A stretch of DNA of 64,000 nt from Pedobacter sp. Bi126 (GTDB lineage: Bacteria > Bacteroidota > Bacteroidia > Sphingobacteriales > Sphingobacteriaceae), in contig NZ_CAKKMS010000004.1 in NCBI RefSeq assembly GCF_918698245.1, positions 558,001 through 622,000 of the forward strand, read 5' to 3'. Positions 1 through 64,000 of this stretch are shown here, one piece after another. Position 1 is the stretch's first letter; every line of letters starts with the position of its first letter. A model generated the notes under the pieces. The model was not told the origin of the DNA. It worked only from the letters and a program-made list of their open reading frames with translations, and ran no database searches. Made by a program: the position numbers and the translations under genes.

Positions 1-974
1 TCGCTACTGAAAATGATCATCGTATTTTTATCAAGGCCCAGGTATTTTAGTTGTTTTGTTATTTCGCCAACTGCCCAATCGAGTTGTAAAATTACATCAC
101 CACGATTGCCCAGTTCACTTTTCCCTTTAAACATGGTGGCAGGCAAACGCGGTACATGCGGTTCGGTTAATGCATAATACAGGAAAAAAGGTTCCTGTTT
201 ATGATTTTCGATAAAATTCTTCGCTTTGGTTAAAAAGGTAACCGGAATTTCCTCATCAGTCCAGCGTGCAAGTTTGCCTCCCTGCATATAGCCAATACGG
301 CCAATGCCGTTTACAATGGTTTGGTTGTGCCCATGATTAGCTTCAGCAGGCATTTTTAACAGTTCTGGATGGTCTTTTCCTGTTGGATCAGTACCAACCG
401 GACTTTTATAATCAACTGTAATCGGATCTTTAGGGTCTAAACCCACTACCAATTGATTTTCCATAAAAACAGTAGGTACCCTATCGGCCGTAGCCGGGAA
501 AATAAAGGAATAATCAAAACCGACTTCTTTTGGCCCGGGCTTCACTTCTTTGTTCCAGTCTTTTTCTACTGCATTGCCCAAGCCTAAGTGCCATTTGCCA
601 ACAAGACCTGTTTTATAACCAGCCTGCTGAAAAATTGATGGTAAGGAACTATTATCTGTTGGGATAATCAATGCAGCATCGCCTGGCAAAACACCCGTTC
701 CTTTTTTACGCCATGCATATCTTCCCGTCATTAAGGAATAACGTGAAGGCGTACAGGTAGATGCGGTTGCATGACCATTGGTAAACCGCAGCCCTTGCTT
801 TGCCAATGCGTCAATATTTGGGGTTTTTATTTTTGTTGCGCCGTAACAGCTGAGGTCGCCATAACCCAAATCATCAGCATAGATAATAATTACATTGGGT
901 TTCTTTTGTGCTGTGGCGTAAAAGTTAAAGCTGGCGAGGACAATAATGAGGGATAGTAAAAATTTGTGGTTCAT
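1..974 (-). CDS. Secreted sulfatase (arylsulfatase family), N-terminal part, cut by window edge
   Basis: Translation of the minus strand from the ATG at 974 gives an open frame to the window edge (about 324 residues, C-terminus missing). It begins with a signal peptide (residues 1 to about 23, ending ATAQ), then the metal-binding IIYADDLGYGD stretch with the Asp pair at 34-35. The sulfatase signature C-T-P-S-R has Cys74 as the residue expected to become formylglycine. Later KWHLGLG and TEPHVPR motifs also fit. The family hydrolyses sulfate esters, usually on sulfated glycans, in the periplasm or at the surface. Cys-type sulfatases need an anaerobic-type or FGE maturase, not seen here. The substrate cannot be read from the sequence. 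The family call is firm. Confidence 0.93.
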   Translation of the reverse strand, partial: MNHKFLLSLIIVLASFNFYATAQKKPNVIIIYADDLGYGDLSCYGATKIKTPNIDALAKQGLRFTNGHATASTCTPSRYSLMTGRYAWRKKGTGVLPGDAALIIPTDNSSLPSIFQQAGYKTGLVGKWHLGLGNAVEKDWNKEVKPGPKEVGFDYSFIFPATADRVPTVFMENQLVVGLDPKDPITVDYKSPVGTDPTGKDHPELLKMPAEANHGHNQTIVNGIGRIGYMQGGKLARWTDEEIPVTFLTKAKNFIENHKQEPFFLYYALTEPHVPRLPATMFKGKSELGNRGDVILQLDWAVGEITKQLKYLGLDKNTMIIFSS

Positions 975-1002
975 GGTTAGAAAGGGATATTCGGTTAGGC
1001 AT

Positions 1003-1032
1003 AAAAAAGGCCAAACAATGATGCTTGGCCTT
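1003..1032 (-). terminator. Rho-independent terminator downstream of pruA
   Basis: On the minus strand AAGGCCAA pairs with TTGGCCTT around a 10-base loop, followed by a run of six T. It lies just past the pruA stop codon and before the sulfatase start, so it separates the two genes. Confidence 0.8.
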
Positions 1033-1043
1033 ATATGTTAATA

Positions 1044-2678
1044 TTAATCTTCAGCTAAAAACGGATAACGGTAATCAGTTGGCGGATTAAAAGTTTCCTT
1101 AATAGTCCGTGGGGAAACCCAGCGCAACAAGTTAATCATTGCACCTGCTTTATCGTTTGTACCTGATCCTCTGGCGCCGCCAAATGGCTGTTGCCCAACT
1201 ACTGCACCTGTACATTTATCGTTAATGTAAAAATTACCAGCTGAGTTGCGTAATGCGTAACTGGCTTTTTCTATAGCATATCTATCTTGTGATAAAATAG
1301 CCCCTGTTAAAGCATAAGGTGAAGTGGTATCAATTACTTCTAAAATCTGGTCGAATTCTTGATCTTGGTATACGTATACAGATAATACCGGGCCAAAAAG
1401 TTCTTCACACATAGTGGTATATTTCGGATCGTCAACCACTAAAACAGTTGGTTCTATGAAATAACCTTTGCTCTTATCATAATTACCACCGGCAATAACT
1501 TCAACCCCTTTATCTTTTTTAGCCTGATCAATATATTTAGCCAGTTTATCGAAAGAACGTTCATCAATTACAGCATTAATGAAATTGCTGAAATCTTCAG
1601 TTCCACCCATTTTAAATGAAGCTAAATCTCTGATCATTAATTTCTTGATCTCAGGCCAAAGGCTTTGTGGGATATAAGTACGGCTGGCAGCAGAACATTT
1701 TTGTCCCTGGTATTCGAAAGCACCACGTACAATTGCAGTAGCCGAAGCTGCAACATCTGCACTTGGGTGAACCAAAATAAAGTCTTTACCACCAGTTTCA
1801 CCAACTATGCGTGGGTATGATTTGTACTTATGGATATTTGTGCCGATTGTTTTCCATATCTCCTGAAAAACTTTGGTAGAACCGGTAAAGTGAATACCTG
1901 CAAAATCAGCGTGATTAAAAACTACATCGCCTACTTCAGGACCATCGGCAAAAATAAGGTTAATTACACCATCAGGTAAGCCCGCTTCGCGAAAAACTTG
2001 CATAATTACATTAGCCGCATAAACTTGCGTATCAGCAGGCTTCCAAACCACCACATTACCCATCATGGCTACACAAGCAGGTAGATTACCCGCAATTGCT
2101 GTAAAGTTGAAAGGAGTTAAAGCAAATATAAAACCTTCTAAAGGGCGTTGTTCGGTTCTGTTCCACATGCCATTTGGAGATACTGGAGGCTGCTGGCCAT
2201 AAATATCCTGCATATAACTTACGTTAAAACGTAAGAAATCTACCAATTCGCAAGCGGCATCTATCTCTGCCTGATAGGCATTTTTACTTTGCCCAAGCAT
2301 GGTTGCAGCATTAATTTTGTAACGGTATTTTGTAGCAATCAAATCTGCAGCTTTCATAAAGATGGCAGCTCTGTGTTCCCAAGCTAAAGCTTCCCAATCA
2401 GCTTTGGCAGCTAAGGCAGCATCTATAGCTTGTTTCACATGACTTTTGTCGCCATAACTAAATGTGGCCAGTACATGCTGATGATCATGTGGAGCTACTA
2501 CTTTCTTTTTGTTTTTAGTATGTATTTCTTCTCCGCCAATAAACATTGGAATATCCAATTGTTTAGAACGTGCCTCTGCGATAGCCTCTTTTAAAAGCGA
2601 ACGTTCTTTTGTGCCTGGCGCATAGCTATTAATAGGCTCGTTAACCGGGGTAGGTACGTTAAAAAATCCTTTAAGCAT
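1044..2678 (-). CDS. pruA: L-glutamate gamma-semialdehyde dehydrogenase (1-pyrroline-5-carboxylate dehydrogenase)
   Basis: This 544-residue aldehyde dehydrogenase has the length and motifs of stand-alone P5C dehydrogenases (mitochondrial ALDH4 type). GETGGKDF holds the general base Glu294, GQKCSAASR holds the catalytic Cys328, and FTGSTKVF is the NAD-binding segment. It oxidises glutamate semialdehyde from proline catabolism to glutamate in the cytoplasm. No proline dehydrogenase lies beside it, so it is a single gene here. A terminator follows it, and a -7 box match lies 22 bases upstream of the ATG. Confidence 0.95.
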   Translation of the reverse strand: MLKGFFNVPTPVNEPINSYAPGTKERSLLKEAIAEARSKQLDIPMFIGGEEIHTKNKKKVVAPHDHQHVLATFSYGDKSHVKQAIDAALAAKADWEALAWEHRAAIFMKAADLIATKYRYKINAATMLGQSKNAYQAEIDAACELVDFLRFNVSYMQDIYGQQPPVSPNGMWNRTEQRPLEGFIFALTPFNFTAIAGNLPACVAMMGNVVVWKPADTQVYAANVIMQVFREAGLPDGVINLIFADGPEVGDVVFNHADFAGIHFTGSTKVFQEIWKTIGTNIHKYKSYPRIVGETGGKDFILVHPSADVAASATAIVRGAFEYQGQKCSAASRTYIPQSLWPEIKKLMIRDLASFKMGGTEDFSNFINAVIDERSFDKLAKYIDQAKKDKGVEVIAGGNYDKSKGYFIEPTVLVVDDPKYTTMCEELFGPVLSVYVYQDQEFDQILEVIDTTSPYALTGAILSQDRYAIEKASYALRNSAGNFYINDKCTGAVVGQQPFGGARGSGTNDKAGAMINLLRWVSPRTIKETFNPPTDYRYPFLAED

Positions 2679-2700
2679 ATTTTATTTTTTATGATTTGGA

Positions 2701-2708
2701 CAAAGATA
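2701..2708 (-). promoter_or_regulatory. Candidate -7 promoter element for pruA
   Basis: The minus strand reads TATCTTTG, a full match to the Bacteroidota TAnnTTTG box, 22 bases before the pruA start. No clean TTTG is seen 19 bases further upstream, so only half of the promoter is supported. Confidence 0.45.
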
Positions 2709-2856
2709 ATGCTTTTTGGGGTAGGCAATTCTATTATTCTGTAAAGAAAATAGAGCAAACGTTTGACTGGAATAGCCAGAGATAGAAGCCTGGAGACCAA
2801 AGCCAATGAGCAGGTAATTTTAAAGAAGTTGTGGTTAAAATGTGGGTATAAGAAAA

Positions 2857-2897
2857 GTTGACAACTTTACTAATAAGGTGGCAAGAAAGTTGTCAAC
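2857..2897 (-). terminator. Terminator hairpin after the LytT-type regulator gene
   Basis: GTTGACAACTTT (2857-2868) pairs perfectly with AAAGTTGTCAAC (2886-2897). On the minus strand the stem is followed by a T-rich CTTTTCTT tract. It lies six bases past the regulator stop codon and closes the minus-strand operon. Confidence 0.75.
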
Positions 2898-2902
2898 ACG
2901 GG

Positions 2903-3628
2903 TTACAAAAGCAGCTTTTGCTTCATCATGTCTAAAAAATCTTTGCGATAAGTTTCTCCAATCAATATTTCTGCAGAAATGCCTTTTAAAATAATCCTGT
3001 TTCCATCAATGGAGGTGATTTTATTAAGCGCAACTATAAACGATTTCTGCACACGGATAAATTGCGCTTTTGGCAACCTTTCCTCTACATCTTTCATGGT
3101 TAGGAGCGCAAGCGTTCTAATCCCATTATGGTGAAAAGCAATATAATTTTTCATGCCTTCAACAAAATCAATTTCGCCGATATTAATTTTTAGCATTTTA
3201 CCTTTAGCCTCTGTTTTAACCATGAAATAATCATCATCTTGCTGGTTCACAGGGATATGAACTTTTTTAGTGTTAATAATCTTTTGAGCCTTGTTTATGG
3301 CTTGTAAAAAACGGGGCAAGGGGATAGGTTTAACTAAATAATCAACCACATCAAGATCAAAACCGGCAGTGGCAAACTCTTTATAGGCAGTGGTAAGTAT
3401 TACCTGTACATCTTTGTTGTTCATCGTTTGGATGAAATCAATGCCCGATATCTCTGGCATATGAATATCCAGAAAAATGAGATCTACAGGGTTGCTGCTT
3501 AAAAAACTCAGGGCATCAATCGGATTGGTGAATGTTGCGGCGATCTGTATTGCCGCAACAGACTTTAGGTAATGTTGTATTACTTCAATGGCATGATCTT
3601 CGTCATCAACAATAATGCAGTTAATCAT
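2903..3628 (-). CDS. LytTR-family response regulator
   Basis: The 241-residue protein has an N-terminal receiver domain (residues 1 to about 120) with the acidic pair VDDED, phospho-acceptor Asp54 in FLDIHMPE and Lys100 in YLVKP. It is followed by a C-terminal LytTR DNA-binding domain (about 135-241). The start ATG overlaps the stop of the upstream histidine kinase by four bases, so the two are translationally coupled partners. The family binds DNA as a transcription activator on phosphorylation. The target genes are unknown. The divergent peptide/exporter genes are obvious candidates from position only. Confidence 0.93.
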   Translation of the reverse strand: MINCIIVDDEDHAIEVIQHYLKSVAAIQIAATFTNPIDALSFLSSNPVDLIFLDIHMPEISGIDFIQTMNNKDVQVILTTAYKEFATAGFDLDVVDYLVKPIPLPRFLQAINKAQKIINTKKVHIPVNQQDDDYFMVKTEAKGKMLKINIGEIDFVEGMKNYIAFHHNGIRTLALLTMKDVEERLPKAQFIRVQKSFIVALNKITSIDGNRIILKGISAEILIGETYRKDFLDMMKQKLLL

Positions 3629-4761
3629 GAGGCGTATGGTTGAGGTTTAATTTGTGGTATCTTGAACTGTTCCAAAAAGCCTAAATTGTCAGATGATGAT
3701 GGTTTTTCTTGGTGATCGGCAACCTTATTGTAAGGCAAAGTTAATTCAAGGCTGTAATCAATCTCGGTTTCATTAATGTTTAATGCAACCCCTTTTTTGT
3801 AATGATTTGAGAGTCTTTTCCTTATGTTTTCCATACCTATACCACTCGAGAGTTCTTTAGGCCCTTTTTTCTTTTTGTTCCAAGTGCTTAAACGGATATG
3901 ATGGTCGGTTTCGTTGATGCTTAAGGCTATTTTAACAGGATGCAAATTATCTGTACAATTGCCATGTTTTAAGATATTCTCTACAACAGTAATTAGAATT
4001 AATGGAATCAATCTTACATTATCGGTATTTCCATTCACACTAAAATCGATCTGTAACTTGTTATTGAAACGAAGCTGATTAATTTTAATTACATTTTTAA
4101 TATGCTCAATTTCCTCTTCTATTAATGTCATGCGGTCATCTTTATCCATTTCCAGGGAATAGCGCATGATTTTACTGAGTGTCATAATGCCATCGGCAAG
4201 CTCTTGAGATAAGGGTAACGATTTCGCAAAAAAGAAATTAAGGGTGTTGTTTAAAAAGTGAGGATTAATCTGTGCACGGAGAAAAGCGTATTCTGCTTCA
4301 TGTTTTTCTTTTTCGATGAGGCGTAGTTTTCGTTCGCGTTTAATTCCTTCAGAGGCAAAATAATACCCAAAGCCCAAAATAGAATACTTTATGAAAACCC
4401 ATAATACTGCAGCTCCATAATTTAAAAAATTAAATGGAGGGGATTTTGGACCATTCACTCTAAAATGGGGTCTTATATGGTAACTTGTGATGTACCATAG
4501 TAAAAAACAAACTGTAAAAGCAAATACTGTCCCCAAAATAAGTAAAAGCGGTTTTATTGGACTAGCAAATTTTTTGCAAACTAAAATACACACGTATACT
4601 GTACAAATGTTTGGCAGCTGAGAGATTAATATATCAATCGGGCTAAAAACAAATCCTTCTGGATCTAAGGGATATTCCAATAGATTGCCTAATAGCATAT
4701 AAGCTATCCAAAAAATCAAATGATATATAAATACCCTGTAATTCTTCTTTGTGTTTATCAT
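3625..4761 (-). CDS. LytS/YehU-type sensor histidine kinase
   Basis: The 378-residue protein has four predicted membrane segments in residues 1-135 (hydrophobic runs near 12-27, 42-62, 70-92 and 115-136), then a His_kinase domain with phospho-acceptor His168 in QINPHFLNN. A C-terminal ATPase lobe follows, with an N-box (VVENILKHG) and G-box (SSGIGMENIRKRL). No extracytoplasmic sensor domain is visible, so a signal would have to be sensed in or near the membrane. The family is often used for peptide or cell-wall signals in Gram-positives. Its ATG overlaps the stop of the S41-type gene upstream by four bases, and its stop overlaps the regulator start. Confidence 0.92.
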   Translation of the reverse strand: MINTKKNYRVFIYHLIFWIAYMLLGNLLEYPLDPEGFVFSPIDILISQLPNICTVYVCILVCKKFASPIKPLLLILGTVFAFTVCFLLWYITSYHIRPHFRVNGPKSPPFNFLNYGAAVLWVFIKYSILGFGYYFASEGIKRERKLRLIEKEKHEAEYAFLRAQINPHFLNNTLNFFFAKSLPLSQELADGIMTLSKIMRYSLEMDKDDRMTLIEEEIEHIKNVIKINQLRFNNKLQIDFSVNGNTDNVRLIPLILITVVENILKHGNCTDNLHPVKIALSINETDHHIRLSTWNKKKKGPKELSSGIGMENIRKRLSNHYKKGVALNINETEIDYSLELTLPYNKVADHQEKPSSSDNLGFLEQFKIPQIKPQPYAS

Positions 4762-6170
4762 TTAAAAAAATATGTTCTTACAAAATCAACCCAATTAGTT
4801 GTATCGCTAGGTATTTTTACATTAGGTGTAATACCGACATTGTCTAGTGGTCGCTTTACGCTATGTAGTGATTTGCTAGCAGGATAACTAAGAGAGTAAA
4901 AGTTACATGGTAATTTTATAAGTACAGTTTCACCATAGTCAACTGCGCCTGATGTGTTACTGCCATATAAAACCACTTTTTTACTTTGCTCTGCTCTTAA
5001 TATGAAAAGTTCAGCGCTGCTTGCCGTATTCTCATTAATTATAATTGAGACCCGCGACGGATTTTTTAAAACCTTCGAAAACTTTATTCTATACTCTTTA
5101 TACAAAAGATAGTGCTCTTCTAGGTGAGCTCTTAATTTCTTAACATCATTTTTCATTTCTATCTTACTCTGCTTAGAAATATTAGGATAATCTATTTCGT
5201 AACAATCACGTATATTGTCCTCTGTAGCCAAAACAATTCCTCCATCCACTTTTATGGGGTTGGTGTATAAATAAGGCAATAGTTTCTCAAAGCACTTAGT
5301 CGAGCCTCCAGAGTTATCCCTTACGTCAAGAATCAAATGCTCAGTACGGTCAAGTTGAGACTTGTTTTTAAGAATTAAATTATCGATTTGAGTTTTATAT
5401 TTAGAATTAAATGATGGGAGTTTAATGAGTGAGGTTTTCCGATCAAGAATGCTAAATGATGGGGCGCTATTATTCACAGTTATTGGTTGTAGCGTCTCTT
5501 GCTTAGTTTTAGGGCTTTTTATCCACTTGCCAAAGATCCCAAAATTTAGGGTGTCACCATTTTTTAAAAGTATAGGATGTTGTTCTGAGTGATCGCCTCC
5601 ATTAAAGAATATTGTTTGATATTGACTATCTTTCTTTATCAATTTAAACTTAATTTGTTGTGGCATCCATCTGATCGAATCTGCCTTTAATATAAAGCCA
5701 ATAAATTGATTAGGCTTTATGTCTTTAATAATTCCAACTTCATATATGCCAAAGCTCCAAATCCCTTCAATACTATCAATGCTTTCTTTGTTTTGCGCGA
5801 GGTAAGATTTAAAAACGTTTTCTGTCCAGCTAGTTTTTTCCTCCATTGAAAAAAAATGTCTCACAGAATCAGGATTTAATTTATCAAACTCCATTCCAAA
5901 TGATATATGTTTATCCTTAAAAAAGGCGAGCCATTCTCTGCCTAAATTCAAACATTTATAAGCATTTGATCTGTCTGCTATTGTTTGCAGGCTATCGGTA
6001 AATTTCTGAAATTGTTGCTGATTTTTTATTGTAATCTTATCTTTAAACCCCACATAATTTTTCGTTATCCTATTAGTAAGGTAACGAAAGTTATCAGAGC
6101 AGTTGCAGTTCTGTGCCCATAAGCTATTAAAGGAAAAGAACAACAAAACAGATAAGATGATATTTTTCAT
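4758..6170 (-). CDS. Secreted S41-family peptidase-like protein (paralog 1)
   Basis: The 470-residue protein has a signal peptide (1-19, ending LWAQ), then NCNCSDNF. An N-terminal helical/beta region unique to this pair follows, then a C-terminal S41 (tail-specific/tricorn-type) domain from about residue 245. HLILDVRDNSGGS is the S41 signature strand, and ENTASSAELF near 378 carries the expected nucleophile Ser. The usual GKG lysine position reads SGAVDYGE, so the Ser-Lys dyad of CtpA-type enzymes is not apparent. It may use a tricorn-like arrangement or be inactive. It overlaps the histidine kinase start by four bases. It is clearly a paralog of the protein at 6554-7966, with identical long stretches by eye. 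Confidence 0.85.
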   Translation of the reverse strand: MKNIILSVLLFFSFNSLWAQNCNCSDNFRYLTNRITKNYVGFKDKITIKNQQQFQKFTDSLQTIADRSNAYKCLNLGREWLAFFKDKHISFGMEFDKLNPDSVRHFFSMEEKTSWTENVFKSYLAQNKESIDSIEGIWSFGIYEVGIIKDIKPNQFIGFILKADSIRWMPQQIKFKLIKKDSQYQTIFFNGGDHSEQHPILLKNGDTLNFGIFGKWIKSPKTKQETLQPITVNNSAPSFSILDRKTSLIKLPSFNSKYKTQIDNLILKNKSQLDRTEHLILDVRDNSGGSTKCFEKLLPYLYTNPIKVDGGIVLATEDNIRDCYEIDYPNISKQSKIEMKNDVKKLRAHLEEHYLLYKEYRIKFSKVLKNPSRVSIIINENTASSAELFILRAEQSKKVVLYGSNTSGAVDYGETVLIKLPCNFYSLSYPASKSLHSVKRPLDNVGITPNVKIPSDTTNWVDFVRTYFFK

Positions 6171-6241
6171 ATTTAATGGGATGATTATAGTTTACATTTT
6201 CATTCTTAATGTAAACTATAATTGTTAGCTTCAGTTATCTC

Positions 6242-6421
6242 TTAACCACTTACTGTTTGATTTACCGTTTTTAGTTCATCACATTGTGGATTTCCTGAAT
6301 GGCCTCCTCCTGTAGGATTACTTCCTCCATTAATTCTCCTCAACTGGTCATTATCTAAATTAATAATAGTTTTTTTCTTAAAGATAAACTGTGTTCTTTT
6401 TTCTAATTTTTTGTTTTTCAT
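6242..6421 (-). CDS. Double-glycine leader peptide precursor (59 aa), bacteriocin/lanthipeptide-like
   Basis: An ATG at 6421 opens a 59-codon frame. The N-terminal half is Lys-rich and ends in INLDNDQLRRINGG (cleavage expected after Gly33). The core is short and Gly/Ser/Asn-rich with one Cys and several Thr/Ser (SNPTGGGHSGN, then PQCDELKTVNQTVSG). The leader pattern (hydrophobic and acidic residues spaced before GG) is typical of Bacteroidota peptides exported by C39-type transporters. NCBI-type class I lanthipeptide precursors of this phylum look alike, but no LanB/LanC gene is present. It sits between two S41-type genes on the same strand, in an operon with a LytS/LytT pair. Confidence 0.72.
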   Translation of the reverse strand: MKNKKLEKRTQFIFKKKTIINLDNDQLRRINGGSNPTGGGHSGNPQCDELKTVNQTVSG

Positions 6422-6553
6422 AATCGTAATAATAGATAGTTAAATAAATGTGTTTAAAAGTGTTATTTCTGAATTCAATAGCCAAAAATTATACACCAAA
6501 CAGCCATTTATCTGTATCAAACCAGTAGATTGTATAGTTTAAATAGTGAATCG

Positions 6554-7966
6554 TTATTTAGTTTTATATTTCTTTACAAAATCAATCCAATCGGCGGTAT
6601 CGGCAGGTATTTCTACATCGGGTTTAATCCCAATATTATCTAAAGGATAATCTGGTAATCTTAAAGACTTACAAGCAGGATAATAAAGAGTATAGTATTT
6701 ACATGGCATTTCTATTTTTATAAACTCGGTGTAATCTACAGCACCAGCAGAATTTTGGCCATATAATTTCACCTTTTTGCTCTGTTTGGCTTCTAGCAAA
6801 AACAGTTCGGCAGCGCTTCCTGTGCCGCCGTTAACGAGAAACGAAACGCGTTCAGGGTTCTTATAAACTGTTTTAAATCTGATAGTGTCAATAGGGTACA
6901 GCTTATAAAGTTCTCCCTCGTGAGCTTTTAACTTGATGAGGCGTTTCTTAAAAGTATTTCTAATACTGTCAGAAGCTTCAGGGTATTCTTTGGAATAACC
7001 GTCTTTAATATTGTCTGGTGTTGCCAAAACGTAACCGCCTTCTTGTAGAATGGGATTGGTATATAGATATGGCATCAGTTTTTCGTACACTAAAACAGAG
7101 CCACCGCTGTTATTTCTTAAGTCGACAATTAAATGTTTGGTGTTCTTTAGTATGTTTTCATTCTTTTTGATTAAGGCTGCTGTGGGGGCCACATAATCTA
7201 ATTTGCCGAAAGATGGCATTTCAAAGATGGCCGTTTCATTGTCCAAAACCCGGAATTTTGGGGAGAGATCTATCTCTTTTTTTGGTGTAATAGCTGCAGT
7301 TGGCTTGGGTGCCTTTATCCATTTACCGAATATGCCAAGGGTTATGGTATCTTTTTGCTTTGATAATTTGGGGTGCTGTTCCGAATGGTCTCCTCCGCTG
7401 AAATAAATCATTTCATATCGTCCATCCTTTTTTACTAACCTGAATTTAACTTGCTGGGTCATCCATCTTATCGAATCAGCCTTTAATACAAATCCCATAA
7501 ACTGATTAGGGTTAGTGTCTTTAACCACCCCAACTTCATATATACCAGCACTCCAAATCCCTTCTATACTATCGAGTTTGGTTTTATTCTGGTGCAGGTA
7601 AGATTTAAAACTGTTTTCTGTCCAGGTGGTTTTTTCTTCGTTTGCAAAAAATGTCCTTACCGAATCAGCGGTGAGCTTATCGAAGTCCATGCCAAAAGCC
7701 ATGTGTTTATCTTTAAAAAAATCTATCCATTCTCGGCATACACTCAGGCATTTATAGGGATTAGCTTTATTCGCTACCTGTTGCAGACTATCGGTGAATT
7801 TTTTAAACTGCTGGCTATTTGCAGGTGTGACTTTATCAGCATAACCTACATAGTTTTTTGTTATTCTATTGGTAAGATAACTAAAGTTATCACCGCAATC
7901 GCAGTTCTGGGCTTGTAGATTATAAAATGGAAATAAGAGCAATAAGTAGAAGATAATTTTTTTCAT
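6554..7966 (-). CDS. Secreted S41-family peptidase-like protein (paralog 2)
   Basis: The ATG at 7966 gives 470 residues. An upstream TTG would add three and is less likely. There is a signal peptide (to about LQAQ), then the same NCDCGDNF start as the paralog at 4758-6170. The C-terminal S41 domain has HLIVDLRNNSGGS and NGGTGSAAELFLL, with the presumed nucleophile Ser near 375. As in the paralog, the position of the catalytic Lys reads SAGAVDYTE. It may process exported peptides or degrade extracellular ones. That is inference from the neighbouring peptide genes. It is first in the minus-strand set and divergent from the peptide at 8255. Confidence 0.85.
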   Translation of the reverse strand: MKKIIFYLLLLFPFYNLQAQNCDCGDNFSYLTNRITKNYVGYADKVTPANSQQFKKFTDSLQQVANKANPYKCLSVCREWIDFFKDKHMAFGMDFDKLTADSVRTFFANEEKTTWTENSFKSYLHQNKTKLDSIEGIWSAGIYEVGVVKDTNPNQFMGFVLKADSIRWMTQQVKFRLVKKDGRYEMIYFSGGDHSEQHPKLSKQKDTITLGIFGKWIKAPKPTAAITPKKEIDLSPKFRVLDNETAIFEMPSFGKLDYVAPTAALIKKNENILKNTKHLIVDLRNNSGGSVLVYEKLMPYLYTNPILQEGGYVLATPDNIKDGYSKEYPEASDSIRNTFKKRLIKLKAHEGELYKLYPIDTIRFKTVYKNPERVSFLVNGGTGSAAELFLLEAKQSKKVKLYGQNSAGAVDYTEFIKIEMPCKYYTLYYPACKSLRLPDYPLDNIGIKPDVEIPADTADWIDFVKKYKTK

Positions 7967-8119
7967 AGTTTTCAATTACAATTATAGTCGATATTTATAC
8001 TTAAAGGGTAAACTATTTTAAAATACATATCTGTATTATCTTCTGTGCAGGTTAATGTAACATCTAATTAGCGCCAGTTTGATTCAATATTGAGCTATTT
8101 CTGATGTAATGCCTCTTTT

Positions 8120-8181
8120 ATCCCTATAAAAAGCCTTTTAGTGTATCTTTTTTTTGATTGAAATTTAATATCCAATACTTG
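8120..8181 (+). promoter_or_regulatory. Conserved upstream element, copy 1 (before first plus-strand peptide)
   Basis: This 62-base stretch aligns end to end with 10549-10610 upstream of the HlyD-type gene. Shared blocks in order are ATCCCTA, CCTTTT, GTGTATCTTTTTT, ATTTAATA and CTTG at matching spacing. TATCTTTT inside it resembles the TAnnTTTG -7 box. A shared promoter or regulator site is the simplest reading. Confidence 0.6.
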
Positions 8182-8211
8182 TTTCGTGTTAGGCCGGCAT
8201 GGGCGAAACCT

Positions 8212-8232
8212 GAAAAGCCTTTAAAGAGTAGG
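8212..8232 (+). promoter_or_regulatory. 21-base leader motif, copy 1
   Basis: GAAAAGCCTTTAA, one variable base, then GAGTAGG. It differs at one position from 14443-14463. Both copies end 21-22 bases before the start codon of a double-glycine peptide gene, which points to a 5'UTR or translation-control element. Confidence 0.55.
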
Positions 8233-8254
8233 GAATAAACTTTAAAAACTAAAA

Positions 8255-8488
8255 ATGAAAAATTTAAAATTACAAGACTTCGGTGTTCAGGAGATGGATG
8301 CTAAAGAAATAAATGAAACTGTAGGAGGTGGCTTTTTTGGAGCGCTAATTGGTTTTGTTGTTGGTGCCACTCTTGCTCTTGTTTCTGGCGAGATTACTAT
8401 AAATGGTGAGGTGGTATCTGGTAGTGATAACTGGTTTACCGCAGGATTAATTGGCGCCGGAGCTGGTGCAGTTATTATTCCAATCTAA
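8255..8488 (+). CDS. Double-glycine leader bacteriocin-like peptide precursor (77 aa)
   Basis: The leader VQEMDAKEINETVGG fits a C39-processed double-glycine leader, cleaved after the second or third Gly near 25-26. The predicted core is hydrophobic and Gly/Ala-rich (FFGALIGFVVGATLAL and AGLIGAGAGAVIIPI), with GxxxG patterns as in class II two-peptide bacteriocins. It has no Cys. A strong hairpin terminator follows 16 bases after the stop. The leader is similar to those at 14485 and 14726. Function as antimicrobial or signal is inferred; export by the nearby C39 ABC transporter is likely. Confidence 0.8.
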   Translation: MKNLKLQDFGVQEMDAKEINETVGGGFFGALIGFVVGATLALVSGEITINGEVVSGSDNWFTAGLIGAGAGAVIIPI

Positions 8489-8504
8489 TTGACTAATATT
8501 AATT

Positions 8505-8544
8505 AGGAATTGGAAATAATTAAAATTATTTCCAATTCCTTCTT
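8505..8544 (+). terminator. Terminator/attenuator between peptide and outer-membrane protein gene
   Basis: AGGAATTGGAAATAATT pairs perfectly with AATTATTTCCAATTCCT around two bases, followed by TCTTT. This 17-bp stem ends the peptide transcript. Read-through would supply the gene at 8589. Confidence 0.85.
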
Positions 8545-8588
8545 TATCTGTTTTTAGAATAAATTCTTCAGATCACTTATTGTTAAAT

Positions 8589-10298
8589 ATGAAATTTACA
8601 CTTATAATTTATCTTTTATTATTAGTATCAAGCAATGCTTATACACAATCCGTAACTTTAAAAGGTAGGGTAGTAGATGCAAAAAATAACATAAAATTAT
8701 CAGGAGCGACCGTAAAAGTAGGTAATGAGTATACACGTACAGATCACGATGGTTATTTTGAAATGACTGCTCCATTAAAGACTTTAACAGCGCTTGGGAT
8801 AAATTTTAGTCATGTAGGCTATTTCAATATTCGTTTAATATATCAATCTAATCATTTTTATGAAGTTAAATTAACCGAAAGCAGTATTGAATTACAGGAA
8901 GTTATCATTGGAGCAGGTGATGATATTATAAAAAAAGCAATTAAAAGAATTGTTTACAACTACCCAAATAAGCCTATTATCATTAAAGGAATATTGAGAA
9001 CACAATCATGGCGTAACCAGTCTGAATATTTTAAGTCGGATGCATTAATAAAAGCTTATGTACCAGCCTACGATTCGAAAGAAAAAACCACGGTTGCTGT
9101 GGTGCAAAATCGCATGGATACGTTGTATGATAAAACTCTTAAGTATCTGAAACATACATCGAACTATAATGTTGTTGATTTTCAGGATATCGCTCACAAT
9201 AATTATATCCTTCATAAAATTGCTAAAAAGAAGAAATTTGATTATTTACTTGCTGGTAAGGAGATATACGATAATCATAAAGTATTTGTAATTAATATAA
9301 CAACACGTGATACCAGTAAGCAATATGATAAAATCCAGGCAACATTGTATATAGATACAGCTACCTACGCATTTGTTGCCGCAAACACATATACTTATAA
9401 CCTGATAAGGGCTGGCTTTTTACCTCTTAAAATGTTAAATTATCGGGTTGCTTATGAAAAAATAGGGGAGAAGTGGTACTTGAAAGAAACCCATACTTTT
9501 GCTTCGTCCGAATTGAAAAAAGAATCACCTCGCACTACAGTTGATTTTATTCGAACTGAAATCGATAGCATAGATGTGGATAAGATTTCATATAAAGATA
9601 TTGTTCAACATCGGGATGATGTTTTATTAATTAATAAACCCAGAAATAATGAGGAATGGGAGAATAATAGTCATTTGTTTCAAAAAGCCGAAAAGGAAGG
9701 GCGAATGGAAAGATTATCCAGTGAATCACTTGATACAATAAAAAGTAATAATGGAATAGCTAATTCAGATAATCAAAAAATAAAGAGACAGTTTGGAAGA
9801 AGGGTATTTGACTATTTTAATAAAGATAATGTACGTACCACATTAGGTTTGACAAAATTTCCAGTATTAATGAATGATCAATTTTATCGCGTTTCAGAAA
9901 GTATCAATTATGGCTTTGGATTAGGTATCAATTATAGGTTATATAAAAATCTATTTTTAGGATTTCAGGTAAATACGAACCTGCGTAACAATAAACATAT
10001 CAATCTTTCTACATTTGATTTGAATATTTCAAATGATTTTATTTTAAATAAAAATTCAAGGAATTTAACATTTACACCTTACGCAGGTTTTGAACAGATA
10101 GTTGTTCGTTACAATGAGGGTAAAGTCCGTAATAATACTTTTAATTATGGGCTTAGGGTAGCCTATGAGTTAACCCATAAAAAAGCAATATTTTTATCTT
10201 CTGGATTCAACTCTGGACTAAATAGCACTATACTAAATACCCTAAGTATTACCCCTAGCCATTATGCTATAGGGTTAGGCGTTATATTTAAGAAATAA
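8589..10298 (+). CDS. CarboxypepD_reg-like outer-membrane protein (DUF5686-like)
   Basis: The ATG at 8589 gives 569 residues; a TTG at 8580 is less likely. There is a signal peptide (ending NAYTQS), then a carboxypeptidase-regulatory-like beta-sandwich (about 22-110, VTLKGRVVDA through VKLTESSIELQEVII). A middle domain starts at IKKAIKRIVYNYPNK. The C-terminal region (about 415-569) has alternating hydrophobic strands and ends in IGLGVIFKK, like an outer-membrane barrel. The family sits at the outer membrane of Bacteroidota; exact function is unknown. It follows a double-glycine peptide gene directly, as a related protein does at 14968, so a receptor, immunity or secretion role is possible. 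Confidence 0.78.
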   Translation: MKFTLIIYLLLLVSSNAYTQSVTLKGRVVDAKNNIKLSGATVKVGNEYTRTDHDGYFEMTAPLKTLTALGINFSHVGYFNIRLIYQSNHFYEVKLTESSIELQEVIIGAGDDIIKKAIKRIVYNYPNKPIIIKGILRTQSWRNQSEYFKSDALIKAYVPAYDSKEKTTVAVVQNRMDTLYDKTLKYLKHTSNYNVVDFQDIAHNNYILHKIAKKKKFDYLLAGKEIYDNHKVFVINITTRDTSKQYDKIQATLYIDTATYAFVAANTYTYNLIRAGFLPLKMLNYRVAYEKIGEKWYLKETHTFASSELKKESPRTTVDFIRTEIDSIDVDKISYKDIVQHRDDVLLINKPRNNEEWENNSHLFQKAEKEGRMERLSSESLDTIKSNNGIANSDNQKIKRQFGRRVFDYFNKDNVRTTLGLTKFPVLMNDQFYRVSESINYGFGLGINYRLYKNLFLGFQVNTNLRNNKHINLSTFDLNISNDFILNKNSRNLTFTPYAGFEQIVVRYNEGKVRNNTFNYGLRVAYELTHKKAIFLSSGFNSGLNSTILNTLSITPSHYAIGLGVIFKK

Positions 10299-10548
10299 CG
10301 GAGTGGTGTTTCTCTAATAATTTTTGCGGAAAAGTTTAGTCAACAAAGAAAAATAATCTGATGGTTAAATTGAAAATCCCAGTAACCCTCAAATTAATTT
10401 AAACTGTATTTTGAGTAGAAAGCTGTATTTAATTAAATATGATATAAATTAATTCTTAGAAAGCTTAATACGATTAAAATATTGTTAACCGATATTGCCT
10501 GCTGTGCATCTATCGGTTTTTTTATTTTCTAAGGTCAAAAACAGTTTC
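10299..10548 (+). other. Intergenic region with terminator, no gene seen
   Basis: AT-rich spacer. The hairpin AACCGATA/TATCGGTT (10487-10518) followed by a T run is a good terminator for the gene at 8589. No open frame or RNA gene is recognised. Confidence 0.6.
10487..10525 (+). terminator. Rho-independent terminator after the outer-membrane protein gene
   Basis: Eight-base stem AACCGATA/TATCGGTT with a 16-base loop, followed by seven T. It separates the upstream gene from the exporter operon. Confidence 0.75.
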
Positions 10549-10610
10549 ATCCCTACAATCCCCCTTTTCGTGTATCTTTTTTCTGGCATAATTTAATAAT
10601 TACAAACTTG
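10549..10610 (+). promoter_or_regulatory. Conserved upstream element, copy 2 (before the exporter operon)
   Basis: It matches 8120-8181 over its whole 62 bases in the same order of blocks, including GTGTATCTTTTTT with a TAnnTTT-like box at 10574. It covers the TTG codon at 10608, which argues that translation of the adaptor starts later, at the ATG at 10635. Confidence 0.6.
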
Positions 10611-10634
10611 GCCTTAACCAAGCCAATTGATGAT

Positions 10635-11795
10635 ATGCCTTTTACAGAAGAAGCCAATTTCGAAGATAATTCCATCATTTTTTTACACCATACCAAGGTA
10701 AGGACACAAATTATTTATTCTGCCACAATTCTATTCATTCTTGTGGCTTTAGCGGCCTTACCATTTATTTATACAACGGTAAGCGTTAAGGGCAATGGTT
10801 CTTTGCAGAGTAATATTGAAAGAACAGAACTGCTGGCACCTGTGGGAGGGAAAATTACCCTGATTAATTTAACCGATAATAAAAAAATAAAAAAAGGACA
10901 ACTTCTTTTAAATATAGACCCTACTATACCTGAAACACAAAATGTGATTTTGAATAATCGCTCAGGTGAATTAAAAAATTTGTTAAATGATGCGCTCCTC
11001 GTTTTAAAACTGGTCGACTTAAGCAATGCAGGGCAACCTGCATTGCAAACCGGCCTGTATGCGGCAAGTTGGCAACAATACGCGGAGCAGATTCAAAATG
11101 CACTAAATGCACGCGAACAGGCCTACAAGATTTATAAAAGGTATGAAACACTGTATAGCAAGAAGGTGGTTACCGAAGCAGAGTATGAGCAATATAAGTT
11201 TAATTACGATCAGGCGCTTTCTGATTTTAATCTGGTGGCTAAAAAGTACAAAACACAGTGGCAAACAGAATCTAATCAATATAGAAAAGAATTAAAAGAT
11301 CTCGATGGTCAGAAAATCCAGCTTACCGAGCAGGAGAAATTATATCATTTAACCGCAGGGGTATCCGGAACAGTGCAAAATCTATCAGGTTTACAATTGG
11401 GTTCGTTCATTACCGCCAATCAGAAAATTGGTGAGATATCGCCTGATAGTGCTTTGTTGGCCATCTGTTATATTAAACCTGCTGATATCGGTTTAATTAA
11501 AGCTGGCCAAACCGTCAGGTTTCAGATCGATGCCTTTAACTATAACCAATGGGGCCTGCTTGCCGGTGTAGTAGCCGACATTTCTGACGATATTATATTG
11601 ATTAACCAAAGCCCTTATTTTAAAGTGAAGTGTAAATTAGACAAGGATTATTTAAAGTTAAAAAACGGTTATAAAGGGCAGGTAAAAAAGGGAATGACCT
11701 TTAATGCACACTTTACTATTGCAGAACGAAACTTGTATCAATTGCTTTATGATAAAGTTGATGATTGGTTAAATCCAAACGGAGTTAAAAGCTAA
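10635..11795 (+). CDS. HlyD-family periplasmic adaptor of a peptide exporter
   Basis: From the ATG at 10635 the protein has 386 residues; the frame also allows a TTG start at 10608, but that lies inside a conserved promoter-like element. There is one membrane segment near residues 22-48 (IIYSATILFILVALAALPFIY). A lipoyl/biotinyl-like half follows (ELLAPVGGKITLINLTDNKKIKKGQLLL), then a long coiled coil, the second half (LTAGVSGTVQNLSGLQLGSFI) and a beta-barrel domain. The family bridges an inner-membrane ABC exporter and an outer-membrane channel in type I secretion. The C39 ABC transporter gene follows by 72 bases. No TolC partner is adjacent. Confidence 0.9.
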   Translation: MPFTEEANFEDNSIIFLHHTKVRTQIIYSATILFILVALAALPFIYTTVSVKGNGSLQSNIERTELLAPVGGKITLINLTDNKKIKKGQLLLNIDPTIPETQNVILNNRSGELKNLLNDALLVLKLVDLSNAGQPALQTGLYAASWQQYAEQIQNALNAREQAYKIYKRYETLYSKKVVTEAEYEQYKFNYDQALSDFNLVAKKYKTQWQTESNQYRKELKDLDGQKIQLTEQEKLYHLTAGVSGTVQNLSGLQLGSFITANQKIGEISPDSALLAICYIKPADIGLIKAGQTVRFQIDAFNYNQWGLLAGVVADISDDIILINQSPYFKVKCKLDKDYLKLKNGYKGQVKKGMTFNAHFTIAERNLYQLLYDKVDDWLNPNGVKS

Positions 11796-11796
11796 A

Positions 11797-11866
11797 AGAC
11801 CAAAGCCGAAAATTCTCAAATCATCCAATCTCACATCTCCAGTCTCGCATCTAATATCTCCCTTCT
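11797..11866. repeat. Quasi-repetitive intergenic spacer
   Basis: Short stretch built of variants of CAATCTCACATCTCCAGTCTCGCATCTAATATCTCC-like words (TCT/CATCT units). Similar low-complexity spacers occur elsewhere in the window. It joins the adaptor and ABC transporter genes. Confidence 0.4.
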
Positions 11867-11867
11867 A

Positions 11868-14069
11868 ATGTCTACACTAATAAAACAACGCGATATTACC
11901 GATTGTGGCGCTGCTTGTTTGGCATCTATAGCTGCATTTTATAAATTAAAAATGCCTGTTGCGCGCATTCGCCAATTGGCCAGCACCGATCAAAAAGGAA
12001 CCAATGTTTTAGGTTTGATAGAAGCTGCAAATAAACTGGGTTTTGAAGCAAAAGGCGTAAAGGGCAGTTTAGATAGTCTTTCTAAAATTCCATTGCCAGC
12101 CATTGCGCATGTGGTGGTAAAGAAGCAATTGCAGCATTATGTAGTTATTTATAAAGTAACCGATAAATCCATTGAAGTAATGGACCCCGGTGATGGGAAA
12201 ATACACCGCAAAGCTATTGACGAATTTACAAGTGAATGGACAGGTGTACTGGTTCTGTTGTTACCTGATGAGGGTTTTAAGCAAGGCAATGAAAAGGTCG
12301 ATACCAAAAGCCGCTTTTGGAACCTGATTAAACCGCATAAAAGTATTGTAACGCAGGCACTTTTTGGTGCTTTGATTTATACCATTCTTGGACTATCTAC
12401 CTCAGTTTTTGTTCAAAAAATAACCGACCATGTTCTGGTAGAAGGTAATCGGAACCTGCTTAATTTAATGAGCTTAATGATGGTGGCCATTTTAGCGCTG
12501 CAATTATTTATTGGAACGGCTAAAACTATTTTTACAATCCGCACGGGCCAGCAGATAGATGCCCGATTGATATTGGGCTACTACAAACACCTCTTAAAAC
12601 TGCCTCAGCAGTTTTTCGATACCATGCGGGTGGGCGAAATTATCTCAAGGGTAAACGATGCCGTTAAAATAAGGGCTTTTATAAACGATGTTTCTATTAA
12701 CCTGGTTGTAAACGGCTTTATTGTTGTATTCTCTTTTATTTTAATGTTCAGTTACTATTGGAAACTGGCATTAATGATGTTGGCGGTTATTCCATTGTAT
12801 TTACTGATTTATTTCATCAGCAATAAACTGAACAAGAAAATGCAGCGCAAGTTGATGGAGGAGTCGGCCGAGTTGGAATCGCAATTGGTTGAGGGCTTAA
12901 ATAATGTAGCCACAATTAAAAGATTTGGTCTTGAAAGGTTTACCAACGAAAAAACAGAAACTCATTTTATTGGCCTGCTCAGAACAATTTATAAATCAGG
13001 ATTAAACTCTGTTTTCTCTGGAACATCAACCGAAGTTATTGCCCGTATGCTCACTATCATCTTGCTTTGGGTGGGCGCAGGTTATGTTTTAGATGGCGAA
13101 ATTACCCCTGGGGAATTATTTTCCTTCTATACCCTTATTGGTTACTTCACTGGTCCGGCTACTTCCTTAATTGGAGCAAATAAATCTATCCAGGATGCCA
13201 TGATCGCCTCCGATCGTTTGTTCGAAATTATGGACCTGGAGATTGAACAAAATTCGTCGGGCATTTTCCTTACGAAAGAATTAATGGGCGATATCAGGTT
13301 TGAACATGTAGCCTTTAGATATGGCAGTCGTGTAAATGTGTTTGAAGATTTAAACCTAAAAATTAAGGCTGGAAGTTTTACCGCAATCGTAGGAGAAAGC
13401 GGATCTGGGAAGTCTACCTTAATGTCGTTACTACAAAATATTTATCCGATACAATCGGGCAATATTTTTATCGGTAATCATGCGCTTAAGTATTTGAACA
13501 ATGCCTCTTTAAGGAATTTACTAAGCGTTGTGCCGCAAAAAATTGACCTTTTTGCAGGAAATGTAATCGAAAACATTGCCATTGGCGATTATGAACCAAA
13601 TATGCAACAGATTATTAGTATTTGCACACAACTGGGGATTATCGATTTTATTGAAGCTTTGCCAGAAGGTTTTCAGACTTATTTAGGTGAAAACGGAGCC
13701 TCTTTATCGGGCGGACAAAAACAAAGGATTGCAATAGCAAGGGCACTGTACCGCAATCCTGAAATTTTAATTCTGGATGAAGCCACTTCCTCTTTAGATT
13801 CGGCTTCTGAGCAGTATGTGCAGCGAACAATAGATTTGTTGAGGATGCAAAAGAAAACAATCATCATCATTGCGCACCGGTTACCTACGATTAGAAAAGC
13901 TGATCAGATTATTGTATTAGATAAAGGAAAGGTTGTAGAGGAGGGGAGCCATATTGAAATGATGATTGCAAATGGCCATTACGCCAACTTATGGAAACAA
14001 CAATTTGGTGATGATGACCAAACAAGTTTGATAACACCCACACTAGAGTTTGTAAGGGATAACATTTAA
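11868..14069 (+). CDS. Peptidase-containing (C39) ABC transporter for double-glycine peptides
   Basis: The 733-residue protein has three domains. An N-terminal C39 protease carries Cys13 in DITDCGAACL, His90 in LQHYVVIYK and Asp106 in VMDPGDG, the full catalytic triad. A membrane domain of six segments spans about 155-440. The nucleotide-binding domain has Walker A GESGSGKST, signature LSGGQ and Walker B ILILDEATSSLD. Such PCAT/LanT/ComA-type proteins cut leader peptides after Gly-Gly and export the core. Four double-glycine peptide genes lie within 8 kb, fitting this role. It is 17 bases upstream of the HTH gene, so one operon is likely. Confidence 0.95.
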   Translation: MSTLIKQRDITDCGAACLASIAAFYKLKMPVARIRQLASTDQKGTNVLGLIEAANKLGFEAKGVKGSLDSLSKIPLPAIAHVVVKKQLQHYVVIYKVTDKSIEVMDPGDGKIHRKAIDEFTSEWTGVLVLLLPDEGFKQGNEKVDTKSRFWNLIKPHKSIVTQALFGALIYTILGLSTSVFVQKITDHVLVEGNRNLLNLMSLMMVAILALQLFIGTAKTIFTIRTGQQIDARLILGYYKHLLKLPQQFFDTMRVGEIISRVNDAVKIRAFINDVSINLVVNGFIVVFSFILMFSYYWKLALMMLAVIPLYLLIYFISNKLNKKMQRKLMEESAELESQLVEGLNNVATIKRFGLERFTNEKTETHFIGLLRTIYKSGLNSVFSGTSTEVIARMLTIILLWVGAGYVLDGEITPGELFSFYTLIGYFTGPATSLIGANKSIQDAMIASDRLFEIMDLEIEQNSSGIFLTKELMGDIRFEHVAFRYGSRVNVFEDLNLKIKAGSFTAIVGESGSGKSTLMSLLQNIYPIQSGNIFIGNHALKYLNNASLRNLLSVVPQKIDLFAGNVIENIAIGDYEPNMQQIISICTQLGIIDFIEALPEGFQTYLGENGASLSGGQKQRIAIARALYRNPEILILDEATSSLDSASEQYVQRTIDLLRMQKKTIIIIAHRLPTIRKADQIIVLDKGKVVEEGSHIEMMIANGHYANLWKQQFGDDDQTSLITPTLEFVRDNI

Positions 14070-14086
14070 TTATCATCAGTTTTACT

Positions 14087-14395
14087 ATGAAACTATTAGA
14101 ATACATCGATCGCATTAAGATTATCCATAAATTGATAAAAGAAAGCCGTACAGGCGCTCCTGAAAATTTAGCAAGAAGGTTATCAATTTCAACCTCGAGA
14201 TTATATGTAGTATTAGATGAGCTGAAACTAATGGGCGCTCCAATAGAATACTCGAGACAGTTACAAACATATTATTATACCCAGGCATTCGAAGTAAATA
14301 TTAGCGCCGATTTTACGGTTTTAAAGCCTCAGGAGTTAATGAATATAAATGCTGGTTTTTTTTACCAGCAAAATTATCCACTCCTTTTTTTATAG
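14087..14395 (+). CDS. Small helix-turn-helix protein in the exporter operon
   Basis: The 102-residue protein has a winged-helix-like N-terminus: helix LEYIDRIKIIHKLIKES, then GAPENLARRLSISTSRLYVVLDELKLMGAPI, a typical HTH_11/DeoR-like turn with recognition helix, then a wing YSRQLQTYYY. The C-terminal 25 residues are unusual and encode two short hairpins (14351-14369, 14379-14400), so the end could lie over a transcription stop. It starts 17 bases after the exporter gene, so a local regulator is a reasonable guess. Its target is unknown. Confidence 0.7.
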   Translation: MKLLEYIDRIKIIHKLIKESRTGAPENLARRLSISTSRLYVVLDELKLMGAPIEYSRQLQTYYYTQAFEVNISADFTVLKPQELMNINAGFFYQQNYPLLFL

Positions 14396-14400
14396 AGTGG
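14351..14400 (+). terminator. Two hairpins at the end of the exporter operon
   Basis: GCTGGT/ACCAGC (14351-14369) with a T-rich loop, then CCACTC/GAGTGG (14379-14400) with a T-rich loop. They overlap the last codons of the HTH gene. Neither has a clean T tail, so termination is only moderately supported. Confidence 0.4.
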
Positions 14401-14442
14401 GCAAAAGTAATTTAGTAGCGTTGCAACAAAAAGGCGTATACC

Positions 14443-14463
14443 GAAAAGCCTTTAACGAGTAGG
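14443..14463 (+). promoter_or_regulatory. 21-base leader motif, copy 2
   Basis: GAAAAGCCTTTAA, one variable base, then GAGTAGG; one difference from 8212-8232. It ends 21 bases before the GTG start at 14485. Confidence 0.55.
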
Positions 14464-14484
14464 TGAACTAAATAAATCTAAATT

Positions 14485-14664
14485 GTGAAAAAATTAAATC
14501 TGGAGAATTTCAATGTTCAGGAGATGAGCCGCTCAGAAATATCTCTTATTGAAGGAGGCAGCTGGATTGGCAGGGCGTGGAATTCGATAAAAGAGTTTGT
14601 TTTGGATGTAGTGCACGAAATCGTTACCGATGTGGTAGGTGCTGATCCCACTTCAAACCTTTAA
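14485..14664 (+). CDS. Double-glycine leader peptide precursor with GTG start (59 aa)
   Basis: The frame opens with GTG at 14485, 21 bases after the shared leader motif. The leader NFNVQEMSRSEISLIEGG closely parallels that at 8255 (both have VQEM). The predicted core SWIGRAWNSIKEFVL, then DVVHEIVTDVVGADPTSNL, can form an amphipathic helix. It shares the start S-W-aromatic/aliphatic and overall pattern with the peptide at 14726, so the two may be a two-peptide pair. Shortness and the GTG start make it easy to miss. No ATG in frame precedes the leader. Confidence 0.72.
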   Translation: MKKLNLENFNVQEMSRSEISLIEGGSWIGRAWNSIKEFVLDVVHEIVTDVVGADPTSNL

Positions 14665-14725
14665 ATAACTAAATATAAACCCATTGGTCTAAATAGCTGA
14701 CCTAAAACTAATTAAAAATTATAAC

Positions 14726-14908
14726 ATGAAAAATCTAAAAAAATACGAGGTTGAAGAATTATCTTTAACAGAAATGAAATCAATTGATGGCGGAAGCTGG
14801 TTTAGCAGAGCATTCGAAGCAGTTGGTAATGCTTTGGATGATGCTTATCATTGGTTACAGGATAATATTGGACTTACCTTAGGCTCAGACGGAGCACATG
14901 GAAAATAA
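14726..14908 (+). CDS. Double-glycine leader peptide precursor (60 aa)
   Basis: The leader YEVEELSLTEMKSIDGG ends in Gly-Gly at 22-23. The core begins SWFSRAFEAVGNALDDAYHW, an amphipathic helix, and ends GLTLGSDGAHGK. It has no Cys. It lies 61 bases after the related peptide at 14485, and a terminator follows within 10 bases. Likely exported and trimmed by the C39 transporter at 11868. Antimicrobial or signalling function is inference. Confidence 0.78.
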   Translation: MKNLKKYEVEELSLTEMKSIDGGSWFSRAFEAVGNALDDAYHWLQDNIGLTLGSDGAHGK

Positions 14909-14915
14909 TTAAACG

Positions 14916-14946
14916 AAAAGAGCAGGTATTTGTCCTGCTCTTTTTA
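14916..14946 (+). terminator. Terminator after the peptide pair
   Basis: AAAAGAGCAGG pairs with CCTGCTCTTTT around seven bases, followed by further T. It separates the two peptides from the outer-membrane protein gene at 14968, the same layout as at 8505. Confidence 0.85.
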
Positions 14947-14967
14947 TTTCCTCTTACAAACCATCTT

Positions 14968-16059
14968 ATGTTTAACTATATATTTAACGTTAAAAATGTT
15001 TTTTTAGCGACTTTGTTTTTTATATTCTCTGGTAATGTTGATGCGCAATCATTTTACCTTACAGGGCATGTTTTTGATGGTAAAGAGCCTCTAATAGGCG
15101 CTTCAATAATAATTTCCGGCAAACATGTTGGCAATAGTGATGCATCTGGTTATTTTGAAGTCAGCACAAAATTGGGCGATACATTGAAGGTAACCTTTCC
15201 TTTTTATGATGCTACCACTTTTGTTTTAACTGATTCACTTCAGAAAAATATAGTTTTAACTGCAAAGACATTTCAATTAGATGATGTTCAAGTAAGTTTT
15301 AACAAACGAAAAACAATTGATTCATTATTGAACGCATCTTTTCTACAATTAAATCCAAATGCTTTTAACGCAAAGGTTTTTTTGAGGCAGTCTGTTGTTA
15401 GAAATAACGAAAAGGTTATCTTGTTAAATGAAGGATTATTAAACCTGAATTGTCCTGATTTAAAAGAGCTTATTGTAGCTGGTAGTAGTAAAAAAGTAAA
15501 ATTAAATATTGATTACGCTTGTAATCCAATTAACTCAAATAGCCGTCCGAAAGTAACTTATGGGAGTAATCCTCAAATTAAATTACGTTTGGGATTATTG
15601 CCAAATCATTTCTATGAGCTGGTAAAGTTGAATATTACGGAAGAAAGTATTAAATCTGATAGTATTAATATCGTTATTAATGTTAAAGGAAACCTTTCTG
15701 CCAATGAAAAGCTTGTGGTTTCTTACCTATGGATTTTGGATAAAAAAACTAATTCATTAAAACAAGCCCGGTATTACGAGCAATATGTAAATAAAAAGCA
15801 TTTTTTATTTTATGATTATGCTTATCTAAATAATGAACTCTTTTCTGGATCTATAAGTGCAAAGCAAGTGATTGGAAGAAATTCCTATTCAACAAATGAT
15901 GAAATATTTGTATTCCGTCAAATGGGGGCAGATATAGATAAATGGAATTTTGATGTTAATAAGTGTGGGTTAGAAAAATACCTCGAACAAACTGGGGATT
16001 GTGATGAATTGAGCAAATTTAAAACTAAACATGAAATACCAGTTCATAGATTCTTTTAG
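14968..16059 (+). CDS. CarboxypepD_reg-like secreted/outer-membrane protein
   Basis: The 363-residue protein has a signal peptide (ending NVDAQS), then a carboxypeptidase-regulatory-like fold (FYLTGHVFDGKEPLIGASIIISGKHVG to VLTAKTFQLDDVQVSF, about 27-112). A C-terminal domain of about 250 residues follows, shared in style with the protein at 23202, without a clear barrel. It comes 22 bases after a terminator that follows two double-glycine peptides, mirroring the 8255/8589 pair. Possible roles are receptor, immunity or cell-surface partner of the peptides. None is shown by the sequence. Confidence 0.75.
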   Translation: MFNYIFNVKNVFLATLFFIFSGNVDAQSFYLTGHVFDGKEPLIGASIIISGKHVGNSDASGYFEVSTKLGDTLKVTFPFYDATTFVLTDSLQKNIVLTAKTFQLDDVQVSFNKRKTIDSLLNASFLQLNPNAFNAKVFLRQSVVRNNEKVILLNEGLLNLNCPDLKELIVAGSSKKVKLNIDYACNPINSNSRPKVTYGSNPQIKLRLGLLPNHFYELVKLNITEESIKSDSINIVINVKGNLSANEKLVVSYLWILDKKTNSLKQARYYEQYVNKKHFLFYDYAYLNNELFSGSISAKQVIGRNSYSTNDEIFVFRQMGADIDKWNFDVNKCGLEKYLEQTGDCDELSKFKTKHEIPVHRFF

Positions 16060-16100
16060 TTTATCAGATCTGCCTTCTTAACTTTAAAGCATAAGCTTAA

Positions 16101-16565
16101 TTAATACACCAAAGCCAAATACTGCCCATGATGGCTTATACAACCTGGTTTAGTGCATTTATAGTTACTTGGATGATTTGGTGATTCGTAAATGGTTACT
16201 TTAATTTCTTCTAGCTTGCCATAAACAGGAGCAGCAATGGTATGAATATATTGTAGCTGTATGTCGCTTCTAGTGAAATATGTATCGTTGTCTATACTTA
16301 CTATGCCTTTTATCTGATCGATGTTTGGATAAATAGTGCAGTTTAAACTTTTAGGGGCGAAATTTCTGATTCCGGTTTTACGGTTATAAATTTTATAAGC
16401 CGATTCTTTCATACTCCATAACAGCCATACCATTTCATCAGGTTTTTTTGCTGACGCAATCAGTAACTGTTCTTCGGCGGTGAAAATTTTATCGAGATAA
16501 TTTTTACGCCTCCAGTTACTTTGGATTTTAGCCAGATCCAGATCAACGATATCGTTACCCAGCAT
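16101..16565 (-). CDS. 4'-phosphopantetheinyl transferase superfamily protein
   Basis: The 154-residue protein begins LGNDIVDLD, the ACPS-type metal/CoA motif, with FTAEEQ and then LLWSMKESAYKIYNRKTG, the W-x-x-KEA/S-x-x-K signature with Glu and Lys of the family. It transfers phosphopantetheine from CoA to the carrier-protein serine. Its start overlaps the ACP stop by 11 bases. It is last of a seven-gene operon and most likely loads the ACP encoded immediately before it. Confidence 0.85.
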   Translation of the reverse strand: MLGNDIVDLDLAKIQSNWRRKNYLDKIFTAEEQLLIASAKKPDEMVWLLWSMKESAYKIYNRKTGIRNFAPKSLNCTIYPNIDQIKGIVSIDNDTYFTRSDIQLQYIHTIAAPVYGKLEEIKVTIYESPNHPSNYKCTKPGCISHHGQYLALVY

Positions 16566-16815
16566 TCGCTTCCAGTTTTTGAGCTATAATTTCGGTGGTG
16601 GCTTTTACTGTAAGCATTTTAGCCATCGAATCGTTGTCTATTTCGATGTTGAATTTCTCTTCAATATCTAAAACAATATCAACCAGGTTGGCCGAATTTA
16701 TTTTTAAATCGTTTATAAAATCGGTGTTTTCGTCAATATGTGCCAAGGCTGATACCTCCTCGCTATAAGGTTCAACTATTGTTTTTAAGGCTTCGATAAT
16801 CTCTTCTTTATTCAT
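16555..16815 (-). CDS. Acyl carrier protein
   Basis: The ATG at 16815 gives 86 residues; a longer frame to 16863 runs back into the ketosynthase gene and is unlikely. Four helices are predicted; Ser41 in KINSANLVDIV stands at the phosphopantetheine site, with N-S-A instead of the usual D-S-L. That variation is seen in dedicated secondary-metabolism ACPs. It overlaps the ketosynthase stop by eight bases and the transferase start by 11 bases. Confidence 0.88.
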   Translation of the reverse strand: MNKEEIIEALKTIVEPYSEEVSALAHIDENTDFINDLKINSANLVDIVLDIEEKFNIEIDNDSMAKMLTVKATTEIIAQKLEANAG

Positions 16816-18085
16816 GGGTATATTTTTTAAAAATAATGCAGGCGTTAATATCACCAAAACCAAAACTGGCTTTAGCTAAGATATTAATTGGTTGTTGAAT
16901 TAAAGTTTGCGGAATGCATTTCGCATCAATTAAAGCGGAAATCTCGGGGCTTAGGTCTTCGCAATTAATATTGGGAAAAATAAATCCTTCTGAAAGCTCA
17001 AGCATTGAGGCTACACATTCTATGCTCCCTGATGCTGCAATACAATGGCCAATCATACCTTTTAAAGAATTGATATACGGAAAATCATCGGCAGGTAATT
17101 GTAGTGCTGCTTTCCAGTTTTCTATTTCCAGGGCATCTTTGGTGGTTGCGGTAAGATGGCCATTAATAACATCGATTTCCTGGGCTTCAATACCCGCATT
17201 TTTTAATGCTGTTTGGATACATCGCTGTACAGCGGTAGGATTTGGTGCAGTCATCGTACCTAAGCCCCGCTGACCGCCAGAATTGATATGGCCGCCGAGT
17301 ACTTCGCCATATATTTTGGCTTTTCTAGCCATTGCACTTTCGAGCGATTCTAATACCAAAGCACCCGCGCCGCTTCCAGGTACAAAGCCACTTGCCGTTT
17401 CACTCATAGGGCGGCTACCTTTTTCCGGTTCATCATTATGTTTAAAGGTGCAAACTTTCATGGCATCAAAACCACCCCAGATATAAGGGCCGCTATCGCT
17501 TGTACTTCCTGCTAGCATTCTTGTAGCCTCACCTGTTTTAATTCTTTCGTAAGCCAGCAATATGCTTTCTGCTCCTGTTGCGCAGGCAGATGAGTTGGTA
17601 CTTACCTGATTACCTAAGCCGAGCTTGCCGCTGATAAACGCACTTACACCGCTGGCCATGGTTTGTATCACTACAGAACTTCCCAGTTTTTTGATTTCAA
17701 GCGCATCTATTTTATTAATTGCCCATCTAAATTTATCTATACCAGAAGTGCCTGCTCCGAAAATAGTACCGCTGTCCCAGTCGGGTTCTTCATTATTTTC
17801 GATGGTTAAGCCCGCATCTTTCCAGGCATCCAAGCCAGCAATAACACCATATATAATTCCTGTACTGTTTAGGTTTCGTAATTCAAGCGGTGTAAAATAC
17901 TGGCTGATCCGCTTTTCGCTAAGTACTGGCTTGCCTGCAATCTGACAAGAGAAGTTTAAGGCTTCCAGATCGGGCTGATGGCGGATGCCAGAAAGTCCTT
18001 TTTTTATGGCATCTGAAAACTCATCAATGGTAGTGCCATTGGGTGCGCATACGCCTAAACCGGTAATTACGACTCTGTTACCCAT
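16808..18085 (-). CDS. Beta-ketoacyl-ACP synthase (FabF-like)
   Basis: The 425-residue condensing enzyme has the full triad: Cys168 in NSSACATGAES, His310 in INGHLTATTKD and His347 in KGMIGHCIAASG. The thiolase fold starts with VVITGLGVCAPNG. It elongates ACP-bound acyl chains with malonyl-ACP. In this operon it probably builds or extends an acyl starter for the type III polyketide synthase. It overlaps the dehydratase gene by eight bases. A ketoreductase and enoyl reductase are missing and would come from primary fatty-acid synthesis. Confidence 0.92.
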   Translation of the reverse strand: MGNRVVITGLGVCAPNGTTIDEFSDAIKKGLSGIRHQPDLEALNFSCQIAGKPVLSEKRISQYFTPLELRNLNSTGIIYGVIAGLDAWKDAGLTIENNEEPDWDSGTIFGAGTSGIDKFRWAINKIDALEIKKLGSSVVIQTMASGVSAFISGKLGLGNQVSTNSSACATGAESILLAYERIKTGEATRMLAGSTSDSGPYIWGGFDAMKVCTFKHNDEPEKGSRPMSETASGFVPGSGAGALVLESLESAMARKAKIYGEVLGGHINSGGQRGLGTMTAPNPTAVQRCIQTALKNAGIEAQEIDVINGHLTATTKDALEIENWKAALQLPADDFPYINSLKGMIGHCIAASGSIECVASMLELSEGFIFPNINCEDLSPEISALIDAKCIPQTLIQQPINILAKASFGFGDINACIIFKKYTHE

Positions 18086-18515
18086 TTCCTTTTGATATTA
18101 ACATGCCCGAAATGCTGCCTTTGCAAATTATTTCGCCTGCTGCATTTTCCATTTTTACTTTGCAACTCAGTTTATTAAACCTAAAATACACTTTCTCACT
18201 CGTTACCGTAACCCGCTCACCAGGGTAAACCGGTTTTAAAAAGTCAATAGCGTTTGAAGTCATGGCGATGGATATATTTTGATCAATATCTTTTAACAGG
18301 TAAATACCTAAACAGACCAATCCAATCTGCGCCATGGTTTCAGTGAGGATTACTGCCGGGGTAACAGGGTGGTTTTTAAAGTGACCTTTGTAAAAGGGAA
18401 GGTCTTTAGCGTAAGTATAAGTGCCTTTCGTTCCATTTTCGTCAACATGCAGCAACTCATCAACAAATAGAAAAGATTTGCCGTAAGGGAGTTTAGCTAG
18501 AATCTTTTTTTTCAT
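18078..18515 (-). CDS. 3-hydroxyacyl-ACP dehydratase (FabZ/hotdog family)
   Basis: The 145-residue single hotdog domain has YKGHFKNHPVTPAVILTETM, matching the FabZ catalytic His (His45) and Glu (Glu59) with the spacing of the family. The usual FPG after His is FKN here. It would dehydrate 3-hydroxyacyl-ACP for the adjacent ketosynthase and ACP. It lies 18 bases after the polyketide synthase gene and overlaps the ketosynthase start. Confidence 0.85.
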   Translation of the reverse strand: MKKKILAKLPYGKSFLFVDELLHVDENGTKGTYTYAKDLPFYKGHFKNHPVTPAVILTETMAQIGLVCLGIYLLKDIDQNISIAMTSNAIDFLKPVYPGERVTVTSEKVYFRFNKLSCKVKMENAAGEIICKGSISGMLISKGNG

Positions 18516-18533
18516 TAGTGATGAGTTGAATGA

Positions 18534-19586
18534 TTACCATTGTAAAAGTATGCGCTGTGCCGAAAATCCAGGGCCAAAGCTTAACATCAGTCCTTTTTCT
18601 CCAGGCATTGGCTTTTTATCTATAATCCGTTCTAAAACATAGAGAACTGTTGCGCTGCTCATGTTTCCATAAAGCCTTAAAACTTCTTTCGTTTCGTTTA
18701 TATTTTTGCCTAGCTGGCCAAATAATTCTTCAACAATCTGGATAATTTTTTTTCCACCCGGATGAAAGATTAAATGGTTTATATTATTAATGTCGAGGCC
18801 ATTTTTGGAAAGAAAAGGATGAATAATAGCTGGAAAATGATTGGCAATGGTTTCCGGAACTGCCACATCCAGTACCATTTGCAATCCGGTATTGGTAAGT
18901 TTAAATCCCATCATCTCTTCAGCATCATAAAAATGGTACATTTCTTCAGCCAAAATCTCTGGCCCACTATCTTCTTCATTCGAACTTAACAGTACACAGG
19001 CGGCACCATCGCCAAATATTGCTGCACTTACAATGTTGGCCATCGAAAAATCGTTTAATTGAAAAGTTGCCGTTGGCGATTCTACCGCAACAACTGCGGC
19101 CCGTTTACCAGGATTTGCTTTCAGAAAATTCTTGGCATAAATCATGCCTGATACACCAGCGGCACAGCCCATTTCAGTAACCGGCAGGCGCACAATATCC
19201 TGGCGGAGTTTAAGTAAGTTGATCAGATAAGCATCTAAAGAAGGGATCATGATACCGGTGCAGCTCACCGTAATGATGTAGTCTAAATCCTGAGCTTGCC
19301 AGTTGGCTTTTTCGAGTGCGGTTTCCAAACATTTGGCACCCAGCTTTATTCCTTCTCTTACATAAATATTGTTTCGCTCCTCAAAACTTAAATCACTAAA
19401 AACCGCTTCGGGCGACATGATCGAGTATCTTTTATCTACCGCGGCGCTTTCAAAAATCTTTTTTACCTTTCGGATAAAGCGATCATCCTGATCTTTTAGC
19501 CAAATATCTAGAAATGGTAAAATCTCATCAGTTGATCTCCAGAATTCGGGCAAGGCTTTACTTACTGCTTTTACGGTTACGCTCAT
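18534..19586 (-). CDS. Type III polyketide synthase (chalcone/alkylresorcinol synthase family)
   Basis: The 350-residue protein has the type III PKS triad: Cys141 in TEMGCAAGVSGM, His275 in LIFHPGGKKI and Asn308 in RLYGNMSSATVLYVLE. The C-terminal GFGPG-like loop reads SFGPGFSAQ. Such homodimers extend an acyl-CoA or acyl-ACP starter with malonyl-CoA to pyrones, resorcinols or related aromatics. The dedicated ketosynthase, dehydratase and ACP next door suggest a fatty starter. The methyltransferase and FAD enzyme upstream fit tailoring as in Streptomyces SrsA-SrsB-SrsC. Product not determined. Confidence 0.93.
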   Translation of the reverse strand: MSVTVKAVSKALPEFWRSTDEILPFLDIWLKDQDDRFIRKVKKIFESAAVDKRYSIMSPEAVFSDLSFEERNNIYVREGIKLGAKCLETALEKANWQAQDLDYIITVSCTGIMIPSLDAYLINLLKLRQDIVRLPVTEMGCAAGVSGMIYAKNFLKANPGKRAAVVAVESPTATFQLNDFSMANIVSAAIFGDGAACVLLSSNEEDSGPEILAEEMYHFYDAEEMMGFKLTNTGLQMVLDVAVPETIANHFPAIIHPFLSKNGLDINNINHLIFHPGGKKIIQIVEELFGQLGKNINETKEVLRLYGNMSSATVLYVLERIIDKKPMPGEKGLMLSFGPGFSAQRILLQW

Positions 19587-20296
19587 ATTGTTTTAATTAT
19601 CCATTGGTAGCGGAAAGCCCATTTCCATTTTATTGAACTCGATTTCAGCTTTAATTGTTTGCTATATTTAAGCAAATCTGCCCTTTTAAACCCACGCAGA
19701 ATTGATACTAAGCCGTCTTCTCTAGACATGTCATTTAAACGGAATACATAACACAAAGCTTTAAACAAGTAATACGCTACTGCACTTCTTTGCAGGTCGT
19801 TTATTACAATGCCCATTGTTGCCAACCTTTTAAAATTCTCAAGCAGATTAATAATTTCTTCATCTTTAAAATGATGTAGGGTTAAAGTACAAAGCATAAT
19901 GTCGCAAGGTTCTGTTTTACTTAAATCCTCAAAAATATCGCTACAGGCGTAGGTTATATTGGGATAGTTTTTGGATAAACTTTGCGCATGATTTATCGTG
20001 AACCTATTGGCATCTATCCCTTTTAAAATAAAATGTAAACCTTGTTTATTTGCATAATCTGCCAAAGAGCGCAACATATCTCCATTTCCACAACCAATAT
20101 CAGTAATACGAATAACCTCGTCCTTTGGTTTGCTGGTGATTAAGCTTTTAACTCCTTCGAGTGTAACTTTATTACCACCAAGGAGTTGATTGATACTGGC
20201 TATTTTATCCAGTGCATCGCGTAATATCTCACCTTCCATGGCAAAGTCATCCATAATCTCCGGCGCTGTACTTCTATATGTGGTATCTACTGGCAT
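19583..20296 (-). CDS. Class I SAM-dependent methyltransferase
   Basis: The 237-residue protein has the SAM-binding motif I ITDIGCGNGDM, an acidic motif II (LKGIDANRF) and the post-I segment DIMLCTLTLHHF. The C-terminal part is membrane-near and aromatic rich. It resembles UbiE-like and SrsB-like methyltransferases acting on quinone or phenol substrates. Its stop overlaps the polyketide synthase start by four bases and its start is three bases from the FAD gene stop, so it is tightly coupled. Confidence 0.87.
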   Translation of the reverse strand: MPVDTTYRSTAPEIMDDFAMEGEILRDALDKIASINQLLGGNKVTLEGVKSLITSKPKDEVIRITDIGCGNGDMLRSLADYANKQGLHFILKGIDANRFTINHAQSLSKNYPNITYACSDIFEDLSKTEPCDIMLCTLTLHHFKDEEIINLLENFKRLATMGIVINDLQRSAVAYYLFKALCYVFRLNDMSREDGLVSILRGFKRADLLKYSKQLKLKSSSIKWKWAFRYQWIIKTI

Positions 20297-20299
20297 TTA

Positions 20300-21427
20300 T
20301 TATAAAATCTTGATCGGTTTACCATGTGTCTGCTTAATTATTTTGTGGAGAAGAAAGGGCATTTTAGTCAACGCACTCATGGCCAAATTTTCGAATTTAT
20401 TGTTCCTCAGCAAAGAAGATAATACGCTGCCCACTTTTAAGCGGCTTTTAAATTCTTTATTCCAGTGTAAAGTATAAGTTTTTTCTAATGCTACACGCGA
20501 ACCAATTTTTCCCTCTATTCTTTGATGCAAAAGTTCTGAAACAATTTTAGCACTGTGGATGGCCATGGCCATGCCATTTCCACAAAGTGGATGAATTAAT
20601 CCGGCAGTATCGCCAATCATTAAAATATGGTTATACACAGGTTCTTTAGTTTCGAAAGAAATCTGACTGATGGTTAATGGTGTATCGAATAAACAGGTGG
20701 CATTTTCGAAAATAGCTTTCAAATGCCTGTTTTTATAGAGTGCGTTTTCCTGGAAAGCAAGCAGGTTTTTGTGTTTTTTGAAATGCTCATAGTTAGCTAG
20801 GTAACAGATATTCAATCGATCATTTTCAACGTTCGAAACGCCACAATAGCCACCTTCAAAATTATGAAGGCTTACCAGATTACTCGGAAAATCGGCTTTG
20901 TAATGGGCTTTAACTGCCAGGTAAGGTGATTGTTTGTTGATGAAATTCCGGTTTAGCTTAACATCAATTGCTGACCTTTTTCCATAAGCGCCAATAACGT
21001 AAGTTGCTACAAAAGCGTTTTTAGCAGTTGTTACTGTAAATTGATTGTTGGCAAAGTTAATCTGTACAACGCGATCATGAATTATGTTTATTTTTCTCCT
21101 GATCAGTTCGGTATAGAGATAATGATCGATGGTGTATCTGCTTAAACCAAAGCCGCCAAGGGGTAATTTAGTTTTGATGCTTTTGCCAGAAAGGGAAGTG
21201 AAAAGCAATTCGCTTATTAATGTGGGTGCCAGATTTTCAATATCCAGACCGAGCCATTCAAAATAGGGGAGCACTTCATTAGAAATATATTCGCCGCAAA
21301 CTTTATGGTGGGGATAGGTATCTTTTTCGATCAACGTAACATTTAAACCCGCCTTATTCAGGTGGAGTGCTGCTGTTAAACCTGCCAATCCACCACCAAT
21401 AATTAAAATTTCTGTTTCGGCCTGCAT
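20300..21427 (-). CDS. FAD-dependent oxidoreductase (geranylgeranyl reductase/monooxygenase type)
   Basis: The 375-residue flavoprotein has the N-terminal dinucleotide motif EILIIGGGLAGLTAA, then EKDTYPHHKVCGEYIS, a signature of the geranylgeranyl reductase-like group. The second FAD motif is LMIGDTAGLIHPLCGNGMAMAIHSA. It could hydroxylate or reduce the polyketide or lipid product. First gene of the seven-gene operon, with about 426 bases of repeat-bearing spacer upstream. Confidence 0.9.
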   Translation of the reverse strand: MQAETEILIIGGGLAGLTAALHLNKAGLNVTLIEKDTYPHHKVCGEYISNEVLPYFEWLGLDIENLAPTLISELLFTSLSGKSIKTKLPLGGFGLSRYTIDHYLYTELIRRKINIIHDRVVQINFANNQFTVTTAKNAFVATYVIGAYGKRSAIDVKLNRNFINKQSPYLAVKAHYKADFPSNLVSLHNFEGGYCGVSNVENDRLNICYLANYEHFKKHKNLLAFQENALYKNRHLKAIFENATCLFDTPLTISQISFETKEPVYNHILMIGDTAGLIHPLCGNGMAMAIHSAKIVSELLHQRIEGKIGSRVALEKTYTLHWNKEFKSRLKVGSVLSSLLRNNKFENLAMSALTKMPFLLHKIIKQTHGKPIKIL

Positions 21428-21853
21428 ATGATAAGATGGAACCCCAATATAACATTTAAAACTCGGGTTTGTTCCATTTAAGCTTCTTTAACCACAGAGG
21501 TCATGGAGAGAAAAACACAAAGTGCACTGAGTTGGGTGTGTAATGTACTAACATGCTGTCAGATGTTACCATCTGACAGTTTCATTTGCGCTCGTTCCCA
21601 AACGAGTGCACAACAGCTTTACGATTTTGTCGTTTGTGACGATTGATTGTCTTTTCTGGGAGGTTCAAAACTTAAATAGTAGCACCACTGTTCCAGATTT
21701 AAACGGGATTGTAGCGGTATCCTTTTGTTTTCCTTCAAAACAAAAGATTTAGCGGAAAGCCCGACTAACGTTGATAATATTTGCGGGTATTACTTTCCTA
21801 AAAACCCGATGAAATATAATCCAATCTGCTTTGATTTTCAAATGAAAGCCAGC
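21428..21853. other. Repeat-rich intergenic region
   Basis: This spacer holds, in order, an accacagaggtcatggag-type word (21484-21505), the REP-like palindrome at 21556, a short CTCGTT/AACGAG hairpin (21590-21605) and an IR with ATC-TTTTGTTTT/AAAACAAAAGAT (21719-21748). No gene is seen. It separates the polyketide operon from the hydroxylase gene. Confidence 0.6.
21556..21579. repeat. REP-like palindrome, copy A
   Basis: CTGTCAGATG-TTAC-CATCTGACAG, a perfect 10-bp stem with a four-base loop. Related copies lie at 34862 and 42789. Confidence 0.75.
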
Positions 21854-22993
21854 TTATCTGTCACTTCTTTCTTCCATATTCAAGTCGGTATCAAACGGAC
21901 TTTTTGTAAATGGATAAATGGTTTGTTTAACAAAACCTTTCGGATACGAAGCTTCATGTACACCTGTTCCGGCGGGCCATTCTTTGCCTGGTAAATAATA
22001 GGTGCCAAACATCATATCGATAAAGGGAAATATTGAGGCGAAGTTATGTCCATAATATTTAGGGTCTTCGCAATGGTGCCAATGGTGATATTGGGGTGTT
22101 GTAAAAATGTATTTTAACGGACCAAAATTAATCCTGGTATTGGCATGGATGAGTACTGCATGTATTGCAATAAATATAATGTATACATTGAAAACGGTAG
22201 ATGAAAAGCCCAAAACATAAAGCGGGATGAAAGTCATTGCCCTGGTGAAAAATATATCAATAAAATGGGTACGGCTTCCCGCCAGCCAATCCATATTTTG
22301 TGTAGAATGGTGTATGGAATGGAAACGCCATAAGGATACCCGGGTATGGAAAAAACGATGTGCCCAGTATTGAAACAAATCGGTACTGAAAAAAGCCAAA
22401 AACAAAGCCACTATAAATGGAAGACCCTGTACCCAGGTGTGCAATTTATCTAAACCTATCCAACCGAAAAATAATACGGCAGGTTTTTGGGTTACAATGC
22501 CAAAAAACTGAATAAATAGGTGACTGATTACAAAATAGGTTAAATCGGTACGCCATTCTTCGTGGAATTTGGTTTGCTCATTATTTTTTGGGAAAAACAA
22601 TTCTAAAGGGACAAAAATGGCAACCATTAATAGGAGATCTAAAATCATCCAATCAAGGCCAAAATGCCAGCCCGATTTGGCTACATCTCTACCTTCTACA
22701 CTCAAAGCCCCCAATATTACAGCTAAAGCACCGAGTGCAAAGCCTGGCCAGGCCCATTTTAGTTTTTTACTAAGGATTAAACTTAACAATGAAAAGAAGA
22801 ATGCTGCAATAACGCCTCCAAGCATTAGGGCTTCCATACTGTTTTTTGTGTATATTTCACGGAATTCAGGCGTGGTTAACTTCTCTGGATAATGAAAACA
22901 GAGAATGCCAAATAAGGCCAATACGGCTAAAAAAATAGAAATATATCCACTAATCTGGCCTTGGCCCACTACTAATCTTTTGTTCGGAGACAT
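21854..22993 (-). CDS. Sterol desaturase/fatty acid hydroxylase superfamily membrane protein
   Basis: The 379-residue protein has several N-terminal membrane segments (about 13-120) and further ones around 165-265. The diiron His clusters are HRFFHTRVSLWRFHSIHH and YHHWHH, with HANTR between. Enzymes of this family hydroxylate or desaturate lipids at the membrane. Substrate is unknown. It lies behind the polyketide operon on the same strand but 860 bases of gene and spacer separate it, so a link is not supported by spacing. Confidence 0.85.
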   Translation of the reverse strand: MSPNKRLVVGQGQISGYISIFLAVLALFGILCFHYPEKLTTPEFREIYTKNSMEALMLGGVIAAFFFSLLSLILSKKLKWAWPGFALGALAVILGALSVEGRDVAKSGWHFGLDWMILDLLLMVAIFVPLELFFPKNNEQTKFHEEWRTDLTYFVISHLFIQFFGIVTQKPAVLFFGWIGLDKLHTWVQGLPFIVALFLAFFSTDLFQYWAHRFFHTRVSLWRFHSIHHSTQNMDWLAGSRTHFIDIFFTRAMTFIPLYVLGFSSTVFNVYIIFIAIHAVLIHANTRINFGPLKYIFTTPQYHHWHHCEDPKYYGHNFASIFPFIDMMFGTYYLPGKEWPAGTGVHEASYPKGFVKQTIYPFTKSPFDTDLNMEERSDR

Positions 22994-23201
22994 TAAAATA
23001 TGTTTTTGATAGATAACAATGATAATAAAAAAAGATAATATGGTCGAATAACTTTTGTTAGTTCATTGTTTAATACTTAACCGACCCGAACGCCCTGCGC
23101 CGAATACCCAACTTAATCCAGTATATTTTGTTATTTAAAGAGAATAATTATTTTACACCTAAATAATCAAATATTAGCTAAATAAAGCCTCAAATCTACC
23201 T

Positions 23202-24359
23202 ATGTCATATCACTCAAAAATCATAATCTCAATCGTAATAGGCTGCTTTTTCATCTCCCCGCGCGCCTTGGCGCAACAGCTTATTAAAGGACAAGTGGTT
23301 AACGAAGCCAATAAAGGTATCGCATCCGTATCGATTTATAATAAGCAGAAATTAATTGCCCTGAGCGATCCTGAAGGAAACTTCAGCTTTAAAATAGATT
23401 CCTTAAATAAAGGTCAATCGCTTTCTTTCAGTTCGGTGGGTTACGAAAGCCATTCGGTTAAAGTTGATGAGCGAAGCAGTACAAGTGACCTCATAGTTAA
23501 GCTAAAAGACAAATACACTAAATTGGACGATGTGCATATTTATGCTGCCAATTTTGCTTCTGCCTTAATTAAAAATGCGGTCGCGCACCTTGCCGATACC
23601 GGTGTGGTAAGCGAAAAATTGTTGTGTAGGCAGTATATGGTAAAGGATGGCAAATATTATAGTTATGCCGAAGGATTATTTAACCTTCATACCGATGAAT
23701 ATAAAAACGATATCAGGTTACAGCTTGAGGGACTAAGAAGGCTTAAGGAGCTCAAAAAAACAGGAGGTGTGAAGATTAATTATGCTGTTGATTTAAGAAT
23801 TGAGCTTAAATCTTATTTTGTAAGTAATCTTAACGATAATATGCTCAGCGGAGATAATGATTACGAAATTGAAGGACAGGTTGAATATGAAGGGACAAAA
23901 TGTTACAAGATCTCTTTCACAAGGGCAAGAAATGTATTGTACAAACGCAAGAATGGCTGGATTTATATCACGGTAGATAAACACCTGATTAAAGGAATGG
24001 AAAGTAATATCGCTACGATAAACAAAAGCATGATCTGGATAAACAGGCAAAACTACACCATCGATAATGGTTTGTCGAAGTTATCTTCTACGTATTTAAA
24101 GTGTAATGTAGTGGCCGGCTTATTTTCGGAAGGAGAACCTTCGGCAGAGATGGAACTGATTTTTCTGGAAAATATTGATCTGGAATTAAAAAACAGCGAC
24201 AACTATTCTACCCTAAAACTTAGACAGGATTTTTATCAATATCCTAAAAAGAACAATGCCGAATTTTGGGCAGTACTTTATCAAAAGCATAACTTAAAGA
24301 TTCCGGAGATAATTGTCGAAACCTACAAATCGGATAAAAATATTTTGGAACAATTTTAA
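23202..24359 (+). CDS. CarboxypepD_reg-like secreted protein
   Basis: The 385-residue protein has a signal peptide (to about ALAQQ), then a carboxypeptidase-regulatory-like domain (LIKGQVVNEANKGIASVSIYN to LIVKLKDKYTKLDDV, about 26-115). A C-terminal domain of about 270 residues is related in style to the one in the protein at 14968. Function is unknown; the family is common at the Bacteroidota cell surface. No peptide gene was found upstream here, unlike the two related loci at 8255 and 14485. Confidence 0.72.
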   Translation: MSYHSKIIISIVIGCFFISPRALAQQLIKGQVVNEANKGIASVSIYNKQKLIALSDPEGNFSFKIDSLNKGQSLSFSSVGYESHSVKVDERSSTSDLIVKLKDKYTKLDDVHIYAANFASALIKNAVAHLADTGVVSEKLLCRQYMVKDGKYYSYAEGLFNLHTDEYKNDIRLQLEGLRRLKELKKTGGVKINYAVDLRIELKSYFVSNLNDNMLSGDNDYEIEGQVEYEGTKCYKISFTRARNVLYKRKNGWIYITVDKHLIKGMESNIATINKSMIWINRQNYTIDNGLSKLSSTYLKCNVVAGLFSEGEPSAEMELIFLENIDLELKNSDNYSTLKLRQDFYQYPKKNNAEFWAVLYQKHNLKIPEIIVETYKSDKNILEQF

Positions 24360-24400
24360 ATCTATCTGTTCATTCGTTCATCGGGTTATTGTTTAAACCG

Positions 24401-24450
24401 GTTAATTGACTCCAAACGCCAAACTCTCAACTCCAGACTAAATCATCTTC
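24401..24450. repeat. Quasi-repetitive intergenic spacer
   Basis: Words such as TCCAAACGCCAA and CTCTCAACTCC; the first also occurs at 52487 inside a coding sequence. Similar spacers occur at 31372, 40283 and 45898. Confidence 0.4.
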
Positions 24451-24545
24451 CTACAAACCATTTCATTGATTAAGGGTTGCTTTATTGGGGATCGGCTTAG
24501 CCATGCCTTTCTTTTTTAAATAATCAGTATTTTTGAAACCACGAT

Positions 24546-25607
24546 ATGCTACTGAACTATCTACGCCTTTTACTGCTTCCTTTTTCGATCATTTATGGAA
24601 TGGCTATTCTTCTCCGTAAAAAACTTTATGATTGGGGATTGATGCGATCTGTAAAGTTCGATTTGCCAGTAATCTGTGTAGGCAATTTAGCCGTTGGCGG
24701 ATCGGGCAAAACACCAACAACAGAATATTTGGTGAAGTTGCTGGCCGGTTATAAAATCGCCATACTCAGTAGGGGGTATGGCCGGAAAACGAAAGGTTTT
24801 ATTGTTGCCGATGGCGCTGCGACAGCCGAAACGATAGGGGATGAGCCATTACAGTACCATCAAAAATTTGCAGGTGTTACCGTTGCTGTTTGCGAAGACC
24901 GTTTAAATGGGATTAAGCAATTGGAAGAGAATCACGATTTAGTTATTCTTGATGATGCCTTTCAACACCGCGCGGTAAGGGCAGGTTTTAATATTCTGCT
25001 TTTCGAATTTAGAAAGTTGGGTACTTTGCAGTTTTTATTGCCAGCAGGAAACTTAAGGGATGTTTTCTCCTCGCGTAAAAGGGCCGATGTATTATTGGTT
25101 ACAAAATCGCCGGTTCCCCTGTTACATGTTGCCCAGCAGGCTGCTATAAATGAATTGCAACCAAATGCCAATCAACCTGTATTACATTCTTATCTCAAGT
25201 ACGGCGATCTTATTCATTTATACCATAATGAAAGCCGTACGCTCGAGTCGATTAAAGATTTCGAAATTTTCCTGCTCACCGGAATTGCAAATCCTGCTCC
25301 GTTAATAGAAGAGCTTGAAAAATATACCAAAACCATTAAACACGAAGAATTCCGGGATCATTATGCTTTTAAAAATGATGATATTAAGAAGTTTAAATCT
25401 GTTTTTTTGGCAGGGACTAAAAAAGATAAAATCATTATCACAACAGAAAAGGATAGCAAGCGTTTAAGAGCTACCGGATTTGAAGATTTACTGGTAGATT
25501 TACCTGTATATTATTTACCCATAGAGGTTGAATTATTTGAAGAAGATAAGATTACCTTTGACGAACTCATTTTAAACTATGTTAAGAGCAATAGAAGAAA
25601 CCGTTGA
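24546..25607 (+). CDS. lpxK: Tetraacyldisaccharide 4'-kinase
   Basis: The 353-residue protein has an N-terminal membrane anchor (LLRLLLLPFSIIYGMAILL region), then P-loop GNLAVGGSGKTPTTEYL and the LpxK motifs SRGYGRKTKGF, GDEPLQYH and DDAFQHRAV. It phosphorylates the lipid A disaccharide precursor at the 4' position on the inner membrane. Its end overlaps the next gene by 29 bases, a co-transcribed pair. Confidence 0.95.
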   Translation: MLLNYLRLLLLPFSIIYGMAILLRKKLYDWGLMRSVKFDLPVICVGNLAVGGSGKTPTTEYLVKLLAGYKIAILSRGYGRKTKGFIVADGAATAETIGDEPLQYHQKFAGVTVAVCEDRLNGIKQLEENHDLVILDDAFQHRAVRAGFNILLFEFRKLGTLQFLLPAGNLRDVFSSRKRADVLLVTKSPVPLLHVAQQAAINELQPNANQPVLHSYLKYGDLIHLYHNESRTLESIKDFEIFLLTGIANPAPLIEELEKYTKTIKHEEFRDHYAFKNDDIKKFKSVFLAGTKKDKIIITTEKDSKRLRATGFEDLLVDLPVYYLPIEVELFEEDKITFDELILNYVKSNRRNR

Positions 25608-26394
25608 ATATATAAAACGTAAAACAGAGAACTTTAAGCCAGAAATAGGTATTATTTTAGGTACTGGCTTGGGTGGCTTGGTAAAAGAAATCGAAGTTGA
25701 GCATCAATTGATGTATTCTAATATTCCAAATTTTCCAATTTCTACTTTAGAATTTCATAGTGGGAAACTGATTTTTGGAACATTGAACGGAAAGAAAATT
25801 ATTGCCATGCAAGGGCGCCTACATTATTATGAAGGTTACAGCATGCAACAGATCACCTTCCCGGTTAGGGTAATGAAAGGTTTGGGTATAGAAAACTTAA
25901 TTGTATCTAATGCTGCGGGCTCGTTAAATCCTGAGTTTAAAAAGGGCGATTTAATGATTATCGACGATCATATTAATTTGCAGCCAGATAACCCATTGCG
26001 TGGTTTAATTGAAAGTGAATTAGGCCCCCGTTTCCCGGATATGAGCCAGCCCTATAAACGCGATATCATAGCTAAAGCGCTGGAAATAGCTAAAGATGTA
26101 GATATTAATTGTCATAAAGGGGTATATGTTGCCGTTTCCGGACCGAATTTAGAAACCAAAGCTGAGTATAAATACCTGCGTTTAATTGGCGCTGATGCCG
26201 TTGGTATGAGTACTGTGCCTGAAGTTATTGTAGCCAATCACGCTGGTTTACCTGTTTTTGCCATCTCTGTGTTAACGGATGAGGGTTTCCCGGAAGATCT
26301 GCAACCTTTTAATTTAGAAGAAATTTTAGCAGCCGCCGCCAAAGCTGAGCCTAAAATGACGGAGATTTTAACCCGATTAATTTCTGAACTATAA
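25579..26394 (+). CDS. punA: Purine-nucleoside phosphorylase (trimeric type)
   Basis: The 271-residue protein has the PNP/MTAP family 2 motifs: IGIILGTGLGGL with the phosphate-binding Gly stretch, LEFHSGKL, MQGRLHYYEGY, NAAGSLNPEFKKGD and VGMSTVPEVIVANHAGLPVF. It cleaves purine nucleosides with phosphate in salvage. The start ATG lies inside the end of lpxK. Length and motifs match the family. The symbol is chosen by family; a deoD-type hexameric enzyme is excluded by the sequence. Confidence 0.92.
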   Translation: MLRAIEETVEYIKRKTENFKPEIGIILGTGLGGLVKEIEVEHQLMYSNIPNFPISTLEFHSGKLIFGTLNGKKIIAMQGRLHYYEGYSMQQITFPVRVMKGLGIENLIVSNAAGSLNPEFKKGDLMIIDDHINLQPDNPLRGLIESELGPRFPDMSQPYKRDIIAKALEIAKDVDINCHKGVYVAVSGPNLETKAEYKYLRLIGADAVGMSTVPEVIVANHAGLPVFAISVLTDEGFPEDLQPFNLEEILAAAAKAEPKMTEILTRLISEL

Positions 26395-26395
26395 G

Positions 26396-28402
26396 ATGCA
26401 TAAAGTCGTTAAAATCTGTTTTTTTCTCTTACTGCTGTTAGGCATTAACAAAACCTTCGCACAAGATTTAAAAACAAGTGTTGGTACCAACAAAGAATTG
26501 GATTCTGTTCGGAAGAAACTAGACTCGGGGAAGGATTCTGTCGTTTTTACCGCAAAATATATCAGGTTTACCAAGCTGTCGTTAACTAAAGACAGCATTG
26601 TGTTGCTGCCTTTAGATACCTCAACTACGAATATCCAGAATTACAGCCCGCTTTTACAGCCCTTGCACCCAACCATAAACAATGGTAACATGGGCTTGGC
26701 AGCAAGGCCATTATTATACGAGCCTAGTAAAAGGATCGGCTTTGACGCAGGATTTCATTCGCTTGATTATTATGCTTTAACGCCCGAAGATATTATTTAC
26801 TATCAGGCCAGGACCCCTTTTACCAGCTTATATTTTGTTAGTGCCGGACAAAAAGAGCAGCTTTTTAGGGCTATCCACACACAGAATATTAAAAAAAACT
26901 GGAATGTTGGGGTTAATTTTAACCGTGGCGATTCCAGAGGCTTTTACGCCAGACAACGTGGCGATAATTTGAATGTTGCCGTATTTTCATGGTACCAATC
27001 GCCAAGCAAACGTTATAATATGTGGGCATCAGCAATTTTTAATACCATGCGTGCCTACGAGAATGGCTCTACCGTAGCTACAGGTTTATTCGACCCTGAT
27101 TATACTAAAATTGCAAGAGAGGCTGAACCGGTAAATTTATCAGACTCAAGAAATCTGTACCGTAAAAACACCGTTTTCTTAAAGCAAACCTATTATGTAG
27201 GTAGGATAGATACCTCTGCAAATGTGAACAATGCTGTTTTACCAACCAACAAGGTTTCGTATACGTTTGAGTATAATAACGACAGCTTCGATTTTTACAA
27301 AAATGGAACGGATGTTAATCATGTACTGCCTCCCGGAATTGCGAGTACAATATTTACAAATGATTCGACCCATGTACAACACATTAAAAATGAATTTATT
27401 TATAGTTTCTTTTTAAGACCAAAAAATAGTTCGGTTATTAAAAATGAACTGAAGGTTGATGCAGGTGTAAGGCATGATTATTACAAGCACGAATATTTTG
27501 GTATAAAACAAGATGCAACCAATTACGAGCGCAGTAGGTTTGCTCATCAAAACATTACCATTTTAGGTGCAGCGGGCTATCGGTTCTCTAATAATATCGA
27601 TTTCAATTTAGATGTTCAGCAAATTTTGCAAGGTGAAAATGCAGGCGATTATTTATACGAGGCAAAAAGTAAAATCCTTTTAGGTAAAACCATAGGAAGA
27701 ATCGAGTTGGGTGCTTATGTACAAAACCAATCGCCAGCGGCTATTTTTAATTACTATCATGGCAACCATTACCAATGGACAAACAGCGATTTTAAGAACA
27801 TTAAAATTGCCAATTTATCATTTAACTATATCAATGATAAGTATGGTTTTACTGCCGGAGCCAAATATTTCTTAACCAGTAACTATGTTTATTTTGCTGC
27901 CGACCATACCAATGGTACAACTGCAATTTTACCAAAACAGGCTACTGCCGATATTAGCTTAATCAGGTTGGATGTATCAAAGAAATCGAGGTTTGGTAAG
28001 TTTGTGATGGAAAATTATATCGCTTATCAAAAAACAGATAAAAATGCAGTGTTAAGAACACCGGAACTTTATACTTATAACAGTATTTATTTTGATAATA
28101 CTTTTTTTAAAGTATTAAAGGCTAATGTAGGATTTGATGTAAGGTACAATTCTGAGTATGGAAACTATTTATATTCACCTGCAACAGCGCAGTTTTATAT
28201 TGATGAGCGCAATCCAACAAACCTGGCTTCAAAACCAGTAATTGATGTCTTTTTTAAAGCAAATTTAAAAAGGGCCAATATTTTTGTTAAATATGATTTT
28301 GTAAATCAGGGTTTATTCCAACCGGGTTATTACACTGTAAACAGGTACCCCATGCAAGATGCCCTATTAAAATTTGGGGTAAGCTGGAACTTTTACGACT
28401 AA
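26396..28402 (+). CDS. Putative outer-membrane porin (Bacteroidota putative porin family)
   Basis: The 668-residue protein has a signal peptide (to about KTFAQ) and, from about residue 100, many alternating amphipathic strands ending FGVSWNFYD with a terminal aromatic, typical of a beta barrel. It starts one base after the purine phosphorylase stop, so the three genes from 24546 are one transcript. The substrate is unknown. A bidirectional hairpin follows. Confidence 0.78.
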   Translation: MHKVVKICFFLLLLLGINKTFAQDLKTSVGTNKELDSVRKKLDSGKDSVVFTAKYIRFTKLSLTKDSIVLLPLDTSTTNIQNYSPLLQPLHPTINNGNMGLAARPLLYEPSKRIGFDAGFHSLDYYALTPEDIIYYQARTPFTSLYFVSAGQKEQLFRAIHTQNIKKNWNVGVNFNRGDSRGFYARQRGDNLNVAVFSWYQSPSKRYNMWASAIFNTMRAYENGSTVATGLFDPDYTKIAREAEPVNLSDSRNLYRKNTVFLKQTYYVGRIDTSANVNNAVLPTNKVSYTFEYNNDSFDFYKNGTDVNHVLPPGIASTIFTNDSTHVQHIKNEFIYSFFLRPKNSSVIKNELKVDAGVRHDYYKHEYFGIKQDATNYERSRFAHQNITILGAAGYRFSNNIDFNLDVQQILQGENAGDYLYEAKSKILLGKTIGRIELGAYVQNQSPAAIFNYYHGNHYQWTNSDFKNIKIANLSFNYINDKYGFTAGAKYFLTSNYVYFAADHTNGTTAILPKQATADISLIRLDVSKKSRFGKFVMENYIAYQKTDKNAVLRTPELYTYNSIYFDNTFFKVLKANVGFDVRYNSEYGNYLYSPATAQFYIDERNPTNLASKPVIDVFFKANLKRANIFVKYDFVNQGLFQPGYYTVNRYPMQDALLKFGVSWNFYD

Positions 28403-28414
28403 ATAATAAAGCAT

Positions 28415-28456
28415 AAAAAAGCCTCCCGATTTAATAATCTGGGAGGCTTTTGTTTT
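28415..28456. terminator. Bidirectional terminator between convergent porin genes
   Basis: AAAAAAGCCTCCC pairs with GGGAGGCTTTTG, with A tracts on one side and T tracts on the other. It serves both the plus-strand gene ending at 28402 and the minus-strand gene ending at 28470. Confidence 0.85.
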
Positions 28457-28469
28457 TAAGGCCTTTCGC

Positions 28470-29210
28470 TTAGAAAGAATAACCTACAGATAAACCAATT
28501 ACACGGTTGGTCAATTTATTAGAATTGGCCTGTCTGTCTTTAGGTGTTAAATCTGTTAAACCCAAGCCATAGTTTGCACCTACTAAAAATCCTGAATTTG
28601 TGCGATAAGCTAAACCAAAGTTTGCACCAAATTCGGTACTATTATAGTTTTTATCGCTGGCACTACCAAATGTTAGGTCTTTATCATTAGAAGTCGTAAC
28701 GGTAGCACTGGTATTGTTGGAGTTGTTCACTGTTGTAACCGTGTTTTCTCCTTTGTCTTTACCAGAGATGTTAAAGCCGATATACGGACCAGCACTGATC
28801 TGAACGGCGCCGGCATCGCCAGTAGGAATTCTGAATACTGCATTTACAGGTACTTCAATGGTCATTAAATTGGTTTTAATTGAAGATGTGGTTGTAATGG
28901 TATTACTTCCTGCGGTTGCTGTGCTTACGGATTCAAATTTATTACCCTTATTCTGTAATGATACGCCTGGTTGAATGAAGAAATTATTTCCTACACCGAA
29001 ATCACCGAATGCGGTCACATTAAAGCCAACATTGTTTTTTGCATTATCATTAAAATTATTGGCTGCGGCATCATCGCCACCAGCGTGAAACTTTGAAAGG
29101 TTAACACCAGCTTTTATTCCAAAGCGAGCAGTTTCACTAGTCATTTTTGTTTGTGCAAATGCACCTGTTGCTAATAATAAAACTGAAGCGCTTAATAATA
29201 ACTTTTTCAT
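28470..29210 (-). CDS. Outer-membrane beta-barrel protein (porin family)
   Basis: The 246-residue protein has a signal peptide (to about GAFAQ), then barrel strands (ARFGIKAGVNLSKF, NVGFNVTAFGDFGVG, FFIQPGVSLQNKG) and ends in VGYSF. A Thr/Asn-rich loop lies near 155-175. It matches the small OmpW/PorT-like barrel group of Bacteroidota. Function not known. Confidence 0.82.
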   Translation of the reverse strand: MKKLLLSASVLLLATGAFAQTKMTSETARFGIKAGVNLSKFHAGGDDAAANNFNDNAKNNVGFNVTAFGDFGVGNNFFIQPGVSLQNKGNKFESVSTATAGSNTITTTSSIKTNLMTIEVPVNAVFRIPTGDAGAVQISAGPYIGFNISGKDKGENTVTTVNNSNNTSATVTTSNDKDLTFGSASDKNYNSTEFGANFGLAYRTNSGFLVGANYGLGLTDLTPKDRQANSNKLTNRVIGLSVGYSF

Positions 29211-29493
29211 AATATTTTTCTTTTAGAAGAATCTTGTTTAAAATTTCAGGCTTTAACCTGCTGTTAATTACAAGCCTCAATTCCAAAAGCTGTGCCAAAG
29301 TATCAAGTCTGTTACAGTTTATTTGGTAATCTATTGGTTTACAGGGGCTTTTTTGAGCGGTTTCAGTATAATTACGATAGCAATTAGTTATGCCGATAGA
29401 TATGATTTACTGTCTACATAATAGGAATATCTAGTAGAATTACTAATTTTTTAACCCTAAAAGAAAAGATGCCAAAAGGCGATTACGCTAAAA

Positions 29494-30753
29494 TTATGTT
29501 TTTTGAGGTTTCTTTTTCGCTGCGGGGAAAAGAACATTATTTAAGATCAAGCGGTATCCTGGTGAATTAGGATGTAGATTTAAATCTGTTGGCGGATCGC
29601 CTACGGCATGTTGATAATCTTCCGGATCGTGCCCGCCATAAAAAGTAAACTGGCCTTTGCCAATTTCTCCATGTAAATACCTTACCTCTGCAGCACCTTT
29701 ATTTTCACCCAAAACAGTCACACTTGTTTTAACTAAACTCTTTCTGAAAGCCGTGGTTTGCCCCATAAAACCTTTAATCACTTTATCATGATCTTGGGTA
29801 AGCATGGTTGGGACAAGATCCCATTTGGCTGAAAAATCGAATAAAGTAAAGTAATCGTTGGTTTGGTTCAGTGTACGGGTTTGAGTAGCGTCGATATCCG
29901 AAAATTCATAGTTCATTGGGTTGTTATCTAACTTAAAATTCTGGAAGGCCAAGGTTTTATTAAAATCCAGTTTACTTTGTGCATTTGGGTCTGCAGCATC
30001 ACCATCAAACATTTGGGCGCAAATATCTACCCCATCAGCAGCAAGGGCAATGTCGAAACTATCAGTGCCCGAACACATTGCAAACAAAAAGCCTCCACCA
30101 GCACAATATTCTTTGATGTGTTTGGCAACGGCTAATTTCATTTCAGAAACCTTTTTGTATCCCATGCGCTTAGCTAAGGTTTCCTGGTTTTTTACATCTT
30201 CCTGGTACCAGGTTGCGTACCTGAAATTAGCCCAGAAACGGCCGTACTGGCCGGTAAAATCTTCATGGTGCAAATGTAACCAATCGTATTTGCTCAATTT
30301 ATCCTGTAAAATATCATCATCATAAATTACATCGTACGGGATTTCGGCGTAGGTTAAAACGAGTGTAACGGCATCATCCCATGGTAATTTGCTTTTTGGA
30401 GAGTAAACCGCAATTTTTGGTGTTTTCTCCAGCTTAACCATCTCCATATTCACCGCAGGATCGCTGATTTCGTTTAAAAGGTTGGTTGCCTTTCCATCGG
30501 CCATTACTTCGTAAGATACGCCACGGATTTTAAGCTCGTCTTCAACTGTTTTATTGTATTTAATTAAAAAACTTCCGCCGCGATAGTTTAAAAGCCAATC
30601 AACCTCCAGTTGTTTGCTGATTGTCCAATAGGCAATACCATATGCTTTAAGGTGGTTCTTTTGGTCTTCATCCATGTAAATTAACAAAGAAGAAGCCCTT
30701 AGCCCCAAGGAGCAAAGCAGGCAAATGAGCAGGATATAATATTTCTTTATCAA
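29494..30753 (-). CDS. Secreted protein usually labelled asparagine synthetase B; GATase1-like domain
   Basis: The 419-residue frame starts with TTG at 30753, since no ATG precedes the signal peptide (MIKKYYILLICLLCSLGLRA). Motifs such as WLLNYRGGSFLI, YDWLHLHHEDFTGQ and GGFLFAMCSGTDSFDI look like a class I glutamine-amidotransferase-type fold, with Cys in FAMCSGT. The common database name asparagine synthetase B is not supported: no N-terminal Cys nucleophile and no PP-loop domain is seen, and the protein is exported. Function unknown. Confidence 0.8.
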   Translation of the reverse strand: MIKKYYILLICLLCSLGLRASSLLIYMDEDQKNHLKAYGIAYWTISKQLEVDWLLNYRGGSFLIKYNKTVEDELKIRGVSYEVMADGKATNLLNEISDPAVNMEMVKLEKTPKIAVYSPKSKLPWDDAVTLVLTYAEIPYDVIYDDDILQDKLSKYDWLHLHHEDFTGQYGRFWANFRYATWYQEDVKNQETLAKRMGYKKVSEMKLAVAKHIKEYCAGGGFLFAMCSGTDSFDIALAADGVDICAQMFDGDAADPNAQSKLDFNKTLAFQNFKLDNNPMNYEFSDIDATQTRTLNQTNDYFTLFDFSAKWDLVPTMLTQDHDKVIKGFMGQTTAFRKSLVKTSVTVLGENKGAAEVRYLHGEIGKGQFTFYGGHDPEDYQHAVGDPPTDLNLHPNSPGYRLILNNVLFPAAKKKPQKT

Positions 30754-30834
30754 ATCGGTATGCTTAAAACACTAAAATACCGCATTTAAACTGTATAGAA
30801 AAATTTAATGATGTTATAAGTTATACAATTTTGT

Positions 30835-30842
30835 TATTTTTG
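30835..30842 (+). promoter_or_regulatory. Candidate -7 element for the peptidyl-prolyl isomerase gene
   Basis: TATTTTTG fully matches TAnnTTTG, 66 bases before the start codon. A TTTG 19 bases upstream is not present (closest TTTA), so the support is partial. Confidence 0.35.
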
Positions 30843-30908
30843 CCCTCTACTAAAAAAATACGATTGTTTTTTTAGTGAATAAAATTTAAAATTAGTACCG
30901 ATATTGAT

Positions 30909-31370
30909 ATGAGTAAAGCAATAATAAAAACAGAAAAAGGCGAAATGACTGTAGAATTCTACGATAATGATGCGCCGAAAGCCGTTGCAAACTTTAAAAA
31001 ATTAGCTAAAGAAGGCTTTTATGATGGTGTAACTTTTCACCGTGTAATTCCTAACTTTATGGTTCAGGGCGGATGCCCAAATTCAAAAGACCCAGCTAAA
31101 GCACATTTGGCAGGTACTGGTGGCCCAGGTTACAAAATTGACTGCGAACTGGACGGAGAAAATCAATATCACGATCGTGGTGTTTTATCTATGGCTCACG
31201 CTGGCCGCAATACTGGTGGTTCACAGTTTTTTATCTGCCATAGCAGAACAAATACCGCTCACTTAGACCGTAATCATACTTGTTTTGGTAAAGTAGTTGA
31301 GAATGTAGACCTTGTAGATGATATTCGCCAAGGTGATAAAATTTTAAACATAGAAGTTTTAGAAGATTAG
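30909..31370 (+). CDS. Cyclophilin-type peptidyl-prolyl cis-trans isomerase
   Basis: The 153-residue protein has the cyclophilin core: FHRVIPNFMVQGGCP with the catalytic Arg, GPGYKIDCE, LSMAHAGRNTGGSQFFI and FGKVVENVDLVDDI. It has no signal peptide, so it acts in the cytoplasm. Length matches PpiB-type enzymes. A spacer with quasi-repeats separates it from the DUF5606 gene. Confidence 0.94.
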   Translation: MSKAIIKTEKGEMTVEFYDNDAPKAVANFKKLAKEGFYDGVTFHRVIPNFMVQGGCPNSKDPAKAHLAGTGGPGYKIDCELDGENQYHDRGVLSMAHAGRNTGGSQFFICHSRTNTAHLDRNHTCFGKVVENVDLVDDIRQGDKILNIEVLED

Positions 31371-31371
31371 T

Positions 31372-31512
31372 GCGCAATGCGTTTGGCGATAAGCGTTTAG
31401 CGCTAATACCAATTGCTCAATATTTAGGTTTTAAAACATTAGAAAACGCGATGCGTTTGGTGGCAGGCGTGTTATAACGCTAAACGCCAAACACTAACCG
31501 CTAAACACACAT
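31372..31512. repeat. Quasi-repetitive spacer with GCTAAACGCCAAAC-like units
   Basis: The spacer contains repeated variants of CGTTTGGCG/CGTTTAGCG and, at its end, CGCTAAACGCCAAACACTAACC in the other orientation. Together the arms could fold back imperfectly. No gene is seen. Confidence 0.45.
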
Positions 31513-31515
31513 AAT

Positions 31516-32058
31516 ATGAATTTAAGAGGAATTGTTGCCGTATCTGGCAGACCGGGTTTATTTAAACTGGTTGGACAAAATAAAGTAGGTTACATTTTAG
31601 AAGGCTTAGATGCTCAAAAAACTAAAGTTGTTGCCAACATCACCAACACAAAATTAGCTTCGTTAGAAGATATTACTGTGTATGGCGAAGATGAGGAAAT
31701 TAAATTGGCAGATATTTTTGCTAAAATTTCAGCAAAAGGATCTACTCCGGATTTGAAAGGCGATTTACGTGCTTACTTTCTTGAAGTAGCACCAGGTCAC
31801 GATCAAGAGAAAGTTTATGCTTCTGATATGAAGAAAATTATCACTTGGTATAACTTATTAAAAGACCTGCCATTGTTTACTGAAGAAACTCCAGAAACGC
31901 CGGGTACACCAGCAGAGGTTAAGTTATCAGAAGAAAAAGCAGCTTCAGATAAAAAACAAAAAGCTACAGGATCTAAAGCATCAGCAAGTGCTAAAGCAAC
32001 TACTAAAACTTCAGCGCCAGCTAAAAAAGCAAGCATGACGAGTAAAAAAGGCGTTTAA
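31516..32058 (+). CDS. DUF5606 domain protein
   Basis: The 180-residue protein has the conserved N-terminal domain of the Bacteroidota family DUF5606 (NLRGIVAVSGRPGLFKLVGQ, to about residue 125). A Lys/Ala/Ser-rich low-complexity tail from about 130 ends in KKGV, suggestive of nucleic acid binding. No function is established. A terminator follows. Confidence 0.85.
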   Translation: MNLRGIVAVSGRPGLFKLVGQNKVGYILEGLDAQKTKVVANITNTKLASLEDITVYGEDEEIKLADIFAKISAKGSTPDLKGDLRAYFLEVAPGHDQEKVYASDMKKIITWYNLLKDLPLFTEETPETPGTPAEVKLSEEKAASDKKQKATGSKASASAKATTKTSAPAKKASMTSKKGV

Positions 32059-32082
32059 GCTTTATTTACCGAAATTATAGCG

Positions 32083-32112
32083 AACACCAGGCAATTTGTC
32101 TGGTGTTTTTTT
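32083..32112 (+). terminator. Terminator after the DUF5606 gene
   Basis: ACACCAG pairs with CTGGTGT around a nine-base loop, followed by six or more T. Confidence 0.85.
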
Positions 32113-32118
32113 ATGGGT

Positions 32119-32247
32119 TTAATCGAAGAAATAATAAAGCAAAGCTATAATAACCAATGATGCAATAATGCTGATCCATAGGTATTTATTGTTGCCATTC
32201 TGATTGCTTTTATATCTATACTCCCGTTTATATTTATCTAATAACAT
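32119..32247 (-). CDS. Short membrane protein (42 aa)
   Basis: The ATG at 32247 opens a 42-codon frame with a basic, Tyr/Lys/Asn-rich N-terminus (LLDKYKREYRYKSNQNGNN) and a single hydrophobic helix (WISIIASLVIIALLYYF), ending in Asp. Length, charge and single transmembrane segment fit a real small membrane protein, but no family is recognised. It converges on the DUF5606 gene. Confidence 0.5.
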   Translation of the reverse strand: MLLDKYKREYRYKSNQNGNNKYLWISIIASLVIIALLYYFFD

Positions 32248-32362
32248 AATTTCTTTTATTTAATGATGATTTTTATTCGCGTTTTCCATATTCCCATCTT
32301 ACTATAACCATTGTCATTGCTAAGCGTGATGTCATTATATAATATGCCCGAGGTAAACATAA

Positions 32363-32432
32363 TTTAACCACAGATAAAAAGGATGCACACAGATATAAAA
32401 TCCGTGTTTATCTGTGTGCATCTGTGGTTAAA
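32363..32432. repeat. Long interrupted inverted repeat
   Basis: TTTAACCACAGAT pairs with ATCTGTGGTTAAA (32420-32432) and, inside, ATGCACACAGATA (32383-32395) pairs with TATCTGTGTGCAT (32409-32421). The stem totals about 25 bp with a six-base bulge on one arm. It lies between two minus-strand genes, past the rlmH stop. Confidence 0.7.
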
Positions 32433-32455
32433 ACCCTTAACTTAATGGCATTGTT

Positions 32456-32929
32456 CTAAGCGTGATGATAAGGTTCTCCTTTTAAAATGCTAAATCCCCG
32501 GTAAAGCTGCTCTACAAAAAACAATCTGATCATTTGGTGAGAAAAGGTCATGTCAGACAGCGAAATTAACCCGTTTGCCCTTTTGTAAATGGTTTCATCA
32601 AATCCATAAGGGCCGCCAATAATAAAAATTAAATGCTGCACGCTACCAACCATCTGTTTATTTAAGTAGTTTGAAAATTCTACGGATGAATATTTTTTTC
32701 CTTTTTCATCCAATAAAATAACAACATCGCCATTGTTAATTTGTTTATGCAGCAACTCTGCTTCTTTTGCCTTTTGCTGGGCCTCGCTTAGGTTTTTAAC
32801 ATTCTTTACATCTGGCAAAGCCACAAAACTAAAGTTAATATAGTGCTTTAAACGGTTGATGTATTTATCAATTCCTTCAATTAGATATTTATCTTCTGTT
32901 TTGCCAATGGCGATCAGTGTAATCTTCAT
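32456..32929 (-). CDS. rlmH: 23S rRNA (pseudouridine-1915-N3)-methyltransferase
   Basis: The 157-residue SPOUT methyltransferase has the RlmH motifs: VVILLDEKGKKYSSVEFSNYL, FIIGGPYGFDE and the knot region SDMTFSHQMIRLFFVEQLYRGFSILKGEPYHHA. Length is exactly that of the family. It modifies helix 69 of 23S rRNA. Divergent from the MutS-like gene. Confidence 0.96.
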   Translation of the reverse strand: MKITLIAIGKTEDKYLIEGIDKYINRLKHYINFSFVALPDVKNVKNLSEAQQKAKEAELLHKQINNGDVVILLDEKGKKYSSVEFSNYLNKQMVGSVQHLIFIIGGPYGFDETIYKRANGLISLSDMTFSHQMIRLFFVEQLYRGFSILKGEPYHHA

Positions 32930-33042
32930 TTAATATTTTGCCTATCTTTAGAATTTCGAGATTCAAACTTAGAGAAAATTGTAACAAAAAAGACAATCTA
33001 TCGATCTTATACCTTCGAAAATATATACACCGAAGCGATATC

Positions 33043-34857
33043 ATGTTAAAACAACAAGTAGAAATAATAGCCGATTACGATCAAAAAATTAAGCAGGTTA
33101 CTGCTGATATAGCAGAGACCAAAAAAATAATCGATCAACTTTCTTTCATCCGGATAGGCCTGTTCCTGGCCGAAATTTTATTCTTTATTCTACTGTTACG
33201 TTCTGCAGATGATGGATTACGCACATTAATTCAGCTTGCATTATTGGTGCCGATTATTGCCTTTGCCTTTATTGTGCGCAGGCAAAGTAAGCTAGACCGC
33301 GAAATCGATTTTAAAAAGCAACTCTTATGGGTTTATCAGAATGAATGGAATGTTTTAAACGGAACAGCGAATGGCTATGATCATGGTAAGGCTTTCGAAT
33401 CTGAACTGCATCCCTATACTTCCGACCTTGATATTTTTGGAAGTGCATCGCTGTTTGCACTGATCAACCGTTGTAGTACCAAAAGCGGAAATAACCTCCT
33501 GGCTAAAAATTTCGCAGAAAAACCGACCAGAGATAAGATATTACTCCGTCAGGAAGCCATAAAAGAAATAACAGATAAGATAGCAGAAACTTATAGTTTC
33601 AGGGCTAATCTGCATGGTTACGACCCAGATAAAATAGAGCAGATTAAAATACAGCTTAAGCACCAATTGGGCGCACAATTGGAATTTGTAAAGGGCAGTT
33701 TTTTGAGGTTTTACGTCAAGCTGGTACCTTATATTTCTGTTGGTTTAATTTTGGCGGCACTTCTTATCAGCGCTGCTTTTTGGAAAATACTGGCACTTCT
33801 ATTTGTAATACATACAGGGTGGAACGTTTTATTAGGCTCAAAAATTAACAAGGTTTTTTACACTTTTGGCGGAAGTTCGAGTCTGTTAAACGGTTATGCC
33901 AGTGCTATTTTATGGACAGAGAATCAAAACTGGAAAAGTTCGTATACCTTAGGTTTATTAGATTCAAAAATCCCGGTAAGCAAAGAAATTAAAGGCTTAT
34001 CCAAAATTATCCAGAATTTTGATGCCAGGCTGAATATCCTGGTTGGCGGTATATTGAACGCACTTTTGCTTTGGGATTTAAAGTGCTGCATCAGTTTAGA
34101 TATTTGGTACAAATCATCATCCGAGGATGTGATTTCGGCCCTTGACCATTTAGGCGATTTTGAAGAACTGATTTCATTGGCCACAACAGCCTATAATCAG
34201 CCAGATTGGGTTTTTCCAATGGTAGCAGATCAATTTGCATTAGCCACCACTCATATTGGCCATCCGCTTATTAACGAGCAGGTTCGGGTGGATAATGATT
34301 TTCATTTAGAAACCAAACCAACTGTAGATATTGTAACGGGTTCTAACATGGCCGGCAAAAGCACTTTTCTACGTACTTTGGGTATTAATATGATATTGGC
34401 TTATACTGGTGCACCGGTTTGTGCCAAAACCATGCAATTATCGGTTTTTTCGATCAATACTTATATGCGGATTAAAGATTCACTGAACGAAAGCACCTCT
34501 ACTTTTAAGGCAGAGTTAAACCGCCTGAAAATGATTTTAGATAATGTAGTTAAAGACAAAGATACCTTTGTATTGATTGACGAAATGCTGCGGGGTACAA
34601 ACAGTAGGGATAAATATTTGGGCTCGAAGGTTTTTATACAAAAGCTGATTACCGAAAAAACACCTGCACTTTTTGCTACACACGATTTACAACTGGCAGA
34701 TCTGATTATCGATTACCCCGAAACCGTCCGTAATTTTCATTTTGATATCCAGATCACCGAAGGTGAAATGAAATTTGATTATTTACTAAAACACGGACCG
34801 TGCAAGACTTTTAACGCAGCTATTTTGCTGAAGGAAATTGGCTTAACCTTGGATTAA
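33043..34857 (+). CDS. MutS-family ATPase with membrane segments
   Basis: From the ATG at 33043 the protein has 604 residues; the longer frame to 32938 lacks sense before it. An N-terminal region has two membrane segments (about 35-52 and 60-75) and a further hydrophobic pair in the middle (about 230-265). The C-terminal MutS ATPase domain has P-loop TGSNMAGKSTFLRTL, Walker B FVLIDEMLRGTNSRD and ALFATHDLQL. It lacks the MutS mismatch-binding and connector domains. A membrane-bound MutS-like family is known in Bacteroidota; mismatch repair itself is unlikely. Confidence 0.85.
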   Translation: MLKQQVEIIADYDQKIKQVTADIAETKKIIDQLSFIRIGLFLAEILFFILLLRSADDGLRTLIQLALLVPIIAFAFIVRRQSKLDREIDFKKQLLWVYQNEWNVLNGTANGYDHGKAFESELHPYTSDLDIFGSASLFALINRCSTKSGNNLLAKNFAEKPTRDKILLRQEAIKEITDKIAETYSFRANLHGYDPDKIEQIKIQLKHQLGAQLEFVKGSFLRFYVKLVPYISVGLILAALLISAAFWKILALLFVIHTGWNVLLGSKINKVFYTFGGSSSLLNGYASAILWTENQNWKSSYTLGLLDSKIPVSKEIKGLSKIIQNFDARLNILVGGILNALLLWDLKCCISLDIWYKSSSEDVISALDHLGDFEELISLATTAYNQPDWVFPMVADQFALATTHIGHPLINEQVRVDNDFHLETKPTVDIVTGSNMAGKSTFLRTLGINMILAYTGAPVCAKTMQLSVFSINTYMRIKDSLNESTSTFKAELNRLKMILDNVVKDKDTFVLIDEMLRGTNSRDKYLGSKVFIQKLITEKTPALFATHDLQLADLIIDYPETVRNFHFDIQITEGEMKFDYLLKHGPCKTFNAAILLKEIGLTLD

Positions 34858-34861
34858 TGTG

Positions 34862-34885
34862 CTGTCAGATGTTACCATCCGACTG
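34862..34885. repeat. REP-like palindrome, copy B
   Basis: Matches copy A with CTGTCAGATG-TTAC-CATC and a mutated right arm (CCGACTG). It lies four bases past the MutS-like stop. Confidence 0.6.
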
Positions 34886-34916
34886 TACATCGAACATCTG
34901 TCTGACAATAAAAACA

Positions 34917-35801
34917 TCAGTTAAACCTATTATCGCGGTATTGTTTCGGCGAAATGCCCATGATGCTTGAAAAGAGCCGGCTAAAATAGTAAGGATCGTT
35001 AATGCCGACTTTTTGTGCAATTTCGTTAATCCGCAGGTTGGTGAACAGTAAATATTGTGTGGTTTTCTGAATTTTGAGCTGGTTAAAATAATCGATCGGT
35101 GAGGTTCCGGTTTTCTTTTTAAAAATGGCCGATAAATAGGAAGGTGAAAGGTAGACAGCCAGTGCCATTTCCTTTAAACTAAGCATCTTTTCAATGTTTT
35201 TCCGCATAAAATCTATAACCTCTTCAACTTTATCAGGTTCCATAATTTTATCGTTAACGAGATGTTTATCGGTATAAACAACTTCAGCAATGTATTGGTG
35301 GAAACATAAATTGGCATAAATTATATTTTCTCTACTAAAACCTCTTTCCAGTCGGTTGTAAATCGTGTCGAACAACATGTTCCGTTCTTCACTAAAACCC
35401 GCATAAGCCTTATAATTCTGTAACGAAGCAACCAGTTGATCAGCACCGGTTCCGGAAAAATGGAACCAATAAATAGTCCATGGTAACGCTGGGTCAGCTT
35501 GGTAAGTATGTGCTATTTCTTTTGGGATAATAATGAAATTACCGGCTTCAATATGATAATTGGTATCCTGAAATTCTACGTTTCCTTTTCCTTCTATGCA
35601 ATAAATCAAAATATGCTGTTCTGAACCATTATTTCTTTTTATATAGTGATTCAATGCCTTACGGTAATAACCAATATCGGTAATAAATAAATTGTTTATG
35701 ATTTCATTTTTAGTGCACTGTTTTATAAGTACATTCCTGGGGATGATAAAGGCTTTTTGAAAATCAAAACTATTTTTCTGTCCTACTTGGCGTTTCTCCA
35801 T
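34917..35801 (-). CDS. AraC-family transcription regulator
   Basis: The 294-residue protein has an N-terminal cupin-type ligand domain (about 55-150, with IEAGNFIIIPKEIAHTY and WTIYWFHFSGTG). The C-terminal pair of HTH motifs (about 200-293) has SLKEMALAVYLSPSYLSAIFKKKTGTSPIDYF and INDPYYFSRLFSSIMGISPKQYR. Such proteins often sense sugars. It is divergent from the DUF1553/DUF1549 gene and is the probable local regulator. Confidence 0.92.
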   Translation of the reverse strand: MEKRQVGQKNSFDFQKAFIIPRNVLIKQCTKNEIINNLFITDIGYYRKALNHYIKRNNGSEQHILIYCIEGKGNVEFQDTNYHIEAGNFIIIPKEIAHTYQADPALPWTIYWFHFSGTGADQLVASLQNYKAYAGFSEERNMLFDTIYNRLERGFSRENIIYANLCFHQYIAEVVYTDKHLVNDKIMEPDKVEEVIDFMRKNIEKMLSLKEMALAVYLSPSYLSAIFKKKTGTSPIDYFNQLKIQKTTQYLLFTNLRINEIAQKVGINDPYYFSRLFSSIMGISPKQYRDNRFN

Positions 35802-35940
35802 TGTGATTCTTGATAAAAAGTAAGATAATCCATTTTTTGAGCAAGTTAATACATTTTTGTGTTTTATTTTTTTATTGATCTTTGGTTTAAAGGGAGCGAA
35901 ATCTTAGCGATTTAGTCTAATAGCCGCCTCTATTGTAATT

Positions 35941-35971
35941 TTTGATAAATGTTTAGCTTAATTTAACTTTG
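35941..35971 (+). promoter_or_regulatory. Bacteroidota-type promoter for the cytochrome/DUF1501 operon
   Basis: TTTG (35941-35944) stands exactly 19 bases before TAACTTTG (35964-35971), a full match to TTTG-N19-TAnnTTTG. The start codon at 36020 is 49 bases downstream. The AraC-type gene is divergent. Confidence 0.8.
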
Positions 35972-36019
35972 TATACAGTTAAGAAGCCTAAAAATTAGCT
36001 TAAATTTATTCTAACCAAA

Positions 36020-38758
36020 ATGTTATTGAAAAAGAAAATATTATTTGCATCAGGCTTCGTACTGGTTGTGATTACCTTAATAGCCTTTTCGCTTTTTTCG
36101 TCGGAGAAACCGATCGATTTTAACACGCAGGTTAAGCCCATTTTAAATAAAAAATGTATCTCCTGTCACGGAGGGGTTAAACAGCAAGGCGGTTTTAGCG
36201 TATTGTTTAGGGAAGAGGCTTTGGCTAAAACTAAAAGCGGCAAACCGGCAATTATTCCAGGCAATCCGGAGGATAGCGAATTTATCAAACGCTTAAAATC
36301 AAACGATCCTGAAGAAAGGATGCCATATAAGCACCCCGCTTTAAATAATGATGAAATTGACATTTTGAGTGGCTGGATAAAACAAGGTGCAAAATGGGGC
36401 AACCATTGGGCTTATGTTAGTGTAAAACCGACTGAATTGCCAGATGTGGATAATGATTGGATACGCAACGATCTGGATAAATTTATTTTTGCAAAACTTG
36501 AGGAAAATAAACTTGAGCCATCTAAAACTGCTGATAAGGCTACCCTATTAAGAAGAGTAAGTTTAGATCTGATCGGTACTTACCCATCTGATAAGCTGGC
36601 CAAATTCTATTTGAACAGTAAAGACGAACAGGCAGCCTACAATGTGCTGGTTGATAGTTTGCTGGCTTCGCCTAAATTTGGCGAGCGCTGGGCATCGATG
36701 TGGCTGGATATAGCACGTTATGCCGATACTAAAGGCTACGAGAGTGATCCTAACCGAAATATCTGGAGTTATCGCGACTGGGTGATTAAAGCCTTTAACC
36801 GCGATATGCCATATGATCGATTTATTACCGATCAGATTGCCGGTGATTTATTTCCAAATCCAACTGATGCCCAATATATTGCTACGGCTTTTAGCAGAAA
36901 TACGCCAACCAACGATGAGGGGGGAACCAATAATGAAGAATTTAGAACGGCAGCGGTTTTAGATCGTGTAAATGCCACCTGGGAAGGGTTAATGAGTACA
37001 ACTTTCTCTTGTGTACAATGCCATAGCCACCCATACGATCCTTTTAAACATGATGAGTATTATAAATTCATGTCGTATTTTAATAATACAAGAGATGAAG
37101 ACGTTTCTGCAGAATACCCATTACTTAAAGATTTTAATGATAGCCTTAAAAACGAGCTCGATCATTTAACCAGCTGGGTTAAAACGGTTGCAGGTAAAGA
37201 AAGAGCTGCCGAAGTTGATTTATTCTTAAAAACTGGTCAGCCGGCAATAAACTCTACAACGGCCGATGAATTGGTAAATTCAGTAATCGGTAATCATAAC
37301 ATTGCACTTTATTTTAAAAATAGTTCATCTGCAAGGTTAAAATCTGTAAACCTTGAAAATGTTGACCAATTGATTTTCCGCTACAACTGCAGCAAACCTG
37401 GTGGTACAATGAGTTTACATTTAGGCTCACCAAACGGCCCTGTTGTAAAATCGTGGAAACTCGCCCAAACTGAAGGTTATGAAAATGTAGAAATAGATTT
37501 TGCAAAGCAAAGTGGGTTAAAGGATGTGTATTTAAAGTATACCAATCCTTCGGTAAAAAATCCTGACGAATTTATGGTGTACTTCGATTGGTTTTATTTT
37601 ACCAAGCAGTTTCCCGGAAAAGGCAAGCCTGAGTATGTGGCCAATAAAAAAAGATTTACTGATTTAATGAATGCAAAGGTGCCAACAACACCGATTATGG
37701 TCGAAAACCCATTGAGCATGCAGCGCAAAAACTATGTATTTGAGCGTGGTGCATGGACTTCGAAAGGCAAAGATGTTAAAGTTGGTGTACCTAATTCTTT
37801 GGCTTTTGCTATGCCTAAAAACGCACCTGATAACCGGATGGGTTTAGCCATGTGGCTTACCGATAAAAGAAATCCTCTTGTATCGAGAACAATGGTGAAC
37901 CGATTATGGGAGCAGTTATACGGAGCCGGTTTGGTAGAAACTTTAGAAGATATGGGCACCCAGGGAATGGCGCCTACCCATCAGGAACTTTTGGATTTTA
38001 TGGCTTATCAGTTTATGTACAAATACAACTGGAGCGTTAAAAAAATGTTGAAGGAACTGGTGATGATGGGTACTTACAGACAAGATAGTAAGGTAACCGA
38101 AGAACTGAAAGAAAAAGATCTGTTTAATAAGTTTTACGCCAGGGGTTCGCGGATCAGGTTAAGTGCTGAGCAAATCAGAGATCAGAGCCTTGCTGTTTGT
38201 GGAGTATTAAGTAATAAAATGTACGGACCACCCGTAATGCCCTGGCAACCCGAAGGAATTTGGTTTTCGCCTTATAATGGTGCTAAATGGGTGCTCAGTG
38301 GTGGGGAAGAACAATACCGCAGGGGAATTTATACCTATTGGAAAAGAACAGCCCCATATCCATCAGCTATTGCCTTTGATGGCGCATCGAGAGTGGTTTG
38401 TAGTCCGCGGCGTATCCGAACCAATACCCCACTTCAGGCCCTGGTAACCTTAAATGATAGTGTTTATATCGATCTGGCAAGAAAACTGGCGCTACGCATG
38501 GAAAAAGTAGGAGGAGGTACCAGCAGATCTAAAATTGCCAAGGGCTATGAATTGATCTTATATAAAACGATCCCTCAAAATAGGTTAAAAGTATTCGAAG
38601 ACCTGTATGCCAAGGCTTTTGGCGAGTTTAGAAAAAATTCGGCAAGTGTATCGGCATTTATGGGCGATAAACAAAAGAAATTTAAGCCAGAAGAAGCAGC
38701 AATGGTACTAGTAGCCAATGTAATGCTTAACCTGGATGAAGTGGTTACCAAAAATTGA
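36020..38758 (+). CDS. Planctomycete-type cytochrome with DUF1549 and DUF1553
   Basis: The 912-residue protein has an N-terminal membrane anchor (FASGFVLVVITLIAFSLF), then a PSCyt1-type heme c domain with CISCHGG and PEDSEFIKRL. DUF1549 (PSCyt2) follows with GERWASMWLDIARYADTKGYESD and CVQCHSHPYDP, then an unclassified middle and DUF1553 (PSD1) with NPLVSRTMVNRLWEQLYGAGLVETLEDMG and CSPRRIRTNTPLQALVTLND. The families occur in Planctomycetes and Bacteroidota near sulfatases and sugar-breakdown genes; the activity is not defined. It is followed 11 bases later by the DUF1501 gene. Confidence 0.9.
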   Translation: MLLKKKILFASGFVLVVITLIAFSLFSSEKPIDFNTQVKPILNKKCISCHGGVKQQGGFSVLFREEALAKTKSGKPAIIPGNPEDSEFIKRLKSNDPEERMPYKHPALNNDEIDILSGWIKQGAKWGNHWAYVSVKPTELPDVDNDWIRNDLDKFIFAKLEENKLEPSKTADKATLLRRVSLDLIGTYPSDKLAKFYLNSKDEQAAYNVLVDSLLASPKFGERWASMWLDIARYADTKGYESDPNRNIWSYRDWVIKAFNRDMPYDRFITDQIAGDLFPNPTDAQYIATAFSRNTPTNDEGGTNNEEFRTAAVLDRVNATWEGLMSTTFSCVQCHSHPYDPFKHDEYYKFMSYFNNTRDEDVSAEYPLLKDFNDSLKNELDHLTSWVKTVAGKERAAEVDLFLKTGQPAINSTTADELVNSVIGNHNIALYFKNSSSARLKSVNLENVDQLIFRYNCSKPGGTMSLHLGSPNGPVVKSWKLAQTEGYENVEIDFAKQSGLKDVYLKYTNPSVKNPDEFMVYFDWFYFTKQFPGKGKPEYVANKKRFTDLMNAKVPTTPIMVENPLSMQRKNYVFERGAWTSKGKDVKVGVPNSLAFAMPKNAPDNRMGLAMWLTDKRNPLVSRTMVNRLWEQLYGAGLVETLEDMGTQGMAPTHQELLDFMAYQFMYKYNWSVKKMLKELVMMGTYRQDSKVTEELKEKDLFNKFYARGSRIRLSAEQIRDQSLAVCGVLSNKMYGPPVMPWQPEGIWFSPYNGAKWVLSGGEEQYRRGIYTYWKRTAPYPSAIAFDGASRVVCSPRRIRTNTPLQALVTLNDSVYIDLARKLALRMEKVGGGTSRSKIAKGYELILYKTIPQNRLKVFEDLYAKAFGEFRKNSASVSAFMGDKQKKFKPEEAAMVLVANVMLNLDEVVTKN

Positions 38759-38769
38759 TTTGATCAGTT

Positions 38770-40281
38770 ATGACAAGAGACGAATTAAATGCACATAGGT
38801 TAATTAAAGAAGCACATGAAGCAAATGCACGCCTAAACTCGCGGCGCCATTTTTTAAAAGAAAGTGCGATGGGTTTGGGTGCTTTGGCAATGGGTTCGTT
38901 ATTGGGTAGCTGCGGTAATCTTTTTTCGAGTCCACAAACAAAGATTGCTTACGATCCTGCACACCCCTTATTGCCAAAATCGCCACCACTTGTAGGCAAG
39001 GCCCGAAGTGTAATTTATTTGCACATGGCAGGTGCTCCATCTCAATTAGAATTGTTTGATTTTAAACCAGAGCTCATGAAAATGGACGGCCAGGATTGCC
39101 CTCCATCATTACTTGCCGGGAAAAAATTTGCTTTTATTACCGGGGTGCCTAAAATGTTGGGTCCACAGGCTAATTTTGCCAAATATGGCCAATCAGGTGC
39201 CTTGGTGAGTGATAATTTACCGCACTTTTCTACTATGGTAGATGAGGTAAGCTTTTTAAAAGCTGTTAAAACAGATCAGTTTAACCATGCTCCGGCGCAG
39301 CTGTTGGTACATACAGGGTCACCGCGATTGGGCAGACCAAGCATGGGCAGCTGGGTAACTTACGGTTTGGGATCAGAAAACCAGAATTTACCGGGATATG
39401 TAGTATTGACCAGTGGAGGGAGTTTTCCTGATGCCGGAAAAAGTGTTTGGGGAAGTGGTTTCTTGCCCTCTGTTTATCAGGGTGTACAATGTAGAAGTGA
39501 GGGAGATCCGGTACTGTTTATAAAAGATCCCGATGGAATGAACCGGGATTTGAGAAAAGCATCTATCGAAGCCATTAATAAAGCTAACGAGCAGCAATAT
39601 CAAGAGTATAACGATCCTGAGATTTTATCGCGGATAGCACAGTATGAAATGGCTTACCGCATGCAGATATCGGCACCAGAGGTGATGAACATCAATGATG
39701 AACCAGCCTACATTCACGAAATGTATGGTACACAACCAGGTAAAGCATGTTTTGCCAATAATGTGTTGCTTGCCCGTAAACTGGTAGAAAAAGGAGTACG
39801 TTATGTGCAGTTATTCGATTGGGGATGGGATGCGCACGGCGATAATCCAAACAACTCACTTAACATCGGACTGAAGAATAAATGCAGAACCATTGACAGG
39901 CCAATTACCGCTTTATTACTCGATTTAAAACAACGTGGTTTATTAGAGGAAACCCTGGTTGTTTGGGGTGGTGAATTCGGGCGTACGCCAATGATGGAAA
40001 ACAGAAATGGTATTCAAAATCCATTTAAAGGTAGAGATCACCATACAGAAGCATTTACCATTTGGATGGCCGGTGGAGGTGTAAAAAAAGGATTTACACA
40101 CGGCGAAACAGACGAAATTGGCTATAGTGCCGTAAGTGGAAAAGTTGATGCTTTTGATATTCAAGCCACTATTTTAAACCAGTTGGGCTTCGATCACGAA
40201 CAATTTACCTATCCTTTTCAGGGGAGGCCATTTAGGTTAACCGATGTGGCAGGTAAGGTGATCTCAGAGATTGTAGCTTAA
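38770..40281 (+). CDS. DUF1501 protein (alkaline phosphatase/sulfatase-like fold), exported
   Basis: The 503-residue protein has a Tat-like signal (SRRHFLKESAMGLGALAMGSLLGSC) with a lipobox-like Cys. DUF1501 motifs include VIYLHMAGAPSQLELFDFKP, FVQLFDWGWDAHGD-type segment (YVQLFDWGWDAHGDN) and VVWGGEFGRTPMMENRNG with GRDHHTEAFTIWMAGGGVK. The family has an alkaline-phosphatase-like fold and regularly pairs with DUF1553 proteins; reaction not known. It lies 11 bases after its partner gene. Confidence 0.9.
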   Translation: MTRDELNAHRLIKEAHEANARLNSRRHFLKESAMGLGALAMGSLLGSCGNLFSSPQTKIAYDPAHPLLPKSPPLVGKARSVIYLHMAGAPSQLELFDFKPELMKMDGQDCPPSLLAGKKFAFITGVPKMLGPQANFAKYGQSGALVSDNLPHFSTMVDEVSFLKAVKTDQFNHAPAQLLVHTGSPRLGRPSMGSWVTYGLGSENQNLPGYVVLTSGGSFPDAGKSVWGSGFLPSVYQGVQCRSEGDPVLFIKDPDGMNRDLRKASIEAINKANEQQYQEYNDPEILSRIAQYEMAYRMQISAPEVMNINDEPAYIHEMYGTQPGKACFANNVLLARKLVEKGVRYVQLFDWGWDAHGDNPNNSLNIGLKNKCRTIDRPITALLLDLKQRGLLEETLVVWGGEFGRTPMMENRNGIQNPFKGRDHHTEAFTIWMAGGGVKKGFTHGETDEIGYSAVSGKVDAFDIQATILNQLGFDHEQFTYPFQGRPFRLTDVAGKVISEIVA

Positions 40282-40282
40282 G

Positions 40283-40368
40283 TCAGGAGTCGGAAGTCCT
40301 GAGTCCACAGTCTATTAACCGATTAACCGAATGACGAATCTACAAATGAACCAACAACAAGTGAACCA
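40283..40368. repeat. Quasi-repetitive spacer
   Basis: Variants of GAGTCGGAAGTCCTGAGTCC, ATTAACCGATTAACCGAATGACGAA and GAACCAACAACAAGTGAACCAATGAACC. It resembles the spacer at 24361-24450 in reversed wording. Confidence 0.4.
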
Positions 40369-41301
40369 ATGAACCAAACCAGAAGGAAATTCTTACAAAA
40401 TACAGCTGTTGTAACGGCAGCATCAATTTTAGCCCCCATTCAAAACATGAGCGCCAACGAACTTAAAAATACAAAAGCAAAAGCTGGCTACGAACTATTA
40501 TTTATGCAAACTGATTGGGGTTTTGGAGGTACAAGAGATGAGTTTTGCGCAGCAGCCAAAAAAGAAGGATATGAAGGCATTGAAGTATGGTGGCCTGGTG
40601 AGGACAAAGCGATAAAAGAACTTTTTGATGCGGTTAAGAAATATAAACTGGAAATCGGGTTTTTATGCGCTGGATCGCAGTCGAACATAACTGAGCACTT
40701 CGCTTCTTTCAAAAAAAGTTTAGATACCATTTGTGCCAATACTTATCAAAAACCGGTTTACATTAATTGCCATTCTGGAAAAGATTATTTCACTTACGAA
40801 GAAAATAAACAGATTATCGATTACGCAACGGCCAAGAGCAAATCGTCGGGCATACCGGTTTATCACGAAACGCATCGTAGCCGTATGATGTTTGCTGCAC
40901 ATGTTGCTAAAAATTTTGCGGAGAAAAATCCAGAATTGAAATTCACTTTAGATATTTCGCATTGGTGCAATGTGCACGAAAGTTTATTATCTGACCAGAA
41001 ACAGACCATCGATTTTATTTTAGAAAAGGCAGAACATATCCACTCGCGGGTTGGGCACCCCGAAGGACCACAGGTAAACGATCCACGGGCACCAGAATGG
41101 GCAAAAGTGGTAGAAGCACACCTGGCCTGGTGGGATAAAATTATAGAACGCAAAAAGAAAAACGGCGAGCGTATGACCATTCTTACCGAATTTGGCCCGG
41201 CTGATTATATGCCTACCCTGCCTTATACGCGCCAACCCCTTGCCGATCAATGGGCAATAAATGTTTACATGATGAATTTATTAAGAAAGAGATATCAATA
41301 A
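40369..41301 (+). CDS. TIM-barrel sugar phosphate isomerase/epimerase-like protein
   Basis: The 310-residue protein has a Tat-type leader (RRKFLQNTAVVTAASILAP) followed by an AP endonuclease 2/xylose-isomerase-like barrel. Likely metal ligands are in YHETHRSR, TLDISHWCNV, HSRVGHPEGPQ and ILTEFGPA, the usual Glu/Asp/His set. It probably acts on an exported sugar or polyol. It follows DUF1501 and stops one base before the next gene. Substrate unknown. Confidence 0.82.
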   Translation: MNQTRRKFLQNTAVVTAASILAPIQNMSANELKNTKAKAGYELLFMQTDWGFGGTRDEFCAAAKKEGYEGIEVWWPGEDKAIKELFDAVKKYKLEIGFLCAGSQSNITEHFASFKKSLDTICANTYQKPVYINCHSGKDYFTYEENKQIIDYATAKSKSSGIPVYHETHRSRMMFAAHVAKNFAEKNPELKFTLDISHWCNVHESLLSDQKQTIDFILEKAEHIHSRVGHPEGPQVNDPRAPEWAKVVEAHLAWWDKIIERKKKNGERMTILTEFGPADYMPTLPYTRQPLADQWAINVYMMNLLRKRYQ

Positions 41302-41302
41302 G

Positions 41303-42697
41303 ATGTTAGAGTTTTTCGGCCGCTTTCACCCAGTTTTTGTCCACCTTCCTATCGGAATTTTGTTACTTGGCTGTATTTGTATTCTCTTATCATTTGTTGC
41401 AAAGTTTATCAACCTAAAACCAGCCATTCCTGTTATGCTGCTTCTAGGTGCGTTAAGTGCTGCAGTATCTTGCATTACTGGCTATTTATTGGCCAATGGT
41501 GGCGACTATGATGGAAAACTCGTGAGTAATCATCAATGGATGGGAATCAGTGTTGCTGTTATATCTTTTATATTGTGGATTATTTACCAAAAGGTTAAAT
41601 CAAATGCCATACTGGGTACAATAGCGGTGGTTCTCATCGTGCTCATTTCCATTACAGGGCATTTAGGAGGTTCTTTAACCCACGGTTCTGATTATTTAAC
41701 CGCGCCGTTAAAATCGGGCAGTACAAAAGGTGGTGCAGCCATACCACCAATTCCAAATGTTCAGGAAGCCTTTGTTTACCAAAATGCTATTCAACCACTT
41801 TTTCAGAACAGGTGTTATAGTTGCCATGGCAGCGAAAAGCAGAAAGGCAAGCTAAGGTTAGACCAAGAAGAATATATTTTAAAAGGTGGAAAAGATGGAC
41901 GCACCATAGTAAAGGGTAAAGCTGATGATAGTGAGCTGATGAAGCGGGTTTTATTGCCGTTGAATGATGAAGACCACATGGCACCTAAAGAAAAACCTCA
42001 ACTCACTAACAATGAGATTGCCTTATTAAAATGGTGGATTGATAATGGCGCCGATTTTAAAAAGAAATTTAAAGACCTTCCCCAGCCAGAAAATATAAAA
42101 ACAATTTTAGCCAGCCTACAGAAAGGCGAAAGCGGGGCCGAGCAAATCAAAGCCAGTGATATTCCAACTGAAGAGGTATCGGCAGTTGATAATAAAGTAT
42201 TGAAAAAATTTACCGATGCAGGGATTACCGTATTCCCGGTTGCCCAGCATACCAATTACCTTTCGGCCAATTTTATCAATGCACAATCGATGGGTAAAGA
42301 TGTTTTGGACCTGATAAAATCAATCGAAAAACAGCTCCTTTGGCTTAAGTTAGAAAACAATAAAATAAACGATCAAACCTTAACTGCAATAAAAGATTGC
42401 AAAAACTTAACCAGGTTAAACCTAAATAATACCCAGATCACAGATGCAGGTTTAGCATCGCTGAAAGATTTAGATCAGTTACAATCATTGAGTCTTGTCG
42501 GGACAAAAATTACTGCAAAAGGGATTAATCAATTAAAGAAACTGAAAAATTTAAAATTTCTGTATGTATATCATACCGGGATAGGTAAAGTAGATTTAGC
42601 CAGTATAAAAAAACTATTGCCTAAAGTAAGTTTAGATACCGGAAACTATAAAGTACCAATGATAGCGCAGGATACTACCGTGGTTAAAGCACCGTAG
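41303..42697 (+). CDS. DUF2231 membrane domain, heme c domain and leucine-rich repeats in one protein
   Basis: The 464-residue protein has an N-terminal DUF2231-type membrane region (four segments, about 10-130, starting FGRFHPVFVHLPIGILLLG). A PSCyt1 cytochrome domain (about 150-245) follows with CYSCHGSEKQKGKLRLD. A C-terminal leucine-rich repeat region (about 345-445) reads LLWLKLENNKINDQTL, LTRLNLNNTQITDAGL. It starts one base after the TIM-barrel gene stop, so the four genes form one operon. It may pass electrons or anchor the other parts to the membrane. Confidence 0.87.
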   Translation: MLEFFGRFHPVFVHLPIGILLLGCICILLSFVAKFINLKPAIPVMLLLGALSAAVSCITGYLLANGGDYDGKLVSNHQWMGISVAVISFILWIIYQKVKSNAILGTIAVVLIVLISITGHLGGSLTHGSDYLTAPLKSGSTKGGAAIPPIPNVQEAFVYQNAIQPLFQNRCYSCHGSEKQKGKLRLDQEEYILKGGKDGRTIVKGKADDSELMKRVLLPLNDEDHMAPKEKPQLTNNEIALLKWWIDNGADFKKKFKDLPQPENIKTILASLQKGESGAEQIKASDIPTEEVSAVDNKVLKKFTDAGITVFPVAQHTNYLSANFINAQSMGKDVLDLIKSIEKQLLWLKLENNKINDQTLTAIKDCKNLTRLNLNNTQITDAGLASLKDLDQLQSLSLVGTKITAKGINQLKKLKNLKFLYVYHTGIGKVDLASIKKLLPKVSLDTGNYKVPMIAQDTTVVKAP

Positions 42698-42997
42698 TTG
42701 CTCGATCAATGAATTGAATTAACTAAATGGTATCGCTAATTTAGATAGGATGTCAGATCGTAATAGCTGATGTCATGCCAAAAATGTGCAGTCGGATGTT
42801 ACCATCTGACTGATCCCGCAGGATTAAGCAATAATAAAAGCGTTCCTTTCAAAGGTACTGATTTGGGTATCGTATCAGGTCGTGTATCTGCCATTAAGAG
42901 CGCTAACAAGTAAAATGTAGGTAAAAAGTCTTTTCTATTCCTTGTTAATGATTTGTTAATATTAAACTTGCAACTTATGGCAATTAATTGATAGCGA
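42698..42997 (+). other. Intergenic region with REP-like copy C and possible gene remnant
   Basis: Holds the palindrome at 42789-42812. Directly after it, from 42812, is a short in-frame stretch DPAGLSNNKSVPFKGTDLG then IVSGRVSAIKSANK and a stop at 42911-42913. This may be the 3' end of a lost gene, but no family was recognised. No other feature is seen. Confidence 0.4.
42789..42812. repeat. REP-like palindrome, copy C
   Basis: CAGTCGGATG-TTAC-CATCTGACTG, stem with one mismatch around the same TTAC loop as copies A and B. Confidence 0.7.
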
Positions 42998-44335
42998 ATG
43001 ATTAATGCAAGTGATTTTGGCCAAAATTTTTTATGGGGCGTGGCTACTGCTGCTGCTCAAATAGAAGGTACAGCTACCCAGTACGGTAAAGGTCCTTCCA
43101 TTTGGGACACCTTTACGGCGAAAAATGGAAAAATAAAAAAGAATCACAAATTAGATCCTGCTTGCGATTTTTATCACCGCTATGCTGAAGATATAGCTTT
43201 AGTTAAACTGCTTGGCTTTAAAGTGTTTAGGTTTTCTATTGCCTGGTCGCGCATTTTACCTGCAGGTAGGGGAGAGATTAATCAGGAAGGCATCCGTTTT
43301 TATCACAATCTTATCGATGAATGTTTAACCCATGGAATAACACCTTACATCACGCTTTACCATTGGGATTTGCCGCAGGCTTTAGAAGATGAGGGCGGCT
43401 GGACAAGCTTTAGCATCAATGCTGCTTTTAATGCTTTTGTGAGTATCTGTGCCTTAGAATATGGCGATAAAGTGAAAAACTGGATTGTGTTGAATGAACC
43501 TTTCGGTTATACTTCTTTGGGCTATATGTTAGGCGTTCATGCCCCAGGGAAAACAGGATTAGGTAATTTCTTTTCAGCGGTATTACATACTGCACTGGCC
43601 CAGGCAGATGGGGGCAAGATTTTACGCGCAGAAATTAGCAAGGCTAATATCGGAACTACTTTTTCTTGTTCGGAAGTAATCCCAAGTACCCAGAGTGATA
43701 GCGATATCCTTGCTGCAAAACGGGTAGATTGCCTAATGAACCGCCTTTTTGTAGAACCTACACAGGGCATGGGGTTTCCCACTGCCAATTGGGATGTGTT
43801 AGAAAAATTTCAGATCGAATATGGTACCTGGCGGCTTCACGAACGGATGAAATTTGATTTTGACTTTATTGGTCTTCAGAACTATTTCCCTTTGGTGGTT
43901 AAGTATAATGCCTTTATTCCGGTTATTCAGGCCTGGGAGGTAAAAGCCAAGAGCAGAAAAAAACCTCATACCGCAATGGGATGGGAGGTAAATGCTGATA
44001 GTTTCTATAATATCGTGAAACAGTTTGCTGCTTACCCAAATGTCAAAAATATCATAATCACGGAAAATGGTGCTGCTTATCATGATAAATTGATCAATGG
44101 TAGGGTAGAAGACCCTGAGCGGATCGAGTATTTCAAACTTTATTTAAATGCACTGTTGAAGCTCAAAAAGGAAGGTGTAAACGTAACTGGTTATATGGCC
44201 TGGACATTAATGGATAATTTTGAATGGGCTGAAGGATTTACTGCCCGCTTTGGATTGATTTATAACGATTTTAAAACACAGGAGCGCAGCATTAAAGATT
44301 CGGGCTATTGGTGGCAAAATTTCCTAAAAAGTTAG
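42998..44335 (+). CDS. Family 1 glycoside hydrolase (beta-glucosidase)
   Basis: The 445-residue GH1 protein has the N-terminal signature FLWGVATAAAQIEG, the acid/base Glu in WIVLNEPFGY, and the nucleophile Glu in IIITENGAAYHD. Substrate residues include TLYHWDLPQALEDEGGW and WTLMDNFEWAEGF. No signal peptide, so cytoplasmic. It hydrolyses beta-linked glucosides or galactosides. It follows the four-gene operon after 300 bases and could act on its products, by position only. Confidence 0.94.
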   Translation: MINASDFGQNFLWGVATAAAQIEGTATQYGKGPSIWDTFTAKNGKIKKNHKLDPACDFYHRYAEDIALVKLLGFKVFRFSIAWSRILPAGRGEINQEGIRFYHNLIDECLTHGITPYITLYHWDLPQALEDEGGWTSFSINAAFNAFVSICALEYGDKVKNWIVLNEPFGYTSLGYMLGVHAPGKTGLGNFFSAVLHTALAQADGGKILRAEISKANIGTTFSCSEVIPSTQSDSDILAAKRVDCLMNRLFVEPTQGMGFPTANWDVLEKFQIEYGTWRLHERMKFDFDFIGLQNYFPLVVKYNAFIPVIQAWEVKAKSRKKPHTAMGWEVNADSFYNIVKQFAAYPNVKNIIITENGAAYHDKLINGRVEDPERIEYFKLYLNALLKLKKEGVNVTGYMAWTLMDNFEWAEGFTARFGLIYNDFKTQERSIKDSGYWWQNFLKS

Positions 44336-44386
44336 TTGATATATGGCTGTTTTTTTCTTCATTATTAAACAAATTCTTAAGTTTGG

Positions 44387-44827
44387 TTGATGAATGATAG
44401 AACAGTAGTTTACAGCACTTATTACAATCCGATGGAGGCCAATATTATTAAAGCTAAATTGGAAGATAGTGGATTTGCCTGTTTCCTGGCGGATGAAAAT
44501 GTTGCAACCTTAAATCCACTTTACAATCAGGCCATTGGCGGTGTAAAACTCATTGTTTTTGAAAGAGATGTAGCGGCCATTAATGCTTTATTAGCTGAAG
44601 ACAATAGTTTGGCTTTTGAATCATCAGATGAAATTGTTGATGAAGAAGAATCAGCGGAAGGTCAAATAGTTTGCGAGAAATGTGGCTCTACCAATGTGGG
44701 TTATGGAATGGCTACCGATAAAAAATACAGTATTTGGGCCACCATACTTGCCTTTTTAACCCTAACTACGCCCATTAAGGCCAATAAATGTCACCACTGC
44801 GACGATTGCGGTTATGAGTTTGAATGA
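44387..44827 (+). CDS. DUF2007 protein with C-terminal zinc ribbon
   Basis: The 146-residue protein has an N-terminal DUF2007 (putative signal-transducing) domain, VVYSTYYNPMEANIIKAKLEDSGFACFLADE. An acidic linker follows, then a zinc-ribbon with CEKCGSTNVG and CHHCDDCGYEFE, with one short hydrophobic stretch between. Function not known. Confidence 0.8.
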   Translation: MMNDRTVVYSTYYNPMEANIIKAKLEDSGFACFLADENVATLNPLYNQAIGGVKLIVFERDVAAINALLAEDNSLAFESSDEIVDEEESAEGQIVCEKCGSTNVGYGMATDKKYSIWATILAFLTLTTPIKANKCHHCDDCGYEFE

Positions 44828-44884
44828 TTGTAGCGTTACTGTTAATTATTGCGTTTAAGTAACGTGTTATTAGCAATTAGATAG

Positions 44885-45199
44885 ATGAAAAGAATACAAC
44901 TTGCAATTGCCTGTTTATTGATTATTGGACTCGGCTGTAAAAAAAGAGAAAAAGTTGAAGGCGTTTTAGATACAAAAGCAAAAATAATTCGCGATTGCGT
45001 AGGGACATATATACAAACTGAAGGAGCTAAATTATATCGGGTTTGTAATATTGATAAAACAAATTCATTCGCGAACCAGGCAACGGTATCTATTAAATAT
45101 GTTAAGATAACTGCTTGTAGTGGAGGTTTTAAAGAGATGTCCTGTTATAAAATGCCTATGCCTGATAATGGAATTATCGAAGTTGTGAGCATCATGTAG
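44885..45199 (+). CDS. Small lipoprotein of unknown function
   Basis: The 104-residue protein has a lipoprotein signal (MKRIQLAIACLLIIGLGCKK) with Cys19 as the likely lipidated residue. The rest has four further Cys and no recognised domain. It sits just before the tandem repeat block. Confidence 0.65.
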   Translation: MKRIQLAIACLLIIGLGCKKREKVEGVLDTKAKIIRDCVGTYIQTEGAKLYRVCNIDKTNSFANQATVSIKYVKITACSGGFKEMSCYKMPMPDNGIIEVVSIM

Positions 45200-45239
45200 C
45201 CTTAATTCTCAAACAAAAATTAACAAAATGAGTCTTTGT

Positions 45240-45528
45240 TTTTTGAAGCGCAGGATCTGTAACAGCTATTAAGGTTTGTTCCCATGCTTCGCTATATCCT
45301 TACGCTGCGCTTCAGGGATGCCGCTGCGCCTGGAGCTAGAATGCTCATTTTCTGCAAGGAAGGCAAAATCTCCCTCATGGCATCCAGGGAATCTTTGTGT
45401 GAAAAGCACCGCTGTCTCTGCCATCTAAACCCGATATACGCGAATGCTGGTTCCTCCAACCAGCAGCAGCATTAGCGGGGACTAACCCCAAGCTAAGAAT
45501 TACTGCAAAGCTTTCCAAAAAGAAGAAA
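45240..45528 (+). repeat. About 290-bp structured repeat, copy 1
   Basis: Nearly identical to 45543-45835. Contains the conserved core GTTTGTTCCC...CGCTGCGCTTCAGGGATGCCGCT and, at the 3' end, hairpins GCTGGTT/AACCAGC (45450-45468) and GGGG/CCCC inside a TTAGC/GCTAA outer stem. A 63-codon open frame inside is likely chance. Confidence 0.8.
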
Positions 45529-45542
45529 ATTACTGATTGCAT

Positions 45543-45835
45543 CTTTTGAAGCGCAAGGCCAGTAGCAGCTATTAAAGTTTGTTCCCATGCTTCGCTATAT
45601 CCTTACGCTGCGCTTCAGGGATGCCGCTGCGCCTGGGGCTAGAAAACTCATTTCCTGCAAGGAAGGCAAAATCTCCCTCATGGCATCCAGGGAATCTTTG
45701 TGTGAAAAGCACCGCTGTCTCTGCCATCTAAACCCGATATACGCGAATGCTGGTTCCTTCAACCAGCAGCAGCATTAGCGGGACTAGCCCCAACATAAGA
45801 CCTACTGCAATTGCTTTCCAAAAAAAGAAAGAAAA
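45543..45835 (+). repeat. About 290-bp structured repeat, copy 2
   Basis: Tandem partner of copy 1, same orientation, with scattered single changes. The terminal hairpin is kept with changes limited to the loop. Two shorter diverged copies are at 57380 and 57717 on the other strand. Confidence 0.8.
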
Positions 45836-45858
45836 CTTAAAATTATCTGAAAACAAAA

Positions 45859-45888
45859 AATCCCGTTCTGATTCAACAAAACGGGATT
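45859..45888 (-). terminator. Hairpin downstream of the aconitase gene
   Basis: AATCCCGTT pairs with AACGGGATT around a 12-base loop. It lies 57 bases past the aconitase stop on the minus strand, with an A-rich tract on the plus strand (45846-45858) that reads T-rich on the minus strand. Confidence 0.6.
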
Positions 45889-45897
45889 GATACAATG

Positions 45898-45944
45898 TCA
45901 TCCAAATCTCGAACTTCCGATTCCGGACTTCGGACTTCAGTCTA
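45898..45944. repeat. Quasi-repetitive spacer
   Basis: Words such as CGAACTTCCGATTCCGGACTTCGGACTTCAG, built of TTCCG/ACTTC units. Confidence 0.4.
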
Positions 45945-48224
45945 CTAAAGCGCTGCCTTAGCCGCTGCTTCAGCCCGAATAATATTTAGTGCACCACCAG
46001 CTTTAAACCACTCGATTTGTTGATCGTTATAACTGTGGTTAACCGGGAATTGCTCCTGGGTGCCATCAGCATGGTGTAATACTAATGTTAATGGTTTATC
46101 TGGAGCGAACTCTGTTAAGCCTACGATATCGATGGTATCATCCTCTAAGATTTTATCATAATCATCTTTATCTGCAAAGGTTAAACCTAACATACCTTGT
46201 TTCTTCAGGTTAGTTTCGTGGATACGGGCAAAAGATTTTACCAATACAGCACGAACACCTAAGTGTCGAGGTTCCATAGCGGCATGTTCGCGTGATGAAC
46301 CTTCGCCATAGTTTTCGTCCCCAACAACAATAGATCCTAAGCCAGCGGCTTTATAATCGCGTTGCGTTGCAGGAACCGGGCCATATTCACCAGTTAATTC
46401 ATTTTTAACGTTATCGGTTTTATCGTTGAAATAGTTAACCGCCCCAATGAGCATGTTGTTAGAAATGTTATCTAAGTGACCACGGAATTTTAACCATGGG
46501 CCAGCCATTGAGATATGATCTGTTGTACATTTACCTTTGGCTTTGATTAAAAGTTTTAAACCTTTTAAGTCGGTACCTTCCCAAGGGGTAAATGGATCTA
46601 ACAATTGTAAACGGTGTGAAGTTGGAGAAACCAAAACCTGAACGGATGAACCATCAGCTGCCGGAGCCTGATAACCTGCATCTTCTACAGCGAAACCTTT
46701 TGTTGGCAGTTCAAAACCTGTAGGTGGATCCAATTTAACCTGTTCGCCTTTATCGTTTGTTAAAGTATCGGTTAATGGATTAAAGCCTAAATTACCTGAA
46801 ATTGCAATTGCAGCAACCATTTCTGGCGAAGCCACGAAAGCGAAAGTATTAGGGTTCCCATCTGCGCGTTTAGCAAAGTTTCTGTTAAACGAGTGTACGA
46901 TCGTGTTTTTTTCTGCTTTTTCTGCCCCGGTACGGTCCCACATCCCAATACATGGTCCGCAGGCATTGGTAAAAATTGTTGCGTCTAAATCTTCGAAAGT
47001 TTTTAGGAAACCATCACGGTCTGCAGTATAACGTACCTGTTCAGATCCTGGGTTGATACCGAAAGCCGATTTGGTTACCAAACCTTTTGCAATAGCCTGG
47101 TTTGCGATAGATGCCGCTCTTGATAAATCCTCGTAAGAAGAATTGGTACAAGAACCGATCAATCCCCATTCTACTTTTAAAGGCCAGCCGTTTTTCTCTG
47201 CCTCCACTTTCATCTGCGAAACAGGAGTAGCTAAATCTGGTGTAAAAGGGCCATTTAGGTATGGCTCTAAAGTATCCAAATCGATCTCAATAACCTGATC
47301 GAAATAGTTTTCCGGGTCAGCATAAACTTCAGCATCGCCAGTTAAATATTCCTTTATTTTATTTGCTTCATCAGCAACTTCATTTCTACCCGTTGCGCGT
47401 AAATAACGTTCCATACTTTCGTCATAACCAAAAGTAGAAGTGGTTGCACCAATTTCAGCGCCCATGTTACAAATGGTGCCTTTACCCGTACAGCTCATTG
47501 AGGTGGCGCCATCGCCAAAATATTCTACAATTGCACCTGTACCACCTTTTACGGTAAGGATACCCGCAACTTTAAGAATTACATCTTTAGCGGCAGTCCA
47601 GCCGTTTAATTTTCCTGTTAACTTAACACCGATTAACTTAGGGAATTTAAGCTCCCAAGGTAAACCCGCCATTACATCGCAGGCATCAGCACCACCAACT
47701 CCAATAGCAACCATACCCAAGCCACCCGCATTTACGGTGTGCGAGTCGGTTCCGATCATCATTCCACCTGGAAAAGCATAATTCTCTAAAACTACCTGGT
47801 GAATAATACCAGCACCTGGTTTCCAGAAACCGATACCGTATTTGTTCGATACAGAAGATAAGAAATCAAAAACTTCGGCACTTTCGGTTTTAGCATGAGG
47901 TAAATCTATTGCAGCACCTTCTTTAGCCGTAATTAAGTGATCGCAATGAACTGTAGAAGGTACAGCCACTTGCGGGCGACCAGCCTGCATAAATTGCAAT
48001 AATGCCATTTGAGCTGTTGCATCCTGCATCGCAACCCGATCTGGTGCAAAATCTACGTAGTCAGAGCCACGTTTAAACGCCGTTTTAGGATCTCCATCCC
48101 AAAGGTGTGTATACAATATTTTTTCAGATAATGTTAAAGGCCTGCCAACCACTTTACGTGCAGCCTCAACGCGGCTGCCAAAGTTTGCATAAACCTTTTT
48201 AATCATGTCTATATCAAAAGCCAT
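45945..48224 (-). CDS. Aconitate hydratase, mitochondrial-type
   Basis: The 759-residue enzyme has the aconitase signatures with iron-sulfur ligands [10 protein letters not shown] and [12 protein letters not shown], and HCDHLI near the N-terminus. The C-terminal swivel domain has [22 protein letters not shown]. Length is close to eukaryotic mitochondrial aconitase and much shorter than AcnA. It interconverts citrate and isocitrate. The gene for the second aconitase, AcnB, lies 190 bases upstream on the same strand with a terminator between. Confidence 0.95.
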
Positions 48225-48351
48225 ACTTTATTTTTTATAATTATTGTCAATAATGAGACTAACTAAATTAAACAATTTTTAACAGACTTGTTTTTGTGAA
48301 TTGTCAAATTGTGTTATTTAAAAACATTCTATTCAATTTTTACATTAAACA

Positions 48352-48384
48352 AAAAGGCTATCCGGTTTACCAGATAGCCTCGTT
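48352..48384 (-). terminator. Terminator after acnB
   Basis: On the minus strand AGGCTATC pairs with GATAGCCT, followed by TTTTTGTTT. Confidence 0.85.
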
Positions 48385-48416
48385 GTTGATTAACAAAAAA
48401 TATGTTTATTTGTTTC

Positions 48417-51182
48417 TTATTGTTTTGTAGAAATAGGCGTAAATTTGGTTAAATTGATGCCTTCTACAGCTACTTTATACTCCTCAATGCTTGGAATACG
48501 ACCTAAAATAGCAGAAAGAACCACTACCGGCGTAGATGCCAATAAAGACTCTCCTTTTTTACCATCTTTATCTTCCACTACGCGACCCTGAAATAAACGG
48601 GTTGACGTAGCCATTACAGTATCGCCTTTGGCCGCTTTCTCCTGGTTACCCATACAAAGGTTACAACCCGGACGTTCCAAGTACATGATGTTCTCATATT
48701 CGGTACGCGCTGCAGCTTTAGGTAAAGCATCGCTGAACTCAAATCCAGAGTATTTTTGTAAGTATTCCCAATCGCCTTCTGCTTTCAGCTCATCGATGAT
48801 ATTGTAAGTAGGAGCCGCAACCACCAACGGTGCTTTGAACTCTACTTTACCAGTAAGTGTCTCTACGTTTCTCAACATCTGAGATACGATTTTTAAGTCA
48901 TCTTTATGTACCATACAAGAACCTACGAAACCAAGGTCTACTTTTTTATCTCCACCATAAAAAGTTAAGTCTCTGATGGTATCATGCGTATAACGTTTAG
49001 AAACATCTGCGTTGTTCACATCAGGATCGGCAATCATTGGCTCGTTGATAATATCCAGGTCGATAACTACTTCTGCATAGTATTTGGCATTATCATCTGG
49101 CATTAAAGCTGGCTTGATACCGGTTTTAATTTCTTCAATACGTTTGTTTGCTTTATTGATCAATCCTTGTAAAACCTGGTTATGATTGTCCATACCCTTG
49201 TCTATCATGATTTGAATACGGTTTTTAGCAATTTCTAACGATTGGATCAAAGTATCATCTTGCGAAATACAGATAGATGCTTTTGCTTTCATCTCTGCTG
49301 TCCAGTCTGTAAAGGTAAAAGCCTGATCAGCTAATAAAGTACCAATGTGTACCTCGATAATACGCCCCTGGAATACATTTTCGCCATCAAACTGTTGCAA
49401 CATCTGCAATTGTGTCGCATGAACTACATCACGGAAATCCATGTGTTCTTTCATTTGACCTTTGAATGTTACTTTTACCGACTCAGGAATTGGCATAGAA
49501 GCCTCACCTGTTGCCAATGCCAATGCCACCGTACCAGAATCTGCACCGAAAGCTACGCCTTTAGACATACGGGTGTGCGAATCACCACCGATGATAATTG
49601 CCCATTCATCAATAGTAATGTCATTCAATACCTTGTGAATAACATCTGTCATTGAATGATATTCGCCTTTAGGGTCGCGGGCAGTAATCACACCGAAGTC
49701 ATTCATGAACTTCATCAATTTAGGGATGTTTGCCTGTGCTTTTTTGTCCCAAACAGATGCGGTATGACAGCCAGATTGATAAGCGCCATCAACAATCGGA
49801 GAAATAACTGTAGCAGCCATCGCTTCTAATTCCTGAGCGGTCATCAAACCTGTTGTATCTTGAGAGCCTACAATATTTACTTCTACACGAACGTCAGAGC
49901 CGGCATGTAAAACCTTGCCCTGTGTTAAACCTACCGCATTTCTATTGAAGATTTTTTCCACAGCCGTTAAACCCTGACCTTCAATAGATACCTCTTTAGC
50001 AGGGGCGAATACTGGCGAAGGTTCGATAGCTAAAGTTTTAGCTGCAAAAGTTTGGATTTTTTTACCAAAAACGATAGCGTAAGAACTACCAGCTTTGATA
50101 AATTCCATTTTTTGCGGTGTCAACGCTTTTGAAATGTCGATCAGCTCTTGATCTCCATTGTATAATTTTTTAGTTTTTGTATTAATGGTAAGTACTGTGC
50201 CCGTTTCTATAGAATAAACCTGCTCTAAAACTGGCTCGTCATTTTCGTTACGGATAACATTGCCATTTTCATCCGTTTTCTTTACCCAGTTTTTAAGGTC
50301 GATACCAATACCGCCTGTTACATCAACTGTTGTTAAGAAAATTGGAGAAATACCATTGGTGCCACCTACAATTGGAGCGATGTTCACAAATGGAATATAA
50401 GGGCTAGATTTTTTACCCGTCCAAAGTGCAACATTGTTTACCCCCGACATACGTGAAGAACCTACACCCATGGTACCTTTTTCAGCTACCAGCATTACAC
50501 TTTTATCAGGGTGTTGCGCTTGCAACGCTTTAATTTCCTCCTGAGCCTCTGGCGTAATCATGCATTTGCCATGCAATTCGCGATCTGAACGAGAGTGTGC
50601 CTGGTTACCTGGAGACAATAAATCTGTAGAAATATCGCCAATACCAGCGATAAAAGTTACCACTTTGATTTCTTCTGGTACTTCTGGAAGATTAGTGAAG
50701 AACTCAGCCCTGGCATAACTTTCTAAAATTTCTTTAGCAATGGCATTGCCATTGTTATAAGCTTCTTTTAAACGATCGGTATCTGCATCGTATAAGAAAA
50801 CCTGTGTTTTAAGTACATCTGCAGCTTTATGGGCTTTATCACCATTATCGGCCAGCGCAATGTCTAACAACACTTTGATAGAGGCTCCACCTTTCATATG
50901 CGATAACAATTCGAAAGCAAAATCAGGTGTAATTTCTGCAACGATAGTTCCACCTAAAATAATTTCTTTTAAAAATTCTGCTTTTACACCAGCAGCTCCG
51001 GTAGTACCCGGCAAGGTGTTGTAGATGAAAAAATTAACAGCATCTGCCCTGTTAAAATTATTTACATTTTTGATTTGATCGATGATTTCACTCAATAATT
51101 CTGCTCCATCAATAGGTTTAGGGTGAAGACCTTGAACTTTTCTGTCTTCAATCTCCTGGATATAATCGTTATAAATACTCAT
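48417..51182 (-). CDS. acnB: Bifunctional aconitate hydratase 2 / 2-methylisocitrate dehydratase
   Basis: The 921-residue protein has AcnB order: N-terminal HEAT-like domain (about 1-160), swivel domain (GTMGVGSSRMSGVNNVALWTGKKS), then catalytic domains. Iron-sulfur ligands lie in GSCMVHKDD and ERPGCNLCMGNQEKA; the SGCHTASVWDKK and GGDSHTRMSKGVAFG motifs are also present. It converts citrate to isocitrate and can also dehydrate 2-methylcitrate products. Confidence 0.95.
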   Translation of the reverse strand: MSIYNDYIQEIEDRKVQGLHPKPIDGAELLSEIIDQIKNVNNFNRADAVNFFIYNTLPGTTGAAGVKAEFLKEIILGGTIVAEITPDFAFELLSHMKGGASIKVLLDIALADNGDKAHKAADVLKTQVFLYDADTDRLKEAYNNGNAIAKEILESYARAEFFTNLPEVPEEIKVVTFIAGIGDISTDLLSPGNQAHSRSDRELHGKCMITPEAQEEIKALQAQHPDKSVMLVAEKGTMGVGSSRMSGVNNVALWTGKKSSPYIPFVNIAPIVGGTNGISPIFLTTVDVTGGIGIDLKNWVKKTDENGNVIRNENDEPVLEQVYSIETGTVLTINTKTKKLYNGDQELIDISKALTPQKMEFIKAGSSYAIVFGKKIQTFAAKTLAIEPSPVFAPAKEVSIEGQGLTAVEKIFNRNAVGLTQGKVLHAGSDVRVEVNIVGSQDTTGLMTAQELEAMAATVISPIVDGAYQSGCHTASVWDKKAQANIPKLMKFMNDFGVITARDPKGEYHSMTDVIHKVLNDITIDEWAIIIGGDSHTRMSKGVAFGADSGTVALALATGEASMPIPESVKVTFKGQMKEHMDFRDVVHATQLQMLQQFDGENVFQGRIIEVHIGTLLADQAFTFTDWTAEMKAKASICISQDDTLIQSLEIAKNRIQIMIDKGMDNHNQVLQGLINKANKRIEEIKTGIKPALMPDDNAKYYAEVVIDLDIINEPMIADPDVNNADVSKRYTHDTIRDLTFYGGDKKVDLGFVGSCMVHKDDLKIVSQMLRNVETLTGKVEFKAPLVVAAPTYNIIDELKAEGDWEYLQKYSGFEFSDALPKAAARTEYENIMYLERPGCNLCMGNQEKAAKGDTVMATSTRLFQGRVVEDKDGKKGESLLASTPVVVLSAILGRIPSIEEYKVAVEGINLTKFTPISTKQ

Positions 51183-51434
51183 CTTAGCTATTTTATTCTT
51201 TTTGTTATAAGATTGTGCAACAAAATGTACACCCGCTTTTACAAAAAAAGAATACTGTTTTGTATATTAATTTGCGTTTACTGAGCCAATAGGGCCGAGT
51301 TTTTTGGTTAAAACAAAAATAGCAAAAAACAACCCTTAAATGTAATTTAGGCAGGCGATTAAACAATTTGGAATTATTCTAAATAACAGTAAAAGAGCGG
51401 GATTAAAGGTCGTAAAATCACATAAATTGAGCTA

Positions 51435-52058
51435 TTAATCAAAGCATTTGTTGTTATTAACATCATAGAAAAAGCCCAAGCTTTTAGCTTTGTAATTGCC
51501 TGATGTATTAATGCAAACCTTAAAAGGTTCTGTTCTTACTGTACAGTTGTGAAACTTAACTAAATAGAACTCATAACCGTTTTTAACCTTTTTGTACGAA
51601 CCTCCAATTGGCTGGCTGTAATCTATAGTAAGTCCTCTTATACTGGCAATTAACAAGCTTTCTTCGATACTATTTATATTGCCAATAAATTTGATGAGTT
51701 GTTTTTCGTTTATGACCAGTTTTACACTATCATTTTCGAGGTAAGCAATGTAATAGTATCCATGTAAGATTTCGCTTTTGAAACCAGATTTAGGGAGGTT
51801 AAACTTAATATTCATGATTTTTGATATTTCACCCTTAGCTGTAATAACCTCCGTTTCTGCATTAATTTTCTCCGGAAAATCCTGACGAAAACACACCCAA
51901 TGCTCAAATTTTTTATCAGGTTGAATAGCCCTGATTAGTGCTTCGATTGCATTCAGCCCCGGCGGGATTTTTTCAAAACCTTGTTCAACCTTTCTGTTGC
52001 ATGATAACAGTAGTAATGGAACAATAAAAAGATAATATCTTGTCAGTTTATGGAACAT
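51435..52058 (-). CDS. Lipoprotein of unknown function
   Basis: The 207-residue protein has a lipoprotein signal with LLLLSC and Cys20 as the likely lipidated residue. The mature part has no family I recognise. Its C-terminus contains two Cys (NCTVRTEPFKVC). It is a single gene with no clear partner. Confidence 0.7.
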   Translation of the reverse strand: MFHKLTRYYLFIVPLLLLSCNRKVEQGFEKIPPGLNAIEALIRAIQPDKKFEHWVCFRQDFPEKINAETEVITAKGEISKIMNIKFNLPKSGFKSEILHGYYYIAYLENDSVKLVINEKQLIKFIGNINSIEESLLIASIRGLTIDYSQPIGGSYKKVKNGYEFYLVKFHNCTVRTEPFKVCINTSGNYKAKSLGFFYDVNNNKCFD

Positions 52059-52224
52059 GTGGCTCTTTTAACTGATGATGGATAATTATAGGCTTTTCCA
52101 TAACCGTTCGTTATCGGACAGATTTGTGCGATTTTGAACAGTTATTTGTTGTTTTATAAATTAATTTATTGATAATCAGTTTGTTGTATTGTGTTTAATG
52201 CCTTGGCATAAGATTAGCTTAAGG

Positions 52225-52893
52225 CTAAAGCGTTGAAAATGTAAAACCTTTTTCACTAAAATAAGCCAATACTTTAGGAAGTGCGTAAGATAAACGGTCG
52301 AATGCTTTTAAACTATCATGAAATACAATTATAGAACCATTTTCGGTATGTTTAATCACGTTTTGATAACATTTTTCGGGCGAAAGCTGAGTGTCGAAAT
52401 CACCGCTGAGTACATCCCACATTACAATTTGCAGTTGGGAGTTGAGAGTTGTGGGTTGGGAGTTGCTGGGCGCTTTAAACTCCGAGCTCCAAACGCCAAG
52501 CTCCAAGCTACGAATCTGGCTCTTCCTAATCCTTCCATAAGGTGGGCGAAACAGGTTTGTTTGTGTAAGTTCCTGGCATTTTAGCGTATTTTGAAGGTAG
52601 GTTTCATTATCGGTTTTCCAGCCTTTTAAATGATTGAAAGTATGGTTGCCAATGGCATGTCCGTCGTTTTTTACACGTTCAAAAACTGCGGGGTGTTTTA
52701 CAATATTATCGCCAATGCAAAAAAATGTAGCTTTAGCATTAAAGACTTTTAAAGTTTTTAATACAAAATCTGTAACATTGGGTATGGGTCCATCGTCAAA
52801 GGTCAAATAAATAACTTTTTCGGTGCGGGATTTATTCCATAATAGTGATGGATAATACCATTTTAGCAGAAGCGGTGATTTGATCAGGTACAT
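52225..52893 (-). CDS. Polysaccharide deacetylase family protein with inserted repeat
   Basis: The 222-residue NodB-fold protein has YLTFDDGPIPN with the catalytic Asp and metal Asp, IGNHTFNHL with the metal His pair, FRPPYGRIRKSQI and the final VFHDSLKAF motif. Between FRPPYGRIRKSQI and VMWDVLSGDFD, where the family normally has a short turn, 25-30 extra residues (LELGVWSSEFKAP then SNSQPTTLNSQLQ) come from repeat-type DNA at about 52430-52515. The frame stays open, so the gene may still be active. The family removes acetyl groups from wall or surface sugars. Confidence 0.85.
   Translation of the reverse strand: MYLIKSPLLLKWYYPSLLWNKSRTEKVIYLTFDDGPIPNVTDFVLKTLKVFNAKATFFCIGDNIVKHPAVFERVKNDGHAIGNHTFNHLKGWKTDNETYLQNTLKCQELTQTNLFRPPYGRIRKSQIRSLELGVWSSEFKAPSNSQPTTLNSQLQIVMWDVLSGDFDTQLSPEKCYQNVIKHTENGSIIVFHDSLKAFDRLSYALPKVLAYFSEKGFTFSTL
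52430..52515. repeat. Quasi-repeat inserted within the deacetylase gene
   Basis: On the plus strand the segment reads GTTGGGAGTTGAGAGTTG-type words, then GCTTTAAACTCCGAGC and CTCCAAACGCCAAGCTCC. The two halves form imperfect opposite arms. The word CTCCAAACGCCAA also occurs in the intergenic spacer at 24410. Confidence 0.6.
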
Positions 52894-52967
52894 TTTAGCT
52901 ACAAAGTTACTAAATGCCTGTACAGATTGAAATTATTAAAGTTGTTTATATAGATTTGAAACAAATT

Positions 52968-54407
52968 ATGAAGATGTTTACCAAGAATAAGTTAATTACC
53001 GGTTTTGCTTTTGTTATCGCGCTCAGTTTTGCCAATAAGGCTAATGCCCAGCAAGTTTTAACCATCCAACAGGCAGTAGATAATACCCTTAGAAATAATT
53101 TACAGATTAAACAGGCCGCATTTAGTGCTGCGTTAAGCAATGAAACGCTAAGTCAATCTAAAAATGCGCTTTTACCAACGCTTAACGGATCAGCAAGTTA
53201 TAATAAAAACTTTGGCCGTAGCATCGATCCATCAACCAATCAGTTTATTTCACAGCAATTTTCATCAGCCAATGGTAGTGTAAGTGCAAGTGCCGATCTT
53301 TTTCAGGGCTTTCAGAAAATAAACCAGATCAGACAGAACAAACTTTTGCTTGCTGCCGATCAAACCAATGTAGAGAAAATCAAAAACGATTTAATTTTAC
53401 AGGTGGTTACCTCATACATGCAGATTTTGTACAACAAAGATTTGTTGGCAGCTTCGCAACAACAGTTAGATGTAGCTAAACAGACCTTAAAAAGGGAACA
53501 AGCTTTGTTAGATGCTGGCAATAAAACCTTAGCCGATATTTCGCAGGCAAAATCTCAGGTAGCTACTGCCGAGTTAAATACTACAAATGCTCAAAATACA
53601 TTGTCGGTATCTTATTTAACTTTAAATCAATTGATGGAAATGCAGCCAGAAAACAGATTTGAAGTAAAGGCACCTGTTGTTGCAGAAAATTATTCTTTGC
53701 AGAACAGTTATGATATTAATACAATTTTTACCAGTGCGGTAACTAATTTCCCTGATATTAAGTTAGCATCATTGAGAACTGAAGCTGCATTAAGAGGAAT
53801 TAGTGTTGCAAAATCTTCTTATTACCCAAGACTATCAATCGGAGCTGGTTTAGGATCTAATTTTTCAAGCGGTAGAAGTAAGGTAGTTTCTATTACCCCA
53901 AATGGATTCTCTGAAATTGGAAGAACCTTAACAACAAACGAATCTGTTGTTGCACCAGATTTTGTAACTGTTTTAGGCAAACAAGCCTTTGGTTCACAAA
54001 TAGAAGATAACTTTAACCAATATATTGGATTAAATCTTTCTATTCCTATTTTTAATGGGTTTCAGGCAAGAACAAATGTTAGAAAAGCAAAAATTAACTA
54101 TCAGAATACACAGGTACAAGAACAACTTACCAAGAATAATTTAAGCAAGGTAATCTCTCAGGCTGTTTATGATTTAAAAGCAGCAGAAAGCCGTTATTCA
54201 TCAACGCAGAATGCATTTCAGGCACAAAAAGATGCCTTTTATGTAATTGAGCAGCGTTATAATGTTGGTTTGGTAAACTCTTTAGATTACAGCACGGCTC
54301 AAACCAATAGAAATAAAGCGGAGATAGATTTTATCCAGGCTAAATATGATCTTTTGTTCAGGGCTAAAGTAATTGATTATTATTTGGGTAAACAGATCAC
54401 ATTTTAA
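52968..54407 (+). CDS. TolC-family outer-membrane efflux protein
   Basis: From the ATG at 52968 the protein has 479 residues, with a signal peptide ending ANAQQ. TolC (OEP) repeats follow: LTIQQAVDNTLRNNLQIKQA at the start and a second copy from about residue 245, with long coiled-coil helices. It forms an outer-membrane channel for efflux or type I secretion. It is 114 bases from a HlyD-like adaptor gene, but no pump gene follows. It might also serve the C39 exporter at 11868, which lacks its own channel. Confidence 0.92.
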   Translation: MKMFTKNKLITGFAFVIALSFANKANAQQVLTIQQAVDNTLRNNLQIKQAAFSAALSNETLSQSKNALLPTLNGSASYNKNFGRSIDPSTNQFISQQFSSANGSVSASADLFQGFQKINQIRQNKLLLAADQTNVEKIKNDLILQVVTSYMQILYNKDLLAASQQQLDVAKQTLKREQALLDAGNKTLADISQAKSQVATAELNTTNAQNTLSVSYLTLNQLMEMQPENRFEVKAPVVAENYSLQNSYDINTIFTSAVTNFPDIKLASLRTEAALRGISVAKSSYYPRLSIGAGLGSNFSSGRSKVVSITPNGFSEIGRTLTTNESVVAPDFVTVLGKQAFGSQIEDNFNQYIGLNLSIPIFNGFQARTNVRKAKINYQNTQVQEQLTKNNLSKVISQAVYDLKAAESRYSSTQNAFQAQKDAFYVIEQRYNVGLVNSLDYSTAQTNRNKAEIDFIQAKYDLLFRAKVIDYYLGKQITF

Positions 54408-54521
54408 GATTAAAAGCTGAAAATAGAAAACGGAAGCTTTAGTTTTATACCATAACATTACAACGTTTTAATTTTAAAACATTACAACATAATACAACAA
54501 ACGAAATACAATCAATAAATT

Positions 54522-55862
54522 ATGAAACTGAAGCATATTATTATTACCGTAGTTGCTATCGTAGCTCTTCTAGTTATACTAAAGCTAACTGGAGTTATAG
54601 GCGGGAACAAAACCGAAAAAGTAACTACAGAAAAAGCATCAGATAAAACTGTTGTTGAAACAGTTACTGCAAGTGGTAAAATTCAACCAGAAACTGAGGT
54701 TAAATTAAGTTCTGAAGTATCGGGAGAGGTAGTAGAATTAAAGGTGAAAGAAGGAGATATTGTTAAAGCAGGCCAATTGCTTTGTAAAGTACGTCCGGAT
54801 GTTTTGCAATCGGGTTACGAAAGAACAGTTGCTACCTTTAATGCGCAAAGGGCCAGTGTGGCTGCAGCGCAACAGCAATTGATACAAAACCAGGCTAACT
54901 TTGTAAATGCAGAAGCAACTTACAAACGTAATGTAGAGCTTTTTAATAAAAAGGTAATTTCTGCATCAGAGTTCGATGCTGCCAAGGCGTCTTATCTAAC
55001 TGCTAAAGCAAATCTGGCCAGTGCAAAAGAAAATGTAACCGGTGCTAAATTTACGCTAGAGCAAACAGGGGCAAATGTTAAAGAAGCAGGTGCAAACTTA
55101 GCTAAAACAACAATTTATGCTCCGGTTGATGGAGTGGTTTCAAAATTGTCAATCGAATTGGGAGACCGTATTTTAGGAACTTCGCAAATGGCAGGTACAG
55201 AAATTATGCGTATCTCTAACCTATCATCAATGGAAGTTAATGTTGATGTTAACGAAAACGATATTACCCGTGTAAAAGTTGGCGATAAAGCTTCGATTGA
55301 AGTTGATGCTTTCTCAGATAAAAAATTTAGGGGTGTAGTAACCGAAATTGCAAGTTCATCAACAGCTGTTGGTACTGCGGTATCTACTTCAGTAGATCAG
55401 GTAACCAATTTCTCTGTAAAAATTAGAATTACTGAAGAACTAGCTGGTAAACAACAATCTATTTTCCGCCCGGGCATGTCGGCCACAGTTGATATTGAAA
55501 GCGAATCGTTAACAGGTTTAGCTATTCCAATTCAGGCTGTATTTACCGATAATGGTAAATCTGGTGATGCTGGTCAAAACCAGGGCAATCAGGAAAACAC
55601 CGATAAGCAGAAATCTAAATTAACCGATAAAAAAGTGAAGCAATATATTTATGCTTACGATGCTAAAACTAAAAAGGTTAAAAAGACAGAGGTAACCACA
55701 GGCATCCAAAATGACCAGTTTATTATTGTAAAATCTGGTGTTAAAGCTGGTCAGGAAATTGTTACCGGTCCTTATTCTGCCATCCAGAACAAGTTAAAAG
55801 ACGGAATGATTGTAGAAAAAACATCTAAAGACCAATTGTTTAGCAAAGACGCTAAGAAGTAG
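54522..55862 (+). CDS. RND/MacA-type efflux periplasmic adaptor
   Basis: The 446-residue protein has one N-terminal membrane segment (IIITVVAIVALLVILKLTGVI). A lipoyl domain (SSEVSGEVVELKVKEGDIVKAGQLLCKV), a coiled coil (about 90-180) and a barrel domain with MEVNVDVNENDITRVKVGDKASIEVDAF follow. The C-terminal linker is Gln/Asn/Lys-rich (about 345-375). It pairs with TolC upstream. The next gene is gpsA, so the ABC or RND pump must be elsewhere. Confidence 0.9.
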   Translation: MKLKHIIITVVAIVALLVILKLTGVIGGNKTEKVTTEKASDKTVVETVTASGKIQPETEVKLSSEVSGEVVELKVKEGDIVKAGQLLCKVRPDVLQSGYERTVATFNAQRASVAAAQQQLIQNQANFVNAEATYKRNVELFNKKVISASEFDAAKASYLTAKANLASAKENVTGAKFTLEQTGANVKEAGANLAKTTIYAPVDGVVSKLSIELGDRILGTSQMAGTEIMRISNLSSMEVNVDVNENDITRVKVGDKASIEVDAFSDKKFRGVVTEIASSSTAVGTAVSTSVDQVTNFSVKIRITEELAGKQQSIFRPGMSATVDIESESLTGLAIPIQAVFTDNGKSGDAGQNQGNQENTDKQKSKLTDKKVKQYIYAYDAKTKKVKKTEVTTGIQNDQFIIVKSGVKAGQEIVTGPYSAIQNKLKDGMIVEKTSKDQLFSKDAKK

Positions 55863-55889
55863 TTTATAATTAATAGCAAGAAATAGTAA

Positions 55890-56030
55890 CTTGCGTTGTT
55901 TAAGGTGTATTCCTAAGGGTTTAGGGTGTAAGGTTTAAGGTTGAGGGCAATTGGTCCTAGCTTTACACCTTACACCTTTTGCCTTAAGCCTTTAAAAGGC
56001 CTTACACCTTTTACCTTAAATATTTTTTAT
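55890..56030. repeat. Quasi-repetitive spacer with TTACACCTT units
   Basis: TTTAGGGTGTAAGGTTTAAGG in the first half and TTTACACCTTACACCTTTTGCC/TTACACCTTTTACC in the second half. The halves could fold back on each other. It lies between the adaptor gene and gpsA. Confidence 0.45.
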
Positions 56031-56034
56031 AAAC

Positions 56035-57036
56035 ATGGTACCTAAAATAGCAATGATTGGGGGCGGGAGCTGGGCGACTGCCATTGTTAAAATGCTTGCA
56101 GATAATTTATCTGAAAAGGAAATTTTTTGGTGGATGCGCAACGAGGCTGCCATAGCGCACATTAAAAAATTTAAGCATAACCCCAATTATATTAGTTCTG
56201 TTGAGATTAAACTTACTCAGGACGACCATATCTCTTCAGATATCAATTCCATCATAAAATCTGCCGAATTTGTAATTCTAAACGTTCCTGCAGCATTTTT
56301 AAAAGACACTTTAACTTCCATCACCGCTGAAGATTTAAAGGGCAAAAAAATCATTTCAGCCATAAAAGGCATAGTACCGGAAGATAATCTGATTATCGGC
56401 GAATTTTTGCACGAAAATTATAATATCCCATACGATGATATTTTGGTGGTTAGCGGACCATGCCATGCCGAAGAAGTAGCTTTAGAAAAATTATCATACC
56501 TAACCATAGCTTGTACCGATGTAGAAAAGGCATCCACTTTCGCTTCATTTTTAAATACCCGTTACATTAAAACAAACGTATCAGACGATATTTTCGGGAC
56601 GGAATATGCTGCGGTTTTAAAAAATATTTATGCCGTAGCCAGTGGTATTTGTCATGGCATTGGTTATGGCGATAATTTTCAGGCCGTATTGATCAGCAAT
56701 GCCATCCGTGAGATTAAACGTTTTGTTGATGCCGTTCACCCCATCAATAGGGATATTATGGAGTCGGCATATCTTGGCGATTTGTTGGTTACAGCCTATT
56801 CGCAGTTCAGCCGCAACCGTACGTTTGGTAATATGGTAGGCAAAGGTTATACCGTAAAATCGGCCCAATTGGAGATGAATATGGTGGCCGAAGGCTACTA
56901 TGCAGTTAAATGTATGCATATTAAAAATCAGGCGTACAATGTGGATATGCCAATTTGTAAGGCGGTGCACAGTATTATTTATGAAAACCGTTCGCCGCAT
57001 ATCGAAATGAAATTACTGGCCGAGAAATTAAATTAG
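56035..57036 (+). CDS. gpsA: NAD(P)-dependent glycerol-3-phosphate dehydrogenase
   Basis: The 333-residue protein has the Rossmann motif IAMIGGGSWATAIVKML, then SAIKGIVPE and the substrate motif YAAVLKNIYAVASGICHGIGYGDN with the catalytic Lys, and AYLGDLLVTAYSQFSRNRTFG. It makes glycerol-3-phosphate for phospholipid synthesis. Length fits the family. Confidence 0.95.
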   Translation: MVPKIAMIGGGSWATAIVKMLADNLSEKEIFWWMRNEAAIAHIKKFKHNPNYISSVEIKLTQDDHISSDINSIIKSAEFVILNVPAAFLKDTLTSITAEDLKGKKIISAIKGIVPEDNLIIGEFLHENYNIPYDDILVVSGPCHAEEVALEKLSYLTIACTDVEKASTFASFLNTRYIKTNVSDDIFGTEYAAVLKNIYAVASGICHGIGYGDNFQAVLISNAIREIKRFVDAVHPINRDIMESAYLGDLLVTAYSQFSRNRTFGNMVGKGYTVKSAQLEMNMVAEGYYAVKCMHIKNQAYNVDMPICKAVHSIIYENRSPHIEMKLLAEKLN

Positions 57037-57120
57037 TGTCGCCCTGAGGGATAATTTATGGTGTAAAATGGATATAAATGACATAATGGGTTTTTATCGT
57101 ATTTTAAGCTTCAAAGAATC

Positions 57121-57219
57121 GTCATTGCGAGAAGGCTTTTTCAGCCGACGAAGCAATCTTACAACGATCGCTACTAGCGTGCGCATTAAGATTGCTTCGT
57201 CGTGCCTCCTCGCAATGAC
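57121..57219. repeat. 99-bp interrupted inverted repeat
   Basis: Outer arms GTCATTGCGAG (57121-57131) and CTCGCAATGAC (57209-57219); inner arms CGACGAAGCAATCTTA (57146-57161) and TAAGATTGCTTCGTCG (57187-57202). Such GTCATTGCGAGG/GACGAAGCAATC elements are known from many bacterial genomes as dispersed repeats. Confidence 0.85.
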
Positions 57220-57379
57220 GACCTTTCTATAGGAATCTGTCAATGCTAGTATAGTCAAAAGATCTATTTAATTTATCAGCCTCTGGAAGTCTTCGACTAC
57301 GCTCTCCACAGGAGTCCTTTGGATAGACTGAAAACCGCTCTACTTAAATTTGTAGCCAGCTTCATGTTTCCTTGCAACC

Positions 57380-57489
57380 GTAGCTGTTTAGCCCCGGGCA
57401 AAGCGGTATCCCTGAAGCGCAGTGGAAGGATACAGCGTAGAACGGGAACAAACTTAAATAGATGCTGTGCCCATGCGCTCCAAAAAAAC
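57380..57489 (-). repeat. Diverged copy 3 of the 45240 repeat family
   Basis: On the minus strand it reads TTTGGAGCGCATGGGC, then GTTTGTTCCCGTTC, CTGCGCTTCAGGGATACCGCT and CCCGGGGCTA, aligned with the start of the 45240 and 45543 repeats. It lacks the 3' half. Confidence 0.65.
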
Positions 57490-57716
57490 AATTTAAATCT
57501 TTTGTAAAGCAGGTTTGGTGCTTTTCGGTTAGGGTAGTCCTTCTTTTCGCTATTATCTTTTTGCGATCCGTTAGTGGGGATTTTTTTGGCAGTGCAACAA
57601 AAAGGATAACCGCTTCAATAAGGTTTATTTAACGGGAGGCAGTGCAAAAAAACGAAAAAAATAATTTTTGCTTGAGGAAAGGAAGTAATTAGGTGTTTTG
57701 TACTTCTTGCAGCACC

Positions 57717-57822
57717 AATTGCTTAGCCCCGGGCGAAGCGGCATCCCTGAAGCGCAGCGAAAGGATACAGCGAAGAACGGGAACAAACCCTAATAGTTGT
57801 CACTGTCTTTGTGCTCCAAAAA
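57717..57822 (-). repeat. Diverged copy 4 of the 45240 repeat family
   Basis: On the minus strand it reads TTTGGAGCACAAAGAC, GTTTGTTCCCGTTC, CGCTGCGCTTCAGGGATGCCGCT and CCCGGGGCTAAGC. It is closer to the consensus than copy 3. Between copies 3 and 4 (57490-57716) no gene is seen. Confidence 0.65.
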
Positions 57823-57944
57823 TGATTTATTTTTTATCTCAATTATGCTTATGCTTAGCCACGTAAATATGGTTTATTTAATATTATCTGCGATAAAACA
57901 AATACAGCGATAAACTGTTATCACTTAAATAAAATATAGCTGTC

Positions 57945-58289
57945 ATGAAAAGAAAATTAGTAATGGGTTTATTAACGCTGGCCTTATTTGGAGGTGCAGC
58001 CTTAACCGTAAATGCTCAGGAAAAGAAAAAAACTGAGGTTGGTAAAGCATTAGATCATACCGGAAAAGCAATTGGTAAAGGTGCTAAATCTGTAGGTAAT
58101 AAAACTGCCGAAGTAGCAGTAAAAGGCAGTTCGAAAGTTGCAGATAAAACCTGGAAAGGTAAAATGGCTCCAGATGGATCTAATGTTTACATCAATGCCA
58201 AGAATGAAAAATATTATGTAAACTCGAAAGGTGCTAAAATCTGGTTAAAACCTAGTCAGATTAAAAATAGACCTGAGCCTAAGAAATAG
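57945..58289 (+). CDS. Small secreted basic protein
   Basis: The 114-residue protein has a signal peptide (ending NAQEKKK). The mature part is Lys-rich and repetitive (GKALDHTGKAIGKGAKSVGNKTAE) and ends with MAPDGSNVYINAKNEKYYV. No known domain. A terminator follows. Likely a cell-envelope or stress protein, but nothing in the sequence proves it. Confidence 0.68.
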   Translation: MKRKLVMGLLTLALFGGAALTVNAQEKKKTEVGKALDHTGKAIGKGAKSVGNKTAEVAVKGSSKVADKTWKGKMAPDGSNVYINAKNEKYYVNSKGAKIWLKPSQIKNRPEPKK

Positions 58290-58302
58290 AAGAATGTAAT
58301 TT

Positions 58303-58338
58303 AAAGAAGTCAAGTTTTTAAAAACCTGACTTCTTTTT
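58303..58338 (+). terminator. Terminator after the small basic protein gene
   Basis: AAAGAAGTCA pairs with TGACTTCTTT, and inside it GTTTTT pairs with AAAAAC, followed by a T run. Confidence 0.85.
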
Positions 58339-58362
58339 TATAAACAAAACGGAGGGTTTAAT

Positions 58363-59694
58363 CTATACTATCGTTCCGTAAAGATCGAAATCTTCAGCCC
58401 GGTCAATTTTCACATTAACAAAGCTTCCGTTAGCGGCATAACCTGTAGCTGCATCGATTAAAACCTCATTATCAACCTCAGGCGAGTCAAATTCGGTTCT
58501 GCCTACAAAGAAATCGCCTTCTTTTTTATCTACCAGCACCTTGAAGGTTTTGCCTACTTTTTCTTGATTAATATCGAACGAAATACCTTGTTGTATTTCC
58601 ATAATATCATCAACACGTTGTTGTTTTACTTCATCAGTAATATCATCAACTAAGGTATGTGCATGTGTTTTTTCTTCATGCGAATACGTAAAGCAACCCA
58701 AACGATCGAATTTGGTTTCTGCAACCCATTCCTTCATTTCTTCGAAATCATGTTCAGTTTCGCCAGGATAACCACAGATTAGCGTGGTACGCATAGCGAT
58801 GTTTGGCACTTTATCACGGATCTGATTGACTAAATCGATGGTTTTTTGTTTGGTGGTACCACGGCGCATCGATTTCAACATATTATCGGTAATGTGCTGT
58901 AATGGCATATCCAGGTATTTGCAGATGTTATCGCGCTCGTTCATGGCATCTAAAATTTCCATGGGGAAACCAGAAGGGTAGGCGTATTGCAAACGGATCC
59001 ATTCGATTCCGGGAACATCCGATAAACGGCGCATCAATTCATCTAACTTGCGCACACCATAAAGGTCTAAGCCATAATAGGTAAGGTCCTGAGCAATTAA
59101 AATCAATTCTTTTGTGCCGTTTTTAGCTAAGATTTTGGCCTCGTTAACCAATTCTTCCATTGGTTTACTCAAGTGTTTGCCACGCATTAATGGGATGGCA
59201 CAGAAAGAACACGGACGGTTACAGCCTTCGGCAATTTTGAAATAAGCGAAATGAGAAGGAGTGGTGAGCAAACGCTCGCCAATAAGTTCGTGCTTATAAT
59301 TGGCACCTAACTCATGTAAAATATTCTGTAGATCGTTAGTGCCAAAAAAGGCATCAACGTTGGTGATTTCTGATTCAAGTTCGGGTTTGTAACGTTCAGA
59401 TAAACAACCTGTAACCACTACTTTGCCAATTTTACCGGCTTCTTTTAGTTCACTGAACTGTAGAATGGTATCGATTGATTCTTGTTTAGCATTATCGATA
59501 AAACCGCAGGTGTTAATTACAACGATATCATCTTTGCCCATCTTGTCTGATTCGTGCACAACATTTAAATTGTTGCCACGCAGCTGCCCCATCAATACTT
59601 CCGAATCGTATATGTTTTTTGAACAACCTAATGTAATTACATTAATTTTTGGTTGTTTAATTGCGCTTTTACTTCTTACTATTTTGGTATTCAT
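58363..59694 (-). CDS. rimO: Ribosomal protein S12 methylthiotransferase
   Basis: The ATG at 59694 gives 443 residues; a frame from 59733 adds 13 residues not seen in the family. There is an N-terminal UPF0004 domain (INVITLGCSKNIYDSEVLMGQL). The radical SAM core has CNRPCSFCAIP (CxxxCxxC), and a C-terminal TRAM domain reads GKTFKVLVDKKEGDFFVGRTEFDSPEVDNEV. It methylthiolates Asp88 of S12. It is part of the rpmB-rpmG-DUF4295-ftsY-rimO segment common in Bacteroidota. Confidence 0.95.
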   Translation of the reverse strand: MNTKIVRSKSAIKQPKINVITLGCSKNIYDSEVLMGQLRGNNLNVVHESDKMGKDDIVVINTCGFIDNAKQESIDTILQFSELKEAGKIGKVVVTGCLSERYKPELESEITNVDAFFGTNDLQNILHELGANYKHELIGERLLTTPSHFAYFKIAEGCNRPCSFCAIPLMRGKHLSKPMEELVNEAKILAKNGTKELILIAQDLTYYGLDLYGVRKLDELMRRLSDVPGIEWIRLQYAYPSGFPMEILDAMNERDNICKYLDMPLQHITDNMLKSMRRGTTKQKTIDLVNQIRDKVPNIAMRTTLICGYPGETEHDFEEMKEWVAETKFDRLGCFTYSHEEKTHAHTLVDDITDEVKQQRVDDIMEIQQGISFDINQEKVGKTFKVLVDKKEGDFFVGRTEFDSPEVDNEVLIDAATGYAANGSFVNVKIDRAEDFDLYGTIV

Positions 59695-59724
59695 ATTAAT
59701 TTTATTTACACCTTCCTTGCGGCT

Positions 59725-59766
59725 TGATTCCACAGATTTGGTGATTCCACTGATTCTGGTGTGGAT
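59725..59766. repeat. Quasi-repeat flanking the GxxExxY gene, downstream side
   Basis: On the minus strand it reads AATCAGTGGAATCACCAAATC then TGTGGAATC. The word type AATC-n-GTG-n-AATC returns on the plus strand at 60168 at the other end of the gene. Confidence 0.5.
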
Positions 59767-59776
59767 ATTTAAAGGA

Positions 59777-60151
59777 CTACACAGCTATTCTTTTTACCTC
59801 ACAGCTTGTGTTGCCAAAGTTAATCAGTAATCCTGTCTTAATTTTACTGGCTTTTAAATAAGATATAAGTTGGTTCTGAAATAATTTAGGTTGATACCCG
59901 GTTACAGATTTTAATTCAACAATTACCTTTTGCTCTACAACCAGGTCACATCTAAATTTACCAATAATTTGGTCTTCAAACATCACTATAAACTCCTTCT
60001 CAACATCAAATTTTAACCCAGCTTGCTGAAGTTTTATTTTAAGGGCATTAACATAGATCTTCTCTAAAAAACCTGGACCTAATTGCGTATGGACATTGTA
60101 GCAACAACCAATTATAATTTTGGTAAGCTCATGGTTTTCATATTCTTCCAT
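59777..60151 (-). CDS. GxxExxY protein
   Basis: The 124-residue protein carries the family motif GPGFLEKIYVNAL (G-x-x-E-x-x-Y), then VEKEFIVMFEDQIIGKFRCDLVVEQKVIVELKSV, a D-x(n)-E-x-K pattern like a PD-(D/E)XK nuclease core. Function is unknown. It breaks the usual ftsY-rimO adjacency and is flanked by related inverted quasi-repeats, which suggests later insertion. Confidence 0.85.
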   Translation of the reverse strand: MEEYENHELTKIIIGCCYNVHTQLGPGFLEKIYVNALKIKLQQAGLKFDVEKEFIVMFEDQIIGKFRCDLVVEQKVIVELKSVTGYQPKLFQNQLISYLKASKIKTGLLINFGNTSCEVKRIAV

Positions 60152-60160
60152 TACTAAAAT

Positions 60161-60252
60161 TACATAATAATCTGTGTAATCCTGTAATCTGTGTAATCAA
60201 CCACGAAGTGAATTGTAGGCTAAATCCTCGGTGTAATCGACCACGAAGTGTT
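60161..60252. repeat. Quasi-repeat flanking the GxxExxY gene, upstream side
   Basis: AATCTGTGTAATCCTGTAATC, TGTGTAATCAACCACGAAGTG, then again GTGTAATCGACCACGAAGTG. The unit is repeated directly and is similar, in inverted order, to 59725-59766. Confidence 0.55.
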
Positions 60253-61213
60253 ATTTAAACAAACTATTCACAAACTCTTTCTTATCAAAAAGCTGTAAGT
60301 CGCCAATTTTTTCTCCTACGCCGATATATTTAACAGGAATCCTGAACTGATCTGAAATTCCGATTACTACTCCACCTTTTGCTGTTCCGTCTAATTTTGT
60401 AATGGCCAATGCATTAACATCAGTCGCTTCGGTAAACTGTTTGCATTGTTCAAAGGCGTTTTGTCCGGTCGAGGCATCTAACACCAATAAAATTTCATGC
60501 GGTGCACCTGGCACTACCTTTTGCATCACCTGTTTAATTTTACCCAACTCATTCATCAAACCGATTTTGTTGTGTAAACGTCCGGCAGTATCAATAATCA
60601 CTACATCTTCATCGTTAGCAACAGCCGATTGTAAGGTATCAAAAGCAACAGAAGCAGGATCTGAGCCCATAGCCTGTGCCACAACCCTCACGCCAACGCG
60701 TTCTCCCCAGAGTTTAATCTGGTCAACGGCCGCAGCCCTAAAGGTATCGGCAGCACCTAATACTACTTTAAGTCCCGATTCTTTAAGTTTATGGGCCAGC
60801 TTTCCAATGGTAGTGGTTTTACCAACACCATTTACGCCAACCACCATAATTACATAAGGTTTATGATCGCCGTATTCGAACTGGCGGAAATCGTTACTGT
60901 TGTTTTCGGATAAAAGCAACTGGATTTCATCACGAAGGATAAAATTTAGTTCTGAGGTATTGAGGTATTTATCTTTGGCAACACGTTCTTCGATACGTTT
61001 GATAATTTTTAATGTAGTACTTACGCCAACATCAGAAGTAACCAAAACTTCTTCCAGATTATCGAGCACTTCATCATCAACAGAAGATTTTCCTGCTACA
61101 GCTTTGGTAATTTTATTAAAGAAACCGTCTTTAGTTTTCTCTAAACCTTTATCCAGTGCTTCCTGAGCTTCAGGTGCAGTTTCTTTCTTTTTGAAAAAAT
61201 CGAATAAACCCAT
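60251..61213 (-). CDS. ftsY: Signal recognition particle receptor
   Basis: The ATG at 61213 gives 320 residues (MGLFDFFKKKE start); an upstream ATG would add seven. An N domain (about 15-105) is followed by the SRP-type GTPase with GVNGVGKTTTIGKLAHKL, GAADTFRAAAVDQI, IIDTAGRLHNK and ITKLDGTAKGG. It receives ribosome-SRP complexes at the membrane. Position next to DUF4295 and rpmG is typical of the phylum. A terminator precedes it. Confidence 0.95.
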   Translation of the reverse strand: MGLFDFFKKKETAPEAQEALDKGLEKTKDGFFNKITKAVAGKSSVDDEVLDNLEEVLVTSDVGVSTTLKIIKRIEERVAKDKYLNTSELNFILRDEIQLLLSENNSNDFRQFEYGDHKPYVIMVVGVNGVGKTTTIGKLAHKLKESGLKVVLGAADTFRAAAVDQIKLWGERVGVRVVAQAMGSDPASVAFDTLQSAVANDEDVVIIDTAGRLHNKIGLMNELGKIKQVMQKVVPGAPHEILLVLDASTGQNAFEQCKQFTEATDVNALAITKLDGTAKGGVVIGISDQFRIPVKYIGVGEKIGDLQLFDKKEFVNSLFK

Positions 61214-61231
61214 ATCTAAATTTTTATATAA

Positions 61232-61268
61232 CAAAAAAAGCCCTTCCGGTTAAAACGGAACGGCCTTT
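61232..61268 (-). terminator. Terminator between DUF4295 gene and ftsY
   Basis: On the minus strand AAAGGCCGTTCCG pairs with CGGAAGGGCTTT with a small mismatch, followed by TTTTTGTT. It suggests that much transcription of the ribosomal genes stops before ftsY. Confidence 0.7.
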
Positions 61269-61297
61269 AATATTTTTAATATTAAAAAATATTAACC

Positions 61298-61453
61298 TTA
61301 TTTAGATGCAATAGCATCTTTTACGTGGTCGTTGTGTACGATAAGTTCTTTGAATGAGTAAGCACCGGTTTTTGGTGATTTTACCATTGTAATTACTTTC
61401 GAATATTCTTTACCTGTACCTGTTTTAAGGGTTGCAACTACTTTCTTTGCCAT
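61298..61453 (-). CDS. DUF4295 small protein (51 aa)
   Basis: The ATG at 61453 opens a 51-codon frame: AKKVVATLKTGTGKEYSKV, then ITMVKSPKTGAYSFKELIV, ending KDAIASK. It matches the Bacteroidota DUF4295 family, always next to rpmG and rpmB, and may be a ribosome-associated protein. Confidence 0.9.
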   Translation of the reverse strand: MAKKVVATLKTGTGKEYSKVITMVKSPKTGAYSFKELIVHNDHVKDAIASK

Positions 61454-61474
61454 GTTCTTATAATTTTAATTATT

Positions 61475-61550
61475 AGATTTGAGATATCAGACATTAGATT
61501 TGAGACTTGCAAAATGCTTTAGTCTTTAAGCTTTGGTCTTTTATTTCTAA
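61475..61550. repeat. Quasi-repetitive spacer in the ribosomal protein cluster
   Basis: Words TTAGATTTGAGATATCAGAC, ATTAGATTTGAGACTTG and TTTAGTCTTTAAGCTTTGGTC. It resembles the TCT/CATCT spacer at 11797. Confidence 0.4.
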
Positions 61551-61551
61551 C

Positions 61552-61734
61552 CTATTTAATTTCTTTATGTACGGTTACTTTTCTCAATACTGGATTGAAT
61601 TTTTTCAATTCTAATCTCTCAGTAGTGTTTTTACGGTTTTTGGTAGAAATATATCTAGACATACCTGGCATGCCACTTTCTTTATGTTCAGTACATTCTA
61701 AAATAACCTGAACTCTGTTACCTTTTTTTGCCAT
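61552..61734 (-). CDS. rpmG: 50S ribosomal protein L33
   Basis: The 60-residue protein matches L33: [39 protein letters not shown] and final HKEIK. It has one Cys, so it is the zinc-free form. Same strand and close to rpmB. Confidence 0.96.
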
Positions 61735-61778
61735 TTTAATATAAATTGAAAACTGTTAATCTCAACAGTTAATGTTTT

Positions 61779-62012
61779 TTACAAAAATCCTTTTTTTACG
61801 AAACGGTTAATTGCTTCGCTAATGCCCACTTTATTGATGGTTTTAATCGCTGAAGTAGAAACTTTCAACGTAATCCAACGGTTTTCTTCAGGAATATAAA
61901 ATTTCTGAAGTTGTAGGTTTGGGTAAAATTTGCGTTTGGTTTTAACGTTTGAGTGAGAAACGTTGTTACCTACCATTGCTTTTTTTCCTGTTAAATCACA
62001 AACTCTTGACAT
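61779..62012 (-). CDS. rpmB: 50S ribosomal protein L28
   Basis: The 77-residue protein matches L28: [55 protein letters not shown]. One Cys only, the zinc-free form. First of the small ribosomal set, with about 300 bases of spacer upstream. Confidence 0.96.
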
Positions 62013-62312
62013 GACTTGTAAATATAGTTGTTAATATCGTCCGCTTAATTTTTTTAAGAGTGTGCAAATATCTGAATAATAATTGTAAACAGCAATAGCT
62101 TAGCTAATTATTTTTATAATAATATTTATGGGCAGAAAAGGTTTGTGCAATGTTTGTTAATGCCAAATCTTAAATTCTTCCTATATTACATCTATTTAAA
62201 ATAAATTATTTCTTATCAAACGTTTGATATTCATTTTGATACGATTAGACTGTTTCTCCTTATTATTATTTATTTAAATTAGCCCCCACTAATCCAAAAT
62301 ATAGAACGAGCA
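62013..62312. other. Intergenic region between divergent rpmB and acs
   Basis: AT-rich. A TTTG at 62223-62226 stands 19 bases before TAGACTGT (62246-62253), which only partly matches TAnnTTTG, so a promoter for acs is weakly supported. No RNA gene or open frame is seen. Confidence 0.35.
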
Positions 62313-64000
62313 ATGCAAATTACATCTTTTAAGCAATACGAAGAAGATTATAAGAAAAGCGTAGAAAACCCAGAGCAGTTTTGGGGCGAAGTGGCGCAAA
62401 ACTTTCAATGGCGCAAGCCTTGGTTCAAAGTATTATCCTGGAACTTTAACGAACCAAATATCAAGTGGTTCGAAGGCGCTAAACTTAATATTACCGAAAA
62501 TTGTTTAGATCGGCACTTGGCCACCAATGGAGATAAACCTGCTATTGTTTGGGAACCTAATAATCCTGAAGAAGAAAGTGTTACTTATACTTATAAAATG
62601 TTGCACGAACGCGTTTGCCGTTTTGCCAACGTTTTAAAACGTAATGGTGCAAAAAAGGGCGACCGGATCTGTATTTATATGCCTATGGTGCCCGAGCTGG
62701 CTATTGCTGTTTTGGCCTGTGCCAGAATTGGTGCCGTTCACTCGGTTATTTTTGGCGGGTTTTCTGCTAAATCTATTGCCGACAGGATTAACGATTCGCA
62801 ATGTAAAGTAGTGATTACGGCCGATGGTTCTTATCGTGGCAATAAACAGATTCCTTTAAAAGATGTAATTGACGATGCATTAATTGGTTGCCCAACCGTT
62901 GAAAAATGTATCGTGTTAACCCATATCCGTACACCTGTTTCGATGCTGAAAGGCAGGGACGTGTGGTGGGAAGATGAAGTTAAACACGTAAATGATATTT
63001 GTGAAGCGGAAGAAATGGATGCGGAAGATATGCTGTTCATTCTCTACACATCCGGCTCTACCGGAAAACCCAAAGGTGTGGTGCATACCTGTGGTGGTTA
63101 TATGGTTTATGCGGGTTATACTTTTTCGAATGTATTTAACTATCAGCCTGGTGAGGTTTATTTCTGTACCGCCGATATTGGCTGGATTACCGGTCACTCT
63201 TATATTGTTTACGGACCGCTTTCGCAAGGTGCTACTTCGGTTCTTTTCGAAGGGATTCCTACTTACCCTACACCATCACGTTTTTGGGATATTGTAGAAA
63301 AACATAAAGTAAATACTTTATATACTGCGCCAACGGCTATCCGCTCATTAATGAGTTATGGTGAAGATCCATTAAACGGCAAAGATTTAAGCTCAATCCG
63401 CGTTTTAGGCTCGGTAGGAGAGCCGATCAACGAAGAAGCATGGCATTGGTTCGATGAGAAAATCGGGCACGGTAAAGCGCCTATTGTTGATACCTGGTGG
63501 CAAACGGAAACGGGAGGCATTATGATTTCACCTATTGCCACGGTAACACCAACCAAACCTAGTTTTGCTACATTGCCTTTACCAGGAATTCAGCCAATTT
63601 TAGTTGATGAAAATGGTAATGAAATTGAAGGAAATGGCGTAATGGGAAATCTTTGTATCAAATTCCCCTGGCCGGGCATGTTGCGTACCACTTATGGCGA
63701 TCACGAACGTTGCAAACAGACTTATTTCTCTACTTACGAGAATTTATATTTTACCGGTGATGGCTGTTTGCGTGATGAAGATGGTTATTATCGGATCACA
63801 GGTCGTGTTGATGATGTATTAAATGTTTCTGGACATAGAATTGGTACCGCTGAAGTGGAAAATGCCATTAATATGCACGCTGGTGTGGTAGAAAGCGCAG
63901 TTGTGGGTTATCCGCATGATGTAAAAGGGCAGGGCATTTACGCTTTTGTAATTTACCCTGAAATGCATGGTGAAGCAGAATTATCTAAAAAAGATATTTT
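62313..64000 (+). CDS. acs: Acetate-CoA ligase (acetyl-CoA synthetase), C-terminus outside window
   Basis: The ATG at 62313 opens a frame of 562 full codons to the window end. ANL-family motifs: YTSGSTGKPKGVVHTCGG (P-loop), DTWWQTETGG, LYFTGDGCLRDEDGYYRITGRVDDVLNVSGHR (A8 hinge) and HAGVVESAVVGYPHD. These match Acs from acetate activation via acetyl-AMP. The final Lys-containing motif lies beyond the edge. Confidence 0.95.
   Translation, partial: MQITSFKQYEEDYKKSVENPEQFWGEVAQNFQWRKPWFKVLSWNFNEPNIKWFEGAKLNITENCLDRHLATNGDKPAIVWEPNNPEEESVTYTYKMLHERVCRFANVLKRNGAKKGDRICIYMPMVPELAIAVLACARIGAVHSVIFGGFSAKSIADRINDSQCKVVITADGSYRGNKQIPLKDVIDDALIGCPTVEKCIVLTHIRTPVSMLKGRDVWWEDEVKHVNDICEAEEMDAEDMLFILYTSGSTGKPKGVVHTCGGYMVYAGYTFSNVFNYQPGEVYFCTADIGWITGHSYIVYGPLSQGATSVLFEGIPTYPTPSRFWDIVEKHKVNTLYTAPTAIRSLMSYGEDPLNGKDLSSIRVLGSVGEPINEEAWHWFDEKIGHGKAPIVDTWWQTETGGIMISPIATVTPTKPSFATLPLPGIQPILVDENGNEIEGNGVMGNLCIKFPWPGMLRTTYGDHERCKQTYFSTYENLYFTGDGCLRDEDGYYRITGRVDDVLNVSGHRIGTAEVENAINMHAGVVESAVVGYPHDVKGQGIYAFVIYPEMHGEAELSKKDI

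What the first reader, a model, noticed from the sequence alone, without database searches (positions are those of the whole stretch)
8120..10610. The same 62-base upstream element precedes the first peptide and the exporter
Seen: 8120-8181 and 10549-10610 align without net gap over 62 bases with shared blocks, including a 13-base identical GTGTATCTTTTTT. This points to joint control of peptide and exporter. It also argues that the adaptor starts at the ATG at 10635.
Basis: seen in the sequence. Interest (0 to 1): 0.68.

Follow-up and report, generated by a model that had tools for sequence, protein, structure and literature searches.

The report
Shared genetic switch for secreted peptides
A short control sequence sits in front of the peptide gene, its exporter and, on the other strand, a sensor-regulator operon in a Pedobacter, which suggests that one peptide-sensing switch turns the set on together, as in Gram-positive bacteriocin producers.

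Summary
In detail: 8120-8181 and 10549-10610 match at 43 of 62 bases without a gap. In the 6.29 Mb genome a model of the element finds these three places at E < 1e-6; the next hit has E 0.69. The element resolves into two ~9-base direct half-sites (TTTnRTnnn) with a 21-base period, upstream of a T tract and usually an ACTT box: the layout of LytTR sites in a Gram-positive bacteriocin regulon. The copies recur in related Pedobacter, and paralogous LytTR operons carry matching operators. Most likely the LytTR regulator binds all three promoters, so peptide, exporter and its own sensor operon rise together. The short peptide is the probable inducer: its tail, the protease and the kinase sensor half vary sharply while the regulator stays ~97% identical. 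No binding or expression was tested. Joint control is well supported by comparison; the pheromone step is inference. A separate DUF805b RNA leader follows the operator at the peptide genes only.

The parts
8116..8153 (+). Operator of the peptide promoter: half-sites 8116-8126 and 8137-8147 (21-base period), then T tract
   Evidence: 41.7 bits, E 7e-10; a training copy
8176..8181 (+). TACTTG, candidate -7 box; ACTT lies 23-24 bases after the 38-base operator in 17 of 17 peptide copies
   Evidence: role as -7 box inferred
8200..8234 (+). DUF805b RNA leader (RF02914) upstream of peptide 1
   Evidence: 39.5 bits, gathering 35.6
8255..8488 (+). Double-glycine peptide 1 (77 aa)
   Evidence: no Pfam or NCBIfam match
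10545..10582 (+). Operator of the exporter promoter: half-sites 10545-10555 and 10566-10576, then T tract
   Evidence: 39.7 bits; a training copy
10606..10610 (+). ACTTG box, 23 bases after the operator (so in 12 of 15 exporter copies)
10635..11795 (+). HlyD-type adaptor, start ATG 10635
11868..14069 (+). Peptide exporter with C39 peptidase (PCAT)
   Evidence: TIGR01193, over cut-off
6484..6521 (-). Third operator, in front of the regulatory operon (half-sites 6521-6511 and 6500-6490)
   Evidence: 32.8 bits, E 4.5e-7; in the training set of that model
6242..6421 (-). Short double-glycine peptide, candidate inducer; leader resembles NF038153 but below its cut-off
   Evidence: (20.1 bits, cut-off 22)
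4758..6170 (-). S41 peptidase with hydrophobic N-terminus, in the regulatory operon
3625..4761 (-). Histidine kinase (PF06580), hydrophobic N-terminal half
2903..3628 (-). LytTR response regulator (receiver + LytTR domain), proposed binder of the operators
6554..7966 (-). Second S41 peptidase (58% identical to the first)
14431..14465 (+). DUF805b RNA leader before peptide 2 (no operator here)
14485..14664 (+). Double-glycine peptide 2, downstream of the exporter
14726..14908 (+). Double-glycine peptide 3

Best explanation
The 62-base element is a regulated promoter: a LytTR operator made of two direct ~9-base half-sites 21 bases apart, then a T tract and a -7-like box. The LytTR response regulator encoded at 2903-3628 (-) binds it at three promoters: its own operon (short peptide, S41 protease, kinase, regulator), peptide 1 and the exporter. 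Shown here: the repeats, their conservation, their confinement to the locus and their co-occurrence with the LytTR operon. Inferred: binding, activation, and that the short peptide of 6242-6421, cut and exported by the C39 exporter, is sensed by the adjacent kinase, giving a positive feedback (quorum-type) loop that raises peptide and exporter together. The DUF805b RNA leader adds a second, separate layer at the peptide genes only.
For: Three strong places in the genome, all at this locus: 41.7, 39.7 and 32.8 bits; next 13.1 bits, E 0.69 (all three are training copies, so the point is the gap and the absence of others). The third copy was first found with a matrix made only from exporter and peptide copies: 9.8 in the window against -6.6 for the next place and at most -1.4 in reversed and complemented controls, and 14-31 in five of the seven other operator-bearing loci then at hand (in G040 and G001 it stayed under the listing limit of 12). 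Of 27 hits of GTGTATCTTTTTTN{12,30}ACTTG in 99 genomes, 26 lie at this locus in 11 genomes. All 11 also have the peptide-S41-kinase-LytTR operon with its own operator. Six fetched loci that carry the exporter but not the operon lack the element (one of them, G038, is only 8.4 kb). Named set of 78 adaptor loci: element in 10, all 10 with the short peptide gene, 8 with the regulator (in the other two the stretch ends where it would lie); the other 68 have no element, no short peptide and no LytTR match of at least 55% (some of these stretches are short). Direct repeat: identity at offset 21 is 0.58 over 40 distinct operators, offsets 12-20 and 22-26 give 0.19-0.43; 99 of 20000 column permutations reach it (I expected 21 from LytTR sites but had seen the sequences). 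Not in the training set: in six paralogous LytTR operons (regulator 60-65% identical) the matrix's best place in 16-18 kb, both strands, lies 94-99 bases before the short peptide start in 5 of 6, second best in 1 of 6. Known LytTR pln promoters have two 9-bp repeats with a 12-bp spacer just upstream of -35/-10, at regulatory, transport and bacteriocin operons (PMC2714321, passages). Pherotype-like block: among the 32 of 55 genome pairs with adaptors at least 89% identical the mean identity is regulator 97%, kinase C-half 85%, kinase N-half 65% (35-99), S41 67%, peptide tail 46% (8-100); G000 and G011 share the tail and have 98-100% identical kinase residues 1-160.
Against: No binding, start-site or expression data. 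G128 has kinase, S41, short peptide and two operators, but no LytTR regulator or adaptor found in its 18 kb. G121 has an operator, a DUF805b-like leader and a peptide, but no regulator over the cut-off. The G070 model hit (E 6e-4) lies at no such locus. In G007 the kinase matches in two overlapping pieces, as if frame-shifted. The 11 main genomes belong to one genus and are mostly close, so co-occurrence is partly shared descent. Tail against kinase N-half: Mantel r 0.64 (190 of 20000), but r 0.35 (1771 of 20000) without G030, which has two kinases; some pairs break the pattern (G057-G140: kinase N-half 98%, tail 40%; G009-G001: 98%, 46%; G001-G140: tail 88%, kinase N-half 68%), and linkage alone could give it. 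The flanks of the regulatory copies are themselves 44-62% conserved, so the contrast is weaker there. The kinase is PF06580, not shown to be of the AgrC/ComD kind. ACTT at 22-24 bases is found in 12 of 15 exporter, 17 of 17 peptide, but only 6 of 11 regulatory copies, and the exporter box AAACTTG fits the recalled Bacteroidota -7 consensus poorly. The half-site differs from the LytTR consensus I recall.
Confidence: 0.78

Rival explanations
1. The two copies are alike only because the peptide promoter was copied by duplication; similarity is descent, with no shared regulator.
For: Peptide cassettes look duplicated and swapped (1-3 operator-bearing peptide copies in 10 of 11 genomes, none over the cut-off in G137), and one G140 peptide copy carries an exporter-type operator.
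Against: Half-sites stay 81-96% identical within the exporter and peptide classes while the flanks are 28-34%; the operator is present at a third, non-homologous operon and in paralogous LytTR loci.
Confidence: 0.08
2. The element is just a core promoter or alternative sigma-factor site, without an activator.
For: It ends in a T tract and an ACTT box at 22-24 bases in 35 of 43 copies.
Against: The conserved half-sites lie upstream of the T tract in a 21-base direct repeat; other peptide genes with the same DUF805b leader lack it.
Confidence: 0.07
3. The operators are bound by another trans factor (for example the small HTH-like ORF at 14087-14395, or a distant regulator), and the LytTR system acts elsewhere.
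For: G128 and G121 have operators without a detected LytTR regulator beside them.
Against: The 14087 ORF has relatives in only 2 (G057, G001) of the 7 other operator-bearing loci searched for it; the operator tracks the LytTR operon even in paralogous loci.
Confidence: 0.1
4. LytTR control is real but the signal is not the short peptide: the kinase senses something else (envelope stress, a competitor, the S41 product).
For: The S41 protease and the kinase N-half vary together most strongly (Mantel r 0.88, 1 of 20000; without G030 0.74, 16 of 20000); tail against kinase is weaker.
Against: The short peptide heads the operon with a double-glycine leader, and the only other C39 exporter found in the genome is on another contig.
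Confidence: 0.3

Closest known systems
Plantaricin (pln) regulon of Lactobacillus plantarum C11 (PlnC/PlnD)
   Same: LytTR-type regulator; two 9-bp direct repeats with 21-bp period just upstream of the core promoter; operators at regulatory, transport and peptide operons (PMC2714321, passages)
   Different: Gram-negative Bacteroidota host; kinase matches PF06580; an S41 protease lies in the regulatory operon; DUF805b leader at the peptide genes
blp / com / sil systems of streptococci (recalled; search listings only)
   Same: GG-leader inducer, C39 exporter, kinase plus LytTR regulator, promoter co-induction
   Different: As above; inducer here unproven
Bacteroidales RiPP clusters with PCAT and, in one, a kinase-regulator pair (PMC10352776, passages)
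   Same: PCAT and GG precursors; a signal transduction pair in BGC5
   Different: In the passages seen, no operator and no pheromone of this kind are described; the word LytTR does not occur in its main text
DUF805b RNA motif, RF02914
   Same: Two leaders here score over the gathering cut-off
   Different: Independent of the operator; no function known to me; full-text searches gave no paper for DUF805b, and the eight for DUF805 look like protein or genome papers by listing only

Membership tests
LytTR-controlled bacteriocin regulon (pln/blp type) | Response regulator with LytTR domain in the locus | tested here: met
   PF04397 65 bits, cut-off 22.6
LytTR-controlled bacteriocin regulon (pln/blp type) | Two ~9-bp direct repeats, 21-bp period, upstream of the core promoter | tested here: met
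   Offset 21 peak 0.58, 99/20000 permutations; earlier set of 39 copies 116/10000
LytTR-controlled bacteriocin regulon (pln/blp type) | Operators at regulatory, export and peptide operons | tested here: met
   Three places
LytTR-controlled bacteriocin regulon (pln/blp type) | Dedicated C39 peptidase exporter and adaptor | tested here: met
LytTR-controlled bacteriocin regulon (pln/blp type) | GG-leader inducer peptide in the regulatory operon | tested here: inconclusive
   Gene present in 11 of 11 genomes; inducing activity not testable
LytTR-controlled bacteriocin regulon (pln/blp type) | Kinase of the AgrC/ComD class (HATPase_c_5 listed for the LytTR family in PMC8895600, passages) | tested here: not met
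   Of kinase models only PF06580 matches up to E 1; no ATPase-domain model matches at all, so the typing is weak. It is filed as working like this system, not as a member
LytTR-controlled bacteriocin regulon (pln/blp type) | Regulator binds the repeats and activates transcription | not testable with these tools
   needs footprint and reporter
Class I lanthipeptide (short peptide 6242-6421) | Leader model NF038153 over cut-off | tested here: not met
   20.1 bits against 22
Class I lanthipeptide (short peptide 6242-6421) | LanB dehydratase encoded at the locus | tested here: not met
   PF04738 matches only at C1:207652-209538 and C4:318727-320457, the latter about 240 kb away
DUF805b RNA (RF02914) | Score over gathering cut-off | tested here: met
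   39.5 and 38.3 bits, cut-off 35.6

The most novel reading that the evidence does not exclude
A Gram-negative phylum has its own pherotype-based peptide quorum sensing that controls secreted peptides: a GG-leader pheromone, a C39 exporter, an S41 protease that helps set signal specificity, a membrane kinase whose sensor half co-varies with them, and a LytTR regulator acting on 21-base direct repeats at every operon of the set. Several such circuits coexist in the genus, one of them on a class I lanthipeptide cluster (G124, with LanB and LanC).
Probability: 0.45. Interest if true: 0.85.

Novelty: new variant of a known kind. Interest (0 to 1): 0.68.

Why it matters
Peptide-pheromone control through LytTR regulators is, from recall, textbook for Gram-positive bacteria; PMC8895600 (passages) describes Gram-negative quorum sensing by other molecules. 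If the reading holds, Pedobacter runs the same logic across an outer membrane, with testable operators, a candidate inducer and natural pherotypes. It would also give a handle for switching on silent peptide clusters in Bacteroidota.

Tried and rejected
A dispersed repeat was rejected: the genome scan finds only three strong places. Regulation by the small ORF at 14087-14395 was rejected as the general rule: among seven other operator-bearing loci searched (L041-L046, L048) it has relatives in two, L041 and L046; two more distant loci without the operator, L049 and L050, also have one. A pattern with one spacer base missing gave a misleading single hit; corrected. In one search two rows were anchored wrongly (G050 at its S41 start, G124 at a second precursor) and scored -9.5 and -7.1; I left them out of the count of six, as well as G128 (rank 1, regulator missing), and one search shows operators in G050 and G124, but with a matrix that includes the six paralogous copies. 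caught short peptides in only 14 of 19 loci because of a strict name pattern. In one search the correlations were rerun without G030 and weakened; given above. Of the ten weak genus hits with E 6e-4 to 0.01 only G070 and G052 were looked at; E-values of that model are rough. One search (solved structures) gave, in the 60 of 109 rows shown, mainly matches within the receiver half and was not used.
Full report
What is there. The two stretches match at 43 of 62 bases without a gap; the mean over all places is 17.5 and the next place in the window reaches 35. Of 600 random 62-mers of the window, 16 have a partner elsewhere in it that is as good or better, which I did not follow up. The 13-base core occurs four times in the 6.29 Mb genome and only these two lie outside long frames. 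The genome belongs to Pedobacter by its neighbours: named records with adaptors 83-97% identical include P. ginsenosidimutans, P. borealis, P. alluvionis and P. ghigonis.

The wider family. A search of 99 genomes of the genus with GTGTATCTTTTTTN{12,30}ACTTG gave 27 hits in 12 genomes; 26 of them, in 11 genomes, are at this peptide/exporter locus, and the 27th (G037) is followed by GC-richer sequence unlike the others. In ten genomes the exporter copy ends in AAACTTG; the 16 peptide copies end in ATACTTG. With a weight matrix from these 26 copies alone, a further copy appeared on the opposite strand in G057, G011, G009, G030, G007 and the window, but not over the listing limit in G040 and G001. 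It stands 93-102 bases before a short double-glycine peptide gene, which is followed by an S41 peptidase, a histidine kinase and a LytTR response regulator. With a matrix of all three classes there are 39 copies over a score of 18: 11 exporter, 17 peptide, 11 regulatory.

Confinement. A sequence-only model of the 39 copies finds three places in the own genome below E 1e-6 and nothing else below E 0.69. In 99 genomes it matches at E <= 0.01 in 24: the 11 training genomes, three more below 1e-4 (G128, G121, G124) and ten weak ones. Of the weak ones I looked at two: G052 carries a shortened LytTR gene within 1 kb of the hit, and G070 shows nothing of the system.

Anatomy. Columns 1-11 and 22-32 of the operator are the most conserved: 93 and 96% at exporters, against 75% for the stretch between them and 28-34% upstream; at peptide copies 81 and 91% against 68% and 31-34%; at regulatory copies 82 and 97% against 60% and 44-62%. 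The two halves are alike at offset 21 and at no other tested offset to the same degree: TTTCATCCC / TTTCGTGTA at exporters, TTTGgTAcA / TTTGGTGTA at the regulatory operon, TTTCGTCCT / TTTGGTttA in paralogous operons. A T tract follows, and ACTT stands 22-24 bases after the operator in 35 of 43 copies. From recall, the Bacteroidota -7 box is TAnnTTTG; the paralogous promoters (TACTTTTA, TACATTTA) fit it best, the exporter worst.

Independent tests. Seven paralogous LytTR operons, with regulators 60-65% identical, were fetched. Their operators were not in the matrix. Six could be tested with a mapped peptide start: best place of 32,000-36,000 in five, second best in one, always 94-99 bases before the start codon. 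With a matrix that includes these six, the second best place in all seven loci lies on the other strand (with a matrix of the paralogous copies alone, in six; in G001 it is third), and a C39 exporter relative lies downstream on that strand in six of seven. In G124 the operator precedes a class I lanthipeptide cluster: precursor frames, LanB (PF04738 and PF14028), LanC (PF05147), C39 exporter, PF06580 kinase and LytTR regulator. In the 78 named adaptor loci the element is present in 10, all with the short peptide; the other 68 have no element, no short peptide and no LytTR match of at least 55%.

Mechanism. The 21-base direct repeat upstream of the core promoter, at regulatory, transport and peptide operons, is what is described for PlnC/PlnD (PMC2714321, passages). 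I therefore propose that the LytTR regulator of 2903-3628 activates all three. The candidate signal is the peptide of 6242-6421. Across close relatives the regulator is 97% and the adaptor 94% identical on average, but the kinase N-half 65%, S41 67% and the peptide tail 46% (32 of 55 pairs). Along the kinase of G000 against four genomes, residues 1-120 are 32-62% and residues 161-360 78-100% identical; against G011, whose peptide is identical, residues 1-160 are 98-100% and 161-360 82-95%. This is what pherotypes look like, but these genes are neighbours and may simply have been exchanged as a block; without G030 the tail-kinase correlation is weak.

What does not fit. G128 and G121 have operators but no LytTR regulator was found beside them. 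G007's kinase reads in two pieces. The kinase is PF06580 and no ATPase-domain model matches it up to E 1. Nothing here shows binding or direction of control.

Second layer. The stretch before peptide 1 carries a DUF805b RNA. A DUF805b-like core follows the operator in 16 of 17 peptide copies, 0 of 15 exporter copies and 0 of 11 regulatory copies. In the own genome DUF805b also occurs without the operator, for example before peptide 2 and before the peptide of the second exporter. It is therefore separate from the element.

Adaptor start. Of 12 relatives with the same ACTTG box, the TTG that corresponds to 10608 is out of frame in 9, followed by a stop in 1 (G040) and in an open frame in 2 (G140, L106); all 12 keep an ATG at the place of 10635, as do L110 and L111, which lack the box. 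ATG 10635 stands.

Literature. Full-text searches for Pedobacter with LytTR gave no paper; searches combining Bacteroidetes/Bacteroidota or Pedobacter with LytTR, lanthipeptide, PCAT, pheromone or quorum terms listed none whose title or abstract start describes this system (one search listed 20 of 35). PMC8895600, PMC10352776 and PMC2714321 were seen as passages only. Subscription papers are not held, so absence in print is not shown.

Noticed in passing
window 8200-8234 and 14431-14465; G000 C1:814254, C1:210186, C3:398521: DUF805b RNA leaders (over gathering score) before double-glycine peptides and other frames; at the peptide promoters a near-palindrome (TGTTNGGCCAACA or TGTTGCAACA) sits just upstream, about where a transcript would start.
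   Followed up: partly
window 8589-10298 and 14968-16059: CarboxypepD_reg-like proteins beside the peptides, present in some relatives and not others (first: 95% identical in G030; second: 73% in G009, 85% in part in G001): candidate immunity or receptor proteins.
   Followed up: partly
L185 (G124 C1:674000-692000): Class I lanthipeptide cluster with LanB, LanC, C39 exporter, kinase and LytTR regulator, with the operator before its precursors and a weaker one before a downstream outer-membrane-like gene.
   Followed up: partly
L196 (G033 C265:1-9000): Deletion-scarred copy of the locus: LytTR gene 88% identical directly beside pieces of kinase, adaptor and exporter genes.
   Followed up: no
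window 14087-14395: Small HTH-like frame (by eye) between exporter and peptides 2/3 without a Pfam match; relatives in four other loci, 49-95% identical.
   Followed up: partly
window 16101-20296: Minus-strand genes that look (by eye) like acyl carrier protein, ketosynthases and a phosphopantetheinyl transferase, perhaps a flexirubin or aryl polyene cluster; similar frames flank the LytTR remnant in G052.
   Followed up: no
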